From assembly GCA_958295905.1 (NCBI GenBank), contig OY282382.1:6000367-6064366 (forward strand): a stretch of DNA of 64,000 nt. Reading direction: 5' to 3'. The notes under the pieces were generated by a model. It was not told where the DNA came from. It worked only from the letters and a program-made list of their open reading frames with translations, and searched no databases. A program made the position numbers and the translations under genes. Below, one piece after another: positions 1 through 64,000 of this stretch (its first letter is position 1; the number at the start of each line of letters is the position of its first letter). This stretch comes from an uncultured Vicinamibacterales bacterium. GTDB lineage: Bacteria; Acidobacteriota; Vicinamibacteria; Vicinamibacterales; UBA8438.

Positions 1-161
1 GCGCCGCTTCCCGGCCGGCGTGCGCAAGCACGCCTAGATCGACACGCTGCAGTTGGGGCCACCGCTGCGTGCCGCCGGCGGACGCGCCCGGCCGGGCTCG
101 CGCCGAGGACGCCCAACGGCCGGAGCGCCGCGGCGGCCTCCCCGGCGGTGCCTCGACCGTG

Positions 162-334
162 CCCCAGGAGCATCCCACGCTGATTGCGCGTGACGGCTCG
201 CCCCCGATTCGAGGGGTCGCCACCGTCTTGCCGACCGGCCGGCGCCGCGTGAGACCCACGATTCCGCACGTCCGGAACCCAGGACCCGCCACGATGCCGC
301 CTGCCACGGCGGTGGCGGAGCGTGGGATGGTCCT
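162..334 (+). repeat. Dispersed intergenic repeat, family E, copy 1
   Basis: About 170 bp upstream of aceE recur in inverted orientation at 40028-40200 with scattered substitutions and small indels. Shared landmarks are an AGGAGCATCCCACGCTGA block at one end and a GGCGGGTCCTGG-type block (read in the other orientation) near the other. No coding frame is convincingly conserved between the copies. The rest of 1-473 holds nothing else I can recognise. Confidence 0.8.
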
Positions 335-473
335 CGACGGTGCCCCGCGCCCGGCAGAGCGAAGCCGGTGCTTTCCTGTACACTGCTCCAGCCGGCGAGC
401 GGCGCCGGACCGCCGATGGCGCCCCGCCCGCCGCGGCGGGCCGAATCGTTGCGCACGGAGTTCGACGCACGTC

Positions 474-3134
474 ATGACCGAAACCACACGGGATCTTCCG
501 GAGCTCGACCAGGACGAGATACGCGACTGGCTCGACTCGCTCGACGCGGTGATCGACTGCCACGGGCTGACCGCGGCGGGACGGCTGCTGCAGGAGCTCA
601 CCCGCCGCGGCGAGCACGCGGGGGTGCAGCTTCCGTTCACCGCCAACACGCCCTACGTGAACACCATACCGCCCGAGGAGGACCCCGCCTATCCCGGCGA
701 CCGCGACCTCGAGCAGCGGCTGAAGAGCCTCATCCGGTGGAACGCGCTGGCGATGGTGGTGCGGGCCAACCGCGGGGCGGACGGCATCGGCGGGCACATC
801 TCCACCTATGCCTCGGCCGCGACCCTCTACGAGGTCGGGTTCAACCACTTCTTCCGGGCGGCCAGCGAGACGCAGCCGAGCGACCTCGTGTACTACCAGG
901 GCCATGCGGCGCCGGGCGTCTACGCCCGCGCCTACCTCGAGGACCGGATCACCCCGCAGCAGCTCGAGAACTTCCGGCGCGAGCTGGGCGCGGGGCCGGG
1001 CCTGTCGTCGTACCCGCATCCGTGGCTGATGCCCGACTTCTGGGAGTTCCCCACCGTCTCGATGGGGCTCGGCCCGATCATGGGCATCTACCAGGCCCGG
1101 TTCCAGCGGTACCTGGAGGACCGGGGCCTGCTGCCGCCGTCCGACGCCAAGGTGTGGGTGTTCCTGGGCGACGGCGAGACCGACGAGCCGGAGTCGCTGG
1201 GGGCGATCACCCTGGCCGCGCGCGAGCAGCTCGACAACCTGATCTTCGTCGTCAACTGCAACCTGCAGCGGCTCGACGGACCGGTGCGCGGGAACGGACA
1301 GATCATCCAGGAGCTCGAGGCGGCCTTCCGCGGGGCGGGGTGGAACGCCATCAAGGTGATCTGGGGCCGCGACTGGGATCGCCTTCTCGCCGATGATCGG
1401 GACGGGCTGCTGGTCCGCCGCATGAGCGAGACGGTGGACGGGCAGTACCAGAAGTACGCCGTCGAGTCCGGCGCGTACATGCGGGAGCGCTTCTGGGCCG
1501 GGATGCAGGACCGGGTGAGCCACCTGACGGACGGCGAGCTCAAGAAGCTGCGGCTCGGGGGGCACGACCCTGCCAAGGTGCACGCCGCCTTCGCGGCGGC
1601 GTCGGCCCACCGCGGGAGCCCGACGGTCATTCTCGCCCGCACCATCAAGGGCTACGGGCTCGGCGAGAGCGGCGAGGGGCGCAACATCACCCACCAGCAG
1701 AAGAAGCTGAACGAGGACGAGCTCCGCGCGTTCCGGGACCGGTTCGGCATCCCCCTGTCGGACGACGAGATCGCGGGGCTGCCGTTCTATGCGCCCAACC
1801 CCGACACCCCCGAGATGGCCTACCTGCGGACCCGCCGCGAGGCGCTCGGGGGGCCCGTCCCGCAACGCCGGGGCCGGGCCGCGCCGCTGCGCGAGGTGCC
1901 GGCCGAGCCGTTCACCGAGTTGCATGCGGGCACCGGCGACCGCGAGGCCTCGCTGACCATGGGGTTCGCCCGGCTGCTGAGCCGGCTTCTCCGCGACCCC
2001 GTCCTCGGGGAGCTGATCGTGCCGATCGTCCCCGACGAGGCCCGCACCTTCGGGATGGAGGCGCTGTTCCGGCAGGTCGGCATCTACGCGCACGCCGGGC
2101 AGCTCTACGAGCCGGTCGACCACGCCACCCTGCTCTACTACCGCGAGGGCGAGGACGGACAGGTCATCGAGGAGGGCATCACCGAGGCCGGCTCGATGGC
2201 CTCGTTCATCGCGGCGGGAACCGCCTATGCGACCCGCGGGGTGAACACCATTCCGTTCTTCATCTATTACTCGATGTTCGGATTCCAGCGCGTCGGCGAC
2301 CTGATCTGGGCCGCCGCCGATTCCCGCTGCCGAGGGTTCCTGGTGGGCGGCACAGCGGGGCGGACGACCCTGGCCGGCGAGGGGCTCCAGCACCAGGACG
2401 GCCAGAGCCACCTCCTCGCGGGCCCGGTGCCCAACCTCCTGGCCTACGACCCGGCGTTCGCCTACGAGCTGGCGGTCATCATCGAGGACGGCATCCGCCG
2501 CATGTACGTCGACGGTGAGAGCCTGTTCTACTACCTGACGGTCGAGAACGAGTCCTATCCGATGCCCGCGATGCCCGACGGGGCCCGCGAGGGCATTCTG
2601 CGGGGGCTGTACCGGCTGCGGCCGGCCCGCGAACCGAGGACGCATCGGGCGCAACTGCTCGCGAGCGGGGCGATACTGCGCGAGGCCCTCGCGGCGCAGG
2701 CGCTGCTCGAGCGCTACGACGTGGCGGCCGACGTCTGGAGCGTCACGAGCTGGGGGCAGCTCCATCGCGACGGGCACGCCTGCGACCGCTGGAACATGCT
2801 GCACCCCCTGGAGGCGCCGCGCGTGCCCTACCTGACCCGCTGCCTCGGCTCGGCGCCGGGGGTGGTGGTGGCGGCCAGCGACTATGTGAAGGCGCTGCCG
2901 GACACGCTCGGCCGGTGGCTGGACGCCCGGTTCGTGACGCTCGGCACCGACGGGTTCGGGCGCAGCGACACGCGCGGGGCGCTGCGCGACTTCTTCGAGG
3001 TGGATGCCCGGTTCATCACCCTGGCGACGTTGCGGGCGCTGGCCCGCGGCGGTGCGGTGGAACCGGCGGTCGCGGCGCAGGCGATCGCCGATCTCGACAT
3101 CGACCCGGACAAGCCGGACCCGGCGCTGAGCTAG
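474..3134 (+). CDS. aceE: Pyruvate dehydrogenase E1 component (homodimeric type)
   Basis: Thiamine-diphosphate-dependent decarboxylase of the pyruvate dehydrogenase complex: it decarboxylates pyruvate and reductively acetylates the lipoyl group of E2 in the cytoplasm. The 886-residue product is almost the length of the E. coli enzyme and collinear with it. The ThDP motif starts at residue 232 (GDGETDEPE, followed by the NCNLQ segment), and the conserved HPWLMPDFWEFP segment lies about 50 residues before it. I chose the ATG at 474 because the protein then starts like family members (MTETTRDLPELDQDE); the frame is open further upstream but low in complexity and unlike E1. E2 follows after a 430-bp repeat-filled gap. 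The TAG stop is also the first triplet of a REP-like hairpin. No E3 gene is adjacent. Confidence 0.96.
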   Translation: MTETTRDLPELDQDEIRDWLDSLDAVIDCHGLTAAGRLLQELTRRGEHAGVQLPFTANTPYVNTIPPEEDPAYPGDRDLEQRLKSLIRWNALAMVVRANRGADGIGGHISTYASAATLYEVGFNHFFRAASETQPSDLVYYQGHAAPGVYARAYLEDRITPQQLENFRRELGAGPGLSSYPHPWLMPDFWEFPTVSMGLGPIMGIYQARFQRYLEDRGLLPPSDAKVWVFLGDGETDEPESLGAITLAAREQLDNLIFVVNCNLQRLDGPVRGNGQIIQELEAAFRGAGWNAIKVIWGRDWDRLLADDRDGLLVRRMSETVDGQYQKYAVESGAYMRERFWAGMQDRVSHLTDGELKKLRLGGHDPAKVHAAFAAASAHRGSPTVILARTIKGYGLGESGEGRNITHQQKKLNEDELRAFRDRFGIPLSDDEIAGLPFYAPNPDTPEMAYLRTRREALGGPVPQRRGRAAPLREVPAEPFTELHAGTGDREASLTMGFARLLSRLLRDPVLGELIVPIVPDEARTFGMEALFRQVGIYAHAGQLYEPVDHATLLYYREGEDGQVIEEGITEAGSMASFIAAGTAYATRGVNTIPFFIYYSMFGFQRVGDLIWAAADSRCRGFLVGGTAGRTTLAGEGLQHQDGQSHLLAGPVPNLLAYDPAFAYELAVIIEDGIRRMYVDGESLFYYLTVENESYPMPAMPDGAREGILRGLYRLRPAREPRTHRAQLLASGAILREALAAQALLERYDVAADVWSVTSWGQLHRDGHACDRWNMLHPLEAPRVPYLTRCLGSAPGVVVAASDYVKALPDTLGRWLDARFVTLGTDGFGRSDTRGALRDFFEVDARFITLATLRALARGGAVEPAVAAQAIADLDIDPDKPDPALS

Positions 3135-3253
3135 GCGTCTGCGCCGCAGGAAATTATGACTACCCTATGTTGCGCAAGCGTCGGCGGTTTACCACTACAT
3201 ATTTGTAGTCGGATCAGACCTAAAACCGTTCTGGGGCGCAGACTCCCAGTGCA
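3132..3253. repeat. REPIN-like element 1 (two inverted REP ends)
   Basis: The left end (TAGGCGTCTGCGCCGCAG) begins on the aceE stop codon. The right end, read on the other strand, is GGGAGTCTGCGCCCCAG. Between them lie about 85 bp of unusually AT-rich sequence. The whole element recurs in inverted orientation at 43632-43746 with the interior recognisably conserved, so it behaves as a unit. Confidence 0.75.
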
Positions 3254-3381
3254 TCGCCACCACTAGCTAGAGATAGGATCGTCGGGGCATTCACCTCGAA
3301 CCGCAAGAGTCCTATGCAGAAGAAATACGTCGTTCGACTCAAGTTCGTCTGTCCGAAACTTATGACGTGACGGGCCACTAG
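3249..3381 (+). pseudogene. Frameshifted 3' fragment of the small-ORF repeat (copy of 9632-9829)
   Basis: This stretch aligns with the second half of the small ORF at 9632-9829 down to the shared stop codon. The last 60 bases are nearly identical. One base is missing in the run before TATGCAGAAG (AGTCCTATG here, AGTCCCTATG in the intact copy), which breaks the frame. It lies between two REP-like hairpins, and its TAG is the first triplet of the next hairpin. Its base composition is lower in GC than the neighbours. Confidence 0.7.
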
Positions 3382-3500
3382 GAGTCTGCGCCGTGGAGCG
3401 GCGCGGATTCCTGGAGGGTGGGTTGGGCGGCCATCGGAGGCCGCAGCGCGACCTTGCGGTCGCGTTCGGAGTTTCGCCGGCGCGAAACTCCTACGGCGGC
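3379..3500 (+). repeat. REP-like hairpin with conserved tail, upstream of E2
   Basis: The hairpin runs from TAGGAGTCTGCGCCG through a GTGGAGC loop to GGCGCGGATTCC (3379-3412). It is followed by the CTGGAGGGTgGGTTGG tail and a block with CCTTGCGGTCGCG and GGAGTTTCGC that recurs inverted at 16395-16480. It fills most of the space before the E2 gene. Confidence 0.75.
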
Positions 3501-3567
3501 GATTGCCGGGCTGGGCTCGCAAGGCGGGCGGGGACGCGACGGGCGCGGTTCGCACGGAGAGAGACGG

Positions 3568-5148
3568 TTGGCGACAGAAGTCAGACTCCCGGAGCTGGGT
3601 GAGGGCGTTGAACGCGCCGACGTCGTGCGGGTGCTGGTGGCCCCCGGGGATACGGTGGCCGTCGACCAGCCCCTGCTGGAGATCGAGACCGACAAGGCGA
3701 CCGTCGAGGTGCCGTCTCCGGTCGCCGGCGCGGTGGCCTCGGTGGCGGTCGAGGCGGGCGCGACCCTCGCCGTCGGCGGGCTGATCGCCTCGCTCGAGCC
3801 GGAAGGCGCGGCGCCGACGGGGGCGTCGGCGGAGAAGCCCGCGTCGGCAGAGCCAGCCGCGTCGGCGGAGGCGGCGGGAGTGGAGGCGCACGCCGCCTCC
3901 CCATCCGCACCGAGCCCGGTGGGGGACGCGCCAGCCCCGGCCGACCGGACCCGCGCGACCGGGGCTGGCCCACCGACGCCGGCCGCAAACGCCGCCCCGC
4001 CCTCTCACCCGGCCGCTGCTCCCCCGGCCCCAGCGGCGCCCCGCACGCATCCATCCGCCGCCCCAACGCCGGCGAGCGCTCCCGCACTAGCGGCTCCAGG
4101 CGCACCCGCGCCGGCAGCCCGGCGCCGAGCGCTCACCACCCCGTCGGTACGCGCGCATCCATCCGCCGCCGCTTCAACGTCGGCGAACGCTCCCGCGCCG
4201 GCTCCAGGCGCACCCGCGCCGACAGCCCGGCGCCGAGCGCTCGCCGCGCCGTCGGTCCGCAAGCTGGCCCGCGAGATCGGCGTCGACATCGACGCGGTGC
4301 AGGGCTCCGCCGCCAACGGCCGGGTGAACCTGGACGACGTCAAGGCGCACGCGCGGCGCGCGATGGAGCAGATCCGCTCCGCCGCACAGCCCGCCACCCC
4401 GGCGCTGCCCGACTTCTCCCGCTGGGGCCCCGTCGAACGGACGCCGATGCGCAATGTGCGGCGGACGGTCGCGCGCCGCATGAGCGCCTCGTGGCAGACG
4501 GTGCCGCACGTCACGCAGCACGACCAAGCCGACATCAGCGAGATCGAGGCGGTGCGCCGCGCCCTCGCGCGCACGTCGCCCGAGCTGCCGCTCACGGTCA
4601 CCGCGTTCGCGGTCACCGTCGTCGCCGCCGCCCTCAGGGAGTTCCCGCCGTTCAACGCGTCGCTCGACACTGCGCGCGACGAGATCGTCTACAAGCGGTA
4701 CGTCAACATCGGGGTGGCCGTCGACACCGAGCGCGGGCTCATCGTGCCGGTCGTCCCCGAGGCCGACGGGAAGAGCCTGGCCGCCCTGTCCACCGAGATC
4801 GCCGAGATGGCGGCGGCGGCGCGCACCACCGGCCTCCCGCGCGAGCGTCTGGAGGGGGGCACGTTCACCATCACCAACCTCGGCGGTCTCGGCGGTACCG
4901 CCTTCACGCCGATCGTCAACCACCCCGAGGTGGCCATCCTCGGGCTGTCCCGGTCGACGACCGCCCCGGTCTGGGTCGGCGACCGGTTCGAGCCGCGGCC
5001 GATGCTGCCGCTGTCGCTGTCCTACGACCACCGCCTCATCGACGGTGCCGACGCGGTGCGTTTCCTGCGGTGGGTTGCCGAACGGCTGGAGCATCCGCTG
5101 CTGCTCGAGCTGGCCCCCGCCCCGGAGGGCGGGAAGTCGAAGCCGTAG
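3568..5148 (+). CDS. Dihydrolipoamide acetyltransferase, pyruvate dehydrogenase E2
   Basis: The E2 core passes acetyl groups from lipoyl-lysine to CoA. Domain order: lipoyl domain at residues 3-77 with the lipoylated lysine at about 43 (EIETDKATVEVPSP); a long Ala/Pro-rich flexible linker to about 225; a peripheral-subunit-binding domain at about 226-262 (SVRKLAREIGVD); then the acetyltransferase domain with active-site DHRLIDG near residue 487. I start at TTG 3568, preceded by GGAGAGAG, because the lipoyl domain begins immediately after it; no ATG fits. Product 526 residues. A 108-bp in-frame duplication inside the linker copies the first residues of the binding domain. The first gene of the pair is aceE; an E3 subunit must be encoded elsewhere. 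Confidence 0.93.
   Translation: MATEVRLPELGEGVERADVVRVLVAPGDTVAVDQPLLEIETDKATVEVPSPVAGAVASVAVEAGATLAVGGLIASLEPEGAAPTGASAEKPASAEPAASAEAAGVEAHAASPSAPSPVGDAPAPADRTRATGAGPPTPAANAAPPSHPAAAPPAPAAPRTHPSAAPTPASAPALAAPGAPAPAARRRALTTPSVRAHPSAAASTSANAPAPAPGAPAPTARRRALAAPSVRKLAREIGVDIDAVQGSAANGRVNLDDVKAHARRAMEQIRSAAQPATPALPDFSRWGPVERTPMRNVRRTVARRMSASWQTVPHVTQHDQADISEIEAVRRALARTSPELPLTVTAFAVTVVAAALREFPPFNASLDTARDEIVYKRYVNIGVAVDTERGLIVPVVPEADGKSLAALSTEIAEMAAAARTTGLPRERLEGGTFTITNLGGLGGTAFTPIVNHPEVAILGLSRSTTAPVWVGDRFEPRPMLPLSLSYDHRLIDGADAVRFLRWVAERLEHPLLLELAPAPEGGKSKP
4047..4262 (+). repeat. In-frame 108-bp tandem duplication inside the E2 gene
   Basis: Two 108-bp (36-codon) units start at 4047 and 4155. 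Both encode HPSAA, an Ala/Pro stretch, APGAPAP and then ARRRAL..PSVR. The second copy runs into the real subunit-binding domain, while the first stops after its opening residues. The linker is therefore lengthened without losing frame. Confidence 0.85.
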
Positions 5149-5154
5149 CGGCCC

Positions 5155-5397
5155 GCGGCGAAACCCCGCGCCGCCCCGGGAGCGGCGGGGGCGCGGCGGT
5201 GGACGGAGTGGTGGTTGACCGACCCCGAATCCGGTGGTCGCCGCCGGCGGGCTGAAGAGGGCCCGCGGGCAAAGAACGCCGGTGCCTGACCCGGCGTGAG
5301 GAGGACGCCGGTTGCTGCGAAACAGGTCTCGACGGTTCGCGGCGTCGGGGTGATCGGCGTCATCGATCGATCATGACGGTTGGGCACGGGCAACCGA
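5155..5397 (+). repeat. Dispersed intergenic repeat, family B, copy 1
   Basis: Contains the hallmark GGGCTGAAGAG, GGGCAAAGAACGC and GGTGCCTGAC blocks followed by a GATCATGACGGTT block. Related copies are at 12238-12440 (+), 19143-19260 (+) and 48835-48950 (-). No coding function is visible. Confidence 0.75.
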
Positions 5398-5740
5398 CGA
5401 ACAACGCCGCCGGGCGGGAGGCATCGCCGCTCGAAGGCGGCGGCGACTCCAGACCCGGGCGGGCAGGACGGCGCAGCCCGCGGGGGAGCGGCCGGGCCGG
5501 AAAGCGGGGCGGCCGGGCGGCTTCCGGACGAGCGGCAGACCAGCATGATCGAGCTTCACCGACTCACCCGAACAACGCCGTCGGGCGGGAGGCGTCGCCG
5601 CTCGAAGGCGGCGGGGACTTCGACACGGGCCGGCAGGACGGCGCAGCCCGCGGGGGAGCGGCCGGGCGGGAAAGCGGGGCGGCCAGGCGGCTTCCGGACG
5701 AGCGGCAGACCAGCATGATCGAGCTTCACCGACTCACCAA
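5398..5740 (+). repeat. 170-bp tandem duplication covering the start of the osmolyte ATPase gene
   Basis: Two units, 5398-5569 and 5570-5740, differ by scattered substitutions and one 1-bp indel. Each ends in the ribosome-binding region, the ATG and the first eight codons (MIELHRLT) of the ATPase gene. The first ATG (5545) opens into sequence that does not encode a transporter, so it is a decoy copy; the real gene starts in the second unit at 5715. Confidence 0.9.
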
Positions 5741-6488
5741 ACGGTACGGCGATCAGGCCGTCGTCCACGACCTGTCGCTGTCGGTCGCCGAGGGCGAGCT
5801 GCTGGCGGTCCTCGGCGGGTCGGGCAGCGGCAAGACCACGACCCTCAAGATGATCAACCGTCTGATCGAGCCGTCGAGCGGCAACGTCCACCTGAACGGC
5901 GTGGATGTGCGGGGGCTTGAGCTCTCCGAGCTCCGCCGGCAGATCGGCTACGCGTTTCAGCAGGTGGGCCTGTTCCCCCACATGAACGTCGCCCAGAACG
6001 TCGCGGTCACGCCGACCCTGCTCGGCTGGAGCGCTGCGGCGATCGCGCGCCGGGTCGACGAGCTGCTCGAGCTGGTCGAGCTCGATCCCGCGGCGGTCCG
6101 CGACCGGCGGCCCGACCAGTTGTCGGGCGGCCAGCAGCAGCGCGTCGGGGTGGCCCGCGCGCTGGCCGCGGCGCCCCGGGTCATGCTGCTCGACGAGCCC
6201 TTCGGCGCACTCGATCCCCTGACCCGGCAGCGGCTGCAGGACTCGTTCATCCGAATCCGCCGCGAACTCGCCGTGACGGCGGTGTTCGTCACCCACGACA
6301 TGGTCGAGGCGCTGATGCTCGGCGACCGCATCGCGGTCATGCGGCACGGCCGGCTCGTGCAGGTCGGCACACCGGCCGCGCTGATGCGGTCTCCGGCCGA
6401 CGACTACGTGCGGCGGTTGCTCGACACGCCCTGCCGCGAAGCGCGGCTCGTCAACGCCCTGCTCGCCACCGGGGCCGCCGACCGATGA
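5715..6488 (+). CDS. Osmoprotectant (betaine/choline-type) ABC transporter ATP-binding protein
   Basis: Cytoplasmic ATPase powering import of a quaternary-ammonium osmolyte. Of 257 residues, the Walker A is GGSGSGKTT, the signature LSGGQQQRVGVARAL and the Walker B VMLLDEPFGALDP, with an H-loop in VFVTHDMVEA. It resembles ProV/OpuCA but lacks the C-terminal CBS domains of longer members. The start is in the second copy of a 170-bp tandem duplication. Its end overlaps the next gene by ATGA (6485-6488), so the two are translationally coupled. The exact substrate cannot be read from the sequence. Confidence 0.9.
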   Translation: MIELHRLTKRYGDQAVVHDLSLSVAEGELLAVLGGSGSGKTTTLKMINRLIEPSSGNVHLNGVDVRGLELSELRRQIGYAFQQVGLFPHMNVAQNVAVTPTLLGWSAAAIARRVDELLELVELDPAAVRDRRPDQLSGGQQQRVGVARALAAAPRVMLLDEPFGALDPLTRQRLQDSFIRIRRELAVTAVFVTHDMVEALMLGDRIAVMRHGRLVQVGTPAALMRSPADDYVRRLLDTPCREARLVNALLATGAADR

Positions 6489-8017
6489 CGGAACAGCTCG
6501 CGCTGCTGCCCCGCTACCTCACCGCCCACCTGCAACTGACGCTGCTGGCCCTGCTCTTCAGCACCGCGGTGAGCCTGCCGCTGGGGGTGGCGGCCACCCG
6601 CGTCCGGTGGCTGGAACGGCCGGTGCTGGGGGTGGCCGCGGTCATCCAGACCGTGCCCAGCCTCGCCCTGCTCGCGGCGATGGTGCCGCTGCTGGCGGCG
6701 TTGAACGTGCAGAGCATCGGATTCCTGCCCGCGTTCATCGGCCTGACGCTGTACGGCGTCCTGCCCATCCTCCGCAACACCGTCACCGGCATCGCCGGCG
6801 TCGACCCCGCCCTGACCGAGGCGGCGCGGGCCGTCGGCATGACCCCGTGGCAGCAGTTGCGCAGGGTCGAGCTGCCCCTCGCCCTGCCCGTCATCGCGGC
6901 CGGCCTCCGCACCGCGACGGTGTGGACGGTCGGGGTCGCCACCCTCTCGACCCCGGTCGGCGCGACGAGCCTCGGCAACTACATCTTCAGCGGCCTCCAG
7001 ACCCGGAACTACGCGTCGGTGCTGGTCGGGTGCGCCGCCGCCGCGGTGCTCGCCCTCGTCCTCGACGGGCTGGTGCGCTGCCTCGCGGCGGGGGGCCGGG
7101 GAGGCCGGCGGCGCCGGGCGGCGGCCGCGGCGGGGATCGCCGCGCTCTATCTCTACGCCGGCCTCACCCTCGCCGCGGCCCTCGCGCCGCGCGGCGGCCG
7201 GCCGGTGGCCATCGGGGCCAAGACGTTCACCGAGCAGTACATCCTGGCCCACCTCATCGGCGGACTCGTCGAGGAAGCGACCGGGCGCACGACGACCCAG
7301 CGCCAGTCGCTCGGGTCGATGGTGGTGTTCGACGCCCTCGCGGCGGGGGACGTCGACATCTACGTGGACTACTCCGGCACCCTCTGGGCCAACGAGCTGG
7401 GCCGCGATACGGCGGGCACCGACCGGGCCGGGGTGCTCGCGGGGGTCGGCGCCCATCTCCGCGACGCCTACGGCATCGTGGTGGCCGCGACCCTCGGGTT
7501 CGAGAACGCGTACGCGGTGGCGATGCGCGCGGCCGACGCGGAGACCCGCGGCGTGCGCCGCCTGAGCGAGCTGGCCCCGATCGGGCCGCAGCTCTCGATG
7601 GGCGGCGACTACGAGTTCTTCTCGCGGCCGGAGTGGAACGCGCTCCGCGACACCTACGGGCTCCGGCTCCGCGAGCTCCGCACGATGGACCCGGCCCTGA
7701 TGTACCAGGCGGCGGAGGAGGGGGCGGTCGACCTGATCAGCGCCTTCACGACCGACGGGCGCATCGCCGCGTACAATCTGACCCTGCTCGAGGACGACCG
7801 CGGGGCGATACCGCCCTACGACGCCATGGTGCTGGCCAGCGCCCGGCTCGCCCGCGAGGCGCCGGACGTGCTGGCCGCCCTCGGCCGGCTCGACGGGGCC
7901 ATCGACGCCCCCGCCATGCGGCGGATGAACCTGCAGGTCGACGAGCGGGGCGCCGACCCCGCGGAGGTCGCCGCCGACTTCCTGCGGGGCCTGCGCGGCA
8001 GGAATCCGGCGCCGTAG
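6485..8017 (+). CDS. Osmoprotectant ABC transporter permease fused to substrate-binding domain
   Basis: One 510-residue chain carries both remaining parts of the transporter. Residues 1 to about 210 are a membrane permease with about six hydrophobic segments and the EAA-type loop (EAARAVGMTPWQQLRRVELPLALP). A further hydrophobic segment at about 217-235 precedes an OpuAC/ProX-like binding domain that begins IGAKTFTEQYILAHLI and includes the DVDIYVDYSGT segment. Such fusions are known for this transporter family. It overlaps the ATPase gene by 4 bases. Its last codons and TAG stop (GGAATCCGGCGCCGTAG) resemble a repeat that recurs at 8145-8160. Confidence 0.9.
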   Translation: MTEQLALLPRYLTAHLQLTLLALLFSTAVSLPLGVAATRVRWLERPVLGVAAVIQTVPSLALLAAMVPLLAALNVQSIGFLPAFIGLTLYGVLPILRNTVTGIAGVDPALTEAARAVGMTPWQQLRRVELPLALPVIAAGLRTATVWTVGVATLSTPVGATSLGNYIFSGLQTRNYASVLVGCAAAAVLALVLDGLVRCLAAGGRGGRRRRAAAAAGIAALYLYAGLTLAAALAPRGGRPVAIGAKTFTEQYILAHLIGGLVEEATGRTTTQRQSLGSMVVFDALAAGDVDIYVDYSGTLWANELGRDTAGTDRAGVLAGVGAHLRDAYGIVVAATLGFENAYAVAMRAADAETRGVRRLSELAPIGPQLSMGGDYEFFSRPEWNALRDTYGLRLRELRTMDPALMYQAAEEGAVDLISAFTTDGRIAAYNLTLLEDDRGAIPPYDAMVLASARLAREAPDVLAALGRLDGAIDAPAMRRMNLQVDERGADPAEVAADFLRGLRGRNPAP

Positions 8018-8180
8018 CCGTTTTCGGCGCCTGCGCGCTTGTTGGGCGTTGAACCCTGTGCGGGCAGATTGGGATTTGGGGCGCTTGTGGAGGTTCGGCG
8101 CCTGCGCGCTTGTTGGGCGTTGAACCGCGGTTGCGACGCGCCGCAGGAATCCCGGCGCCGCAGCCCATTTTCGGCGCTTT
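7999..8180 (+). repeat. Nested repeats behind the osmolyte transporter (repeat-spacer-repeat)
   Basis: A perfect 33-bp direct repeat (8023-8055 and 8094-8126; it begins TTCGGCGCCTG and ends GGGCGTTGAACC) encloses a 38-bp unrelated spacer, start to start 71 bp. An outer pair, GGCAGGAATCC..GGCGCCG then TTTTCGGCGC, flanks it at 7999-8030 and about 8142-8176. The first outer copy contains the transporter's stop codon. Confidence 0.85.
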
Positions 8181-8233
8181 CTGGCCGGATGCCTGCCGTG
8201 CGGCCCGAACGCGCGGCGCTGGAGAGAAGAGTC

Positions 8234-8662
8234 ATGCCCGCACTCCGAACCGCCATCCTCGCCGCAGGCCTGTGCATGCTCCCCGCGCTCGCGGCCGAAC
8301 CGCCCCCCGGTCCCGCCTCCCCGGCGCTCTCCCGGCAACCCGCCGGCGGCGGGCGCGCGGGCGGGCTGCAGCAGATCCAGCCGGGCCACTACGTCTACCT
8401 GCACACCGACGACACGCCGGGGGTGTCGTCGACGTTCAACAGCGGCATCATCGTCACCGGCGAAGGGGTGGTGGTCGTCGACGCGCTAGGTTCGGAGGCC
8501 TCGTCCGGCGTGGACGCGGGCGCGTGGGGGCGCTTGCCGCGGCCGAGCGCGCGGGAATCTCCCGGTTCGACGCCTCGTCCGGCAGGCGAAGTCCTCCACC
8601 CGGGGGCTCCACACCGCCATCACCCGGGCGCAGAAGGGTTCGATGCCCCGTCCGACAGGTGA
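8234..8662 (+). pseudogene. Truncated metallo-beta-lactamase-fold hydrolase
   Basis: The start is convincing: GGAGAG ribosome-binding site, ATG 8234, a signal peptide (MPALRTAILAAGLCMLPALA) and then residues typical of the first strands of a secreted metallo-beta-lactamase-fold protein (HYVYLHTDDTPGVSSTFNSG, then VVVVDALGSEA). The resemblance ends near 8505, before any zinc-binding HxHxDH motif. The rest of the frame is unrelated, low-complexity, repeat-derived sequence ending at 8662. I read this as the 5' remnant of a gene whose body was lost. It could still be translated as a short secreted peptide. Confidence 0.65.
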
Positions 8663-8666
8663 AGTC
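8564..8666 (+). repeat. 30-bp direct repeat pair, 43-bp spacer (period 73)
   Basis: The copies at 8564-8593 and 8637-8666 agree at about 26 of 30 positions (GGTTCGA.GCC.CGTCCG). The 43-bp spacer is unrelated to the flanks. It lies in the degraded part of the broken hydrolase gene. Confidence 0.75.
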
Positions 8667-8753
8667 CCCACGATTCGGTCCGGCCGGCGGGGGCGGGTCG
8701 CCGAAGGGCCGCCGGTTTCTGAACGCGGAGCACATCCCGTACGCGTTCGCGCG

Positions 8754-8867
8754 GCCGCCGTCGCTGGCCGTAGAACGACCCCAGGTGCTCCCTTCCGGTC
8801 AGCACGACCTGCCGCCGATGGAAACCGACGCCGTCGACTGGCCGTAGAATGACCCCATGTGCACCTT
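8754..8867 (+). repeat. Imperfect direct repeat pair covering the DUF2911 gene start (period 74)
   Basis: About 36 bp around GGCCGTAGAACGACCCC (8766) recur around GGCCGTAGAATGACCCC (8840), with a one-base indel. The second copy includes the ATG of the DUF2911 gene (8857). The first is a sterile copy of that 5' region. Confidence 0.7.
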
Positions 8868-9486
8868 GCGCCCTCCCGCCCCGTTCGCCGCGCTGACCGT
8901 TCTCCTGATCGCCGCACCGCTCACCGCCCAGGACGGGACGGGCCCCCGTCCCAAGGTCGCCCCGAGCGGACGGGTGACGACGAGCGCGACCTTCGACGGG
9001 CGCGTCCTCCGCGACGGCGGGTGGTTCACCTACACGCCGTCCCACTCGGGCCCGTCGCGCATCACCATCGACTACGGCCAGCCGCACGCGCGGGACCGCG
9101 TGATCTTCGGGGGGCTGGTGCCCTACGGCGAGGTCTGGCGCGTCGGGGCGAACTGGGCCACCCGCCTGACCCTCGACTTCGACGTCCGCTTCGGCGATCT
9201 CGACGTGCCGCGGGGGGAGTACACGCTGTTCATGCTCCCGCGCGCGGACGGGGGCGAGCTGATCGTGAGCCGCCAGACCCGGCAGTGGGGCACCGACTAC
9301 GACCCGTCGTTCGACTTCGGCCGGACGCCGATCGACCGCCGGGGGCTGGCGGAGACGGTCGGGAGCCTCGCGATCACGCTCGAGCCGGACCTGCCGGCCG
9401 AGGCGGGAGCCATCCCCTCGGGGACCCTCCGCGTCACCTGGGGAGAGGCGGAGTACTTCACCGACTGGCGGATGCTCTGGCCGTAG
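8857..9486 (+). CDS. Secreted DUF2911 domain protein
   Basis: A 209-residue exported protein of unknown function. A signal peptide spans about residues 1-24 (hydrophobic LTVLLIAAPLTA, cleavage near AQD). The DUF2911 domain follows with its characteristic YGQPHARDR, FGGLVPYGEVWRVGANWAT and VPRGEYTLFMLP segments. The family is widespread in Bacteroidota and Acidobacteriota as periplasmic or surface beta-rich proteins with no assigned reaction. ATG 8857 lies inside a short duplicated block, so the upstream control region may be a rearranged one. Confidence 0.85.
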   Translation: MCTLRPPAPFAALTVLLIAAPLTAQDGTGPRPKVAPSGRVTTSATFDGRVLRDGGWFTYTPSHSGPSRITIDYGQPHARDRVIFGGLVPYGEVWRVGANWATRLTLDFDVRFGDLDVPRGEYTLFMLPRADGGELIVSRQTRQWGTDYDPSFDFGRTPIDRRGLAETVGSLAITLEPDLPAEAGAIPSGTLRVTWGEAEYFTDWRMLWP

Positions 9487-9631
9487 GAACCCGGCAAGAC
9501 GCCGCTCCAAGCGGCCGGCGCGCGGGCTTGCGTGGACCGGGGCCGCCCGGCGGACGAACCACTGCGAGGCTCCGCCTCAGACCGACGAGGCATGTGGGTC
9601 TGCACAGTCGCCGGTGCCTGAGGTCGCTCCC

Positions 9632-9829
9632 ATGGCAGCGAACAAAAAACGATCAAAACTTGACTCAACTGTAAAGATCACGCCCGTTCAAGGACTCCAG
9701 CGCATCGACACAACTAAAAATAGTGTCTCCGGAGCACTCACCTCGAACCCCAAGAGTCCCTATGCAGAAGAAATACGTCGTTCGACCCAAGTCCGTCTAT
9801 CCGAAACTTATGACGTGACGGGCCACTAG
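9632..9829 (+). CDS. 65-aa small ORF carried by a dispersed repeat (family F)
   Basis: Unrecognised. The product is short and basic at its start (MAANKKRSKLDSTVK) and polar at its end (SETYDVTGH), with no signal peptide or membrane segment. It is clearly lower in GC than its surroundings. Its 3' half recurs, frameshifted, at 3249-3381. Its 5' half and leader recur in inverted orientation, twice and degenerate, at 63304-63540. The leader block CGCCTCAGACCGACGAG at about 9567 is also shared with that locus. Its stop codon overlaps tail-to-tail with the ADOP gene's stop in CTAG (9826-9829). It could be a mobile small gene or a repeat that happens to stay open; a GTG at 9614 is an alternative start. 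Confidence 0.45.
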   Translation: MAANKKRSKLDSTVKITPVQGLQRIDTTKNSVSGALTSNPKSPYAEEIRRSTQVRLSETYDVTGH

Positions 9830-12204
9830 TCCGCCCGCAAGACGGCCATCGGGTCGAGCCGGGCGGCCCGGCGGGCCGGAATCGCCGCGGCGGCCAGCGC
9901 GGCGAGCACGACGGTGGCGGCGGCCGCCGCGAACGTGGCCGGGTCGTGGGGACCGACGCCGTAGAGCAGGGAGGCGAGGCCGCGGCCGGCGGCGACCGCC
10001 GCCGGCAGCCCCGCCGCCAGCCCGGCCCCGGTGACGGCGAGGGCGCTCCCCACGACGAGCCTGACGAGCCGGCCGGGCGACGCCCCGACGGCGGCGCGGA
10101 CGGCCAGCTCGCGGCGCCGCTCGGCGACGGCCCTGGCGAGGGCCCCGAAGAGCCCGACCATCGCCACGGCCAGCGCGAGGGCGGCGAAGCCGGCCGCCGG
10201 GGCCACGCGCAGCCGCCGGTCGGCGATGGAGCCGGCGACGTGGTCCTCCAGGGTCCGTACCTCGGGGACCGGCAGCGACGGGTTCAGCGTCCGGATGAGG
10301 TCGCGAATCGCCGGGGCCAGCCCCATCGGATCGCCGGTGGTCCGCACCACGAGGTGCGACACACCGGTGGGCGCCCGCGGCCACGGGACGTATATCGAGC
10401 CCGCGCGCGGGGCGGCGAGCCCCTGGTGCTTCATGTCGTCGACGACGGCGACGATCGGCGCGCGACGCGCGAGGCCGAAGGCGGCGACCTCGTTGTAGTG
10501 CATCCGACGGCCGACCGAGTCCTCGTTCGGGTAGACGAAACGCGCGGCGGTCTCGCTCAGCATCACGGGGCCCACCTCCGCGAGGTTGTCGGCGGCGTCG
10601 AACCGGCGCCCGTCCCGCAGCCGCGCGCCGAGCGCCGCGAAATACCCGCGGGTGACCGCGCCGAACGACAGGAGGATCTCGCGCCTCGACGAGTCGCCCC
10701 TGTCGTCCTCATACACGAACTGCACCGTTACGGGCGTATCATCGGGGGGCAGCAGGCTGCCGACCCCGGCCGCCTGCACGCCCGGCAAGCCGCGCACCCG
10801 CTCCAGCAACGTCTCCACGAAGGCGTTGTGGTCGTCGCCTCCGATGAGAAGCCGATCGGCGAGCATCAGCCGCGCCGTCAGCGCCTGCCGCGGCTCGAAG
10901 CCGGCGTCTTCGTCGAGCAGCCGGTCGACGGTCCGGACCAGCAGTCCGGCGCCGGTCAGCAGCACGATGGACAGCGCGACCTGGCCGGCCACCAGCCCCG
11001 CCCGCAGGCGCCGGGTGGTCCGCGAGCCGGTCGCCGAGGCGCCGCCGCGCAGGGCGGCGCCGTCGCCCCGCACCGCGCCGGCCGCCGAGGCGGCGCCGCA
11101 GGCCGCGCCGGCCGCCAGGGTCAGGACGAGACCGGCCAGCGCGACCGGCAGATCGAGGGCGACCGCGTCGACCCGCGGCATCGCGCCGGCGGCCAGGGCC
11201 GCGAACAACCGCAGACCGGCCCAGGCCGCCGCGAGGCCCAGAATCAGTCCCCCCGCGGCCAACGCCAGCCCCTCGATCAGCGCGGCCCGGACCAGCCGGG
11301 CCAGACCCGAGCCGAGGGCGATGCGGATCGCGAACTCCCGGCTCCGGACCACCGAGCGTCCGATGAGGAGCGTCGCCGCGTTCGCGCACGCGACCACCAG
11401 CACGAGCAGCGCCGCGGCCATCAACACCAGTAGAACGGGCCGGACCTCGCCGAGCAACGTGTCTTCGACCGGTCTGACCGCCGCGCCCCACCGGCCGCCG
11501 CCGCGGACGTCGATGACCTCGCGGGCGACCCGGGCGGCGTCGTCGCGAACCTGGGCCAAGGAGGCGCCGTCCCGCATGCGCCCCACGGTGCCGCGCCCCC
11601 CAAAGGCCGGCGTGTCCGCCGCCCAGGCGTCGACGCCGGCCGACGGAAACGCGAACCCGGCGGGCATGACCGCGGCCACGTCGTAGCGGCCCTCCCCGAT
11701 GGTCACCGCCTGGCCGACGACGGATCGGCCCGTCTCGTCCTCGACGGCGCGGGCCAGCCCCGCGCTGACCACGGCCCGGCCGTCGCCGCGCACGAGGCGC
11801 GGCACGACGCCCTGCACGGCCGGCACGCCGAGCACCTCGAAGAACTCCCCGCTGACGGTGGCCACCTCCCTGACGCGGGTCGCCCCCGCGCCGCGCACCA
11901 CGCGTTCCCGCGTCTGGTAGCCGGCCACCCGGACCGTCCTGAGACGGCGGTTCCACTCGTCGATCCGGTCGATCCGCACACTGGACTCTGAACCGTTGTT
12001 CAGATACACCCGGGCGACCGTGACCAGCCGGTCCGCGGCCGGGTACGGCAGCGGGTGCCACAGAACGCCGTAGGCGACGGCCAGCACCGCGGCGTTCAGG
12101 CCCAGACCCAGGGCGAGAATCCCCACCGCCAGGGCCGTCACCCCCGGCTGACGGACCAACGAGCGCACCGTGCACCGCACATCGTGCAGAATCGATTCAA
12201 ACAT
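9826..12204 (-). CDS. ADOP-type ABC transporter permease (MacB/FtsX family)
   Basis: A 792-residue inner-membrane protein of the acidobacterial duplicated orphan permease type. The N-terminus (MFESILHDVRCTVRSLVRQPGVTALAV) and the C-terminal ARLDPMAVLRAD are typical of the group. The order is a short soluble start, membrane segment, a MacB-like periplasmic domain, three-helix FtsX block (about 260-400), a second periplasmic domain and a second FtsX block (about 670-790). No ATPase gene is adjacent, as usual for orphan members. Substrate and function are unknown; lipoprotein or peptide efflux is possible by analogy. The start is ATG 12204; a longer open frame upstream lies in repeat sequence. 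The stop overlaps that of the small ORF. Confidence 0.87.
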   Translation of the reverse strand: MFESILHDVRCTVRSLVRQPGVTALAVGILALGLGLNAAVLAVAYGVLWHPLPYPAADRLVTVARVYLNNGSESSVRIDRIDEWNRRLRTVRVAGYQTRERVVRGAGATRVREVATVSGEFFEVLGVPAVQGVVPRLVRGDGRAVVSAGLARAVEDETGRSVVGQAVTIGEGRYDVAAVMPAGFAFPSAGVDAWAADTPAFGGRGTVGRMRDGASLAQVRDDAARVAREVIDVRGGGRWGAAVRPVEDTLLGEVRPVLLVLMAAALLVLVVACANAATLLIGRSVVRSREFAIRIALGSGLARLVRAALIEGLALAAGGLILGLAAAWAGLRLFAALAAGAMPRVDAVALDLPVALAGLVLTLAAGAACGAASAAGAVRGDGAALRGGASATGSRTTRRLRAGLVAGQVALSIVLLTGAGLLVRTVDRLLDEDAGFEPRQALTARLMLADRLLIGGDDHNAFVETLLERVRGLPGVQAAGVGSLLPPDDTPVTVQFVYEDDRGDSSRREILLSFGAVTRGYFAALGARLRDGRRFDAADNLAEVGPVMLSETAARFVYPNEDSVGRRMHYNEVAAFGLARRAPIVAVVDDMKHQGLAAPRAGSIYVPWPRAPTGVSHLVVRTTGDPMGLAPAIRDLIRTLNPSLPVPEVRTLEDHVAGSIADRRLRVAPAAGFAALALAVAMVGLFGALARAVAERRRELAVRAAVGASPGRLVRLVVGSALAVTGAGLAAGLPAAVAAGRGLASLLYGVGPHDPATFAAAAATVVLAALAAAAIPARRAARLDPMAVLRAD

Positions 12205-12237
12205 CGGAAACCCGCTTGGTCCCTCAGCGATTCCTTG

Positions 12238-12440
12238 ACAGCCCGTGGTGAAAACCCCGCGTCGCACCGAGAGCGGCGAGGGCGCCAGCGGGCTGAAGAG
12301 CGCCCGCGGGCAAAGAACGCCGGTGCCTGACCAGGCGCGGGGAGGCACCGGTTGCTGTAAAACAGGTCCCGACGTTTCGTGGCGTCGGGTGATGGGCGTC
12401 CCCGATCATGACGGTTCGGGCATGGTAACCGACGAACGAT
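12238..12440 (+). repeat. Dispersed intergenic repeat, family B, copy 2
   Basis: Closely matches 5155-5400, sharing the GGGCTGAAGAGCGCCCGCGG, AAAGAACGCCGGTGCCTGAC and GATCATGACGGTT blocks. It lies upstream of the ADOP gene. Confidence 0.8.
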
Positions 12441-12509
12441 GCAGCGCTGCTGGAGCACATCGGTCGGCCCTCGCCTCCACAGCCATGGCACACCCTCCGG
12501 ACGCCCGTC

Positions 12510-12617
12510 GACGGTCAACGAAGACGGCGCCTCCCGGCCCGGCGCGGCCCGCGCGCGGCGCGGCTGTCCACCGCCGCGGCCGACGGTCAACGACGACGGC
12601 GCATCCCGGCCCGGCGC
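12510..12617 (+). repeat. 36-bp direct repeat pair with 36-bp spacer
   Basis: Copies at 12510-12545 and 12582-12617 agree at 34 of 36 positions (starting GACGGTCAACGA, ending CCGGCCCGGCGC) and enclose a 36-bp GC-only-looking spacer. The rest of 12441-12770 shows no gene that I can support. Confidence 0.85.
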
Positions 12618-12775
12618 AAGCGCCGGCGGGCTTCAGACGTCCGTGTGAACGAGGCGTAGCCGGATCGAGCAGGGAGGCCCGACCGGCGACGGCGGATCGG
12701 CGCGGGGCGCCCGGCAGGCAGCGTGAGATCGCATCATCCCGATACAATCCGGTGGTTCGGCAGCTCGCCCGGAAA

Positions 12776-12850
12776 TCGTCGCCTGCGGCTCCGATTGCCG
12801 CCCAACCAACCCTCCAGGAATCCGCGCCGTTCTACGGCGCAGACTCCTAC
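12776..12850 (-). repeat. REP-like hairpin with tail, upstream of the hydrolase gene
   Basis: Read on the minus strand: GTAGGAGTCTGCGCCGTAG, loop, CGGCGCGGATTCC, then the CTGGAGGGTTGGTTGGGCGG tail. This copy is the closest to the consensus. It ends about 40 bp before the ATG at 12889. Confidence 0.85.
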
Positions 12851-12888
12851 GCGAATGTACGCCGACCCGAGTCGGGGAGCCCGAAGTC

Positions 12889-13893
12889 ATGGCCGCCACC
12901 ACGTCCCGCCCGACCGGACCCGCTCATCCCGCCGGCCGCGGGAGCGCGCCGGCGGCTCCCACGCCGGGGGCGGCCGACGGTCCGCGGCAGGGGCGCGGAC
13001 GCCGCCTCCTCCTGGGTCTCCTGGCGGGCGTCGCCGCCGCGGTCACCGGCTACGTCGGCGTGTCGATGCTCGTCGCCGACCGGCTGACCAAGCCGTACCG
13101 GCGCCCCCTGGCCTCGTCGCCGGCGGTGTTCGACCTGCGCTACGAGGACGTGACCTTCGGCAGCATGGTCGACGGCACCACCCTGCGCGGGTGGTTCCTG
13201 CCGGTCGAAGCGAGCGACCGCGCGGTGGTCATCGTCCACGGCCGCAGCTCGTCCCGCACCGGCGACAACGGCGAGCTGGTGGCGCACGCCGCCGCCCTCG
13301 TCGACAGCGGCTACAACGTGCTGCTGTTCGACTTCCGCGCGCACGGGTTGTCCGAAGGAACGCGCTACACGCTGGGGGCCGACGAGCAGGGGGACGTGCT
13401 GGGAGCCGTCGCGTATCTCGAGGGCCGGGGATTCGCGCCGGGCCGATTGGGGTTCTGGGCGCACTCGATGGGCGCGGCCACCGTACTGCTCGCGGCCGCC
13501 GCCTCGCCGGACGTGCGGGCGATCGTCGCCGACAGCAGCTTCGCCCGCCTCAATGACCTGCTGGCGCGGGAGCTTCCGCGAGAGAGCGGACTGCCCCGCT
13601 TCTTCAACCCCGCCATCCTCTTCTTCGGGCGCGAGCGGTACGGCCTCGACACGCGGATCCTGAACCCGGTGGAGGCGGTCGCCGGCCTGCCGCCCCGCTC
13701 GCTGTTCATCGTCCACGCCGAAGCGGATCGGTTGATTCCCGTGGACCACGCGCGGCGCATCGCCGCCGCCGCCGGACCCGCCGTCTACGACCTCTGGATC
13801 TTTCCCGGGTCCAACCACGACCGGGTTTCGGCCGCCGCCCCCGAGCAGTACCGGGCGCGGGCGCTCGCGTTCTTCGACGAGACGCTCAACTGA
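12889..13893 (+). CDS. Membrane-anchored alpha/beta hydrolase
   Basis: A 334-residue serine-hydrolase-fold protein. The N-terminus is Pro/Gly/Arg-rich, followed by one membrane anchor at about 39-61 (LLLGLLAGVAAAVTGYVGVS). The catalytic domain probably faces the periplasm. The nucleophile serine sits in AHSMGAA at about residue 189, the acid is in HAEADRLIP, and the histidine is in GSNHD near 306. The VVIVHGRSSS segment probably forms the oxyanion hole. It is close to BEM46/YqkD-like hydrolases; the substrate is unknown. It stands alone between repeat-filled gaps. Confidence 0.85.
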   Translation: MAATTSRPTGPAHPAGRGSAPAAPTPGAADGPRQGRGRRLLLGLLAGVAAAVTGYVGVSMLVADRLTKPYRRPLASSPAVFDLRYEDVTFGSMVDGTTLRGWFLPVEASDRAVVIVHGRSSSRTGDNGELVAHAAALVDSGYNVLLFDFRAHGLSEGTRYTLGADEQGDVLGAVAYLEGRGFAPGRLGFWAHSMGAATVLLAAAASPDVRAIVADSSFARLNDLLARELPRESGLPRFFNPAILFFGRERYGLDTRILNPVEAVAGLPPRSLFIVHAEADRLIPVDHARRIAAAAGPAVYDLWIFPGSNHDRVSAAAPEQYRARALAFFDETLN

Positions 13894-14148
13894 ACCCGCC
13901 ACGGCGCAACACCCGCGGTAGACGGCCGGACGGCCCGTCCGGAAGAAAAGGCGCCGGGAGGGCGGCACCGCCGGGTTGACCCGGCGCGACCGCCGGCCGC
14001 GCCCCGGCGCGGTCTACCGGCCCGACCGATCAACGCGGGCCGGCGCCACCGCACCTTCGAAGGCGCCCGAGCTGATCGAGGCCCCTTCACGGCCCTGGAC
14101 AGCCCAGGGAGGCTCTTGAGTCTTCAGGACCCGGCCGGTCTCCGGCCC

Positions 14149-14400
14149 TCAGGGAAAGAGTCTCCAGACGCCGCATCGAAACCCCGGCAGCACGTCGTCC
14201 CCGGTCAACTCGTCGCCGGCGCCGAACACCTGCACGTCGCGCGGCCCCCGGTAGGCATGGACCGTTCGCGTCGCCGGTTCGACAATCCACACTTGGCGGG
14301 TCCCGGCGGAAAAATACTCGGCGACCAGGAAACGCGCCGGTTGGCGCGCCGGTGGCTGCGAAGTATACCGCGCCGGACATGGGCGCCCGGTGCGCGGGCC
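14149..14400 (-). pseudogene. Uma2-family (DUF820) nuclease remnant
   Basis: Only the C-terminal third of a Uma2-like domain is readable (AEYFSAGTRQVWIVEP, then VHAYRG, ending DDVLPGFRCGVWRLFP). It matches the corresponding end of the intact gene at 43891-44511 (REYIENGARLGWLIDP, VLPGFRLE). No N-terminal half with the conserved acidic residues can be found upstream in any frame. The remnant therefore looks like decay of a once complete gene. The 13894-14148 stretch downstream contains nothing recognisable. Confidence 0.65.
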
Positions 14401-14517
14401 GCCGAGGTGTCGCGGCCGTGGCCATCTCCACCGGGTGACCGGGTGATGTCCCGCACGCGCATTACCGTTCCGCCGCGTGCTCCCCCCGTCGGCTTCTCCC
14501 GGCCCGGGGAGAACCTG

Positions 14518-14686
14518 TACCATAGCAGTCCGTGGCAGAAGTTGTGCTGCGTCCGGCCGGAGCCGTACTCGGCCCAAGAACGTGTCGTACAGCGGTCGAA
14601 ATCGCCGGAATCCGGCCGATCGGAGCCGTTTCCGCGCCGTCGCCGGCCAGTTCCGGCGCACCGCGGAGTTTTGCCATGGGCTGATA
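14518..14686 (+). repeat. Dispersed repeat, family C, copy 1
   Basis: About 168 bp, starting TACCATAGCAGTCCGTGGCA, recur in the same orientation at 18979-19145. The conserved blocks GGCCCAAGAACGTGTCG and CCGGCCAGTTCCGGCG are visible in both. It occupies the space upstream of the TerB-like gene. Confidence 0.85.
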
Positions 14687-14757
14687 GGGGAGAATCGGCG
14701 CGGTGGAACCGGGAGCGTCCCGGCGACGATCGACGACGAGTCCAGGAGGGGTCCGGC

Positions 14758-15306
14758 GTGGGGATTCTGGAAGTGCTGCGGATCGGTCAGGCGAGGCCGG
14801 CGGCCGAGGAACGGGGCGGCACCGACACCGTGAAGCGGATCGTGGCCGAGCTCGAGTCGCTGCCGGCGGAGCGGGCGCGGTTTCTCGCCTCCTTCGCCTA
14901 CGTGCTGAGCCGGGCCGCGCACGCCGACTCCCGGATCACCGCGGAGGAGACCGACGCGATGCGCGAGATCGTGCAGAAGCTGGGCCATCTGTCCCCGGCG
15001 CAGGCGGTCCTCGTGGTCAAGATCGCCAAGCACCAGGCCCGGCTGTTCGGCGGCACCGAAAACTACCTGGTGACCCGCGAGTTCCGCGAGGTCGCGACCG
15101 ACGCCCAGCGTCTCGAGCTGCTCGACTGCGTCTTCGCGGTCGCGGCGGCGGACGGCGCCATCAGCTCCATTGAGGAGTCGCAGGCGGGACAGATCGCCAG
15201 GGAGCTCGGGTTCACGCAGCCGGAGTACGCGTCGGCGCTTGCGGTCCACGCGGAGCATCGGACGGTTCTGCGCTCGCTGCGGGCGAGTCGGGCGACGGCG
15301 TCTTGA
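14758..15306 (+). CDS. TerB-family (tellurite-resistance-like) protein
   Basis: A 182-residue cytoplasmic all-alpha protein of the TerB/COG4103 type. Acidic helix-capping motifs, as in TerB metal-binding proteins, appear twice: AHADSRITAEETDAM near residue 58 and AAADGAISSIEESQ near 130. Start GTG 14758 follows a strong AGGAGG ribosome-binding site 9 bases upstream. Proteins of this type are general and their function is uncertain; tellurite resistance itself is not implied without the rest of a ter operon. Its 3' end overlaps the convergent permease gene by 95 bp. Confidence 0.82.
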   Translation: MGILEVLRIGQARPAAEERGGTDTVKRIVAELESLPAERARFLASFAYVLSRAAHADSRITAEETDAMREIVQKLGHLSPAQAVLVVKIAKHQARLFGGTENYLVTREFREVATDAQRLELLDCVFAVAAADGAISSIEESQAGQIARELGFTQPEYASALAVHAEHRTVLRSLRASRATAS

Positions 15307-16360
15307 CCGCCTTCCGCACCCGGGCCGGATTGGCGTCGAGCAGGACCGAGACCCACCGCAGGTCGTCGGTGTTCTCGAAGGCGATCTTGAAGGTCATGGT
15401 GATGGGCACCGCCAGCAGCAGGCCCATCGGCCCCCAGACCCACCCCCAGAACACGAGCGACAGGAACACCACCAGAACCGACATCCCGAGCCGGCGGCCC
15501 AGCAGCGTCGGCTCCAGGATGTTGCCGAAAACGATGTTCAGCACCACGTAGCCGGCCGCGACGGCCAGCGCCCGGCTCAGGTCGACCTGCACGAGCGCCA
15601 GCACGGAGGGGCCGACGGCGGCGACGATGGACCCGATGTTGGGGATGTAGTTGAAGAGGAACGCGACCAGTCCCCACATCAGGGGAAAGTCGACGTCGAG
15701 GGTCCAGACCCAGACGAAGGCGAGGAATCCGGTGCCGAGGCTGACGGCGGTCTTGACCGCGAGGTACTTCTGGACCTGCAGAGTCATCTGGCTCAGGCGT
15801 TCCAGACTGCCGCTCCGGTCGCCGAACGCGATCCGCAGCTTGTCCCGGAATCCGGCCGCCTCGACCAGGATGAAGATGACCGCGAGCAGGACGAGGAACG
15901 CATCCTGCAGCAGCCCGGCCAGCGCCCCCAGGGTGCCGCCGAGCAGGTTCACGACCGCTCCCGGATTAACGAAGTCGAGGGGGGTCCGATCGGCGAACGG
16001 GAGATTGGCCTCGTCGGCCCACACGCGGAGCCGGTTGGCCAGCTCCTCGAACCGCGTGTTGTACTGGGAATCGGCGACCACCTGCGCGAACTCGCCCACC
16101 GACTGCCCCACCACCACCCCGAGGACGCTGACGACCCCGGCGGCGGCGGCGACGGTCAGCATGACGGCCAGCCACGTCGGCACCCGGTTGCGCTGGAGCC
16201 ACGCCATGAACGGCAGGCTGACGACGGCGATGAACAGCGCGCTCAGAAACGGCAGCAGAATCTCGCTGGCCTCGCGCAGTCCCGCCACCACGACGATCGC
16301 GCTGGCGGCGATCACCAGGAAGCGCATCGCCCGGCGCGGCAGTAGCTCCTCGCGGCCCAT
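15212..16360 (-). CDS. AI-2E / PerM-family permease
   Basis: A 382-residue inner-membrane protein with about eight hydrophobic segments in the family's usual order: paired N-terminal helices (FLVIAASAIVVVAGL, LPFLSALFIAVVSLPF), a soluble insert, then the conserved C-terminal block with FNYIPNIGSIVAAVGP and LEPTLLGRRLGMSVLVV. Family members export autoinducer-2 or act as antiporters, so the substrate is open. ATG 16360 is chosen because the upstream codons of the frame derive from repeat sequence. The final 95 bp, a Pro/Ser/Ala-rich tail, are antisense to the 3' end of the TerB-like gene. Confidence 0.87.
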   Translation of the reverse strand: MGREELLPRRAMRFLVIAASAIVVVAGLREASEILLPFLSALFIAVVSLPFMAWLQRNRVPTWLAVMLTVAAAAGVVSVLGVVVGQSVGEFAQVVADSQYNTRFEELANRLRVWADEANLPFADRTPLDFVNPGAVVNLLGGTLGALAGLLQDAFLVLLAVIFILVEAAGFRDKLRIAFGDRSGSLERLSQMTLQVQKYLAVKTAVSLGTGFLAFVWVWTLDVDFPLMWGLVAFLFNYIPNIGSIVAAVGPSVLALVQVDLSRALAVAAGYVVLNIVFGNILEPTLLGRRLGMSVLVVFLSLVFWGWVWGPMGLLLAVPITMTFKIAFENTDDLRWVSVLLDANPARVRKAVKTPSPDSPAASAEPSDAPRGPQAPTRTPAA

Positions 16361-16394
16361 TGACGTTCGCTCCGGGGCCCGCCGGCCCGGCCGC

Positions 16395-16529
16395 CGCGGC
16401 ACGAGTTCCGCGTCAGCGAAACTCCCCACGCGACCGCAAGGCCGCGCCGCGGCCGCCGCCCTCCGTCCAGCCCCTCTCCAGGAATCCGCGCCTTCGTTCC
16501 GGGGCGGCGCCTGCTACGGCGCGGATTCC
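16395..16529 (-). repeat. REP-like element overlapping the end of egtD
   Basis: A perfect 12-bp inverted repeat, GGAATCCGCGCC / GGCGCGGATTCC (16481-16492 and 16518-16529), followed on the minus strand by the tail and the CCTTGCGGTCGCG block shared with 3413-3490. The outer arm supplies the last codons and TAG stop of egtD. Confidence 0.8.
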
Positions 16530-17482
16530 GGCACCTCGAACGCGGTGAGCGCGAACCGGTCGCGCTCATCCACCCACTGCCCGCGTACTCCCAACCCGGC
16601 CGCGGCCCCGAGCTCGCGCAGGCCGGCGGTCTCGTACTTGTACGAGCTCTCGGTCCAGATGGACTCCCCCTCCAGGAGACGGACGGAGCACCCGGCGCCG
16701 GGAATCTCGACGGTCTGCGCCCGCAGGCTCTCGAGGTGCATCTCCATGCGCGACTCCGCGGCGTTCCAGACGGCGCGGTGCGCGAAGCGCTCGAGATCGA
16801 AGTTCGCCCCGAGCTCCCGGTTGAGGCGGGCCAGCACGTTCAGATTAAACGCCGCGGTCACCCCGAGCGGATCGTCGTAGGCGAGCACCAGCTCCGCCTC
16901 CGACTTCACCAGGTCGGCGCCGAGGAGGAAACGGTCGCCCGGCCGCAGCGCCGACCGCACCGCGCCGACGAACGCCAGACCGGCGGCCGGGTCGAGGTTG
17001 CCGATGTTGGACCCCAGAAACGCGGTCAGCACGGCGCCCCCGCCCCGCCGGCGCGCCGCCACCCGCTCGAGCCCGTCCTCGTAGGTCGTCTCGTGGCCCG
17101 TCACCGGTAAATCGGGCCACCGGGACAGCGTCCGGGCCGCGAGGTCGAGCGCGGTCGCCGACACGTCGACGAGCTCGACCCGCATCGGCACGCCGGCCCG
17201 CACCAGCGGCTCCATCAGTTGCGCCAGCTTCTCGCCGCTGCCCGCCCCCAGCTCGACGATGGTGACCGGCACCGCCAGACCCTCGCCCACCTCGCGGGCG
17301 TGCGCGGCCAGCAACCGCTGCTCGGCGCGCGTAATCCGATACTCCGGCAGGGCGCAGATCGCCTCGAAGAGCCGGGACCCCAACGCATCGTAGAGACACC
17401 GGGGCTGAAGCCGCTTCCGGGGACGACTCAGATCCCGCCGCACATCCGCCGCGAGGCGGTCGCGGACCTTCACCGCCATCAC
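16514..17482 (-). CDS. egtD: L-histidine N-alpha-methyltransferase (ergothioneine synthesis)
   Basis: Trimethylates histidine to hercynine with S-adenosylmethionine, the first step to ergothioneine. The 322 residues fit the family. Visible signatures are the N-terminal KRLQPRCLYDALGSRLFEAICALPEYRITRAE, the SAM site VELGAGSGEKL, FLGSNIGNLDP and a C-terminal ESIWTESSYKY segment. The final residues, VPESAP and stop, are encoded by a REP-like arm (GAATCCGCGCCGTAG), so the natural C-terminus appears to have been replaced or extended slightly. It lies 90 bp downstream of egtB on the same strand, probably one transcript. Confidence 0.92.
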   Translation of the reverse strand: MMAVKVRDRLAADVRRDLSRPRKRLQPRCLYDALGSRLFEAICALPEYRITRAEQRLLAAHAREVGEGLAVPVTIVELGAGSGEKLAQLMEPLVRAGVPMRVELVDVSATALDLAARTLSRWPDLPVTGHETTYEDGLERVAARRRGGGAVLTAFLGSNIGNLDPAAGLAFVGAVRSALRPGDRFLLGADLVKSEAELVLAYDDPLGVTAAFNLNVLARLNRELGANFDLERFAHRAVWNAAESRMEMHLESLRAQTVEIPGAGCSVRLLEGESIWTESSYKYETAGLRELGAAAGLGVRGQWVDERDRFALTAFEVPESAP

Positions 17483-17572
17483 GTCACCGCCATCACGTCG
17501 CCGGCATCCACCGCGACCCGCGGCGGCGGGACCGGCCGCCCCCCCGGCTTTCCGCCCGGACTCCGGCCCCGG

Positions 17573-18916
17573 TCACCGCGGCGCATCCTCGACGCAGCGG
17601 AACCCCGCGTAGACGAACGGATAGTGCGGCCGGAACCAGTTGCGCAGGCTGCGCCGGACCAACCCGGTCGCGGTGACCGGAGACGCCCCCTTGATCACGT
17701 AGTGCAACCCGTCGAAGAAATCGGCGGAGTACTCTGGATACGAGGCCATCGGGGCGAATCCGGGGAACCCGTCGAACACCGTGGAGGTCCATTCCCACCC
17801 GTTGCCGACGAGGTCGTGCACCCCCCACGCGCTCGCGCCGTCCGGGAACGAACCCACCGGCACCGGATCCCATCCCCGGAAGCCGAAGTGCCCGCGGGTC
17901 GCGTCGGGCGGGCCCTCGCCCCACGGATACGAGCGCTCCCCGCCGTCCGGAGCGCCGTAGGCGGCGCGGTGAAACTCCGCCTCCGTCGGCAGGCGCCCCC
18001 CCTTCCAGCGCGCGTAGGCGGCCGCCTCGGCATGGGTGACGTAGACCGGCCAGGCCGGCGGCAGCGGCACCCTCTCGAACATCCCCCGCCACCACCAGGC
18101 GTCGGCCCCGCGCACCCAGAACGGCGGATGCCGGACCCCGGCGGACTCGCGCCACGCCCAGTCCGCCTCGGACCACCACCGGCGATCCGTGTAGCCGCCC
18201 GCCTCGACGAACTCCAGAAACGCCTGGTTGGTCACGTTGTGCCGGTCGACGGCGAACGCAGGCACGTCCACCACCAGGGTCGGGAACTCGTTGTCCCATC
18301 CGAACGGGATCTCGTCCCGCCCCGCCCCCAGCGTCGCCCGGCCGGCTGGAATGCGGACCCGGTCGACGACCGGCGCCGCACCTTCGGGGACGACCTCGGC
18401 GTCCCGGGGCCGGCGCTTCAGGGCCGACGGCAGCCGGTGCCACATGTAGGCCAGGGTCTCCTGGTGCAGCTCCTCATGCTCGATCAGGGTGAACACCGCC
18501 TGGCCGCGATGCAGGACCGGATGTCCGTCGCGCTCGATGTCGGCGTGCTCGAGGGCGTCGAGAATCGTCCGGTCGGCCTCGGCGGCGTATCGTCGAACGG
18601 CCTCGCGGCCGGGCCAGGACGCGATGGCGGACTCGTCCGCCGCGTCCCCGTCTTCGGGATCGATGCCGCGGGCGAACAGCGCCTCGAGCCCGGCATCCAC
18701 CCCCGGGCGGCCGAGCCCGCGCTTGATCAACGTGTTCACGCTGAATGCCGGAATGTGCCCCTCGTAGAACACCACCGGATGCCGGAGGGGTATGGGTTGC
18801 TCGAAGTAGGCGGCCGGGCTCAACAAATCGAACAACCGCCCGGTCCGTTCACGCGTGTTCCGGAACCACGTGATGCTGGCCTGACGGTCGACCACCGGCT
18901 GCCGCGCCCGCGCCAT
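17573..18916 (-). CDS. egtB: Hercynine oxygenase / sulfoxide synthase
   Basis: Mononuclear iron enzyme joining a thiol (gamma-glutamylcysteine or cysteine) to hercynine. Of 447 residues, the N-terminal DinB-like domain carries the likely iron ligands H54 (YEGHIPAF), H147 and H151 (EHEELHQE); the spacing of the last two matches the characterised family. The C-terminal half is an FGE-sulfatase domain (VTNQAFLEFVEAGGY, GGRLPTEAEFHRAAYG, VGNGWEWTSTVF, YAGFRCVED). GGGGAGG is ideally placed for ATG 18916; ATG 18922 is too close to it. Genes for EgtA, EgtC or EgtE are not nearby, so the thiol donor and final lyase are unknown here. Confidence 0.92.
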   Translation of the reverse strand: MARARQPVVDRQASITWFRNTRERTGRLFDLLSPAAYFEQPIPLRHPVVFYEGHIPAFSVNTLIKRGLGRPGVDAGLEALFARGIDPEDGDAADESAIASWPGREAVRRYAAEADRTILDALEHADIERDGHPVLHRGQAVFTLIEHEELHQETLAYMWHRLPSALKRRPRDAEVVPEGAAPVVDRVRIPAGRATLGAGRDEIPFGWDNEFPTLVVDVPAFAVDRHNVTNQAFLEFVEAGGYTDRRWWSEADWAWRESAGVRHPPFWVRGADAWWWRGMFERVPLPPAWPVYVTHAEAAAYARWKGGRLPTEAEFHRAAYGAPDGGERSYPWGEGPPDATRGHFGFRGWDPVPVGSFPDGASAWGVHDLVGNGWEWTSTVFDGFPGFAPMASYPEYSADFFDGLHYVIKGASPVTATGLVRRSLRNWFRPHYPFVYAGFRCVEDAPR

Positions 18917-18978
18917 GCTCATGTCCTCCCCGCGGCCGGCATCCCGAGGAGCGGCCCGCGCCTGTGACCCGAAAACAC

Positions 18979-19145
18979 TACCATAGCAGCCCGTGGCAGA
19001 AGTTGCGCTGCATCCGGCCGGTGCCGTATTGGGCCCAAGAACGTGTCGGGCAGCGGTCGAAGTGCCGATAATCGGGCCGATCCGAGCCGTTTCCGCGCCA
19101 CCGCCGGCCAGTTCCGGCGGGTTGCGGAGTCTGCCGCGGGCTGAC
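18979..19145 (+). repeat. Dispersed repeat, family C, copy 2
   Basis: Direct-orientation match to 14518-14686. It is followed immediately by a family B copy, so two families are stacked in this 500-bp gap between egtB and the tRNA. Confidence 0.85.
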
Positions 19146-19260
19146 GGCGGCCCGTGGTGAACCCCTCGTCGCACCGGGAGCGGCGCGGGCGCCGGCGGGC
19201 TGAAGATCGCCGGCGGGGCAAAGAACGCCCGTGCCTGACCAGACGTGAGGGAGGGCGGCC
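19143..19260 (+). repeat. Dispersed intergenic repeat, family B, copy 3
   Basis: Shares GTCGCACCGGGAGCGGCG, GGGCTGAAGA and CAAAGAACGCCCGTGCCTGA with the copies at 5155, 12238 and 48835. It is shorter at its 3' end than copies 1 and 2. I see nothing else in 19261-19420. Confidence 0.75.
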
Positions 19261-19420
19261 GGCGCGACGCGGGCTTCCGCCGCCGGCCGCCCGGCGGGGA
19301 TGGCCGCGACCCGCCCCGCGGGACCGAAACCCGGTGTGGTAGCCTGAAATCACGGTCGGATGTCGGGTCGCTCTGAACGCACGGCGCGGGCGCCTGCGGA
19401 CGCGGGTGGCGCGTGTCCCT

Positions 19421-19507
19421 GCGAAAGTGGCGGAATTGGCAGACGCGCCGGATTTAGGATCCGGTGGCCGGAAGGCCGTGGGGGTTCGAGTCCCCCCTTT
19501 CGCACCA
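19421..19507 (+). tRNA. tRNA-Leu (anticodon UAG)
   Basis: A class II tRNA. The acceptor arms are GCGAAAG and CTTTCGC, the D-loop region is TGGCGGAATTGGCAGACGC, and the anticodon loop is TTTAGGA with anticodon TAG. A long variable arm (TGGCCGGAAGGCCG) and GGTTCGAGTCC T-arm follow. The 3' CCA is encoded. Trigger factor starts 14-23 bases after it, so they may share a transcript. Confidence 0.96.
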
Positions 19508-19529
19508 TGGGTTGGACCGGATGGATGGC

Positions 19530-20822
19530 ATGAAGGCGGGAATCACCGAGCTGAGTGAAACACGGCGGCGTCTCGACGTCGAAATCCCCGCGGCCGACGT
19601 GGACGCCGCGATCGACAGGCTGACCCGGCGACGCCGCGGACGGGCCCGCGTGCCCGGCTTCCGCCCCGGCAAAGTGCCGCTGCACGTCGTGCGGCAGCGA
19701 TTCAAGGAGGACATCCTGCGCGACGCCGCGGGCGATCTGGTCCCGGCCGCGGTCGAGAACGCGATCCAGGAGCACGGGCTGAGCACGGTCGACGCCCCGG
19801 ACGTGCGGGAGATATCGATCGACGAGGGCCGGCCGCTCACTTTCCACGCCCTGTTCGAGGTGATGCCGGCCATCGCCGAGCTCGACTACGACGCGTTGAC
19901 CCTGCGGCGCCGCCCGGTGACCGCCGACGCGGGGGCCGAGGAGCGCGCGCTCGAGCAGCTTCGGCTGCGGGCGAGCCGCGTCGTGCCGGTGACGGACCGT
20001 CCGATCGAGACCGGCGACATCGCCACCATCGACCTCACCCGGACCGCGGCGGGCGGCGACGGCCGGACCTCCGGGTACGAAGAGCCCCTCCAGCGGACGC
20101 GCATCGAGCTGGGCGCCGACGGCAACCCGCCGGGCATGGACGCCGAACTCGCCGGCCTCAGCGTCGGCGACTCGAAGACGTTCGAGCTGTCCTATCCCGT
20201 CGACTGCCTGCCCGCCGAGCTCGCCGGCCGGCGGGTCACCCACACCGTGACGGTGCGGGAGCACCACCGGCGTCTGCTCCCGGACGTCGACGACGCGTTC
20301 GCGAAGTCGGTGGGCAACTTCGACTCTATCGAGGCGCTGAAGAGCGGGCTCGCCGGCGACCTGCGCCGCGCGGCCGAGCTGGAGGCCCGGCGCGGCGTGC
20401 GGCGCGACCTCCTGCGGCAGCTCGCCTCCCGGCTGACGGTGGAGGTTCCCGACGCCCTCGTCGCCCGCGAGATCGCCCGGCGGCTTGAGCAGGTCGCGGC
20501 CTCGATGGCCCGGCAGGGGATGGACCCCCGGACCGCCAACATCGACTGGGACGCCCTGCGGGAAGAGCAGCGCGCGGCGGCCCTCGAAGCGGTTCGCGCG
20601 GCGGTGGCGCTCGACGAGGTCGTGCGGCGCGAGGACGTGAGCGTCGGCGACGAGGATATCGAGCAGGAGGTCGCGCGGCTTGCGGAACGGCTGGGCCAGA
20701 CCCCGGCCGCGGTACGGGCCCGGCTCGAGAGCGACGACGGCCTCGCCCAGATGGCGGCGGCCATGCGCCGCGAGAAGGCGATTGACTTGCTGTTGTCGCG
20801 TGCTACCATCGTAACCGCGTGA
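19530..20822 (+). CDS. tig: Trigger factor (ribosome-associated chaperone)
   Basis: Peptidyl-prolyl isomerase chaperone that binds nascent chains at the ribosome. The 430 residues are of normal length. The N-terminal domain shows the ribosome-binding loop in GFRPGKVPLHVVRQRF (about residues 46-61). An FKBP-like domain follows (ETGDIATIDLT, LGVGD-type segments, FELSYPVDCLPAELAGRRV), then the alpha-helical C-terminal domain. ATG 19530 gives the usual MK.GITELS start; ATG 19521, nine bases earlier, is possible. It heads the conserved tig-clpP-clpX-lon proteostasis cluster. Confidence 0.93.
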   Translation: MKAGITELSETRRRLDVEIPAADVDAAIDRLTRRRRGRARVPGFRPGKVPLHVVRQRFKEDILRDAAGDLVPAAVENAIQEHGLSTVDAPDVREISIDEGRPLTFHALFEVMPAIAELDYDALTLRRRPVTADAGAEERALEQLRLRASRVVPVTDRPIETGDIATIDLTRTAAGGDGRTSGYEEPLQRTRIELGADGNPPGMDAELAGLSVGDSKTFELSYPVDCLPAELAGRRVTHTVTVREHHRRLLPDVDDAFAKSVGNFDSIEALKSGLAGDLRRAAELEARRGVRRDLLRQLASRLTVEVPDALVAREIARRLEQVAASMARQGMDPRTANIDWDALREEQRAAALEAVRAAVALDEVVRREDVSVGDEDIEQEVARLAERLGQTPAAVRARLESDDGLAQMAAAMRREKAIDLLLSRATIVTA

Positions 20823-20970
20823 GCGTGCGACCGCGCCCCAGCCGCCATTCCCCGACCGCGGCGCATCCAACCTCGAAATGAACCTGACCGCATCGCGGCG
20901 CAGCCGCACGCGTGCCGACGGCGCAGCCGCATGCGTGTCGACGGCAGGCGCCGGAAACTGAGTCCGGGAC

Positions 20971-21573
20971 ATGTCCGACGTCCACAACCAGCTGATTCCC
21001 GTCGTCGTCGAGCAGACCAACCGGGGCGAGCGCGCCTACGACATCTACTCGCGCCTGCTGAAGGACAGCATCATCTTCATCGGCACCCCCATCGAGGACT
21101 CGATCGCGAACGTCGTCATCGCCCAGATGCTGTTTCTCGAAGCGGAAGACCCGGACCGCGACATCGTCCTGTACATCAACAGTCCGGGCGGCTCGATCTC
21201 GGCCGGGCTCGCCGTCTACGACACGATGCAGTTCATCAAGCCGGACGTCCAGACCTACTGCATCGGACAGGCGGCGTCGATGGCCGCGGTGCTGCTCGCG
21301 GCCGGCGCCCGGGGCAAGCGCTACAGCCTGCCCAACTCCCGGATCATCATCCATCAGCCGCTCATGTCGGGGCTGGCCGGCCAGGCGAGCGACATCGACA
21401 TCCACGCCCGCGAGATCATCCGGATGCGGTCGCGCCTGAACGGGCTGCTGGTGACGCACACCGGGCAGGAGCTCGCGCGGATCGAAGAGGACACCGAGCG
21501 GGACTACATCATGACCGCGGACCAAGGCCGCGAATACGGTATCATTGACGAAGTGGTCACACAGCGCGCCTGA
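20971..21573 (+). CDS. clpP: ATP-dependent Clp protease proteolytic subunit
   Basis: Serine protease forming the double-heptamer chamber served by ClpX. The 200 residues align over their whole length. The nucleophile serine is in [11 protein letters not shown] near residue 100, the histidine is in IIIHQPL near 125, and the aspartate is in the [10 protein letters not shown] segment. The hydrophobic N-terminal loop residues ([16 protein letters not shown]) that contact ClpX are present. It lies 148 bp after tig and 203 bp before clpX; neither gap contains a recognisable gene. Confidence 0.96.
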
Positions 21574-21776
21574 GAGCCGGAGCCGCGCGCTGCACCGAGA
21601 CCGGCGAGGGGCCCGCGCGCCAAGCGCGACGAGGGGGCCGTGCCGGCGGCATGCGTCCGGGAAACGAACCACCACGCCGGGAGGAAAGGCCGCGCGGGGC
21701 CGCGGCGGCTTTATTCCACGGGGCGCCAACCGCCGGCGGGTGGGCTCGCCCCGCTCGGCCGGGTGTTGGGTGACAG

Positions 21777-23024
<1,248 letters not shown>

Positions 23025-23034
23025 ACCCAAATCC

Positions 23035-25422
23035 ATGGAAGCCTACGAAACTCTCCCGATCGTGCCGTTGCGTGACGTCGTCGTCTTTCCGCACATGATG
23101 ATCCCGTTCGTCATCGGGCGGCCGTCCTCGACGCAGGCCCTCGAGCACGCCCTCCTGAAGGACAAGCGCATCTTCCTGGCGGCCCAGCAGCTCGCGGTGG
23201 TCGACGACCCCAAGCCGACCGACATCTACACGATGGGGTGCATCGCGAACATCGTGCAGAGCCTGAAGCTGCCCGACGGCAACATCAAGGTTCTGGTCGA
23301 GGGCCTCGAACGGGCGCGCGCGGTGGAATGGAAGGAAGACAAGGGGTTCTACCGGGTCGTCGCGGAGCTCCTGCCCAAGCCCGAGGAAGCCAGCGAGGAG
23401 ATCGAGGGCGCGATGAGCCGCGTCGTCTCGTTGTTCGAGCAGTACGTGAAGCTGTCGAACAACCTGCACTACGACGCGATGATCGCCGCCGTGCGCGTCG
23501 ATGACGCCGGCAAGCTGGCGGACACCATCGCCGCGCATCTCGCGGTCGGGGTGGAAGAGAAGCAGAACCTGCTGGAGATCGTCCAGCCGCTGGGGCGCCT
23601 CGTGCGCATCGCGAGCCTGCTCGAAGCCGAGGTGGAAAAGCTGCAGGTCGACCGCCGGATCCAGTCCCGCGTGAAGAAGCAGATGGAGAAGGCGCAGAAG
23701 GAGTACTACCTCAACGAGAAGATGAAGGCGATCCAGAAGGAGCTGGGCCGCAAGGAGGACAAGGGCAGCGAGCTCGACGAGCTGAAGAAGAAGATCGAAG
23801 ACGCGCGCATGCCCAAGGAGGTCGAGGAGAAGGCGCTCCAGGAGTTGAAGCGGCTCGAAGGGATGCCGCCCATGTCGGCCGAGGCGACGGTCTCACGGAA
23901 CTACCTCGACTGGCTGATCGCGGTGCCCTGGCACAAGAAGTCGCGGGAGAGCCGCGACCTGAAGAAGGCCGAGGCGATCCTGAACACCGACCACTACGGT
24001 CTGGAGAAGATCAAGGACCGGATTCTCGAGTTCCTCGCGGTCCGGACCCTCGTCCGCAAGCCGAAGAGCACCATCCTCACGTTCACCGGCCCCCCCGGGG
24101 TCGGAAAGACGTCCCTCGCAAAGTCCATCGCCCGCGCCACCAACCGCAAGTTCGTCCGCCTCTCGGTGGGCGGGGTGCGCGACGAGGCGGAGATCCGCGG
24201 ACATCGCCGCACCTACATCGGCGCGTTCCCCGGCCAGATCATCCAGATGATCAAGAAGGCCGGCACCATGAACCCGGTGTTCCTCCTCGACGAAGTCGAC
24301 AAGATGTCCATGGACTTCCGGGGAGACCCCTCGGCCGCGCTCCTCGAGGTGCTCGATCCGGAACAGAACCATACGTTTCTGGACCACTATCTCGACGTCG
24401 AGTACGACCTGTCGAACATCATGTTCGTCTGCACCGCCAACGTGCTGCACACCGTTCCGCAGGCGCTGCGGGACCGGATGGAGGTGCTGCAGCTCGCCGG
24501 CTACACCGAGCTCGAGAAGATCGAGATCTCCAGAACGTTCCTCGCCCCGAAGGCGGTGAAGGCGACCGGGCTGACCGACGGCAACATCCAGTTCAAGGAC
24601 GAGGCGTTCGAGACGATCATCCGCCGGTACACCCGCGAGGCCGGAGTCAGGAGCCTCGAACGGGAGATCAACACCATCTGCCGCAAGGTGGCGCGCAAGG
24701 TGGTCAACGAGGGCCGGCGGTTCTCGGAAGCCGTCGCGGCCGAGCAGATCACCCAGTATCTCGGCGTCCCCCGCTACCGGCCGACGACGGCGGAAGAGAA
24801 GAACGAGGTCGGCATCGCGACCGGTCTGGCGTGGACCGAGGCGGGCGGGGAGCTGCTGCTGACCGAGTCCACCCTGATGCCCGGCAAGGGCCGGCTCACC
24901 CTGACCGGGCAGCTCGGCGACGTCATGCAGGAATCGGCCCAGGCCGCGATGAGCTACGTGCGGTCGAAGGCCGAGGAGTTCGGCATCCGGAAAGACTTCC
25001 ACCGCCGCACCGACGTCCACGTTCACGTCCCCGAGGGGGCGATTCCCAAGGACGGCCCATCGGCCGGCATCACCCTGGCGACCGCCCTCGTATCGAACCT
25101 CGCCAGCGTCCCCACCCGCCGCGACGTGGCGATGACCGGCGAAATCACCCTGCGGGGCAAGGTGCTGCCGATCGGCGGGGTCAAGGAGAAGGTTCTGGCC
25201 GCCCACCGGGCGGGCGTCAAGACCATCATTCTCCCCAAGGACAACGAGAAGGATCTGGCGGACATTCCCAAGACGGTCCTGGACGTCCTCGAGCTCCATC
25301 TGGTCGAGTCCATGGACGAAGTGCTGAAGATCGCCCTGGCCGAGCCGCTGGTCTCGCTGCTCTCCGCCCGGGAAGAGGCGGATTCCCCGTCCGCCGCGGC
25401 GGACGGCGGCATGACGCACTGA
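23035..25422 (+). CDS. lon: ATP-dependent Lon protease
   Basis: Cytoplasmic AAA+ serine protease for damaged and regulatory proteins. The 795 residues comprise an N-terminal substrate-binding domain ([19 protein letters not shown]) and coiled central helices. The ATPase has Walker [10 protein letters not shown] and Walker [12 protein letters not shown]. The Ser-Lys protease has its serine in [11 protein letters not shown] near residue 675 and the lysine about 43 residues later in [16 protein letters not shown]. It starts 10 bp behind clpX, so the two are co-transcribed. Confidence 0.96.
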
Positions 25423-25426
25423 CCCC

Positions 25427-25530
25427 GGAAAGCGTCGCCCCGCGGCTACGTTTTCCCCTCCGTGCTCACACGACGGGATGGCGCTGGTGCCCGTGATGTC
25501 GGAAACCGTCGCCCCGCGGCTACGCTTTCC
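25427..25530 (+). repeat. 30-bp direct repeat pair, 44-bp spacer, between lon and engB
   Basis: Copies at 25427-25456 and 25501-25530 differ at two positions. Each starts GGAAA and ends TTTCC, so the repeat is partly palindromic. Start to start is 74 bp. The repeat core is CGTCGCCCCGCGGCTACG. Confidence 0.85.
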
Positions 25531-25603
25531 ACCCGACCAACCTCCAGAGCGCCCGCGCAATCGCGGCGCGGGTGCCTGACCCCGGGTCGCCGGTCGCCGG
25601 CGG

Positions 25604-26302
25604 ATGAAGATCCACACTGCGGAGTTCGTCACGAGCGTCGGCCCCGAGAGCCCGCTTCCGGACCCGCAGCTTCCGCAGGTCAGCCTCCTCGGCCGGTCCA
25701 ACGTCGGCAAGTCGACCCTGATCAACGCCCTCGCGCGCCGCAAGATCGCGCGCGCCGGCGGCGCCCCCGGCACCACCCGCCTGCTCAACGTGTACCGCAT
25801 CGTGCTCGCCCGGCGCCGCGGCGAGTTGCTGCTGATCGATCTGCCCGGCTATGGCTACGCCCGCGGCGGCACCGCGGGCACGCGGGTCTTCGACCGGCTC
25901 ACCGAACGCTATTTTCAGCCCGCCCCGCCCGGGGACCGGGCCGGACAACCCGGTGGCGCGGGACCGCCGGCGCCGGGGGGACCGACGGGGGCGATCCTGC
26001 TCGTCGATGCGCGGCATCCGGGACTTGAGAACGACCGGGGCGCCCTCGGCTGGCTGACAGGGCTGCGGCTGCCGCTCGTCGTCGCCGCGACCAAGATCGA
26101 CCGCCTCGCCCGATCCGCCCGTCACGCCAAGCTGCAGGCGCACGAGAAAGCGCTGGCGCACCCGGTGCTGCCGATCTCGGCGAAGCGCGGCGACGGCCTC
26201 CCCGAGCTGTGGAAGGCGCTGCTGGCCTTCACCGCGGGGTCGCCGGCCGGCGCTTCGAAAGGGGGGCAATCGCGCGCGGCCGCGGCGCCGGAGAATCCTT
26301 GA
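25604..26302 (+). CDS. engB: Ribosome-biogenesis GTP-binding protein EngB/YsxC
   Basis: Small GTPase required for 50S subunit maturation. The 232 residues show G1 GRSNVGKST near residue 31, G2 GTTR, G3 DLPGYGYARGG and G4 TKIDRLAR. Between G3 and G4 there is a Gly/Pro-rich insertion of about 20 residues (APPGDRAGQPGG) that ordinary members lack; it is probably a surface loop. The start MKIHTAEFVTSV is typical. It closes the proteostasis cluster. The 198 bp after it show nothing recognisable. Confidence 0.92.
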   Translation: MKIHTAEFVTSVGPESPLPDPQLPQVSLLGRSNVGKSTLINALARRKIARAGGAPGTTRLLNVYRIVLARRRGELLLIDLPGYGYARGGTAGTRVFDRLTERYFQPAPPGDRAGQPGGAGPPAPGGPTGAILLVDARHPGLENDRGALGWLTGLRLPLVVAATKIDRLARSARHAKLQAHEKALAHPVLPISAKRGDGLPELWKALLAFTAGSPAGASKGGQSRAAAAPENP

Positions 26303-26500
26303 TGCGAAGAACGGCGACTGCGCCTTCCTCCTGCACCTCGCCAAATCGCTCAAAAGCACCGGCGCGCCGGCGGTCCGCATCACACGCCGGCCGATCCCGG
26401 CCGACGGCCGAGACCGCGGCCGATTCAAGCCAGCCGGGAGGTTCGTCCCGTCACCCTGGGCCGTTCGACGGGTGGACGTCGGCAGGACGGACAAGACCGC

Positions 26501-27484
26501 TCATTCGGTCTGCCGCTTCTCGATCTCCCGATGCAGCACCTGCAGGGCGTCCTCCTGACGGGCGCGCAGATCGAGCGGCCCGGAGACCGCTTCCCAGCGG
26601 TACACCGTCGACGCCGATACGCGGAGCAGGCCGGCGAACTCGGCGACCGAGAATCCGCCCCGGCCGCGCAGAGCGGCCACCCGGCGGCCCGTAGGCTGGA
26701 ACCCGGACGGCGGGGCGCCGGTCCGGCCGGTCCGACGCGGCTTCCGGCGGCGCCCGGCGGTCTTCCGCCCGGCCGCCGCGCCGCCGTCCGCCGGGGCGAG
26801 ATCGATGCCGAAGATGTCCGCGAGATCCCCGTCGGCGAGAACGTCGTCCCCCGCCGCCCCGACCGGCAGCGCCATGTCGCCGCCGACCAGATCCTCGGCG
26901 TCGACGGCCCGCAGGCGGAAAAGCAGCTCGGGACGGTCGTCGAGCCGGCTGCCGACGCCGTAGAGCACTGCGGCCGCGTGCTTGCACATGACCGCCCAGT
27001 CGGGACAGTCGCAGGTGAGGGTGATCTCTCCGGGCTTCGGGAACAGGCCGCGGTCGGGATCCGTGACGACGCGCAGGACATGATCGGTCAGCCGGCCCTG
27101 GAGCAGCTCGAGGACGGATCCGATCCGGCCCGCGCACTCGGTCCGGATGGCCTTCCAGGCGGCCTTTCCGAGCTTTCGGATGCGCACGGCCGTGTGGTAG
27201 AGGTCCGATCCGACGACCATGGCGTCGACACCGCCGGCGTGGATGTCCAGGTGACAGACGGAGCCGTTGCGCACGTAGGTGCGGCCCCGCGGCAGGCGGT
27301 TCTCGAAGTCGGAGCACGATTCCAGATGGTCGCACCAGCGCCGGCCCCAGAAGCTGCGGGCGATGGTGCGCCCCGCGATGTCGACGGGCTGGACGTCCAA
27401 GCCGCTCCGGCGCAGCTCGTCTGCGACCCGGGCCACGCGGGCGCGCCGGGCGCCGACGGGAACGTAGGGGCGGAACCACGGCAC
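26501..27484 (-). CDS. SWIM zinc-finger protein
   Basis: A 327-residue protein with a SWIM zinc finger at about residues 157-173 (CDCPDWAVMCKHAAAVLY, pattern CxC..CxH). The N-terminal half resembles proteins encoded beside SNF2 helicases (FWGRRWCDHLESCSDFENRLPRGRTYVRNG). The C-terminal ~60 residues form a predicted helix-turn-helix (GFSVAEFAGLLRVSASTVYRWE). The gap to the SNF2 gene is only 10 bp. Such SWIM/SNF2 pairs are recurrent in bacteria; a DNA-binding accessory role is inferred, not shown. Confidence 0.85.
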   Translation of the reverse strand: MPWFRPYVPVGARRARVARVADELRRSGLDVQPVDIAGRTIARSFWGRRWCDHLESCSDFENRLPRGRTYVRNGSVCHLDIHAGGVDAMVVGSDLYHTAVRIRKLGKAAWKAIRTECAGRIGSVLELLQGRLTDHVLRVVTDPDRGLFPKPGEITLTCDCPDWAVMCKHAAAVLYGVGSRLDDRPELLFRLRAVDAEDLVGGDMALPVGAAGDDVLADGDLADIFGIDLAPADGGAAAGRKTAGRRRKPRRTGRTGAPPSGFQPTGRRVAALRGRGGFSVAEFAGLLRVSASTVYRWEAVSGPLDLRARQEDALQVLHREIEKRQTE

Positions 27485-27494
27485 GGCGGGACTC

Positions 27495-30188
27495 CTACAA
27501 GGTCGCGCGCGTGACGTCGAGCCGCACCAGGTCTAGCAGCTCGTCGTCGGGCAGCTCGGTGAGGTTGACCTCGCCGTCGCCGTCGAGCAGCTCGTCCGCC
27601 AACTGCCGCTTCTCCGCAATCATCAGGTCGATCTTCTCCTCGATGGTGCCCCCGGTCACGAACTTGTGGACGAGCACGTTGCGGTGCTGGCCGATGCGGA
27701 ACGCGCGGTCTGTCGCCTGGTTCTCGACCGCGGGGTTCCACCAGCGGTCGAAGTGAATCACGTGGGAGGCGGCGGTCAGGTTCAGCCCCGTGCCCCCCGC
27801 CTTGAGCGACAGGATGAAGAACGGCGGGCCGTCGTCGCACTGGAACCGGTCCACGAGGGCGCGCCGCCGCTTGACGCCGGTCCCGCCGTGGAGCGCCAGC
27901 CCGGCCCGACCGAAGACCGCGGCGAGGTGCTCCGACAGGGGGTCGATGATCTCCCTGAACTGGGTGAAGACCAGCGCGCGCTCCTGCCGGCCCGCGAGCT
28001 CCTCGCAGATCTCCGCCAGCCGTCTGAACTTGCCGCTGTCGCCCGGCGCGTAGTCGCCGTCACCCGAGAGCTGGCTGGGATGATTGCATATCTGTTTCAG
28101 ACGCACGAGCGACCGCAGCACCAGGCCCCGCCGCGCCATCCCGTCGCTCGACTCCAGGTCGCGCCGCATCGCGCCCACGACCCGCTGGTAGAGGGCGACC
28201 TGCGCGCGGGTCAGTGAACAGTAGCGGGCCGTCTCGGTCTTGTCCGGCAGGTCGCCGATGATGCGGCGATCCGTCTTCAGACGCCGCAGGATGTAAGGCG
28301 CGACGAGCCGGCGCAACGGCGCGAACGGCTGCTCGGTCCGCTTCTGCAGCGTCTTCACGAACCCGCCGAAAACCGCGCGCGAGCCGAGCAGGCCGGGGTT
28401 GAGGAAGTCGAAGATCGCCCACAGGTCGGTCAGTCGATTCTCCACCGGCGTGCCGGTCAGGGCGATGCGGGCGTGGGCGGGCAGCCGCCGGACGGCCCGG
28501 CTCTGCCGGGTCGAGGGATTCTTGATGGCCTGGGCCTCGTCCAGAATGACGAGCCGCCAATCGACGTCCGCCAGCCAGGGCTGGCGGGTGAGCATGGCGT
28601 AGGTCGTCACCGCCAGATCAACGCCGGCGAGACGCCGCGCGGGCGCGGCCGCGACGTCCTCCAGCGTCCGCCGGTCCGTTTCCGCCGGGTGCAGGAAACG
28701 CAGCGACAGCGAAGGGGCGAACCGTCTCGCTTCGTTGCGCCAGTTGCCGAGCAGCGACGCCGGAATCACCAGCAGCGACGGCGCCCGCGGCCCGGCCCCG
28801 CGGGCGCGCCCCTCGCAGAGGAGCAGCGCCAGCACCTGAAGCGTCTTGCCCAGCCCCATGTCGTCGGCGAGACACGCGCCGAGGCCCAACCGGGTCACAA
28901 AACGCAGCCACGCCACCCCGTCGCGCTGATACGGCCGCAGCGTGCCCCGCAGCTCCCCGCCGGGCGCCACGGGATCGAGATCGCCGGGCCGGCGCATGCC
29001 CGCGAGAATCCCGCGCATGGCGTCTCCGGCGGTGACGTGCACCCAGGAGCGTTCGTCCTCCGCCTGTTCCTCGTGCCGCAGGTCCGCCGACGCCCCGGCG
29101 AGCAGCCGCATGCCGTCGACGAAGGACACCCCCCCGTTGCCGGCCTGCCGCAGGGTGTCCCAGTGATCGATGGCCTGCCGCAGCTTGTCGCGGTCCACCT
29201 CGACCCATTGGCCCTTCAGCAGCACGAGATCGTCGCGGCCGGCGAGCAGGGCCTCGCGCTCGGCGCGCGACAGCGACTCGCCGCCGAGGGCGACGTCCAC
29301 CCTGAAGTCGAGCATCGCGTCCGCACCGAGCCGAGCCGGTTTCCTGCCGCCGATCGTCACCCTCACCTGCGGGCGCGCGCGTTTGCGCCACCAGTTCGGC
29401 AGCCGTACCGACAGGCCGGCCGCCTCGAGCGCGGGCACGCTCTGCAGGAGCTCGTAGGCGCGTTCCGCCGGCCACGCCAGCGGCTGATAGACGCGGCCCG
29501 ACTCCACGAGGTCCCGCACCCAGCCGCACGTCTCCCCCGCCTGCTCGATGGGCGACAGCAGCTTGATGAGGGCGGCGCGGTTCCGCGCCCCGGCATACTG
29601 GCCGAGCGCCCGGCGCAACGGCAGATGCCGCACGCGTCCCGACGCGCCGAACCCCGACGCATAGGTGGCCATGAACGCGAAGGGGCGCGCCTCGTCGTTC
29701 TTGTTCTCGGCGAGATGGAAGCAGACCCGCCCCACCTGGTGCCACCGGGGCGCGCGCGCCCGCAGCAGCGCGGCGATCCCGCCCTCGGCCGCGGCGCGGT
29801 CGCGCACCCACGCGTCGAGCTGCGTCCAGACACCCCGCAGGCTGTCCTCGGACAGATACTCCCCGCCGCGCATGGGCGGGGCGGTGAGTACCCACTCGGC
29901 GCACTCGGCGGGCGCCGGCGGATCGACGCGCACGTCTTCCGCGTCTTCGGGAACGTGGCACAGGCCGGTGAGATGGCGCTCCGCGATCTGCTGCCAGTAG
30001 CGCAGGACGGGCGCGCCCTGCGTGTCGGTCTTCTCGGCCGCGAGGGTGAAGAGGGCTTCGCGCCAGTCGAGGTCGAAGGCGCGCGGCAGATGGGCGAGGC
30101 CGGCCGGGGCGCCGTCCTGGACGCCGTCCCCGTCCCCGTCGAGCGGCGCCCAGCGCAGATGTCCGGCCGGGGTCAGTCCGAGACTCAT
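27495..30188 (-). CDS. SNF2-family DNA-dependent ATPase/helicase
   Basis: An 897-residue SWI2/SNF2 protein (HepA-like). An N-terminal, bacteria-specific SNF2-associated region of about 400 residues precedes the helicase core. Walker A is DDMGLGKTLQVLALLL, the DExx box is LVILDEAQAIKN, TGTPVENRLTDLWAIFDFLNPG follows, and the C-terminal helicase lobe has LKAGGTGLNLTAA and RFDR-type WWNPAVENQATDRAFRIGQ. ATG 30188 overlaps the preceding M4 peptidase stop by ATGA, so translation is coupled. The role is probably remodelling of nucleoprotein or RNA polymerase complexes. Confidence 0.92.
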   Translation of the reverse strand: MSLGLTPAGHLRWAPLDGDGDGVQDGAPAGLAHLPRAFDLDWREALFTLAAEKTDTQGAPVLRYWQQIAERHLTGLCHVPEDAEDVRVDPPAPAECAEWVLTAPPMRGGEYLSEDSLRGVWTQLDAWVRDRAAAEGGIAALLRARAPRWHQVGRVCFHLAENKNDEARPFAFMATYASGFGASGRVRHLPLRRALGQYAGARNRAALIKLLSPIEQAGETCGWVRDLVESGRVYQPLAWPAERAYELLQSVPALEAAGLSVRLPNWWRKRARPQVRVTIGGRKPARLGADAMLDFRVDVALGGESLSRAEREALLAGRDDLVLLKGQWVEVDRDKLRQAIDHWDTLRQAGNGGVSFVDGMRLLAGASADLRHEEQAEDERSWVHVTAGDAMRGILAGMRRPGDLDPVAPGGELRGTLRPYQRDGVAWLRFVTRLGLGACLADDMGLGKTLQVLALLLCEGRARGAGPRAPSLLVIPASLLGNWRNEARRFAPSLSLRFLHPAETDRRTLEDVAAAPARRLAGVDLAVTTYAMLTRQPWLADVDWRLVILDEAQAIKNPSTRQSRAVRRLPAHARIALTGTPVENRLTDLWAIFDFLNPGLLGSRAVFGGFVKTLQKRTEQPFAPLRRLVAPYILRRLKTDRRIIGDLPDKTETARYCSLTRAQVALYQRVVGAMRRDLESSDGMARRGLVLRSLVRLKQICNHPSQLSGDGDYAPGDSGKFRRLAEICEELAGRQERALVFTQFREIIDPLSEHLAAVFGRAGLALHGGTGVKRRRALVDRFQCDDGPPFFILSLKAGGTGLNLTAASHVIHFDRWWNPAVENQATDRAFRIGQHRNVLVHKFVTGGTIEEKIDLMIAEKRQLADELLDGDGEVNLTELPDDELLDLVRLDVTRATL

Positions 30189-32065
30189 CGACGCCCGTCG
30201 GCCGGCACGCGCGGCGGCGGCAGGCCGACGGCGGCGAGCGCCTGCTCGACGGCCTGCTGGGCGGCGGTGCCGGCCGCGAGGTCCGCCGCCGCCTGGCGGA
30301 TGACGTCCGCCGCCACCCGGAAAGGCGCACGCTGGGGCATCAGCAGGGTGAGCGCGCGGAAGAAGATCCGCTCGACCTGCCCGCGGTCGGCGGCGCCGGC
30401 GCCTTCCACCGCGAGTCCCGTGGCCATGTTCGTCCCCCCTTCGACGGCGAGATAGAACGCGTGGCTCAGGATCGTCGAGTTCCAGTGCGCGGCGCCGTAG
30501 CAGCACCACTCCTCGAACCACTCCAACAGCTCCTCGTTCACGAACAAGGCTCCGGAATAGAACACGAACCGGTCGTCGACCGGATTTACGCCCAGTGCGA
30601 ACTCGTAACGAAGGGGGTAGGCCCCCGTCTGCAGACGCACCGACCACGGGTCCGACAGCGACCGGAGCGTCCCCGCCGCGTACTCACTGCCGTACTCGTA
30701 GTTCGCCGCGGCGCCCGCCGCCTCGTGGAAGAACCCCGTCGATACCCCGAAGATGTCGGAATAGGCCTCGTTGACGGCGCCCTCGTGAGACGACGCCAGG
30801 ATGAACTCTCCGTCATCGCTGCACAAAGCCGGGGACGGCACGAATTCGCCGCGTTCAACCTCGTAGAGGAAGCGGGTCTCGGGGCAGGTATACGTCTCGC
30901 CCTCGAACTCGAAGCTCGCCGGTCCGAACCGACCCGTAACCGCACCGCGCGCCAAGCCGCCCCCGGTCCGCTGCGCGACGGAAAAGTACGTGAGACCGTG
31001 CATCAGCTCGTGCGCGACGGTGTGCAGCGCCACCCGCGGCTGCGTCGCCTCCGAGTCCGGCACCCCGCGCTGGCCGAAGACGTAGACGCCGGCGCCCTCG
31101 GGGCCGAACGGCGGCGTAATCGCAAAGGCGTTGTGGAAGTTGTTGTTGACGATGCCGACGATGCGCCCGTTCCCGCCGTCGAGCCCCTCCCACCCGTGCC
31201 GCTGCGCGAAGTAGTCGTAGGTCCAGCCCATGTGCACGTGGCCGTCGACCACCGCCGCGTCGTCCCAGAAATTGTCGGCGTCGGCCCCGACGTCGCTCGA
31301 CGTCCAGCGCTGGACGCGAAACGGCCCCCGGTCGGTCAACCGGTCGAGCCGCTCGACGTCGAAGCCCGCGTCGAGGGTCACGACTTCGCCCGGCCGGAGG
31401 CGGTCGCGGGCCTCGTACCGTCCGCTCTCCCGCGTCGCGCTGATCTTCTTCGTATCGCCGAGGAACCCGGTCCCGGTCCCGACGGCGGACTGCGTGTCGA
31501 ACGCCGCCTCCCGCCGCACGACGGCGCCGTCGGCGGCGGATACGAAGTAGGTGTGGAAGTCATCCAGGGTCAGGGGATACGTCAGCTCGTACGAGCCGCC
31601 GAACAGCGGCAGGATGACCAGGTCCGGAAAAAAGCGGTCTGCCAGGGCCGCTCCGGTCCGTTGCGCGAGGAGGCTCGCGGCCTCGCCGGCGGTCAGCGCC
31701 GGCGCGGTCTCCAGGTCGATGCCGGTGTGGAGGGTGCCGAAGAGCGAGACCGTCACGCCCCGGTCGAGCTGCCGCGACACCCCCGCGCCATGCACCCGCA
31801 CGCCTTCGTAGAACTGTGCGAGGTACTCGTGGGTCCGCGCCGGCAGGGTGCGATCGGCCTGGCGGGACACGACGACGAGCTCGCCGGTCCGCGACATGCC
31901 GTCGAGCGTCGCATCCCACTGCCGCAGCTCGTCGACACCGGTGGCGTATCCGGCCGCAACGGAAACGACGCCCGGCTGGGGCTGGGACGCCGCGGGCCGG
32001 CCCGTGGCCAGAATCACGGCCCCCGCAAGGGCCGCCGCCATGACGAGTCGCGGAGCGGCATGCAT
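30185..32065 (-). CDS. Secreted M4-like (thermolysin-family) metallopeptidase
   Basis: A 626-residue exported zinc protease. A signal peptide spans about 1-28, then an FTP/PepSY-like propeptide (HEYLAQFYEGVRVHGAGVSR). The catalytic motif is HELMH at 352-356, and the third zinc ligand is the glutamate of GAVNEAYSDIFG at about 433. The HExxH-to-glutamate distance is about 77 residues against about 20 in thermolysin, owing to an insert containing two cysteines (CPETRF, ALCSDDGE). The C-terminal helical domain keeps AHWNSTILSHAFYLAVEGG. It is the first gene of a minus-strand run; overlap with the SNF2 gene is odd for an exported enzyme. Confidence 0.88.
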   Translation of the reverse strand: MHAAPRLVMAAALAGAVILATGRPAASQPQPGVVSVAAGYATGVDELRQWDATLDGMSRTGELVVVSRQADRTLPARTHEYLAQFYEGVRVHGAGVSRQLDRGVTVSLFGTLHTGIDLETAPALTAGEAASLLAQRTGAALADRFFPDLVILPLFGGSYELTYPLTLDDFHTYFVSAADGAVVRREAAFDTQSAVGTGTGFLGDTKKISATRESGRYEARDRLRPGEVVTLDAGFDVERLDRLTDRGPFRVQRWTSSDVGADADNFWDDAAVVDGHVHMGWTYDYFAQRHGWEGLDGGNGRIVGIVNNNFHNAFAITPPFGPEGAGVYVFGQRGVPDSEATQPRVALHTVAHELMHGLTYFSVAQRTGGGLARGAVTGRFGPASFEFEGETYTCPETRFLYEVERGEFVPSPALCSDDGEFILASSHEGAVNEAYSDIFGVSTGFFHEAAGAAANYEYGSEYAAGTLRSLSDPWSVRLQTGAYPLRYEFALGVNPVDDRFVFYSGALFVNEELLEWFEEWCCYGAAHWNSTILSHAFYLAVEGGTNMATGLAVEGAGAADRGQVERIFFRALTLLMPQRAPFRVAADVIRQAAADLAAGTAAQQAVEQALAAVGLPPPRVPADGRR

Positions 32066-32198
32066 TTGTCTCGGTTTCCTCGATTCCAGTCAGGATGCCC
32101 ATGGCGCACGACCGGATCCTCACCACGCGGCAACCCGTTTTCAAGTGTAGTCCGGGGGGCCCGCGGGCGGCAACCCGGCCGGCGGCAGGGGGCGCACG

Positions 32199-32345
32199 TC
32201 GGGAAAGTGAGGCGCGCCGCCGGAGGTATCCGGCTCGGCCACCCCCTGAGGCGCCCCTGGGCGCCAAGCCCCGAAGGCCCGTTCAGAGGGCCTCGAGGCC
32301 GAAAACGGAGACGCGCACCCGGGGTGGGGCGGCGACTTTCCACGG
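32199..32345 (-). repeat. Dispersed repeat, family D, copy 1
   Basis: Read on the minus strand, about 145 bp match 46744-46900 and 47213-47360: a TCGAGGCCCTC.GAACGGGCC block, TTGGCGC, then CTCACTTTCCCGACG. It lies in the divergent intergenic region between the M4 and M16 genes. Confidence 0.75.
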
Positions 32346-32361
32346 AACGGGCCGAAATCGT

Positions 32362-32367
32362 TATAAT
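32362..32367 (+). promoter_or_regulatory. Possible -10 box for the M16 peptidase pair
   Basis: A perfect TATAAT lies 64 bp upstream of the ATG at 32431 in very GC-rich surroundings. A weak TTTCCA at 32337-32342 could be the -35 box with a 19-bp spacer. Confidence 0.4.
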
Positions 32368-32430
32368 TGGGGGTCCGCCCGCGCACCGGGCTCCGCGCCG
32401 GGCGGGTTCGCCGAACAGGAGACAGTCGTC

Positions 32431-33776
<1,346 letters not shown>

Positions 33777-33780
<4 letters not shown>

Positions 33781-35444
33781 CGGCCCCAACGCCGCAACGA
33801 CGCCGCCGGGCGGTCCCCGCCGCCGACCCGGGTGCCGGGTCCGCGCGGCGTTCTCGATGCGCGCCCGCGTCTCGACGCCACCGGGCCGCCGCCGGCCCGG
33901 AAGCCCGCGGCAAGACCGCGCGCTCCCGCCGCGCACGGCTGGCCCCGCTCGCCGCGGCGGGCCTCGTGCTCGCGGCAGCCGCGGCCGGCCCCGTCGGTTC
34001 GGCCGCCGGACAGCCGGCGCCCCCCCTCGTCACGCTCCCCGCGCCCGGCTCGCCGCTGGTGACCCTGCGCATCGGGTTCCGCACCGGATCGATCGACGAT
34101 CCGGCGGGCAAGAACGGCCTCAACGCGCTGACGGCCTTGACGATGGGGCGCGGCGGCACCGAGGCGACGACCTACGAGGCGCTCGCCGCGACCCTGTATC
34201 CCTGGTCGGCGACGATCCGGGCGCAGTTCGACAAGGAGATGACGGTGATCGTCGGCGAGACGCACCGCGATCATCTCGATCCGTTCTTCGACATCGTGCG
34301 GGACCTCGTGACGGCGCCGCGGTTCGATCCGTCCGACTTCGAACGGAACCGCGGGTTCCTGACCAACACCGTCGTGTCGACGCTGCGCGGCAGCGACGAC
34401 GAGGCGCTGGGCAAGGAGGCGCTCAACGCGCTGCTCTACGCGGGGCATCCCTACGCCGCCCCCGCCGCCGGCACCGAGCGCGGCCTGGCGGCGCTGACCC
34501 TCGACGACGTGCGCGCCTTCCACCGCGGGCATTACACGCGCGCGCGGGTCCTCGCGGGCATCTCCGGCGGCTACCCCGCGGGCTTCGCCGAGCGGGTCGA
34601 GCGCGAGCTGCTCGACCGCCTGCCGGCGGGGGGCGCCGAGCCCGCCCCGCTGCCGCCCCCGCGGGCCCTCGACGGCATCGAGCTGCTGGTGGTGGACAAG
34701 GACGCCATCGCCACTGCGATCTCCATCGGCCATCCGATCGACGTCACCCGCGCCGACGACGACTTCTACGCCCTGATGGTCGCCAACTCCTACTTCGGCG
34801 AGCACCGCACGTTCAACGGCCTCCTGATGAACAAGATGCGCGGGCAGCGGGGCCTCAACTACGGCGACTACTCGTACATCGAGCACTTCGCGCAGGACGG
34901 CGGGTCGCGCCTGCCGGTCCCCAACATCCCCCGGCGCCAGCAGTTCTTCAGCATCTGGATCCGGCCGGTGCCGCACCACAACGCCCACTTCGCGCTGCGG
35001 CAGGCTGTCCGCGAGCTGCGCGTCCTCGTGGAAGACGGCCTGACCGCGGCCGACTTCGAGGCCACCCGCGAGTTCCTGATCAACTACTCGAAGCTCTACG
35101 TGCAGACGACCAGCCGCCGTCTCGGATACCACATGGACTCCGCCGCGTACGGCACCGGGTACTTCATCGACGAGATCCAGCGCCGGCTGCCCGAGCTGAC
35201 CGTCGACGACGTCAACGCCGCGATCCGGCGCCACCTGCAGGCGGACGACCTCGCCGTCGCCGTCGTCACCCGCGACGCCGAGGCGTTCGGGGATCGGCTG
35301 CTGGCCGGAGAACCGTCGCCCCCGACCTACAACGCGGCGGTGACCGAGGCGATCCGCGCCGAGGACGCGCTGATCGAGTCGTTCGAGCTCGACATCGACC
35401 CGAATCGGGTGCGGGTGGTCCCGGTGGAGGAGATGTTCCGCTAG
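33777..35444 (+). CDS. M16-family peptidase-like protein, non-catalytic subunit
   Basis: A 555-residue partner of the preceding peptidase. After an Arg-rich start and a hydrophobic export segment (about 55-75), the M16 fold is recognisable (SPLVTLRIGFRTGSIDDPAGKNG). Where an active member has HxxEH it reads LTALTMGRGGTE, so zinc binding is lost. The later MRGQRGLNYGDYSYIEHF and FSIWIRPVPHHNAHFALR segments are typical of the substrate-binding subunit. Its TAG stop is the first triplet of a REP-like hairpin. Confidence 0.9.
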
Positions 35445-35475
35445 GAGTCTGCGCCGCAGAACGGCGCGGCGGCGC
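35442..35475 (+). repeat. REP-like hairpin on the M16 stop codon
   Basis: CTAGGAGTCTGCGCCGCAG, loop, CGGCGCGGC. The left arm starts on the stop codon. The right arm is degenerate after GGCGCGG. The tail seen at other copies is missing. Confidence 0.8.
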
Positions 35476-35645
35476 GGGCCTCGCCGGAGCATTCCCGGCC
35501 CGGTCCAACAGAAAGGAATGCGGCCCCGCATTCGGCCGCAACCGCTGACCCCGCCGACAAGTCCGGCTGGCGCGGCCAGCCGGCTTCGGCCGCGGTGGCG
35601 CCGCGCCGCGTCCGGCGAACGGTTCCCGCCTTCTCCCAAGCCACG

Positions 35646-36347
35646 ATGCCCGATCCTGTCCAGACCACGACCGTCCTGCTCGGAACCGCCGCCTCGCTGG
35701 CGATCGTCCACACCCTGATCGGCATCGACCACTCGCTGCCGCTGGCCGCTCTGGGTCGCGCCCGGGGGTGGGCGCTCGGCCGGACGCTGCTGCTGACCGG
35801 CGTCTGCGGCGTCGGCCATGTCGCCTCGTCGGTCGTGATCGGCGCGGCCGGCGTCGGCCTCGGCGTCGCGACCGACTCTCTGCTCCAGATCGAGTCGGCC
35901 CGCGGCGAGCTGGCGGCGGCCCTGCTGCTCGGCTTCGGCCTCGCCTACACCGCCTGGGCGCTCCGGCCCGCGCGCGGGGGCGCGGTCGCGCCGGCCGGCC
36001 CGTCCGGCGCCATGAACGGGCCCCGGGCGGGAGCCGGCCCGCCCGGCGACATCCGCGGGGCGACCGCGTGGACGCTCTTCGTCGTCTTCGTGCTCGGTCC
36101 GTGCGAACCGCTCATCCCGCTGTTGGCCGTACCCGGGCTAGCCGGCGACTGGCTGGCGGTGGCGGCGGTGGCCGCCGTCTTCGGGCTGCTGACGATCGGG
36201 GTCATGCTGGCGGCGGTGGCGGCCGCGTGGTACGGCATCGGGTGGATGGGCCGGCCCGCCCGGCAACGGGGTGATCGGCTCGCGCACGCCGCGGCCGGCG
36301 TCGTGGTGGCCGCCAGCGGCGCCGCCGTGCTCTGGCTCGGCCTGTAG
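35646..36347 (+). CDS. NicO/RcnA-like membrane permease
   Basis: A 233-residue membrane protein with about six hydrophobic segments. Histidine-containing motifs resemble nickel/cobalt transporters of the NicO group: HTLIGIDHSLPLAALG in the first segment and GVGHVASSVVIGAAG in the second. GPCEPLIPLL follows at about residue 155. Urease in this window needs nickel, but the gene is 25 kb away, so a link is speculation; a TauE/UreH-type exporter is an alternative. ATG 35646 is the first methionine before the first membrane helix. Confidence 0.6.
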   Translation: MPDPVQTTTVLLGTAASLAIVHTLIGIDHSLPLAALGRARGWALGRTLLLTGVCGVGHVASSVVIGAAGVGLGVATDSLLQIESARGELAAALLLGFGLAYTAWALRPARGGAVAPAGPSGAMNGPRAGAGPPGDIRGATAWTLFVVFVLGPCEPLIPLLAVPGLAGDWLAVAAVAAVFGLLTIGVMLAAVAAAWYGIGWMGRPARQRGDRLAHAAAGVVVAASGAAVLWLGL

Positions 36348-36455
36348 GGAAGCCGGACGCGGCGCACCGGGGATCGGCGCGGCGGAAACGCGCCCCCTCC
36401 TGTCGCACGAACGGGACAGCCCCGAAAATCCGTGGCGGAGGCCCCGAGCGTGAGG

Positions 36456-36683
36456 TCAGAATTCGATCCCCAACTCCCGCTTGATCTCATCCATCGTAAA
36501 CGTCCGGCCGGCGGCGTGGTCCGCACGCCCCTCCGCGATGGCGTGGAGCGCATCGTCGCTCAGCCCTTCATCATCGTCTGAAATGAAGGGCTCCGGTCTG
36601 TCGGGCGGGACGTTGGACGGGCGGACCCCCGGGGGGATCTCTTCAGGCTCAGACCGTGCTGTGCCCCGCTGGAACGGCTTCAT
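36456..36683 (-). CDS. Antitoxin-like small protein (orphan)
   Basis: A 75-residue acidic protein. The C-terminal half (GLSDDALHAIAEGRADHAAGRTFTMDEIKRELGIEF) resembles the toxin-binding tail of RelB/Phd-type antitoxins, in which an 'EGRADIAAGR..S.EEVKRRL' pattern is common. The N-terminal half is Pro/Glu-rich and has no clear DNA-binding fold. ATG 36683 follows GAGAGGAG. No toxin frame is visible downstream (36348-36455) or upstream, so it is an orphan or a protein that merely resembles antitoxins. Confidence 0.5.
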   Translation of the reverse strand: MKPFQRGTARSEPEEIPPGVRPSNVPPDRPEPFISDDDEGLSDDALHAIAEGRADHAAGRTFTMDEIKRELGIEF

Positions 36684-36815
36684 TCTCCCGACTCCTCTCC
36701 ATCTCACGTCGGGAAACGGGGGGCGGCGGGCTGACCAGCACGCCGCCTTCCTGCGGCTTCCGACGGTAGAAGCCCAAGCGACGTCAGAACAGAAACAAGG
36801 CGGTGACTACTGAAC

Positions 36816-36841
36816 GAGAACCGACAGAATTGTCGGTTCTC
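36816..36841. promoter_or_regulatory. Perfect 11-bp inverted repeat
   Basis: GAGAACCGACA, a GAAT centre, then TGTCGGTTCTC. It is about 130 bp upstream of the antitoxin-like gene and 100 bp beyond the end of the gene at 36943. No T-run follows on either strand, so an operator is as likely as a terminator. Confidence 0.45.
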
Positions 36842-36942
36842 ACCAGTCTGTTCCCCGCGGAATCGTCGGCCCGCCGGATTGGGCCCGGCGACGCATCCTG
36901 CGCCTCACCGGTCCTGGTGCGACGCGGCCCCCCCCAAGACAG

Positions 36943-37860
36943 CTACGGACTCACCGTCACGGTGACGTCCTCGTAGTCCTGAAGACCGCCGTCGTGCGCG
37001 AGGGCGCGCAGGACGTATTCGCCGGGCCGGCTGAAGGTGACCTGGGTTTCCCAGCGGCCATCCTCCGGCGGATCCGGCGTCGACCAGCCCGGCGACCAGG
37101 GCGAGTTGCGCCCGACCCGGGTGTCTTCCCACGTCACGATCTGCGGCGGGTCGAAGGTCGCCCCGCCGGGGCCGCGGTAGACGAACCACGAGAACCGCAG
37201 GCCGGTCGCGGTGTCGGTGGTGATGCGGCCCGGCCGCCGGGGGTTGGTGGGGGCGAGCGGCCGCGCCCGCGGGAACTCGTCGTCGGTGACCGACGCGGCC
37301 AGCCCCAGCGGCTGGCCCACCCGCGCCGTGCGCGCGGACCCGCCCTCGACGGCCAGCGCCGGCGCGGCGTTGCGGGCCAGCTCGGGGGTCGAGCCGGCGG
37401 CGCCGGCCGCCCCGAAGTTCGCCTGTATCACCAGTTCGTCGATGTAGTAGTCGCGCTTCAGGGTCGCGTAGGCGCGGTGGGTCTGGCCGTTCGCGGTGAG
37501 GGTCCAAACCAGCTCCCGATCGCCGAAGTCGGCGGGCACCCGGATGCTGAACACGAACCGGTTGCGGCGCGGCTGGAAGCGCGTCGGCTGGCCCCGGTCG
37601 GGGCCGCCCGGCTCGATGGCGTTGTCCGGCCCGACGGGTACCTCCGGCGCCTCCTCCCAGTTCCGGTTCATGTACCCGAACATGAGGTCGAACGACCCGT
37701 CGTCGTTCTGCACCCAGCCCTCGTAGGCGGGCGAGATGCTCTGCCCGGTCGCGAAAGACTGCTGCGCCCAACCCTCGCGCCCCACGACCAGCGCCGCGAG
37801 CAGCGCCAGGAACGCCACCCCGCGGGGTGACGGCAGACAACCGGCTGATCTTCGAAACAT
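36943..37860 (-). CDS. Secreted protein of unknown function, partner of cytochrome c gene
   Basis: A 305-residue exported protein. A signal peptide at about 1-33 ends near GWAQQ. A conserved-looking, beta-rich body contains SFDLMFGYMNRNWEEAPEVPVGPDNAIEPGG, FQPRRNRFVFSIRVPADFG and YIDELVIQ. The C-terminus (REYVLRALAHDGGLQDYEDVTVTV) looks Ig/PKD-like. I know similar proteins from acidobacterial genomes only as hypothetical. Its ATG is 15 bp behind the stop of the cytochrome c gene, so they form one operon. Confidence 0.75.
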   Translation of the reverse strand: MFRRSAGCLPSPRGVAFLALLAALVVGREGWAQQSFATGQSISPAYEGWVQNDDGSFDLMFGYMNRNWEEAPEVPVGPDNAIEPGGPDRGQPTRFQPRRNRFVFSIRVPADFGDRELVWTLTANGQTHRAYATLKRDYYIDELVIQANFGAAGAAGSTPELARNAAPALAVEGGSARTARVGQPLGLAASVTDDEFPRARPLAPTNPRRPGRITTDTATGLRFSWFVYRGPGGATFDPPQIVTWEDTRVGRNSPWSPGWSTPDPPEDGRWETQVTFSRPGEYVLRALAHDGGLQDYEDVTVTVSP

Positions 37861-37874
37861 CTCCGCACTCCGGT

Positions 37875-39296
37875 CTACTGCCCGCCGCCGGCGTTGACCG
37901 TCTCCTCCGGCGGGAAGTCGGTGCCGCAAACGATGCAGCCGATGTCCGACCGCCCGTCGGCCATCCGCCGCCGCTCGCGCTCGGCGACCTCGGCCGCGAA
38001 CTCCTCGTCGTCCATGTAGATCGCCTGCAGCAGGTTGATGAACATGTTGTCGACGGACCGGTGGCCGGACCCCGACCAGTTGCGCGGATCGACCACGTTC
38101 GGATTGGTCGGCGTGTTGTTGAAGTAGCCGGTCAGATGGAGGATGGTTCCCGCCGGCAGCAACGGCGCCGCATCGTCCTCGTACTTGTAGACCCGCACCC
38201 AGTTGTGGTCGTAGCCCGAGCAGTTGAGGGTCTCGACGGTCGTGCCCCACACCGCCTCGAGGCACATCCTGACGCCGGGGGCGTGCATGTGAGGCTCGTA
38301 GACGCTGAGCTTCGTGTTTTCCGGCAGGGTGAAGTAGGCGTCCATCCGCTGGTTGTCCTGCATCGGCAGGATGTCGATGTCGGGACCGTTCCCGAAGAAG
38401 AGCAGCTCGACCTTCTTCGTGGGCTCGTAGCCGCGGGGATGGAACTTGAACGCGACCTCGAGCCGGGCGGTGGTGTCGATGCCGTTCGAGTGGAGATGCG
38501 TCGACGGGAAGATGAGCTGCGACCCCGCCGGCAGGAGCGGGCCCGCATCCTCGTCGAAGACGTCGGCGTTCCGGCCGACCTCGTGGACCGGCCACGTATA
38601 GGCGTCGGCCGGGTCGCCGTCCTCCACCATGGTCGTCAGGGCCGAGTGGTGCACGACGAACAACCCGCCCACGGTGTCCGACCGCACGCCGCGCGGCAGG
38701 TCGTTGCGCTCCTTGTACTCGATGGCCGCCACGTAGCGGTCCTCGGTCAGCCCGGAGTCCACCACGCCGAGCATACCCCACCAGTCCGGGGCCTCCGCCG
38801 CCACCTCGAAGGCCGGGGACGACAGGACGAGATCCGGCCGGCCGATCTCCCACTCGTCCACGTCGATGAACGGGGGCGGCGCGGGCATGTCCGCGGGGTT
38901 GCCGCGCGGCGCCCCGCTGTCGACCCACGCCGCGATGGTCGCGATCTCGGCGTCGCTCAACGACCAGTCGTCCTTGAAGCGCTGAATGCCGATGTCCTTC
39001 TCGATGTACCAGGGCGGCATGACCCCCATGCGGTTGCGCAGCCCGGTCCGCTGCTTGATCGACCGCGCCCAGGGGCGGACGTCCTCGTAGCTGATGAGCG
39101 GCATCGGGGCGAGCGAGTCGGGCCGATGGCACTTCTGGCAACTCCGCTGCAGAATCGGCGCGACGTCCCGCGTGAACGTGGGCGCCTCCACCGACTGGGC
39201 CACTGCCGGGAACACCCCGACGAGACCGACCACCGCCACCAGCATGCCGGCCAGCCAGCGGGAAATACGCACTCCGTGATGTGACGTCGCGTTCAT
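37875..39296 (-). CDS. Secreted cytochrome c with PHM-like copper monooxygenase region
   Basis: A 473-residue exported protein. After the signal peptide (about 1-33), a c-type haem site CQKCH lies near residues 53-57 in FTRDVAPILQRSCQKCHRPDSLAPMPL. The rest resembles copper type II ascorbate-dependent monooxygenases: STHLHSNGID (an HxH pair as in the CuB site) and EPHMHAPGVRM further on. The C-terminus has a CIVCG pair. AGGGGAG precedes ATG 39296. Redox partner and substrate are unknown; the copper role is inferred from the histidine motifs. Confidence 0.75.
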   Translation of the reverse strand: MNATSHHGVRISRWLAGMLVAVVGLVGVFPAVAQSVEAPTFTRDVAPILQRSCQKCHRPDSLAPMPLISYEDVRPWARSIKQRTGLRNRMGVMPPWYIEKDIGIQRFKDDWSLSDAEIATIAAWVDSGAPRGNPADMPAPPPFIDVDEWEIGRPDLVLSSPAFEVAAEAPDWWGMLGVVDSGLTEDRYVAAIEYKERNDLPRGVRSDTVGGLFVVHHSALTTMVEDGDPADAYTWPVHEVGRNADVFDEDAGPLLPAGSQLIFPSTHLHSNGIDTTARLEVAFKFHPRGYEPTKKVELLFFGNGPDIDILPMQDNQRMDAYFTLPENTKLSVYEPHMHAPGVRMCLEAVWGTTVETLNCSGYDHNWVRVYKYEDDAAPLLPAGTILHLTGYFNNTPTNPNVVDPRNWSGSGHRSVDNMFINLLQAIYMDDEEFAAEVAERERRRMADGRSDIGCIVCGTDFPPEETVNAGGGQ

Positions 39297-39328
39297 GGCA
39301 CCGCTCCCCTAAAAAGACGAATTAACCT

Positions 39329-39359
39329 ATTATGTCCCGGGCGGGCCGCGCGGCGTCAA
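39329..39359 (-). promoter_or_regulatory. Possible sigma-70-type promoter of the cytochrome c operon
   Basis: Read on the minus strand: TTGACG (39354-39359) and CATAAT (39329-39334), separated by 19 bp, which is longer than the ideal 17. The -10 box is about 33 bp before the ATG. Confidence 0.4.
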
Positions 39360-39534
39360 CATCAGATCCGACGCGGGCCGCCCGGTTCGACGCGGGAGAC
39401 CTCGCGATGGCGTCCAACACCGGCAACCCCGCCCCGCAGATCATCATCGGCAACGGGGGCCGCGGCCGGTTTCGGGAGGCTCCCTCGGGTCGGCGGACGC
39501 GGGTCGAAGCTTCGACGAGTGACAGGAGGCAGGC

Positions 39535-39981
39535 ATGCATCGCGAACACCGGGATCGGTGGCGCGCGGGGTTGGTGGCGGGCGTCGCCGCGGCGGCTTCG
39601 CTCGTCTGGATCGGCCACGCGCAGCAGGAGCAGAACCCCTTCACCGGCACCTCGTTCCGGGTCGGCTCGGAGGGCGTCAACGTGTCGTCGCGCGGTTTCG
39701 AGGCCGGCGCCCGGACCCACTGGCATACCCACAGCGCCCAACTGCTGTTCGTCAGGGAGGGCAGTCTGCGGTATCAAGTGGAGGGACAGCCGGTGGCCGA
39801 GCTCGGTCTGCACGAGACCGCGTACCTGCCCCGCGGCGTCCGCCACTGGCACGGCGCGACGCCCGGCGAGGCGCTGACCCACGTCTCGGTGACCTTTCCG
39901 AACGACGCCGGCGAGCCGTTGCCCATCGAGTGGATGGAGCCGGTCACCGACGCGGTGTACGCGGGCGGCGCGGCCCGCTGA
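39535..39981 (+). CDS. Secreted cupin-domain protein
   Basis: A 148-residue small beta-barrel protein with an N-terminal hydrophobic export or anchor segment (about 11-28). The cupin motifs are visible: motif 1 ARTHWHTHSAQLLFVREG with three histidines for a metal site, and motif 2 LPRGVRHWHGATPG. Cupins of this size act as dioxygenases, decarboxylases or sensors, so no reaction can be assigned. ATG 39535 follows AGGAGG. It stands alone; 39297-39534 upstream shows only the divergent promoter region. Confidence 0.82.
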   Translation: MHREHRDRWRAGLVAGVAAAASLVWIGHAQQEQNPFTGTSFRVGSEGVNVSSRGFEAGARTHWHTHSAQLLFVREGSLRYQVEGQPVAELGLHETAYLPRGVRHWHGATPGEALTHVSVTFPNDAGEPLPIEWMEPVTDAVYAGGAAR

Positions 39982-40027
39982 CCGGCCCCGCCGATCGGAG
40001 GACCAGCCGCAGGGGGCGGGAAGCCAG

Positions 40028-40200
40028 GACCATCCCACGCTCCACCACCGCCGTGCGCAGACAGCATTGTGGCGGGTCCTGGGGCTCCGGACGAGCGGAA
40101 TCGCGGGTCTCACGCGGCGCCGGCCGGTCGGCAAGACGGTGGCGACCCCTCGAATCGGAGGCGGGCCGCCACGCGCAGTCAGCGTGGGATGCTCCTGGGC
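40028..40200 (-). repeat. Dispersed intergenic repeat, family E, copy 2
   Basis: Inverted match to 162-334. It fills the first part of the 470-bp gap before fbiC. Nothing recognisable is in 40201-40455. Confidence 0.8.
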
Positions 40201-40455
40201 GGGAAGCGGGGCCGGCTTCCCGCGTCGCCGTCGGCGTGCTATAAGAGCCCGCGACGGCTCCCCGCGTGGCGCCCTGCCGGCGAGGTCCCCGCCGGCAGGG
40301 CGAGGGGGGCATTCGGGCATACGCGACCGCGGACTGAACATCGAACGAGGGGCCACGCGCCGTTCACGCCGGATGCGCCGCCGGTCGAACGCAGCGGGGA
40401 TGCCGTCAGGGACTGCCGGGCAACCGCGGACCGTCGGCCCCGCCGACGCCGCCCG

Positions 40456-43011
40456 ATGACCATGGACACCACCCGTTACGCCCGACCGTCGCGGGACGCC
40501 GCCCTGGATCTCGCCCGCGACGCGGATCTGACGACGCTGATGGCCCGGGCCTCGGCGCTCCGCGACGCCGGGTTCGGCCGGGCCGTCAGCTACTCGCGGA
40601 AGGTGTTCATTCCGCTTACGAAGCTGTGCCGGGACGTGTGCCACTACTGCACGTTCGCCCAGCCCCCGAGACCCGGCGAGCGGGCCTACATGACGCTGGA
40701 CGAGGTCGTCGACGTGGCGCAACGCGGCGCCCGCGCCGGCTGCCGGGAGGCGCTGTTCACGCTGGGCGACAAGCCCGAGCTCCGCTACCCGCAGGCCCGC
40801 GACGAGCTCGACGCGCTGGGCTACCCCACGACCATCGCGTATCTCACGGCGGCAGCCCGCGCCGTCCTCGACGCCGCCGGCCTGCTGCCCCACGCCAACC
40901 CCGGCGTGGTCACGCGCGACGAGCTGATCGCCCTGCGCGAAGTGTGCCCGTCGCAGGGCCTCATGCTGGAGAGCGTCTCCCGCCGCCTGCTCGACCGGGG
41001 CGGGGTCCACCACGGGTCGCCCGACAAGAACCCGGACGCGCGGCTGGAGACGATGCGGGCGGCGGGCGAGTTGGCGATTCCCTGGACGTCCGGCATCCTC
41101 ATCGGCATCGGGGAGACCCGCGGGGAGCGCATCGAGTCGCTGCTCGCGCTGCGCGACCTCGACGACGAGCACGGGCACATCCAGGAGATCATCGTCCAGA
41201 ACTTCCGGGCCAAGCCGCACACGCGCATGGCCGGGGCCCCCGAGCCCACGCTTGAGGACCTGCAGTGGACGATCGCCTGCGCGCGGCTGATCTTCGGTCC
41301 CGACATGGCCATCCAGGCGCCGCCCAACCTGACGCCGGACAGCTTCGGCGCCCTGATCCGGGCCGGCATCAACGACTGGGGCGGGGTGTCGCCGGTGACC
41401 CCCGACCACGTCAACCCCGAGGCGCCCTGGCCGCACCTCGATCAGCTCGCGCGCGAGACGGAGCGCGAGGGCAAGATGCTGACCCCGCGGCTCACCGTCT
41501 ATCCCGCCTACGTGCGCCGCCTCGACGCCTGGGTGGCGGAGCCGCTGCGGCCGGCCGTCCTGCGCGCCTCCGACGCCGAGGGCTTCGCGCGCGAGAGCGC
41601 GTGGTCGCCCGGCGACCGGGACGCGGTGCTGCCGGCCGCGCTCCTCGACCGCCTCGCGCGCCCGGCCGCGCCGGTCCCGGCCTCGACGACGCGCGCCCTG
41701 TGCGAGAAGGCGTCGCGCGGCGACCGGCTCGACGAGCCGGAGATCGCCGCGCTCTTCTCCGCGCGGGGCGACGATTTGGTGGCGGTGGTGCGCGCGGCCG
41801 ACGCCCTGCGCCGCGAGGTCAACGGCGACGAGGTGACCTACGTCGTCAACCGCAACATCAACTACACCAACGTCTGCTACTTCCGCTGCCAGTTCTGCGC
41901 GTTCTCGAAGGGCAAGCTCAGCGAGAACCTGCGCGGCGCGCCCTACGACCTCGATCTCGACGAGATCGCCCGCCGCAGCGCCGAAGCCTGGGAGCGCGGC
42001 GCCACCGAGGTGTGTATGCAGGGCGGCATTCACCCCGAGTACACCGGCGCCACCTATCTCGACATCTGCCGGACCGTCAAGGCGGCGGTCCCCTCGATGC
42101 ACGTGCACGCGTTCTCGCCGCTCGAGGTGTGGCAGGGCGCGGCCACCCTCGGCGTTTCGCTCGAGACGTTCCTCGAGCGGCTCCGGGCGGCGGGGCTCGG
42201 GACGCTGCCGGGCACCGCGGCCGAGGTGCTCGACGACGAGGTCCGGCGAGACCTGTGCCCCGACAAGCTGTCGGCGGGCCAGTGGCTCGAGGTGATGGAG
42301 ACCGCGCACCGGGTCGGGTTCCGAACCACCGCGACCATCATGTACGGCCACATCGACCGCCCGCGGCACTGGGCCCGGCACTTCGCGCGCATCCGCGCGC
42401 TGCAGGCGCGCACCGGCGGGTTCACCGAGTTCGTGCCCCTGCCCTTCGTGCACATGGAGGCGCCGATCTACCTGAAAGGGCGGGCACGGCGCGGTCCGAC
42501 GTTCCGCGAGTCGCTGCTCATGCACGCGGTCGCCCGCCTCGCGCTGCACCCGCTGGTGCCCAACATCCAGGCCTCGTGGGTCAAGATGGGGCCGCGCGGC
42601 GTGCGCGCCTGCCTCGAGGCCGGGGTGAACGACCTCGGCGGCACCCTGATGAACGAGAGCATCACGCGGGCGGCCGGCGCCGGGTTCGGCCAGGAGCTGC
42701 CGCCGGAGGGCATGGAGTCGGTGATCGCGGCGGCGGGCCGCACGCCGAAACAGCGCTCGACGACCTACGGCGAGCCGCCGGCGGGGCAGGTGGCCCGGTC
42801 GTTCCACGCCGCGGATCTGCGTCCGGTGGCGCCGGCGCCGAGCCCCGCCGGGGCGCGGGACGGGGCGCGGGCGCCGCTGGCCCGGCCCGGACTCGACGCC
42901 GGCGGGAACGACGATTCGCCGGGAGAGTCGCGGCCGACGCTGCTCCGGCCCGGGCTCGACGCCGGCGGGAACGACGATTCGCCGGGAGAAGTGACACGAA
43001 CACTGCGATGA
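40456..43011 (+). CDS. fbiC: FO synthase (CofG/CofH fusion), coenzyme F420 biosynthesis
   Basis: Makes the deazaflavin FO from tyrosine and a flavin-pathway pyrimidine, using two radical-SAM modules in one 851-residue chain. The N-terminal CofG half has C58, C62 and C65 (CRDVCHYC); the CofH half has C474, C478 and C481 (CYFRCQFC). SAM-site and substrate segments (SGILIGIGET, PPNLTPDSFG, CMQGGIHPEYTG, YGHIDRPRHW) are conserved. The last ~40 residues are an added tail containing RPGLDAGGNDDSPGE twice. ATG 40456 (or 40462) fits. Other F420 genes (fbiA, fbiB, cofC) are not in the window. Confidence 0.94.
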   Translation: MTMDTTRYARPSRDAALDLARDADLTTLMARASALRDAGFGRAVSYSRKVFIPLTKLCRDVCHYCTFAQPPRPGERAYMTLDEVVDVAQRGARAGCREALFTLGDKPELRYPQARDELDALGYPTTIAYLTAAARAVLDAAGLLPHANPGVVTRDELIALREVCPSQGLMLESVSRRLLDRGGVHHGSPDKNPDARLETMRAAGELAIPWTSGILIGIGETRGERIESLLALRDLDDEHGHIQEIIVQNFRAKPHTRMAGAPEPTLEDLQWTIACARLIFGPDMAIQAPPNLTPDSFGALIRAGINDWGGVSPVTPDHVNPEAPWPHLDQLARETEREGKMLTPRLTVYPAYVRRLDAWVAEPLRPAVLRASDAEGFARESAWSPGDRDAVLPAALLDRLARPAAPVPASTTRALCEKASRGDRLDEPEIAALFSARGDDLVAVVRAADALRREVNGDEVTYVVNRNINYTNVCYFRCQFCAFSKGKLSENLRGAPYDLDLDEIARRSAEAWERGATEVCMQGGIHPEYTGATYLDICRTVKAAVPSMHVHAFSPLEVWQGAATLGVSLETFLERLRAAGLGTLPGTAAEVLDDEVRRDLCPDKLSAGQWLEVMETAHRVGFRTTATIMYGHIDRPRHWARHFARIRALQARTGGFTEFVPLPFVHMEAPIYLKGRARRGPTFRESLLMHAVARLALHPLVPNIQASWVKMGPRGVRACLEAGVNDLGGTLMNESITRAAGAGFGQELPPEGMESVIAAAGRTPKQRSTTYGEPPAGQVARSFHAADLRPVAPAPSPAGARDGARAPLARPGLDAGGNDDSPGESRPTLLRPGLDAGGNDDSPGEVTRTLR
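42881..43006 (+). repeat. 63-bp direct repeat extending the FbiC C-terminus
   Basis: About 45 bp (CCGGCCCGG.CTCGACGCCGG onward to GATTCGCCGGGAGA) occur twice, 63 bp apart and in frame. Each encodes RPGLDAGGNDDSPGE. They lie beyond the conserved end of the enzyme. Confidence 0.85.
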
Positions 43012-43085
43012 CACCGGATCCGCCCCCGCGTCGAGCCAAGCCGCGGCCGGCGCAACGGAAGCGGGACCGGCAAGGAGACGAATTG

Positions 43086-43634
43086 ATGACTGACGACCGC
43101 ACAATCGGCGGGCAACTGGTGAAAGCGTTGCGGCGCCCGGCGATCGCCGCGCCGGCGGCCCTCGTGGTCCTGCTGGTGATCGGATTCTACGGGTGGTCGG
43201 CCACCTGTCCCTGCGATCGCGCGCCCGGCGCCGTTCTCTTCGGGGCCGAGCAAGAGTTTCCGGTCGACGACTGGACCTTCGCCAACCAGGTGACGCTGTG
43301 CCAGATCCAGGTCAACGCCGGCGTGCTGCCCCACGCCATCAACCTGAACTGTTTCGCGAACGGTGACGGCGACCTGTACTTGAGCTGCTCGAACTGCGAC
43401 GGCAAGCGCTGGTCCGGCTTCGCGATCCGGGACGGCCGGGCTCGGCTGCGGCTCGACCGCACCGTCTACCCGGTCCACGTCACCCGGATCGTGGACCCGG
43501 CCGAGCTCGACATGGCGTGGGTCGCCAGGCTCGACAAGCTCCATTCCCTGGAGGAGCCGGCCAACCCACCCGCGCCGCTCGGGAGCCCGCGGCCCGACGG
43601 CTGGTGGACGTTCCGCGTCCTGTCGCGCAGCTAG
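43086..43634 (+). CDS. Small membrane-anchored protein next to fbiC
   Basis: A 182-residue protein I do not recognise with certainty. An N-terminal anchor spans about 20-38 (AAPAALVVLLVIGFYGW), followed by CPC. A beta-rich domain follows with VTLCQIQVNAGVLPHAINLNC, a CSNCDGKRW pair and VYPVHVTRIVDP. The outline recalls small split-barrel flavin- or F420-type proteins, and the position 75 bp behind fbiC fits, but both are inference. AGGAG precedes ATG 43086. The TAG stop (CTAG) is the first triplet of REPIN-like element 2. Confidence 0.65.
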   Translation: MTDDRTIGGQLVKALRRPAIAAPAALVVLLVIGFYGWSATCPCDRAPGAVLFGAEQEFPVDDWTFANQVTLCQIQVNAGVLPHAINLNCFANGDGDLYLSCSNCDGKRWSGFAIRDGRARLRLDRTVYPVHVTRIVDPAELDMAWVARLDKLHSLEEPANPPAPLGSPRPDGWWTFRVLSRS

Positions 43635-43746
43635 TGGTCTGCGCCGTAGAACCGTTTTGGGTCCGATCTGGCACATATGTAGCGGTCAGTCGCTGGAGCT
43701 TACACAACATATGGTGGTCAGGATTTCCTGCGGCGCAGACTCCTAG
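43632..43746. repeat. REPIN-like element 2 (two inverted REP ends)
   Basis: Both outer ends read CTAG followed by the REP arm (TAGTGGTCTGCGCCGTAG on the left; CTAGGAGTCTGCGCCGCAG on the minus strand at the right). The AT-richer interior is the inverted relative of 3150-3230 (GGTTTTGGGTC, CATATGTAG, CAACATATGG). Confidence 0.85.
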
Positions 43747-43790
43747 GAATCTGCGCCGTAGAACGGCGTGGACTCCTGGAGGGTTGGTTC
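43744..43790 (+). repeat. REP-like hairpin adjoining REPIN 2
   Basis: TAGGAATCTGCGCCGTAG, loop, CGGCGTGGACTCC, then the CTGGAGGGTTGGTT tail. It shares its first TAG with the right end of the REPIN, so three REP arms are stacked. Confidence 0.85.
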
Positions 43791-43890
43791 TAATATTTAA
43801 TCGTGGCGACGCGCTAGACGCCAGCCAGAATGAGACTCGGGGTCCTTCACGCGGACCCCGAGCGGACGCTCCGGAGGTCGAAGGGGAAGC

Positions 43891-44511
43891 ATGGACACCG
43901 CGGTCCGGCCAGCGCCCGTCCCCGTGCCGGCGACGGGCTCCGCCCTGCTCGTCAGGTTCCCGCCGGCCCTGGATCTGTCCGACGACCGGTTCTACGAACT
44001 CTGCCGGCTGAACCGGGAGTTGCGCATCGAACGGACGGCCGGGGGAGAGCTGTCGATCATGGCGCCGACGGGAGGCGACTCCAGCGACAGGAACGCCGAG
44101 ATCGCGTTCCAGTTGAGACGTTGGGCCAAGCATGACGGCACCGGCAGGACGTTCGATTCCTCCGGCGGCTTCCGCCTGCCGAACGGCGCGGTCCGTTCAC
44201 CGGACGCTTCCTGGATCGGCAACGCCCGGCTGGCGGCCCTCACCGGCGAGCAGCGCGAGCGGTTCATCCCCCTCTGCCCGGACTTCGTCGTCGAGCTGCG
44301 CTCACCGAGCGACGGCCTGTCCCCACTCCACGACAAGATGCGCGAGTACATCGAGAACGGCGCAAGACTCGGCTGGCTGATCGATCCGCCGGGCGGTCAG
44401 GTCTTCGTATACCGTCCCGATGCGCCGCCGGAGCGCCTGGAGGCGCCGGCCAGCGTGTCGGCCGATGCCGTACTGCCTGGATTCCGCCTGGAGACCGACG
44501 AGATTCTGTAG
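43891..44511 (+). CDS. Uma2-family (DUF820) restriction-endonuclease-fold protein
   Basis: A 206-residue PD-(D/E)xK-fold protein of the Uma2 family. The expected order is visible: FYELCRLNRELRIERTAGGELSIM, the acidic pair in RSPDASWI, FVVELRSPSD as the E-x-K-like strand, and EYIENGARLGWLIDP. The family is abundant in cyanobacteria and Acidobacteriota, and its role is unproven (defence or mobile-element-linked nuclease suggested). A decayed relative lies at 14149-14400. Start ATG 43891 follows GAAGGGGAAG. Confidence 0.85.
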   Translation: MDTAVRPAPVPVPATGSALLVRFPPALDLSDDRFYELCRLNRELRIERTAGGELSIMAPTGGDSSDRNAEIAFQLRRWAKHDGTGRTFDSSGGFRLPNGAVRSPDASWIGNARLAALTGEQRERFIPLCPDFVVELRSPSDGLSPLHDKMREYIENGARLGWLIDPPGGQVFVYRPDAPPERLEAPASVSADAVLPGFRLETDEIL

Positions 44512-44532
44512 CCGCCCGTGGAAATCGGCTGC

Positions 44533-44641
44533 CTCGGAACGCGGGCGCCGCCACGCCCAGACCACACCCTTGGAAGTTAACGTCTTGGACGGAGCAACCT
44601 CCGAACTCGGAACGCGGGCGCCGCCACGCCCAGACCACACC
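44533..44641 (+). repeat. Perfect 36-bp repeat pair with one 37-bp spacer
   Basis: Identical 36-bp copies at 44533-44568 and 44606-44641 (start CTCGGAACGCGG, end CAGACCACACC). An internal hairpin, GGGCG..CGCCC, is present. The 37-bp spacer is less GC-rich than its surroundings and unrelated to either flank. The rest of 44642-45010 holds no gene I can support; a short minus-strand frame there (44653-44988) has no recognisable features. Confidence 0.92.
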
Positions 44642-45010
44642 GGCCAGCGGAATCAACCCCGCCGCAAATCGGGGTAGGCGAGCCCGACGATCCAAGCGGG
44701 AAGGGCCGGCGTCGGCAGGCACACCCGGAGGCCCTTCCAGAACCCACCCCCTGCCGGAAGAGGCTTCCTGCTGGACCTCGTGTCCCACAGTCCCCAGAGC
44801 AAGAACGCCGGAAGGGCGAGGCGGAAGAGGGGCGGCTTCTCGCTGCCGCTCTCCACGACGCAATAGGAGGGTGGTGAGCACGTTCGCCAAGCCCGACGCC
44901 CACGGGATGCCACCACCGCTTCAACGCTCCTGCGTCGTGAGCGTTGCGGCCATTGCTCCTCACCGCGGGCATTCCGGTGCCTGAACAATCTCTTCGGCGG
45001 CCTCGATTCG

Positions 45011-46534
45011 CTACCGATAGTCCGCGCCGGTCAGGCTGTTCAATGCCGACTCCTGCCACGCGCGCAGGCTCGCCTGCATGTCCTCGAGGACCGCCGGCTC
45101 GTCCCCGGCGAGGTTGCGGCTCTCCGCCCGGTCGGCGCGCAGGTCGAACAGCTCGGCCCCCGACCCGCGGGAGCCGCCGACGACCAGCTTGTGGCCGCCG
45201 TTCAGCATCACCCGCGCCCCGCCGAAGTCGTCCGGGTCGACCGCCGGGTAGCGGATGTTCTCGAAGATGCGGGTGGGGATGCCGTTCATCAGCTTGACGA
45301 GCGGCGTCGTCCCGGCCTGCAGAACGGGATCGATGTACGGCTCGTGGCCGCGTCCCGCCAGGCCCCCGACGGCGAAGCTCCAGAAGAAGATCGGGGCCGG
45401 GCGCGCGGTCATGCGGCCGTCGAGCAGCGGCCCGAGGTCGATCCCGTCCAGGGGCCTGTCGGGCGGCGGCTGCCCCGCAAGGGCCGCGACGGTGGGCAGG
45501 ATGTCGCTGGTCACCGCGGCCACGTCGCTCGCCAGCGGCGCGGGAATGCGGGCCGGCCACTCGATGACGCCGGGCACGCGGATGCCGCCCTCGTACATCG
45601 TGCCCTTCAGACCGCGCAGCGGGGTCTCCGCGAGCCCGCTGCGCGGCGTCCCGTTGTCGCCGTTGTACCAGAGCAGGGTGTTCTCCCGCAGGCCCGCCTC
45701 CTCCAGGTAGTCGCGCAGCGTGCCGATGGCGCGGTCCATGGCGGTGATCTCGGCGTACCGCTCGCGCAGGACGTCGCCGAGCGGACGCTCGATCTGGAGG
45801 CCGGTCTCGTTCGAGGTCAGCGGGACCATCCGGTCCACATACTTCGCGGGCAGCTCATCGTAGAGGGCGAGGTCCTCCTCGAGCCCGCTGTAGGGCTCGT
45901 GCGGCGACCCGAACCAGACGACGGCGAGGAACGGCTTGCCGTCCCCCGTGGACCTCTCGATGAACCGGATGGCCTCGTCGACGACGACGGCCGAGCTCTC
46001 TCCCTCGAACCGCTCGGGCGGTCCCCCGTTGCGCGACAGGGTCGGGTGCAGTTCGAAGAAGTTGTCGTGGGACAGCCACTCGTCGAAGCCCATCGCGCCG
46101 GGATTGAGGGGCGAGCCGGCCTTCACCGCGCCGACGTGCCACTTGCCGAAGTGGCCGGTGGCGTAGCCGGCTTCGCGCAGCACGTGCGCGATGGTGATCT
46201 CCTCCGGGCGCATGGACCAGTTGGGGGCGAACGTGCCGTAGCGCACGGGGTGGCGCCCCGTCAGCACGCTCCCGCGGGTGGGCGAGCACGACGGATGCCC
46301 CGCGTAGAACCGGTCCAGCCGCAGGCCCGAGGCGGCCATGGTGTCGAGGACCGGGGTCTGAAGGTACGCGTGCCCGTTGTAGCCGGTCTCCTCCCAGCCG
46401 TGGTCGTCGCCCATGAGCAGGACGACGTTCGGGCGGTCGGCGGCCCGCGCCGCCGGCAACGCGGCGACGCACGCGAGCATGAGCCCCAGGGCCCCCCAGA
46501 CAAGTCGCTTCTTGCGCATTGGCTTCAATCCCAT
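45011..46534 (-). CDS. Secreted sulfatase
   Basis: A 507-residue alkaline-phosphatase-superfamily arylsulfatase. A signal peptide is at about 6-32. The metal-binding NVVLLMGDDHGWEETG is near residue 36, and the formylglycine motif C83-S-P-T-R87 lies in HPSCSPTRGSVLTGRHP. Further sites are GHFGKWHVG, WYNGDNGTPR and RGLKGTMYEGGIRVP. It needs a formylglycine-generating enzyme, not found here apart from the FGE-like domain of EgtB, which is a different enzyme. Start ATG 46534 or 46519; neither has a strong ribosome-binding site. Substrate unknown. Confidence 0.9.
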   Translation of the reverse strand: MGLKPMRKKRLVWGALGLMLACVAALPAARAADRPNVVLLMGDDHGWEETGYNGHAYLQTPVLDTMAASGLRLDRFYAGHPSCSPTRGSVLTGRHPVRYGTFAPNWSMRPEEITIAHVLREAGYATGHFGKWHVGAVKAGSPLNPGAMGFDEWLSHDNFFELHPTLSRNGGPPERFEGESSAVVVDEAIRFIERSTGDGKPFLAVVWFGSPHEPYSGLEEDLALYDELPAKYVDRMVPLTSNETGLQIERPLGDVLRERYAEITAMDRAIGTLRDYLEEAGLRENTLLWYNGDNGTPRSGLAETPLRGLKGTMYEGGIRVPGVIEWPARIPAPLASDVAAVTSDILPTVAALAGQPPPDRPLDGIDLGPLLDGRMTARPAPIFFWSFAVGGLAGRGHEPYIDPVLQAGTTPLVKLMNGIPTRIFENIRYPAVDPDDFGGARVMLNGGHKLVVGGSRGSGAELFDLRADRAESRNLAGDEPAVLEDMQASLRAWQESALNSLTGADYR

Positions 46535-46743
46535 CGTCTGCCGGTGGACGGCCGCGGCGCCGACGGCCCGGCACCCGCCGCCGGCGCCGCCCGGTCCCCT
46601 CGATGCGCCGCGGGACCGGCGTCGAGGCCGCGGCGTCCCCGGCAACCCACATCCCTGCTACATCCTGCCACCAACCGCATCGGACGACAACCGCCGGGGC
46701 GCCGCGGGGTGCAACTCAGATTTGTGAGACGACTTGCCCTGTC

Positions 46744-46900
46744 ACTGTCAGATTGGCGATTTCGATCCCGTGCTCGGCTTTCGAGGCCCTCCGAACGGGC
46801 CCCTTCGGGCCTTGGCGCGATGGAGCGCCCCGGGACCGGCGGCAATGGTTGCCTCCAGCACCGGCGTCTCACTTTCTTGACGCGCACCCAGTGCCGCGCC
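46744..46900 (+). repeat. Dispersed repeat, family D, copy 2
   Basis: Direct relative of 47213-47360 and inverted relative of 32199-32345. The common blocks are GGCGATTTCG.TCCCG, CGAGGCCCTC.GAACGG, GGGCCTTGGCGC and GTCTC.CTTTC..GACG.GCACCC. Confidence 0.8.
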
Positions 46901-47002
46901 GAAGCGGAGGGTACGACCGCGCACGGGACGTCGGCAGGCTACGTTGCTGACGGCGCCATCTCGGCGCAAGCGCGCCATCCCTGCGCCCCGGCCGGAGCGC
47001 CA

Positions 47003-47206
47003 CCGGCAGGCTACGGGGCGCACGTCAGATTGTGAGACACCCTCTGCGTAGCCGTCCCACGCGCGGGCGCGTGCCCGGCAGGCTACGGGGCGCACGTCAG
47101 ATTGTGAGACGACTGCCCCTGGAACCTGCCGGTAGTTGCTCCCTGCGCCTGCGAGTTCGTCACGGCGCACGTCAGATTGTGAGACGACTGCCCCTGGAAC
47201 CTGCCA
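47003..47206 (+). repeat. Perfect 36-bp repeat pair, 36-bp spacer, plus a third partial copy
   Basis: Identical 36-bp copies at 47003-47038 and 47075-47110 (start CCGGCAGGCTACGG, end CAGATTGTGAGAC) enclose a 36-bp spacer. A third copy keeps only the last 20 bp of the repeat (47166-47185) and is followed by GACTGCCCCTGGAACCTGCC, also found after the second copy. A weaker relative is at about 46710-46745. Confidence 0.9.
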
Positions 47207-47212
47207 GAGTCG

Positions 47213-47360
47213 GCGATTTCGGTCCCGTTCCCGGCATCGAGGGCCCCGAACGGATTTCTTGGGCCTTGGCGCCACGGACGCCTCGGGAGCCAGCCGAGCG
47301 GGATAACCCCGGCGGCGGTGTCTCGCTCTCCCGACGTGCACCCCAGGCTCCGGGCGCGGT
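47213..47360 (+). repeat. Dispersed repeat, family D, copy 3
   Basis: See copy 2 (46744-46900). It ends about 150 bp before the sugar dehydrogenase start. Apart from these repeats, 46535-47508 shows no gene. Confidence 0.8.
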
Positions 47361-47508
47361 TGGTCCGCGCGGGCGGCCGGTGTAGGCTGTGGATCTGCTG
47401 CGCCCCGAGTCCCGCGTCCGAACGTCACGTTCCTCCGGCGACGGGCCGGCGGCGTTCGGGGGACGGGCGGCGGCGGCGCCCGTCGGCAACCCCGCTCGGA
47501 GGACAGCC

Positions 47509-48750
47509 ATGCATCGACCCGCCGCCCTGCTCCTGACCGCGACGACCCTGCCGCTCCTGGCGCCGCCCGCGCCCTGCGCCCAGGAACGCGAGCCGCAGCC
47601 CTTCGCGGCCCAGGGGATTCCCGCAGTGCCGTTGCCGGACGCGCCCCTCGTCTACGACACCGCGGCGGGAGAACGCATCCGGGTCTCGGTGGTGACGGCC
47701 GGGCTGACCTACCCCTGGGGGCTCGCGTTCCTCCCGGACGGCGGCGTGCTCGTCACCGAGCGGCTGGGGACGCTGCGGCAAATCCGCAGCGGCGTCCTCG
47801 ACCCGACCCCGATCGCCGGGGTCCCCGAGGTCCACACCGAGGCGGCGCTGGCGGGCCTCATGGACGTGGCGGCGCATCCCGGGTTCGCCGAGAACCGCTT
47901 CGTGTACCTCACCTACTCCAAGCCGACCGAGAGCGGGTCGACGGTCGCGCTGGCGCGGGGCCGCTTCGAGGGCGGGGCGCTGTCCGAGGTCCGCGACGTG
48001 TTCGTGGCCGACGCCGAGATGAACGGCGGCGCGTCGCGGCTGGCGTTCGCGCCGGACGGGACCCTCTACATGACGGTCGGCGGCGCGTTCGGGGGGCTGC
48101 GGCCGCTCGCCCAGGACCCGGCGAGCCACGTCGGCAAGGTGTTGCGGCTGCGCGACGACGGCGCGGCCCCCGGCGACAACCCGTTCGCGGGCCGGGAGGG
48201 CCACCGGCCCGAAGTGTTCTCGCTCGGCCACCGCAACCCCATGGGCCTGGCCATCCACCCCGAGACGGGCGAGGTGTGGGCAAGCGAGCACGCGCCGATG
48301 GGGGGCGACGAGGTCAACCGCATCCTGCCGGGCCGCAACTACGGCTGGCCCGAGGTCTCCTACTCGCGCGAGTACTACGGGCCGCGGGTGTCGGAACGGC
48401 CGTGGCAAGAGCACATGGAGCAGCCGGAGATCGTCTGGATCCCGTCCATCGCGCCCTCGGGGCTGGTGTTCTACAGCGGCGACCGGTTCCCGGCCTGGCG
48501 CGGCGACCTGTTCGCGGGCTCGCTGATGACCGCGCGGGTCGCCCGCACCGGCCACCTCGAGCGGATCGAGCTCAACCGGCAGGGGCTGGAACAGCGGCGG
48601 GAATGGCTGCTGGCGGATCTCCGGCAGCGCATCCGGGACGTCGAGCAGGGCCCCGACGGCCTGCTGTACGTGCTGACGGGGGGAAGCTTCCTCGGCCGCG
48701 ACCCCGCCCTCGGCGAAGCCGCCCTGCTCCGCATCGAGCCGGTCGACTGA
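47509..48750 (+). CDS. PQQ-type sugar dehydrogenase (glucose/sorbosone dehydrogenase family)
   Basis: A 413-residue exported six-bladed beta-propeller of the soluble aldose dehydrogenase type. A signal peptide at about 1-24 ends near CAQE. Family segments visible are LTYPWGLAFLPDGGVLVTERLGTLR, MDVAAHPGF, GASRLAFAPDGTLYMTVG, LGHRNPMGLAIHPETGEVW, EHAPMGGDEVN, GRNYGWPEVSY and IAPSGLVFY. The catalytic histidine is expected in the AHPGF or nearby loop. Electrons would go to the respiratory chain. ATG 47509 follows GGAGGA. Confidence 0.9.
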   Translation: MHRPAALLLTATTLPLLAPPAPCAQEREPQPFAAQGIPAVPLPDAPLVYDTAAGERIRVSVVTAGLTYPWGLAFLPDGGVLVTERLGTLRQIRSGVLDPTPIAGVPEVHTEAALAGLMDVAAHPGFAENRFVYLTYSKPTESGSTVALARGRFEGGALSEVRDVFVADAEMNGGASRLAFAPDGTLYMTVGGAFGGLRPLAQDPASHVGKVLRLRDDGAAPGDNPFAGREGHRPEVFSLGHRNPMGLAIHPETGEVWASEHAPMGGDEVNRILPGRNYGWPEVSYSREYYGPRVSERPWQEHMEQPEIVWIPSIAPSGLVFYSGDRFPAWRGDLFAGSLMTARVARTGHLERIELNRQGLEQRREWLLADLRQRIRDVEQGPDGLLYVLTGGSFLGRDPALGEAALLRIEPVD

Positions 48751-48752
48751 AC

Positions 48753-48839
48753 GGGCCGACCCGCGCGGGTTGAAGCATCCGATGTGCGGGACGCTGAACG
48801 CGGTACGGATGGGCCGGCCCGCGCCCCGCTGAAGCATCC
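48753..48839 (+). repeat. Short direct repeat behind the sugar dehydrogenase
   Basis: GGGCCGACCCGCGCGGGTTGAAGCATCC-like sequence occurs at 48753 and 48811 (58 bp apart). The first begins three bases after the stop codon. Confidence 0.7.
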
Positions 48840-48950
48840 TCACGCCTTGTCAGGCACGGGCGTTCTTTGCCCACGAGCGCTCTTGAGCCGCCGGCACCCT
48901 CTCCGCGCTCGGGGCGACGCGGGGTTTCACCACGGGCGGCCGGGAACGGC
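48835..48950 (-). repeat. Dispersed intergenic repeat, family B, copy 4
   Basis: Inverted relative of the copies at 5155, 12238 and 19143 (minus strand: GTGGTGAAACCCCGCGTCGC, GGGCAAAGAACGCCCGTGCC). Confidence 0.75.
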
Positions 48951-49115
48951 CCGGAACAAGAACGTCGGGAATGCCGCGGCGGCTGCGGTGCCTTGAAACG
49001 GGCGCCAGCCCCCCGGGACCGCCGCACGGGAGCGCCCCGGGGACGGATGCCGGAGGAACCCCCGGAAACGGCACGGAACAAGAACGTCGGGAACGCCGCG
49101 ATCGCGACGACAAAA
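48948..49115 (+). repeat. 40-bp direct repeat, copies 122 bp apart
   Basis: GGAACGGCCCGGAACAAG followed by AACGTCGGGAATGCCGC at 48943 recurs as GGCACGGAACAAGAACGTCG near 49069. Nothing else is recognised in this gap until the sigma-54 promoter. Confidence 0.7.
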
Positions 49116-49236
49116 ATGTCGATTCCCGCGCCTTCCTTATCCCCCGCTCCAAACCCACCCCACCCCCACAAAAGTTAGCGCTACGCGGGGGAAAAGCGCC
49201 CTCTCCGGCCTCGCCGGATCACAGGGCCGCGGGAAA

Positions 49237-49252
49237 CGGCACGCATCTTGCT
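49237..49252 (+). promoter_or_regulatory. Sigma-54 (-24/-12) promoter of the porin-urt block
   Basis: CGGCACGCATCTTGCT: GG at 49238-49239 and GC at 49250-49251 with ten bases between, matching TGGCACG-N4-TTGCW at all but the first base. It lies 55 bp before the porin ATG. Nitrogen control through NtrC is the usual logic for urea uptake. I did not find a clear NtrC-box upstream. Confidence 0.75.
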
Positions 49253-49306
49253 CTGCAATATTGCCGCAACCGAGGCCCACGGCCTCCCGGCAACCCGCAC
49301 GGCGCA

Positions 49307-50464
49307 ATGGAGGGCCCTCGTTCAGTGCTCAGTCACAGACACAGATACCGTAGCAACCGCGTCCGGCGCAGGCGGCGCGGCCACCCCGCGGCGGCGCTCG
49401 TCGTGGCGCTGGCCGGCTGGATCGGCACGGCGGGTCCGCTCCACGCCCAGGACGCCGAGGGCGAAGAGCCGGCCCCGCCCCCGCCGATCTCGATCGGCGG
49501 AGGCCTGCAGACCAGCTTCCTGCACCGGACCTCGGACGACGCCGACGCCTCGCAGCACTTTCGGGTCAACAGCCTGCGCATGTACCTGAACGGGGCGGCC
49601 ACCAGCAAGATCAAGTTCATGGTGAACACCGACATCGCCTACGGCGGCTCGCTGGGCGCGCCGGGCCCTCAGGACACCGGGTTCCAGATTCTCGACGCCG
49701 TCGCCCAGTTCGAGATGTCGGACACGTTCAACGTCTGGGTGGGGCGCTTCCTGCCGCCGAGCGACCGCGCCAACCTCTACGGTCCGTTCTACGCGCACCA
49801 CTGGGCGGTTTACGCGGACGGGGTCCAGGACGGCTATCCCTTCGTCTTCCAGGGGCGGGACAACGGCGCCGCCTGGTGGGGCCAGTTCGACAAGGTCAAG
49901 CTGTCGGCGGGCGCGTTCGACGGCCTGTCCGCGACCGGCAACTCGTCGCTCATCGGGGCGGGCCGCATCCAGGTGGACTTCTGGGACGCCGAGCCGGGGT
50001 ACTACCTGAACAGCACCTACTACGGCGAGAGGAACCTCCTCGCCATCGGCCTCGCCGGGCAGACCCAGGCCGACGCCGGGTCCGCCTACTCCGCCGACTT
50101 CCTCGTGGAGCGCAAAGTCGCCGGCGGCGGCGCGGTGTCCCTCGAAGCCGAGTGGGCCCGCTACGACCAGCTCGGCGGCTACGACCCGCGGTACCTCACG
50201 AACGACGGCGGCTATCTCCTCGCCGCCTACCTCTTTCCCCAACGCGTCGGCGACGGCCGGTTCGAGGTGCTCGGCAAGTACGCCCGCGCCCGGTTCCGGG
50301 AGGGCATGACCCCCGACTACGACCAGACGACGACCGAATTCAACCTCAACTACGTCATCCGGCAGTTCAACGCGCGCGTGATGATCTTCGTCAAGGACAC
50401 CGCCTATACCGCCGTCAACCCCGACGACATCCAGGTCGGGGTCGGGCTGCAGTTGCAGATGTAG
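49307..50464 (+). CDS. Outer-membrane porin (OprO/OprP-like)
   Basis: A 385-residue beta-barrel protein. A basic N-terminus and signal peptide (AALVVALAGWIGTAGPLHAQ, about 28-48) are followed by a short linker, then alternating hydrophobic/polar strands typical of phosphate-selective-porin-like proteins (FRVNSLRMYLNGAATSKIKFMVNTDIAYGG, FNVWVGRFLPPSDRAN). The C-terminus ends in a strand without the usual final aromatic residue (VGVGLQLQM). It lies directly ahead of urtA under the sigma-54 promoter, so passage of urea or amides through the outer membrane is a fair inference. Confidence 0.82.
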   Translation: MEGPRSVLSHRHRYRSNRVRRRRRGHPAAALVVALAGWIGTAGPLHAQDAEGEEPAPPPPISIGGGLQTSFLHRTSDDADASQHFRVNSLRMYLNGAATSKIKFMVNTDIAYGGSLGAPGPQDTGFQILDAVAQFEMSDTFNVWVGRFLPPSDRANLYGPFYAHHWAVYADGVQDGYPFVFQGRDNGAAWWGQFDKVKLSAGAFDGLSATGNSSLIGAGRIQVDFWDAEPGYYLNSTYYGERNLLAIGLAGQTQADAGSAYSADFLVERKVAGGGAVSLEAEWARYDQLGGYDPRYLTNDGGYLLAAYLFPQRVGDGRFEVLGKYARARFREGMTPDYDQTTTEFNLNYVIRQFNARVMIFVKDTAYTAVNPDDIQVGVGLQLQM

Positions 50465-50493
50465 CGATCCGTTCATAACAAAGGAGCCAAACC

Positions 50494-51798
50494 ATGAAAC
50501 TCAGGCATGCCTGTCTCGTCGCCGTAGTCACCGCCGCCCTCACCGGGTGCGGCGGGGCCGGCGGCGACTCCGCGCCGGGCGCCGCCGGCGATCCCATCAA
50601 GGTCGGCGTCCTGCACTCGCTCTCGGGCACCATGGCCATCAGCGAAACGACGTTGAAAGACACCATCCTGATGATGGTCGAGGCGCAGAACGCCCAGGGC
50701 GGCCTGCTCGGGCGGCCGGTCGAGGCGGTGGTCGTCGATCCCGCGTCGGACTGGCCGCTGTTCGCCGAGCGGGCGCGCGAGCTGCTGGAATCCGAGCAGG
50801 TCGACGTCGTGTTCGGCTGCTGGACCTCGGTGTCGCGGAAATCCGTGCTGCCGGTGTTCGAGGAGAACAACGGCCTGCTCTTCTACCCCGTCCAGTACGA
50901 AGGCGAGGAGTCGTCGAAGAACGTCATCTACACCGGCGCCGCCCCGAACCAGCAGGCGATCCCCGCCGTCGACTATCTGATGAACGAGGTCGGCATCGAG
51001 CGCTGGGTGCTGGAAGGCACCGACTACGTCTATCCCCGCACCACCAACCGCATTCTCGAGGCGTACCTGAAGCAGCAGGGCGTGGCGGACGACGACATCG
51101 ACATCAACTACACCCCCTTCGGGCACTCCGACTGGCAGACCCGCGTGTCCGCCATCCGCCGCTTCGGGTCGGCCGGCAAGCCGACCGCGGTGGTGTCCAC
51201 CATCAACGGCGACGCCAACGTCCCGTTCTATCTGGAGCTCGCGAACCAGGAGGTCTCGGCCGACGACATTCCCGTCGTGGCGTTCTCGGTGGGCGAAGAA
51301 GAGCTGTCGGGCCTCGACACCACCCCGCTCGTCGGGCACCTCGCCGCCTGGAACTACTTCCAGAGCGTGGACTCGCCGGCCAATGCGGAGTTCATCGCGC
51401 GATGGACGGAATTCGTCGATAATGCGGACCGGACCAGCAACGACCCCATGGAGGCCCACTACATCGGGTTCAACCTCTGGGCCCAGGCGGTGGAGAAGGC
51501 CGGCACCACGGACGTCGACGCGGTGCTGGCGGCGCTGCCGGGCACGGAGACGCCCAACCTGACCGGCGGCATCGCGCGGGTTCTGCCCAACCACCACATC
51601 ACCAAGCCGGTGTACATCGGCGAGGTGCAGGCGAACGGCCAGTTCGACGTGGTCTGGCAGACCGACGACACCGTGCCCGGCGACGCCTGGTCCGACTATC
51701 TGCCGGTGAGCCAGATCACGGAAGCGGACTGGGTGGAGCTGAACTGCGGAAACTTCAACACCGAGACCCAGGTGTGCTCCGGACAGAACTACGAGTAG
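50494..51798 (+). CDS. urtA: Urea ABC transporter substrate-binding lipoprotein
   Basis: Periplasmic urea receptor of the UrtABCDE importer. Of 434 residues, the lipobox is LTGC with C19, so it is probably a lipoprotein. The mature part is a Leu/Ile/Val-binding-like fold with UrtA signatures (IKVGVLHSLSGTMAISE, DPASDWPLFAERARELL, VFGCWTSVSRKSVLPVFEENNGLLFYPVQYEG). An AAAGGAG ribosome-binding site precedes ATG 50494. The last 38 codons are duplicated downstream between two REP-like hairpins. Its TAG stop starts the first hairpin. Confidence 0.95.
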   Translation: MKLRHACLVAVVTAALTGCGGAGGDSAPGAAGDPIKVGVLHSLSGTMAISETTLKDTILMMVEAQNAQGGLLGRPVEAVVVDPASDWPLFAERARELLESEQVDVVFGCWTSVSRKSVLPVFEENNGLLFYPVQYEGEESSKNVIYTGAAPNQQAIPAVDYLMNEVGIERWVLEGTDYVYPRTTNRILEAYLKQQGVADDDIDINYTPFGHSDWQTRVSAIRRFGSAGKPTAVVSTINGDANVPFYLELANQEVSADDIPVVAFSVGEEELSGLDTTPLVGHLAAWNYFQSVDSPANAEFIARWTEFVDNADRTSNDPMEAHYIGFNLWAQAVEKAGTTDVDAVLAALPGTETPNLTGGIARVLPNHHITKPVYIGEVQANGQFDVVWQTDDTVPGDAWSDYLPVSQITEADWVELNCGNFNTETQVCSGQNYE

Positions 51799-51827
51799 GC
51801 GTCTGCGCCGTGGAACGGCGCGGAATC
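51796..51827 (+). repeat. REP-like hairpin on the urtA stop codon
   Basis: TAGGCGTCTGCGCCG, GTGGAAC loop, GGCGCGGAATC. It is identical in its core to the copy at 51942, 146 bp further on. Confidence 0.85.
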
Positions 51828-51944
51828 GACGCTTGGTCCCACTATCTGCCGGTCAGCCAGATCACGGAAGCGGACTGGGTGGACCTGAATTGCGGAAACT
51901 TCAACACCGAGACCCAGGCGTGCGCCGGACAGAACTACGAGTAG
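51826..51944 (+). pseudogene. Duplicated 3' end of urtA
   Basis: A second copy of the last 38 codons of urtA (DAWSHYLPVSQITEADWVDL and onward to GQNYE-stop). Four residues are changed, three of them conservatively (D to H, E to D, V to A, S to A), and a few changes are silent. It has no start of its own. It is bounded on both sides by the same REP-like hairpin, giving a 146-bp tandem duplication. Confidence 0.9.
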
Positions 51945-51973
51945 GCGTCTGCGCCGTGGAACGGCGCGGAATC
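51942..51973 (+). repeat. REP-like hairpin upstream of urtB
   Basis: TAGGCGTCTGCGCCGTGGAA then CGGCGCGGAATCC, followed by a GGGGGGTTGGGCGG remnant of the usual tail. It starts on the stop codon of the duplicated urtA end and contains a possible GTG start for urtB (51956). Confidence 0.85.
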
Positions 51974-51985
51974 CGGGCGGGGGGG

Positions 51986-53686
51986 TTGGGCGGCGGTCGG
52001 AGCCGAGAGGCGACGACGGCCGGGCGGGCCGGGAGGTTCCCCGGCGGGCGGTGGCCCGCGTGGCTGCTGCTCGCCGGGTGCCTCGCCGCCCAGCCGGTCC
52101 CGGCGGCGGCGCAAACCGGCGACGACGCGTTCCGCGCGCTCGTCGGCGAATTCGCCGGCGCCAACTTCCGGCAGAAGGAAGCGATCGCGGAGCGACTGAT
52201 CGCCACCGGGCACGGCGGCGTCCGCGACGTGCTCACGGCCCTGCTCGAGGACCGGCTGTTCGAGCGCGGGGACGACCATCAGGTCTTCGTCGTAGAGTCG
52301 AACGACGAGCGCCTGACCGCCTACCAACTGCTCGATCCCGCCACCCTCGCACGCGTCGAGGCGGCGGCCCCCGAGCAACTGGAACGCATCATCACCAACA
52401 ACCGGCTCCGGCGGTTCCTCCGAACCGCGATCGCCCGGTTCGACGCGTCCGGCCCCGACCCCCGCGTACGCCTCGAAGCGGTGCGGGAGCTGCTGCGCCG
52501 TCTCGACGACGCCAACCTCGACGTGCTGCGCGGGCGGGCGGCGGTGGAGACCGACCCCGACGTCGCCTACGAGATCGAGACGGCGCTGTCGATCGAAGCG
52601 CTCGACGACGCGGACCCGCAGACCCGCCTCGACGCCGTCGAACGGCTCTCCGGCCGCCTGAACCCGGTCGTCCACAACCGTCTGTCGGCGTTGGTGGCGA
52701 CCACGGACGACGGCGGCTACGCCGAACCCGAGGAGGCCGTCCGCGCCGCCGCGGTCGACGCGCTGTGGCAGATCGACTCGCGGCGCAACGTCTACTCGGT
52801 GATCGAGACGGTGGCCTTCGGGCTGAGCCTGGGGTCGGTGCTGGTGCTGGTGGCCATCGGCCTCGCCATCACCTTCGGGGTCATGGGCGTGATCAACATG
52901 GCCCACGGCGAGCTGATGATGCTGGGGGCGTACACCACCTACGTCGTGCAGATGTGGATGCCGGACCACATCGGCGTCTCCCTGCTGGTGGCGGTGCCGG
53001 CGGCGTTCGCGGTCGCGGGATCGGCGGGCGTGCTCATCGAGCGGACGGTGATCCGGTTCCTCTACGGGCGCCCCCTGGAGACCCTGCTCGCGACGTTCGG
53101 CGTCAGCCTCGTGCTGCAGCAGCTCGTGCGGTCGGTGTTCTCGGCGAACAACCGGGCCGTGATCACCCCCGCGTGGATGAGCGGCACGCTGCGGTTCAAC
53201 GAGGCGTTCTCGCTTACCTACAACCGCGTATACATCGTCCTGTTCGCCCTGGTCGTGTTCGCCCTCGTGCTGGCGGTGCTGCGGTATACGCGCCTCGGGC
53301 TCGACATCCGCGCCGTCTCCCAGAACCGCGCCATGGCCCGGGCGATGGGGGTCCGGACCGAGCGGGTCGACGCGATGACCTTCGGCCTCGGCGCGGGGAT
53401 CGCCGGGGTCGCGGGGGTGGCCCTGACCCAGCTCACCAACGTGGGGCCCAACCTCGGCCAGTCCTACATCGTCGACTCGTTCATGGTCGTGGTGTTCGGC
53501 GGGGTCGGCAACCTGTGGGGCACCCTGATCGGCGGCATGTCGCTGGGCATCGTCAACAAGCTGCTCGAGCCGTTCGCGGGCGCCGTGCTCGGCAAGATTC
53601 TGGTGCTCGTCGCCCTCATCCTCTTCATCCAGCGCCACCCCCGCGGGCTGTTCCCCCAGACGGGACGGGCGGCGGAGAACACGTGA
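51986..53686 (+). CDS. urtB: Urea ABC transporter permease UrtB
   Basis: Inner-membrane channel subunit. From TTG 51986 there are 566 residues; GTG 51956 inside the REP-like hairpin would add ten. No ATG is available upstream of the signal peptide (WPAWLLLAGCLAAQPVPAAAQ). UrtB-type proteins carry a periplasmic helical-repeat domain before the membrane part, seen here at about 35-265. The branched-chain-type permease domain follows (GVMGVINMAHGELMMLGAYTTYV, GLDIRAVSQNRAMARAMGV, TNVGPNLGQSYIVDSFMVVVFGGVGNLWGT). It overlaps urtC by one base. Confidence 0.92.
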   Translation: MGGGRSREATTAGRAGRFPGGRWPAWLLLAGCLAAQPVPAAAQTGDDAFRALVGEFAGANFRQKEAIAERLIATGHGGVRDVLTALLEDRLFERGDDHQVFVVESNDERLTAYQLLDPATLARVEAAAPEQLERIITNNRLRRFLRTAIARFDASGPDPRVRLEAVRELLRRLDDANLDVLRGRAAVETDPDVAYEIETALSIEALDDADPQTRLDAVERLSGRLNPVVHNRLSALVATTDDGGYAEPEEAVRAAAVDALWQIDSRRNVYSVIETVAFGLSLGSVLVLVAIGLAITFGVMGVINMAHGELMMLGAYTTYVVQMWMPDHIGVSLLVAVPAAFAVAGSAGVLIERTVIRFLYGRPLETLLATFGVSLVLQQLVRSVFSANNRAVITPAWMSGTLRFNEAFSLTYNRVYIVLFALVVFALVLAVLRYTRLGLDIRAVSQNRAMARAMGVRTERVDAMTFGLGAGIAGVAGVALTQLTNVGPNLGQSYIVDSFMVVVFGGVGNLWGTLIGGMSLGIVNKLLEPFAGAVLGKILVLVALILFIQRHPRGLFPQTGRAAENT

Positions 53687-54786
53687 TGAAGACGCCCGCC
53701 CTGCGCCTGCCGGCGGCCGTCGCGGATCGCGTCAGCGTGGCGTTCCTCGGCTCGCTGGCGGCGGTGGCGGTGGCCGCGCCGCTCCTCAACCTGGCCGTGC
53801 CCGAGTCGTCGCCGCTCCATCTGTCGAGCTACGCCGTCGGCCTCATCGGCAAGTATCTCTGCTATGCGACGCTCGCCCTCGCGGTCGACTTCATCTGGGG
53901 CTACTGCGGCATCCTGAGCCTCGGCCACGCGGCGTTCTTCTCCCTCGGGGGCTATGCGATGGGGATGTACCTCATGCGCCGGATCGGCGCCCGGGGCGTC
54001 TACGGGAACCCCGACCTTCCCGACTTCATGGTGTTCCTGAATTGGACCGAACTGCCGTGGTTCTGGTACGGCTTCGACCGGTTCTGGTTCGCCCTCGTCA
54101 TGGTGGCGCTGGTCCCCGGCGCCCTCGCGTTCGTCTTCGGATGGCTGGCGTTCCGATCGCGGGTCACCGGCGTCTATCTCTCGATAATCACCCAGGCCCT
54201 CACCTACGCCCTGATGCTCGCGTTCTTCCGGAACGACATGGGCTTCGGCGGCAACAACGGCTTCACCGACTTCAAGGACATCCTCGGGTTCGACCTGCAG
54301 AGCGACGCCACCCGCTCGGCCCTGCTCGCCGCGACCGCCGTCGCCCTCGGGGCCAGCTACTGGGTCTGCCGGGCCGTCCTCGGGTCGCGGACCGGCCGGG
54401 TGCTGCGCGCGATCCGCGACGCCGAGAGCCGCACCCGGTTCCTCGGGTACCGGGTGCAGGACTACAAGCTCTGGGTGTTCGTCCTCTCGGCGGTGCTCGC
54501 GGGGGTGGCGGGGGCGTTGTACGTGCCGCAGGTGGGCATCATCAATCCCAGCGAGTTCGAGCCCATCAACTCCATCGAGGTGGTCATCTGGGTGGCGGTG
54601 GGGGGCCGCGGGACGCTGTGGGGCGCGGCGGCGGGGGCGGTGCTCGTGAACTACGCGAAGACCTGGTTCACGGGGGCGCTGCCCGACGTGTGGCTGTACG
54701 CGCTCGGCGCGATGTTCGTCGGGGCCACCCTGTTCCTGCCCCGCGGGCTCGCCGGCCTGCTGCCCGTCCGGAGCCGGGACGCATGA
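53686..54786 (+). CDS. urtC: Urea ABC transporter permease UrtC
   Basis: Second inner-membrane subunit, 366 residues, with about ten hydrophobic segments. Diagnostic segments are WGYCGILSLGHAAFFSLGGYAMGMYLM, GVYLSIITQALTYALMLAFFRNDMGFGGNNG, RAIRDAESRTRFLGYRVQDYKLWVF and EVVIWVAVGGRGTLWG. ATG 53686 overlaps the urtB stop; GTG 53683 is directly in front and also possible. Its end overlaps urtD by ATGA. Confidence 0.95.
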   Translation: MKTPALRLPAAVADRVSVAFLGSLAAVAVAAPLLNLAVPESSPLHLSSYAVGLIGKYLCYATLALAVDFIWGYCGILSLGHAAFFSLGGYAMGMYLMRRIGARGVYGNPDLPDFMVFLNWTELPWFWYGFDRFWFALVMVALVPGALAFVFGWLAFRSRVTGVYLSIITQALTYALMLAFFRNDMGFGGNNGFTDFKDILGFDLQSDATRSALLAATAVALGASYWVCRAVLGSRTGRVLRAIRDAESRTRFLGYRVQDYKLWVFVLSAVLAGVAGALYVPQVGIINPSEFEPINSIEVVIWVAVGGRGTLWGAAAGAVLVNYAKTWFTGALPDVWLYALGAMFVGATLFLPRGLAGLLPVRSRDA

Positions 54787-55640
54787 CCGCCGACCCCCGG
54801 CGCGGCGATCCCCGGCCCGGTGACGCCGGCGCGGCCGCGAACCGGCGCGACGCCTGGCGCGGGAAACGCGAGGCGGCGGCGCGGCGGCAGCCGTCGGTGC
54901 TGACCGGCGACGTCCTCTACCTGCAGCAGGTGACGGTGAGCTTCGACGGCTTCAAGGCCCTCGACGACCTCACCCTGCACGTCGACCCCGGCGAGCTGCT
55001 CTGCGTGATCGGACCGAACGGCGCCGGCAAGACCACGATGATGGACGTCGTCACCGGCAAGACCCGGCCCGACGCGGGGCGGGTGTTCTTCGGGAACCAG
55101 ATCAACCTGCTGACGATGAGCGAGCCGGAGATCGCCCAGGCGGGCATCGGCCGCAAGTTCCAGAAGCCGACGGTGTTCGACTTCCTCACCGTGTTCGAGA
55201 ACCTCGAGCTCGCCCTCGCCGGCGAGAAGTCGTTCTGGCGCACCTTCTTCGCCCGCCTGACTTCCCGGGACCGCGAGCGCATCGACGAGGCGCTCGAGAC
55301 CACCGGGCTGGCGTCGAAACGCGGGTCCCCGGCCGGCACCCTCGCCCACGGCCAGAAGCAGTGGCTCGAGATCGGCATGCTGCTGATGCAGGAGCCGAAG
55401 CTGCTGCTGGTGGACGAGCCGGTCGCGGGCATGACCCCGCAGGAGACCGAGCGCACCGGCGAGCTGCTGCTGTCGCTCGCGGGGCGGCACTCGGTGGTCG
55501 TCGTCGAGCACGACATGGAGTTCGTGCGGTCGATCGCGCGGCGGGTGGCGGTGCTGCACGAGGGACGGGTGCTGGCCGAGGGCGGCATGGACGCGGTGCA
55601 GTCGGACCCGCGCGTCATCGAGGTGTACCTGGGGGCATGA
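54783..55640 (+). CDS. urtD: Urea ABC transporter ATP-binding protein UrtD
   Basis: Cytoplasmic ATPase, 285 residues. A polar, Arg-rich extension of about 45 residues precedes the ABC domain. Walker A is GPNGAGKTT, Q-loop region GRKFQKPTVFDFLTVFENLELAL, signature-like TLAHGQKQWLEIGMLLMQEP and Walker B LLLVDEPVAGMT; the usual LSGGQ reads LAHGQ, as is normal for UrtD. It overlaps urtE by ATGA. Confidence 0.95.
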   Translation: MTADPRRGDPRPGDAGAAANRRDAWRGKREAAARRQPSVLTGDVLYLQQVTVSFDGFKALDDLTLHVDPGELLCVIGPNGAGKTTMMDVVTGKTRPDAGRVFFGNQINLLTMSEPEIAQAGIGRKFQKPTVFDFLTVFENLELALAGEKSFWRTFFARLTSRDRERIDEALETTGLASKRGSPAGTLAHGQKQWLEIGMLLMQEPKLLLVDEPVAGMTPQETERTGELLLSLAGRHSVVVVEHDMEFVRSIARRVAVLHEGRVLAEGGMDAVQSDPRVIEVYLGA

Positions 55641-56341
55641 GCCTGCTCGAGATCCGCGGCCTCGACCAGTCCTACGGGGGCAGCCGCACCCTGTGGGACG
55701 TCGACCTCGACGTGGCGGCGGGGACCCGCCTGTGCCTGATGGGGCGCAACGGCATGGGCAAAACCACCCTCCTCAAGTGCGTCATGGGGCTCATTCCGGT
55801 GCAGTCCGGCGCCATCCGGTTCGACGGGGCCGACCTGCTCGCGCAGCCGCCCGAGAGCCGGGCGCGGCTGGGCATCGGGTACGTGCCCCAGGGGCGCGAG
55901 ATCTTTCCCCAGCTCACCGTCGAGGAGAACCTGCGGATCGGCCTCGGGGCGCGGCGCGGCGGCGGCCGCGGGGGCATCCCCGGCCGCGTCTTCGAGCTGT
56001 TCCCGGTGCTGAAGCGGATGCTCCAGCGGCGCGGCGGCGACCTGTCGGGCGGCCAGCAGCAGCAGCTCGCGATCGGGCGCGCGCTGGTCCTCGAGCCGCG
56101 GCTCCTCATTCTCGACGAGCCCACCGAGGGCATCCAGCCGAACATCGTCCACGAGATCGGTGATATCATCGTCCGGCTCAACCGGGAGGCCGGGGTGACG
56201 GTGCTGCTGGTCGAACAGAAGCTGCCGTTCGCCCGCCGCGTGGCCAGCGAGTTCCACATCCTCGACAAGGGGCGCTCGGTGGCCGGCGGCCCGATCGACG
56301 ACCTGAGCGACGATGACATCCGCAGGCACCTCACGGTGTGA
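55637..56341 (+). CDS. urtE: Urea ABC transporter ATP-binding protein UrtE
   Basis: Second ATPase, 234 residues. Walker A GRNGMGKTT, the family segment YVPQGREIFPQLTVEENL, signature LSGGQQQQLAIGRAL, Walker B LLILDEPTEGIQPNIV. The Gln-rich QQQQ and the GIQPNIV stretch are typical of UrtE. It is the last gene of the transporter operon; the defence-like cassette starts 79 bp later. Confidence 0.95.
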   Translation: MSLLEIRGLDQSYGGSRTLWDVDLDVAAGTRLCLMGRNGMGKTTLLKCVMGLIPVQSGAIRFDGADLLAQPPESRARLGIGYVPQGREIFPQLTVEENLRIGLGARRGGGRGGIPGRVFELFPVLKRMLQRRGGDLSGGQQQQLAIGRALVLEPRLLILDEPTEGIQPNIVHEIGDIIVRLNREAGVTVLLVEQKLPFARRVASEFHILDKGRSVAGGPIDDLSDDDIRRHLTV

Positions 56342-56420
56342 ACCAACCGCGTTGCTGCTCCTGTTGACCGAAGCACAGTGCCAGCATGCAGCAGCGAGCG
56401 AGATGCGGAGCGACGCAACC

Positions 56421-57527
56421 ATGGACTCCGAGCAAACCAGCCGACCGCCGAACGACGAAGAGATCGAAGGCCTGGATCAAGACAGCGGGTCCTGGGGTGA
56501 CTATCCCATCGACGATCTCTTGATCCGCCACGAGCACCGGACCATGCACGACGTCACCAGACGCATCGTTCAAGGCTCCTACGTGATGGATCCGGACTTC
56601 CAGCGCGACTTCATCTGGCTGGAGAACAAGCAAAGCAAACTGATCGAATCCGTCATCATGCGTATCCCCCTGCCCGTGTTCTACATGGCGGAAGACGACA
56701 AGGGCCGGATGGTGGTGGTCGACGGGTTGCAACGCCTGTCCACATTCAGCCGGTTCATGTGCAATAAACTCAAATTGAACCTGCCGGATCGCCATGAACT
56801 GCATCGCAAGAGATTCTCGGACCTGCCATCTAAACTCCAGAATCGCGTCGAGGACTGCAATCTTATATTTTACATCATTGACGCGAAGGTCCCGGAACGA
56901 GCCCGTCTGGACATCTTCGACAGGGTGAACAGCGGCGAAGCGCTTACGCGGCAGCAAATGCGCAACAGTCTCTTCATGGGACCCGGAACGCTCTTTCTGA
57001 AGGAAGAATCGCGAACAAACATTTTTCTCGAAGCGACAGGTGGAAGCCTGAACTCGAAAAAGATGAGGGATCGGGAGTTCGTGAATCGATTCTGCGCCTT
57101 TCGACTCCTCGACCTTGATGAGTATCGTGGCGATATGGACGAGTTTCTCGCAAACTGCCTGCGTCAAATGAATGAAATGGATAAAGCCAAGCTGTCGGGG
57201 CTGTCCGCGGAATTCAGTAGGGGCCTCGTCAACAATTGCCGCTTGTTCGGCCACCACGCTTTCCGAAAGCATGAAGCGGGGCAGGCACGACGCGGGGTCC
57301 TCAATGCCTCGTTCTGGGACGTGATGTCCACCGGTCTGTCTTGTCGTAGCCAAACCAAGGTCCAAGAACGTTCCGAGCTCCTTCGCCAAGAAATCTACCG
57401 TCTCTTGGCGAACGAGGAATTCAACATCGCCATCACTTACGGTCCCAACGACGCCAAGAAAGTGAGAACGCGGTTCCGTTTGGCGCAGAGTGTCTTTCGA
57501 GAGGTTCTAGGTGCTCACACGGATTGA
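56421..57527 (+). CDS. DUF262 (ParB/Srx-like) protein of a defence-like cassette
   Basis: A 368-residue protein with the DUF262 signature: DPDFQRDFIW (57-66), IESVIMRIPLPVFYM (77-91) and DGLQRLSTF (101-109), the last being the DGQQR nucleotide-binding motif with the first Q replaced by L. DUF262 is the N-terminal domain of GmrSD-type type IV restriction enzymes; no HNH DUF1524 nuclease domain follows here. I start at ATG 56421 with GGAG upstream; ATG 56403 is an alternative. GC is visibly lower than in urt or ure genes. It overlaps the next gene by 17 bp. Confidence 0.85.
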   Translation: MDSEQTSRPPNDEEIEGLDQDSGSWGDYPIDDLLIRHEHRTMHDVTRRIVQGSYVMDPDFQRDFIWLENKQSKLIESVIMRIPLPVFYMAEDDKGRMVVVDGLQRLSTFSRFMCNKLKLNLPDRHELHRKRFSDLPSKLQNRVEDCNLIFYIIDAKVPERARLDIFDRVNSGEALTRQQMRNSLFMGPGTLFLKEESRTNIFLEATGGSLNSKKMRDREFVNRFCAFRLLDLDEYRGDMDEFLANCLRQMNEMDKAKLSGLSAEFSRGLVNNCRLFGHHAFRKHEAGQARRGVLNASFWDVMSTGLSCRSQTKVQERSELLRQEIYRLLANEEFNIAITYGPNDAKKVRTRFRLAQSVFREVLGAHTD

Positions 57528-58671
57528 TCTTCAGTACTTCAAGTGCTTCGAACGACTGAAGCTGCCCCTGCGCCCGCTGACCCTGCTGTCCGGTGCCAAT
57601 GCCTCCGGGAAGTCGTCGGTCATGCAGGCCCTCGTGCTCCTGCACCAGACGATGCGCGAACACGAGTGGTCGTCCCGCCTGATGCTCAACGGCACCACCG
57701 TCCGCCTAGGCGCCGTGGCCGATGTGGTCGACCAGGTTTATGGGCGTCGCGACTGCGGGATCGCGCTTCTGGACGACGATGCGGCCCGATTTCACTGGGA
57801 ATTCGAGGGTGAGCGCGATGAGATGTCCATGGCGGTGCGCAGGGCTGCCGGGGAGACGGACGCCGGCGACGGCTGGGACGTCGACGGGTCCGGGCCCCTT
57901 CACTACCTGCTGCCGACGCCGTCGAGCGGTCAGTCCCTGACCGGCCGTCTGCGGGGGCTCACCTACCTGACGGCCGAGAGACTGGGGCCGCGGGAGCTCT
58001 ACGTATTCGACGATCCTCAGCTTACGCCGGTCGTCGGCCCGCGGGGAGAATACGCCGTGAGCGTTCTTCACTCCGGCCGCGACGTCCACGTGCTGGACAC
58101 GTTGGAGATCGACAGCGTTCCGCCCACGCGGTTCCGGCAGGTGGAAGCTCGGATGGCACGGTTCTTTCCGGGTTGCGTGTTGACCGTCGAGCAGGTGCCG
58201 CGGGCCAACGCGGCGACGCTGGGGATTCGTATATCCGCCGGTACGGATTTTCACCGGCCCGTTCATAGCGGATTTGGACTGACACAGGTTCTGCCCGTCG
58301 TCGTAGCGGCCCTGTCGGCGAACAGAAACGACCTGCTGCTGATTGAAAATCCCGAAGTGCACCTGCATCCCGCGGGGCAGGCGGCGATGGGAGAATTCCT
58401 GAGCGAAGTCGCGTCAGCGGGCGTGCAGGTCGTGCTGGAGACGCACAGCGATCACGTATTGAACGGCATACGGCGGGCCGTCAAGAACCGCATGCTGGCC
58501 GGTGGTGATGTCGCTCTGCATTTTTTTCGGCCGCGGCTTGAAGACCGCGCCCACGGCGGACCGCAAGTAGAGAGCCCGATCCTGGACGCCGACGGCAACA
58601 TCGACAGTTGGCCGGACGGGTTCTTCGATCAGTTCGACAGGGACATGAACTACTTCGCGGGCTGGAGTTGA
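57511..58671 (+). CDS. DUF3696-type AAA (SMC-like) ATPase of the cassette
   Basis: A 386-residue ATPase of the OLD/RecF-like group. The start RIDLQYFKCFERLKLPLRPLTLLSG leads into Walker A GANASGKSS (28-36). The ABC-like signature region is HSGFGLTQVLPVVVAAL, Walker B LLLIENPEVHLHP (about 275-287), and the switch is VVLETHSDHVLNGIR. The C-terminal DUF3696-like segment contains DADGNIDSWPDGFFDQ. GTG 57511 follows GAGAGG and lies within the preceding gene. No nuclease (Toprim) domain is present. Presumably it works with the DUF262 partner. Confidence 0.88.
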   Translation: MLTRIDLQYFKCFERLKLPLRPLTLLSGANASGKSSVMQALVLLHQTMREHEWSSRLMLNGTTVRLGAVADVVDQVYGRRDCGIALLDDDAARFHWEFEGERDEMSMAVRRAAGETDAGDGWDVDGSGPLHYLLPTPSSGQSLTGRLRGLTYLTAERLGPRELYVFDDPQLTPVVGPRGEYAVSVLHSGRDVHVLDTLEIDSVPPTRFRQVEARMARFFPGCVLTVEQVPRANAATLGIRISAGTDFHRPVHSGFGLTQVLPVVVAALSANRNDLLLIENPEVHLHPAGQAAMGEFLSEVASAGVQVVLETHSDHVLNGIRRAVKNRMLAGGDVALHFFRPRLEDRAHGGPQVESPILDADGNIDSWPDGFFDQFDRDMNYFAGWS

Positions 58672-58673
58672 TA

Positions 58674-59636
58674 TTGGAAATCCTGGTCAATGACCTGTCG
58701 ATCCACGAGCAGTTCCACGACATGGCGACCTTTCGCGATGCGCTTGCGCGGCTGATGGCGATGCGTCCCGCCGCCCGGCGCTTTGGACGTGAGGTGGGTT
58801 GCCATCGCGCGCTCCTGGCGGCCAGCCCGATGCCGGGCGTGTCGATGCGGCAGGCGATTGGGCGTCTCCCCGTCGAAAGCGAGCGGCGCGCGGCGATGGG
58901 CTGGCTGACGCGCTTCGGACCGTTCTGGGACGATCTCCGCCGGCACGGCACCGCGGACTGGCTGGAATGCCGAGACGAGATCGTCACGGACAGCGCCGTC
59001 GGGGAAGCCGCGTTTCGAACGGTGCATCGTGCGGACTGCGGGCTGGTCAGCGTCACGCCGTCCGATTGGGACTACTCCCCCGTCGACGTGACTTGGCGTC
59101 GAGAGGCCGAGGATGCGGATGACCGCAGTACAGCACTCCAGAACTGGCGCAGCGTCCCGGCCCTGGAAGATGGGCTGCGGGACATGGCGCCGCCGATCCG
59201 ATCCTGGGACGACTTGCGAGAGGCTTCGGCAATCCGGTTCGAGAGCCTGACCTGCGCCGGAGACTGCTTCGATCCGCTCTCCGGGGTCCCGTTCGCCAGG
59301 AGCGTAGCGGACCGATTCCTCGTGCTGCTCGGTATCTTGGACCGAATCGCGCGCGCGTTCGACGCGACCGGGGCGCGCACGATCGAGGGACAACGGATCT
59401 ACCAGGACTACTTTACCGGCGACAACGCACTGTTCTCGGACTCGTCGGACGACGAAAAGCGCCGTTTCCAAGAGGCACTGACGTTCCCTCATCCGGACGA
59501 GCCCGGGAACTCTCTGTTCTGCACGTGGCACGGCAAGGTGCGGCGCCTGACGCTCCGCCTCCACTTCTCCTGGCCCGTCGAATCGGGCAAACCGGTCTAC
59601 GTCGTGTACGCCGGCCCGAAGCTCACGAGGCGATGA
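58674..59636 (+). CDS. Third, uncharacterised protein of the cassette
   Basis: A 320-residue protein with no domain I can name. It starts MEILVNDLSIHEQFHDMATF (TTG 58674, with GGAG at the right distance; TTG 58668 overlaps the ATPase stop). The following RLMAMRPAARRFGREVGCHRALL stretch and a later DCFDPLSGVPFARSVADRFLVLL look conserved in kind with proteins I have seen next to DUF262/DUF3696 pairs, from memory. A C-terminal SLFCTWHGKVRRLTLRLHFSWPV could be a nucleic-acid-binding beta sheet. Its stop codon lies in the first unit of a 98-bp tandem duplication. Confidence 0.8.
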   Translation: MEILVNDLSIHEQFHDMATFRDALARLMAMRPAARRFGREVGCHRALLAASPMPGVSMRQAIGRLPVESERRAAMGWLTRFGPFWDDLRRHGTADWLECRDEIVTDSAVGEAAFRTVHRADCGLVSVTPSDWDYSPVDVTWRREAEDADDRSTALQNWRSVPALEDGLRDMAPPIRSWDDLREASAIRFESLTCAGDCFDPLSGVPFARSVADRFLVLLGILDRIARAFDATGARTIEGQRIYQDYFTGDNALFSDSSDDEKRRFQEALTFPHPDEPGNSLFCTWHGKVRRLTLRLHFSWPVESGKPVYVVYAGPKLTRR

Positions 59637-59821
59637 AGCGATGGCGGCGAGCGCGAACGAGCCCCGCATCGTCCACGAGATCGGCGATGACGTCGTCCGG
59701 CTCGACCCACCGCCGCCGGCGCCCGAGGCGATGAAGCGATGGCGGCGAGCGCGAACGAGCCCCGCATCGTCCACGAGATCGGCGATGACGTCGTCCGGCT
59801 CGACCCACCGCCGCCGGCGCC
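59626..59821 (+). repeat. 98-bp tandem duplication at the start of ureD
   Basis: Two identical-looking units, 59626-59723 and 59724-59821. Each contains the last codons and stop of the cassette's third gene (CGAGGCGATGA) followed by the first codons of ureD (MAASANEPRIVHEIGDD). Because 98 is not a multiple of three, translation from the first ATG (59641) leaves the ureD frame. Confidence 0.93.
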
Positions 59822-60638
59822 CGAGACGGCGCCGCGCCCCGGCCGCGGGCGGGTGGCGGTCGAGCGGGTCGGCGGGCGGAGCGTCGTGCGCCGGGCGTAC
59901 GCGACGAGCCCCCTGCGCCTGCTGACGCCGAAGAACCACGGGCACGCGGCCTGGGTCTACACGTCGAGCCACGGCGGCGGGCTCGTCGACGGCGACGACG
60001 TCGCGCTGCGGGCGTCGGTCGGGGCCGGGGCCGCCGCGTTCCTGTCGACGCAGTCCGCCACCAAGGTCTACCGGTCGCCCCGCGGGACCCGGACCGCGCT
60101 CGACGCCGACGTCGGCGAGAACGCCCTGCTCGTCGCCGCCCCCGACGCCGTGGTGTGCTTCGCGGGGTCCCGCTACCGGCAGACGCAGCGCATCGCCCTC
60201 GCCGCCGGCGGGCGGCTCGTCCTCGTCGACCGGGTCACCTCGGGCCGCCGGGAGTCGGGCGAGCGCTGGCTCTTCGACGAGTACGTCAGCCGCACCTCCG
60301 TCCATCTCGGCGGCCGCCTCGTGGTGCGCGACGCGGTGGCGATGCGCGCGGCCGACGGCGGGCTGGCCGCCCGCTTCGGCCGCTACGACGTGCTGGCGGT
60401 GGCGATGGTGCTGGGCCGCGGCCTCGAGGACGAGACCGCGCGCATCGACGCGCGGGTCCGGGCCGAGCCGGTCCGGCGCGGGGCCGACCGGCTCGTCGCG
60501 GCCGCGCCGGTGGGCGACGCCGGGTGTATCCTGCGCATCGCCGGCCGCACCGTGGAAGACGTGGACGACACGCTTGGGGACCTGCTCGGTTTCGTGCCCG
60601 GGCTCCTCGGCGACAGCCCGTGGGCGCGGAAATGGTGA
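59739..60638 (+). CDS. ureD: Urease accessory protein UreD
   Basis: Scaffold for nickel insertion into urease together with UreF and UreG. The 299 residues show the family segments LRLLTPKNHGHAAWVY, GGGLVDGDDVALRASV, FLSTQSATKVYRS and ALLVAAPDAVVCFAGSRYRQTQ. The real start is the ATG in the second unit of a 98-bp duplication; an identical 5' end upstream (59641) is out of frame. Its last codons and stop are repeated three more times downstream with a 71-bp period. Confidence 0.92.
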   Translation: MAASANEPRIVHEIGDDVVRLDPPPPAPETAPRPGRGRVAVERVGGRSVVRRAYATSPLRLLTPKNHGHAAWVYTSSHGGGLVDGDDVALRASVGAGAAAFLSTQSATKVYRSPRGTRTALDADVGENALLVAAPDAVVCFAGSRYRQTQRIALAAGGRLVLVDRVTSGRRESGERWLFDEYVSRTSVHLGGRLVVRDAVAMRAADGGLAARFGRYDVLAVAMVLGRGLEDETARIDARVRAEPVRRGADRLVAAAPVGDAGCILRIAGRTVEDVDDTLGDLLGFVPGLLGDSPWARKW

Positions 60639-60855
60639 ACCACGTGCCGCCGGCGACGCCTCGGGCCGGCAGAACCGGGGCGGCCGGCAGGCGTGGGCCG
60701 GAATGGTGAACGACTGCCGCCGGCGACGCTTCGGCCGGCAGAACGGGACGACCGACAGCCCGTGGGCGCGGATAGGGTGAACCACATGCCTCCGCCGCCG
60801 CTTCGGCCGGCAGAACCGGGGCGGCCGGCAGGCGTGGGCGCGAAAGGGTGACGAC
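60611..60855 (+). repeat. 71-bp tandem array between ureD and ureAB
   Basis: Four units with TGA at 60636, 60707, 60778 and 60849 (exact 71-bp steps). The first unit is the end of ureD; the last delivers the bases before the ureAB ATG. Shared core: GGCGTGGG.CGGAAAGGGTGA and GGCCGGCAGAACCGGGGCGG. No ribosome-binding site better than AAAGGGTGA is seen before ureAB. Confidence 0.92.
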
Positions 60856-61587
60856 ATGCATCTGACACCCCGCGAGGTCGACAAGCTGGTGCTGCACCAA
60901 GCCGGGTTCCTCGCCCAGAAGCGCCTGGCCCGTGGGGTCAGGCTGAACTACGTCGAGGCGGTCGCGCTGATCGCGACGCAACTGCTGGAGTTCATCCGGG
61001 ACGGCCGGTCGGTGGCCGACCTCATGGATCTGGGACGCCGCTTCCTCGGCACGCGGGACGTCCTCGACGGCATTCCGGAGATGGTGGACGAGGTGCAGGT
61101 CGAGGGGACGTTCCCCGACGGCACGAAGCTCGTGACCGTCCACCGCCCCATCGTCGCCGAGCGCGGAGACCACGCCCTCGCCCTCTACGGCAGCTTCCTC
61201 GCGCCGCAGGCGCCGGAGGCGGCGGTCGGGCGGCCGGCCGCAGCCCTGGCCGGCGCCCCCGGCGAGGTCCTGCCCGAGGCCGGCGGGATCACCCTGAACG
61301 ACGGCCGCGACGCGGTGAAGGTGACCGTCGCGAACACCGGCGACCGGCCCATCCAGGTCGGCAGCCACTACCACTTCTTCGAGACCAACCGCGCGCTGAG
61401 GTTCGACCGCCGGACCGGCTACGGGCACCGCCTCGACATTCCCGCCGGCGCCGCGGTCCGGTTCGAGCCGGGCGAGAGCAAGACGGTGAACCTGGTGCCC
61501 ATCGCCGGCGCCCGCGTCGTCCGCGGGGGGAACGCGTGGGCGGACGGCCCCGTCGACGAGACCCGCGACCTCGAGAACCGGGAGTAG
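60856..61587 (+). CDS. ureA: Urease, fused gamma and beta subunits
   Basis: A 243-residue fusion of UreA (residues 1 to about 100: [36 protein letters not shown]) and UreB (about 130-243: [45 protein letters not shown]), joined by an Ala/Gly/Pro linker. A gamma-beta fusion is known from Helicobacter and some other bacteria. AAAGGGTGACG precedes ATG 60856. ureC follows after 3 bp. Confidence 0.94.
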
Positions 61588-61590
61588 CCC

Positions 61591-63306
61591 ATGCCGCACC
61601 GCATCGACCGGCGTCATTACGCGGACCTCTACGGCCCCACCACCGGCGACCGGCTGCGCCTGGGGGACACCGGCCTCGTGGCCGAGGTCGAGGAGGACGC
61701 GACCGTCTACGGCGACGAATGCAAGTTCGGGGGCGGGAAGGTCCTGCGCGACGGCATGGGGCAGGCGGCGGGGGTGTCGGACGAGCGCGCCCTCGACTGC
61801 GTGATCACCAACGCCCTGATCGTCGACTGGACCGGCATCCGGAAGGCGGACGTCGGCATCAAGAACGGGCGCATCGCGGGCATCGGCAAGGCCGGCAACC
61901 CCGACGTCATGGCCGGGGTGGGCGACGATCTCGTGGTGGGGGTGACGACCGAGGCCATCGCCGGCGAGGGGCTGATCCTGACCGCAGGGGCCATCGACGC
62001 CCACGTGCACTTCATCTCGCCCCAGCAGGTCTACGAGGCGGTCGCGAGCGGGGTGACCACGTTCATCGGCGGCGGGACGGGGCCGGCCACCGGCACCAAG
62101 GCGACGACGTGCACGCCGGGCAGCCGGCACATCCAGCTCATGCTGCAGGCGAACGACCCCCTGCCGATGAACTTCGGCTTTCTCGGCAAGGGCAACACGT
62201 CGATGCCGGCGGGGCTGGAGGAGCAGATCCGGAGCGGCGCGGTGGGGCTGAAGCTGCACGAGGACTGGGGCTCGACGCCGGCCGCCATCGACTGCTGCCT
62301 GACCGAGGCGGACCGCTTCGACGTCCAGGTCGCGATTCACACCGACACCCTGAACGAGTCGGGGTTCGTGGACGTCTCGATGGCCGCGTTCAAGGGCCGG
62401 ACCATCCACACCTACCACACCGAGGGGGCGGGCGGGGGGCACGCGCCGGACATCATCCGCGTCTGCGGCGAGCCGAACGTGCTGCCGAGCTCGACCAACC
62501 CGACGCGGCCCTACACCGTCAACACCCTCGACGAGCATCTCGACATGCTGATGGTGTGCCACCACCTCGACAAGAACGCCCCCGAGGACGTCGCCTTCGC
62601 GGAGAGCCGCATCCGCGGGCGGACCATCGCGGCCGAGGACGTGCTGCACGACCTCGGGGCCATCAGCATCATGGCGAGCGACAGCCAGGCGATGGGACGG
62701 GTGGGCGAGGTCGTCACCCGCACGTGGCAGACCGCCGACAAGATGCGGAACGAGCGCGGCCGGCTCGACGCCGAGCAGGGCGACAACGACAACCTGCGCA
62801 TCCGGCGCTACGTCGCGAAGTACACCGTGAACCCCGCGATCGCCCACGGCATCGCCCACGACGTGGGCTCGGTCGAGGTCGGCAAGCTCGCCGACCTCGT
62901 GCTGTGGAAGCCCGCGTTCTTCGGCGCCAGGCCCGAGCTGGTCATCAAGGGCGGGTTCATCGCGTGGTCGCAGATGGGCGACGCCAACGCCTCGATCCCG
63001 ACCCCGCAGCCCCAGCTCATGCGCCCGATGTTCGGGGCCTTCGGGCGGGCCACGGGGGCGACGTCGCTGGCGTTCGTCTCCGCGTTGTCGCTCGATACGG
63101 GGACGGCGGAGAGCTACGGGCTCGCCAGCGGGCTGTCGGCGGTGCGCGGCTGCCGCACCATCGGCAAGCGGGACATGAAGCTGAACGACGCGCTGCCCCG
63201 CATCGAGGTCGACCCCGAGACCTACGTCGTCAAGGCCGACGGCGAGGTCCTGACGGCCGAGGCGGCCCCGGTGCTGCCGCTCGCCCAGCGGTACTGCCTG
63301 TTCTAG
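61591..63306 (+). CDS. ureC: Urease alpha (catalytic) subunit
   Basis: Nickel amidohydrolase splitting urea to ammonia and carbamate. The 571 residues are of normal length. Metal ligands and catalytic residues are in place: HVH in [10 protein letters not shown] near 136, the carbamylated lysine in GLKLHEDWG near 220, H in [25 protein letters not shown] near 273-286, the flap cysteine and histidine in MVCHHLD near 322, and aspartate in [10 protein letters not shown] near 363. Its TAG stop coincides with the start of the first 146-bp repeat unit downstream. Confidence 0.97.
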
Positions 63307-63589
63307 ACTCCTTGAGCGGCCGGGGGTCTTTGCCGTCGAGTCAAGTTCAGGTCTGATCGTTTCGCCGCTGCCACGTCCCCGACCGCAATCGGGCGCGCGG
63401 CGTATCGCGCTCGACCTGCATGTCTCGTCGGTCTGAGGCGAAATCTCGTTAGACTCCTGGAGCGCCCGGGATCTCTTGCCGTCGAGTCAAGTTCAGGTTC
63501 TGATCGTTTCGCCGTCGCCACGTCCCCGACCGCCATGGGGGCCGGCCCCCCGCGGGCCGACATTTTGAGGCTCGCCACCGGGTTCCACC
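63304..63589 (-). repeat. 146-bp tandem repeat, degenerate relatives of the small-ORF repeat
   Basis: Two units start TAGACTCC..GAGCG at 63304 and 63450. Read on the minus strand each contains GCGAAACGATCAGA, CTTGACTCGACGGCAA and .CTC.AGGAGTCTA. These match the 5' half of the small ORF at 9632 (AAACGATCAAAA, CTTGACTCAACTG, AAGGACTCCAG), with frames disrupted. The CGCCTCAGACCGACGAG leader block is present at about 63420. The first unit begins on the ureC stop codon. No other gene lies between ureC and ureF. Confidence 0.75.
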
Positions 63590-64000
63590 ATGTCTGACTG
63601 GCTCGCTTGGCAGGTCGTGGACTCGGCGTTCCCGGTCGGGACGTTCGCGCACTCGTGGGGCCTCGAAGCGGCGTGGCAGGCCGGCCACGTGGACGGCGAC
63701 GCCGCGTTGCGGCGCTTCCTGACGGAGTCGATCCAGCAGACGGGATGGGGCGCGCTGCCCCTCGTCAACGCCGCCTGGCACCGGCCCAATCGGCTCGAGG
63801 AGCTGGACGCGCTGAACGAGGCGTTCCTCACCAATGCCGTCGCCAACCGGGCCAGCCGGGTCCAGGGACGCACCCTCGCGGCCACCGCGGCCCGGGTCTG
63901 GCCCTCGCCCGCGACGGCCGCCCTCGAAGCCCGGGTCCGGGGGGGATGGGCGCACGTGGCGCCGGTCTCCGGGATCGTCTTCCGGACGATCGGGCTGTCG
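63590..64000 (+). CDS. ureF: Urease accessory protein UreF (5' part, runs off the window)
   Basis: The first 137 codons are open to the window edge. UreF features: WLAWQVVDSAFPVGTFAHSWGLEAAWQAGHV at the start, and ALNEAFLTNAVANRASRVQGRTL further on. UreF works with UreD and UreG as the nickel-delivery complex. The usual ureE is not present upstream. ATG 63590 has only a weak purine stretch in front. Confidence 0.9.
   Translation, partial: MSDWLAWQVVDSAFPVGTFAHSWGLEAAWQAGHVDGDAALRRFLTESIQQTGWGALPLVNAAWHRPNRLEELDALNEAFLTNAVANRASRVQGRTLAATAARVWPSPATAALEARVRGGWAHVAPVSGIVFRTIGLS

Follow-up and report, generated by a model that had tools for sequence, protein, structure and literature searches.

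A spurious 65-aa reading frame across two CTAG-bounded miniature transposons, one derived from IS630 and one from a separate family with a candidate transposase

The 65-aa open reading frame (ORF) at 9632-9829 of the window (the whole stretch of 64,000 nucleotides analysed here) is not a gene but an accidental frame, which runs across the junction of two miniature transposons. We consider it very probable (about 0.9) that the locus consists of two non-autonomous mobile elements of different origin, designated A and B, which lie next to each other at CTAG sites, and that B is an internal-deletion derivative of IS630. Element A belongs to a separate transposon family, different from the IS630 of B, and is its non-autonomous form. 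The features of this locus, together with other copies of A and B and with copies of a third CTAG-bounded family, C, are located in the window as follows.

9564 to 9700, plus strand: element A, 137 bp, from the hairpin left end GCGAGGCTCCGCCTCAGACCGACGAG... to ...AAACTTGACTCAACTGTAAAGATC...CAAGGACTC.
9632 to 9829, plus strand: the 65-aa ORF, a chance frame that opens in the right-end region of A, crosses B and stops at the target-site TAG.
9697 to 9829, plus strand: element B, 133 bp, CCAGCGCATCGACAC...GACGTGACGGGCCACTAG, with imperfect terminal inverted repeats (TIRs); internal-deletion derivative of IS630.
9762 to 9818, plus strand: transposase relic in B, with the start ATGCAGAAGAAATACGTCGTTCGA (MQKKYVVR) fused to the 3' end (PKSVYPKLMT and stop).
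9826 to 9829, no strand: CTAG at the outer end of B, the stop of both the 65-aa ORF and, as TAG, an 840-aa ORF on the opposite, minus strand (9826-12348), which by inspection we take to be ABC-permease-like.
3131 to 3249, plus strand: element C, TIR GG(A/C)GTCTGCGCCG; CTAG 3131-3134 is the TAG stop of ORF 69-3134.
3246 to 3381, plus strand: second copy of B, joined on the left to C via CCAG and on the right to a partial C via CTAG.
3378 to 3439, plus strand: C-type end or partial copy of C, directly after B.
35441 to 35464, plus strand: C-type end at a CTAG that is the TAG stop of ORF 32367-35444.
43631 to 43746, minus strand: copy of C; CTAG 43631-43634 is the TAG stop of ORF 41265-43634.
63303 to 63452, minus strand: diverged copy of A (73%); CTAG 63303-63306 is the TAG stop of ORF 61591-63306, presumably urease-alpha-like, judging by inspection.
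63449 to 63540, minus strand: another A unit, partial and in head-to-tail order with the preceding one, which it meets at TTAG; end approximate.

A preliminary description of this DNA had reported the 65-aa ORF, its low GC content and its partial recurrence at two other places, and these observations were borne out. The GC content is 58% in A and 52% in B, versus 71% for the window; a version of the 3' half of the ORF, with a difference that shifts the frame, lies at 3246-3381, and the 5' half with its leader recurs inverted at 63303-63540, in two head-to-tail units. The interpretation of these places as decayed copies of an intact frame was, however, mistaken. The search of the whole genome that the description had called for, carried out at the DNA level with 9570-9835 of the window as the query, yielded at least 41 matches, nearly all with E < 1e-37 and far beyond chance. 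Among the 40 of 168 candidates that were scored, most matches stop at query position ~128-131; with the exception of the query itself and one match at 87-260, they span either positions 1-131 or ~124-266, from which it follows that the ORF extends over two repeat families. The break is the border of these families, each with copies genome-wide, and the "5' half" and the "3' half" are therefore not parts of one element. The earlier suggestion of something mobile that lacks a transposase holds insofar as both pieces are non-autonomous miniature transposons, but they do not constitute one gene family.

Element B starts with CTAGTGCATCGCCACG and finishes with CGTGACGGACCACTAG, an end pattern that has 152 matches in the genome (with at most one mismatch) versus 17 for the reversed control. 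The DDE_3 transposase is encoded at three places in the source genome. At locus L061, a CTAG-bounded element of 1216 bp (877-2092) contains two overlapping reading frames, which we infer to be joined by a -1 frameshift; its transposase is named IS630 by NCBIfam (NF033545, 126.8 bits) and also matches PF13358 (73.5 bits). Both halves of B match the two ends of the L061 element (E=1e-10), so that the relic inside B can be read as the transposase start fused to the last transposase codons. B thus descends, through an internal deletion, from IS630 elements of which full-length copies persist in the source genome. Close full-length IS630 transposases elsewhere (up to 91% identity) were found in Vicinamibacterales MAGs, and among 40 related genomes full-length B was found in the source genome only. 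Presumably, B was mobilized in trans by the full-length IS630 transposase, which would insert it into CTAG with duplication of TA. IS630 prefers 5'-CTAG-3' as its target (Tenzen and Ohtsubo 1991, as cited in PMC2170065). Copies of B carry CTAG or its one-base variants at both ends, and such a TA duplication is indistinguishable from a CTAG borne by the element, the target being always CTAG. The comparison of B flanks with a sister genome revealed a CTAG beside the shared right flank, and the left flanks did not align. Like other bacterial MITEs derived from IS630, B has IS630 ends around a deletion, a CTAG target and flanking TA; on the other hand, the elements described here are very dense, form end-to-end composites with members of two further CTAG-bounded families, and also sit at stop codons of genes. 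MITEPsy1 (PMC3189936) is likewise a MITE of ~100 bp that inserts at CTAG or YTAA, but, as far as a comparison by description rather than by sequence can tell, it differs in its IS5-like ends and the reported 4-bp duplication.

Approximately 35 copies of A were listed from the source genome and two sisters, most of them with CTAG or a variant on both sides and with unrelated flanks; the copy numbers of A, B and C are lower bounds from the searches. One copy of A (L370) sits after a CTAG between what we take to be the end of atpB and an atpE-like start, and at this site the sister genomes G001 and G002 possess a single CTAG and no element; this is the only full empty site from this search. In relatives (L264, L265) ~1.85 kb separates the two ends of A, and one long plausible ORF lies between them. 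Such full-length relatives of A, which measure 1.7-1.9 kb and encode one protein of ~530 aa, were found in genomes of the same family and on plasmids of Burkholderiales, Rhodococcus and Mycobacterium. At the thresholds used, homologs of the 533-aa protein were found in 10 of 60 relatives, in 24 of 396 genomes of the same phylum, and on 24 plasmids from Rhodococcus, Mycobacterium, Mycolicibacterium, Caballeronia, Paraburkholderia and Bradyrhizobium. The plasmid copies from Caballeronia and Paraburkholderia (93%) align exactly from CTAACGAGG to GGAATCTAG and have unrelated flanks, full-length A is multicopy in G018, and G023 contains two identical A units in tandem. That full-length A is a discrete mobile unit with unrelated flanks is well supported. 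An intact A protein was not found in the source genome, where the searches detected fragments and remnants only. Among six homologous regions whose annotation was read, the protein is called hypothetical in three and an ArsR regulator in one, and two records carry no annotation. The parent of A thus spans genomes related to Acidobacteriota as well as plasmids of Burkholderiales and Actinomycetota, with no transposase annotation in the records read, and a description of the family was not found in the full-text literature searched, a scope that excludes bioRxiv, most subscription papers and ISfinder. Two peculiar arrangements of A-type sequences were also observed. Upstream of the A-type ORF at L277 and L297 a second, inverted copy of the left-end sequence occurs at a distance of ~70-100 bp, resembling a palindromic mini-element beside the full element, and in L325, a plasmid of Mycobacterium riyadhense, two diverged members of ~530 aa (41% and 25% identity to the query) are found directly in tandem.

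CTAG is scarce in the window, with 17 occurrences versus ~170 expected from base composition and 54 from a Markov estimate. CTAG or its one-base variants (e.g. CCAG, CTGG) form most of the element ends, and nearly all those of full copies of A and B; copies of A, B and C are scattered genome-wide and joined end to end via one shared CTAG. In particular, A at 9564-9700 has the left flank CACTG (a decayed CTAG) and a right junction, CCAG, that it has in common with B; the region 3131-3439 resolves as C-B-C; and identical A units at L267 share one CTAG. Among 98 flanks of B, 22 adjacency counts (A, B or C within 6 bp) were obtained versus ~0.07 expected, the latter value assuming ~350 elements genome-wide, a number itself estimated from counts of ends and copies. 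Ends of C with the TIR given above number 407 in the source genome versus 2 for the reversed control, and exceed 100 in each of several relatives; an autonomous partner of C was not found among end pairs 517-2566 bp apart, in which the longest ORF alone was inspected and none was transposase-like. The junctions are also associated with the ends of genes: 24 of 99 intact CTAG junctions supply the TAG of a long ORF (open for at least 100 codons, GC3 > 0.85), whereas the other two frames give 0 and 2, and within the window this applies to the junctions at 3131, 35441, 43631, 63303 and, on the minus strand, 9826.

We propose that insertion occurs at C-TA-G and yields CTA[G...C]TAG, by which CTAG would be restored at both ends of the element and a TAG stop codon would stay intact when the target CTAG was one. 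As CTAG is restored at both ends, each insertion would make new targets, and later elements may land beside earlier ones; repeated insertion at the regenerated sites would then yield end-to-end composites. To preserve TAG stops and at the same time to create CTAG sites would be a simple route to the amplification of mini-transposons in a genome where CTAG is scarce. Separately, we observed that the CTAG junctions in the source genome decay mostly to CCAG or CTGG. Such decay, together with the scarcity of CTAG, would fit Vsr-like repair.

It could be argued that the 65-aa frame is a real peptide gene after all, with the other places as its decayed copies, since one copy has an open frame from ATG to TAG. 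We regard this as extremely improbable. Repeat borders lie inside the ORF, which ends on a CTAG insertion site. Its 3' part is made of the fused start and end of the transposase, read in a frame different from that of the remnant, and its 5' part comes mostly from A's right-end region, a segment that in full-length A elements lies 3' of the stop codon. In 50 distinct copies of B, codon positions 1/2/3 have substitution rates of 0.080/0.078/0.062 in the frame of the ORF and 0.053/0.085/0.054 in the frame of the transposase; there is no sign of coding constraint, because an excess of third-position substitutions is absent, and roughly equal rates are what the preliminary description itself had named as speaking against a peptide. 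The frame of the ORF is open in 18 of 40 full copies of B, and frame-shifting indels occur inside the transposase remnant in 15 of 50. Another possibility, namely that A and B form one composite element that moves as a unit, draws on the placement of B directly after A both at 9564-9829 and at L002/L356, and we consider it very unlikely. At most sites either A or B is found by itself, bordered by CTAG on both sides and set in unrelated flanks, and A is present in sister species where the B consensus matched in part only, mostly at the right end. Moreover, what lies on the left at L356 is the remnant of a full-length A element, and no pairs with identical A-B junctions at unrelated sites were seen. 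The sister contig that corresponds to the A-B locus of the window ceases to match immediately past the upstream gene and then terminates. Two separate elements meeting at a CTAG would also account for a class of spurious small ORFs, in which CTAG ends provide TAG stops and joined mini-elements provide open frames.

The ends of full-length A are unlike each other: when they were compared by eye and by folding, no terminal inverted repeats were apparent. The left end reads CTA(G/A)C followed by a hairpin, and the right end reads ...TCTAG. A left-end hairpin of 5-7 bp was found in 13 of 34 homolog entries (which are not independent, L274/L275/L284 and L279/L285 being close or identical) versus 4.4% in Markov shuffles. 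The stems differ (GAGGC, CAGGT, GCGGGC, GCGGCC, CCGGC), and in Rhodococcus GGGGC-TGC-GCCCC is discernible by eye after CTAC. Within 250 bp 3' of the A-type ORF, CTAG was found 26 times versus 3.2 expected, chiefly in members with >40% identity. The end of a Helitron consists of a hairpin followed by CTRR-3', and the complementary strand of A similarly ends with hairpin-G-CTAG-3'. We also entertained a strict head-to-tail order of A units as a sign of rolling-circle movement, and dropped this argument because L266/L284 exhibit an inverted A-A neighbour.

The ~530-aa protein is probably the transposase of A, as its sequence conservation and its company of A-type ends suggest. Apart from weak matches of the C-terminal wHTH in some members, it has no match in Pfam, NCBIfam, PHROG or PADLOC and no convincing match to a PDB sequence. 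In particular, the L265 protein matches nothing in Pfam at E up to 1, 31 members gave no match to Rep_trans (PF02486) at an E cutoff of 0.1, and no HUH transposase family of Pfam or NCBIfam was matched. Across 19-57% identity the alignment retains two invariant and a dozen near-invariant residues, and the nearly invariant motifs comprise D23, D152, K325xY327xK329 and R335xE337. The active site of Rep_trans carries YxK and RxE motifs (PMC5714925; PMC4797284). KxYxK and LRxE of the A protein are reminiscent of these motifs III and IV, but the leucine spacing differs from the (W/L)xRxE of Rep_trans; D23 and D152, considered as candidates for the aspartates of motifs N' and I, lie outside an RxD context, and neither motif I (RxD) nor motif II is discernible. 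AlphaFold (AF2) models of two members that are 23% identical (pLDDT 82.9 and 82.0, pTM 0.75-0.77; their input alignments share rows) both display two beta-alpha-beta4-alpha repeats and a C-terminal wHTH. A Foldseek search against viral proteins listed several TBP-fold proteins, including the phycodnavirus TBP A0A2N9QVX7, which has been reported for RepSNJ2 too (PMC13107129); the top match by E-value was a phage portal protein (probability 0.25), and TM-scores were low throughout. Against the PDB the two models gave nothing at E 0.001 or better and weak wHTH-type matches only; for RepSNJ2, too, the PDB matches are described as marginal and to wHTH only (PMC13107129). A sequence link to gpII of filamentous phages (inoviruses) was also considered and rejected, the hhalign profile comparison being negative. 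Taken together, the models and the KxYxK/RxE motifs suggest that the A protein may be a TBP-fold tyrosine endonuclease of the Rep_trans type, to which we assign slightly better than an even chance.

Two other explanations of A have to be weighed against this one. A might be mobilized by a DDE transposase such as that of IS630, with the ~530-aa protein as a passenger gene; the CTAG target common to A, B and C and the presence of IS630 copies are in line with such a scheme. However, obvious terminal inverted repeats are missing from A, the ends of which do not resemble those of IS630, the ~530-aa ORF is the sole long plausible one in the units translated, A-type ends accompany its homologs in related genomes, in Burkholderiales and partly in Rhodococcus, and invariant and near-invariant residues are retained across 19-57% identity, all of which makes this scheme unlikely. 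There is a more substantial chance, though one well short of even, that the protein is a transposase of another class, e.g. a DDE/RNase-H variant, and that the TBP-like fold is an artefact of modelling. The fold search in the PDB, without a significant match, and the negative comparison with gpII are in its favour; against it, two starting sequences with 23% identity led to the same topology at pLDDT 82-83 and pTM 0.75-0.77, and the viral fold search lists TBP-fold proteins several times.

A has points in common with two groups of known systems. IS91/ISCR and Helitrons, which are rolling-circle elements with HUH enzymes (PMC5714925), resemble A in their asymmetric ends and in a hairpin beside one end; they differ in that the A protein matches no HUH family in the libraries searched and in that CTAG is found at both borders of A. 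With Rep_trans (PF02486; RepDE, PMC4797284) and Rep-Arvir (PMC13107129) the A protein would have in common conserved YxK and RxE, the predicted TBP-like two-repeat domain and a hairpin DNA site beside the gene, and with Rep-Arvir also the MarR-like wHTH after the TBP-like domain. Unlike them, it yielded no sequence match in the searches made, lacks evident motifs I and II, and resides in a stand-alone transposon. Movement of A via a rolling-circle or single-stranded intermediate is put forward as tentative. The same holds for the reading of A as an undescribed class of bacterial transposons, and to both we give somewhat less than even odds: its enzyme, neither HUH nor DDE, would be a TBP-fold tyrosine endonuclease of the Rep_trans/Rep-Arvir type, acting on a CTAG-adjacent hairpin end with rolling-circle or single-strand movement, and A would be a counterpart of Helitrons in behaviour rather than in enzyme. 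A TBP-fold, Rep_trans-like nature of the protein, if true, would join rolling-circle initiators to transposition via that fold. To our knowledge, the TBP-like Rep_trans fold does not drive any known transposon.

Several other features of the window were recorded. Rfam yielded no match within A, B or C in the window, nor in L061, L264, L265, L322 and L324; a match to RF02514 (5_ureB_sRNA, 75.8 bits) at 61747-62035 on the minus strand, antisense within ORF 61591-63306, may only reflect conserved coding sequence. The repeat CGCGGGCAAAGAACGCC(G/C)GTGCCTGACC, which is not tied to CTAG, A, B or C, occurs in both orientations at 5242-5304, 12283-12345, 19191-19253 and 48834-48889. Three copies of GGCGCACGTCAGATTGTGAGAC, 72 and 75 bp apart, are found at 47017-47205, and 163-280 and 40082-40199 form an inverted repeat pair of 118 bp, 94% complementary, with 40 kb between. 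Finally, there are recent tandem duplications at 51681-51972 (146 bp, 95%) and 59621-59816 (98 bp, 98%).
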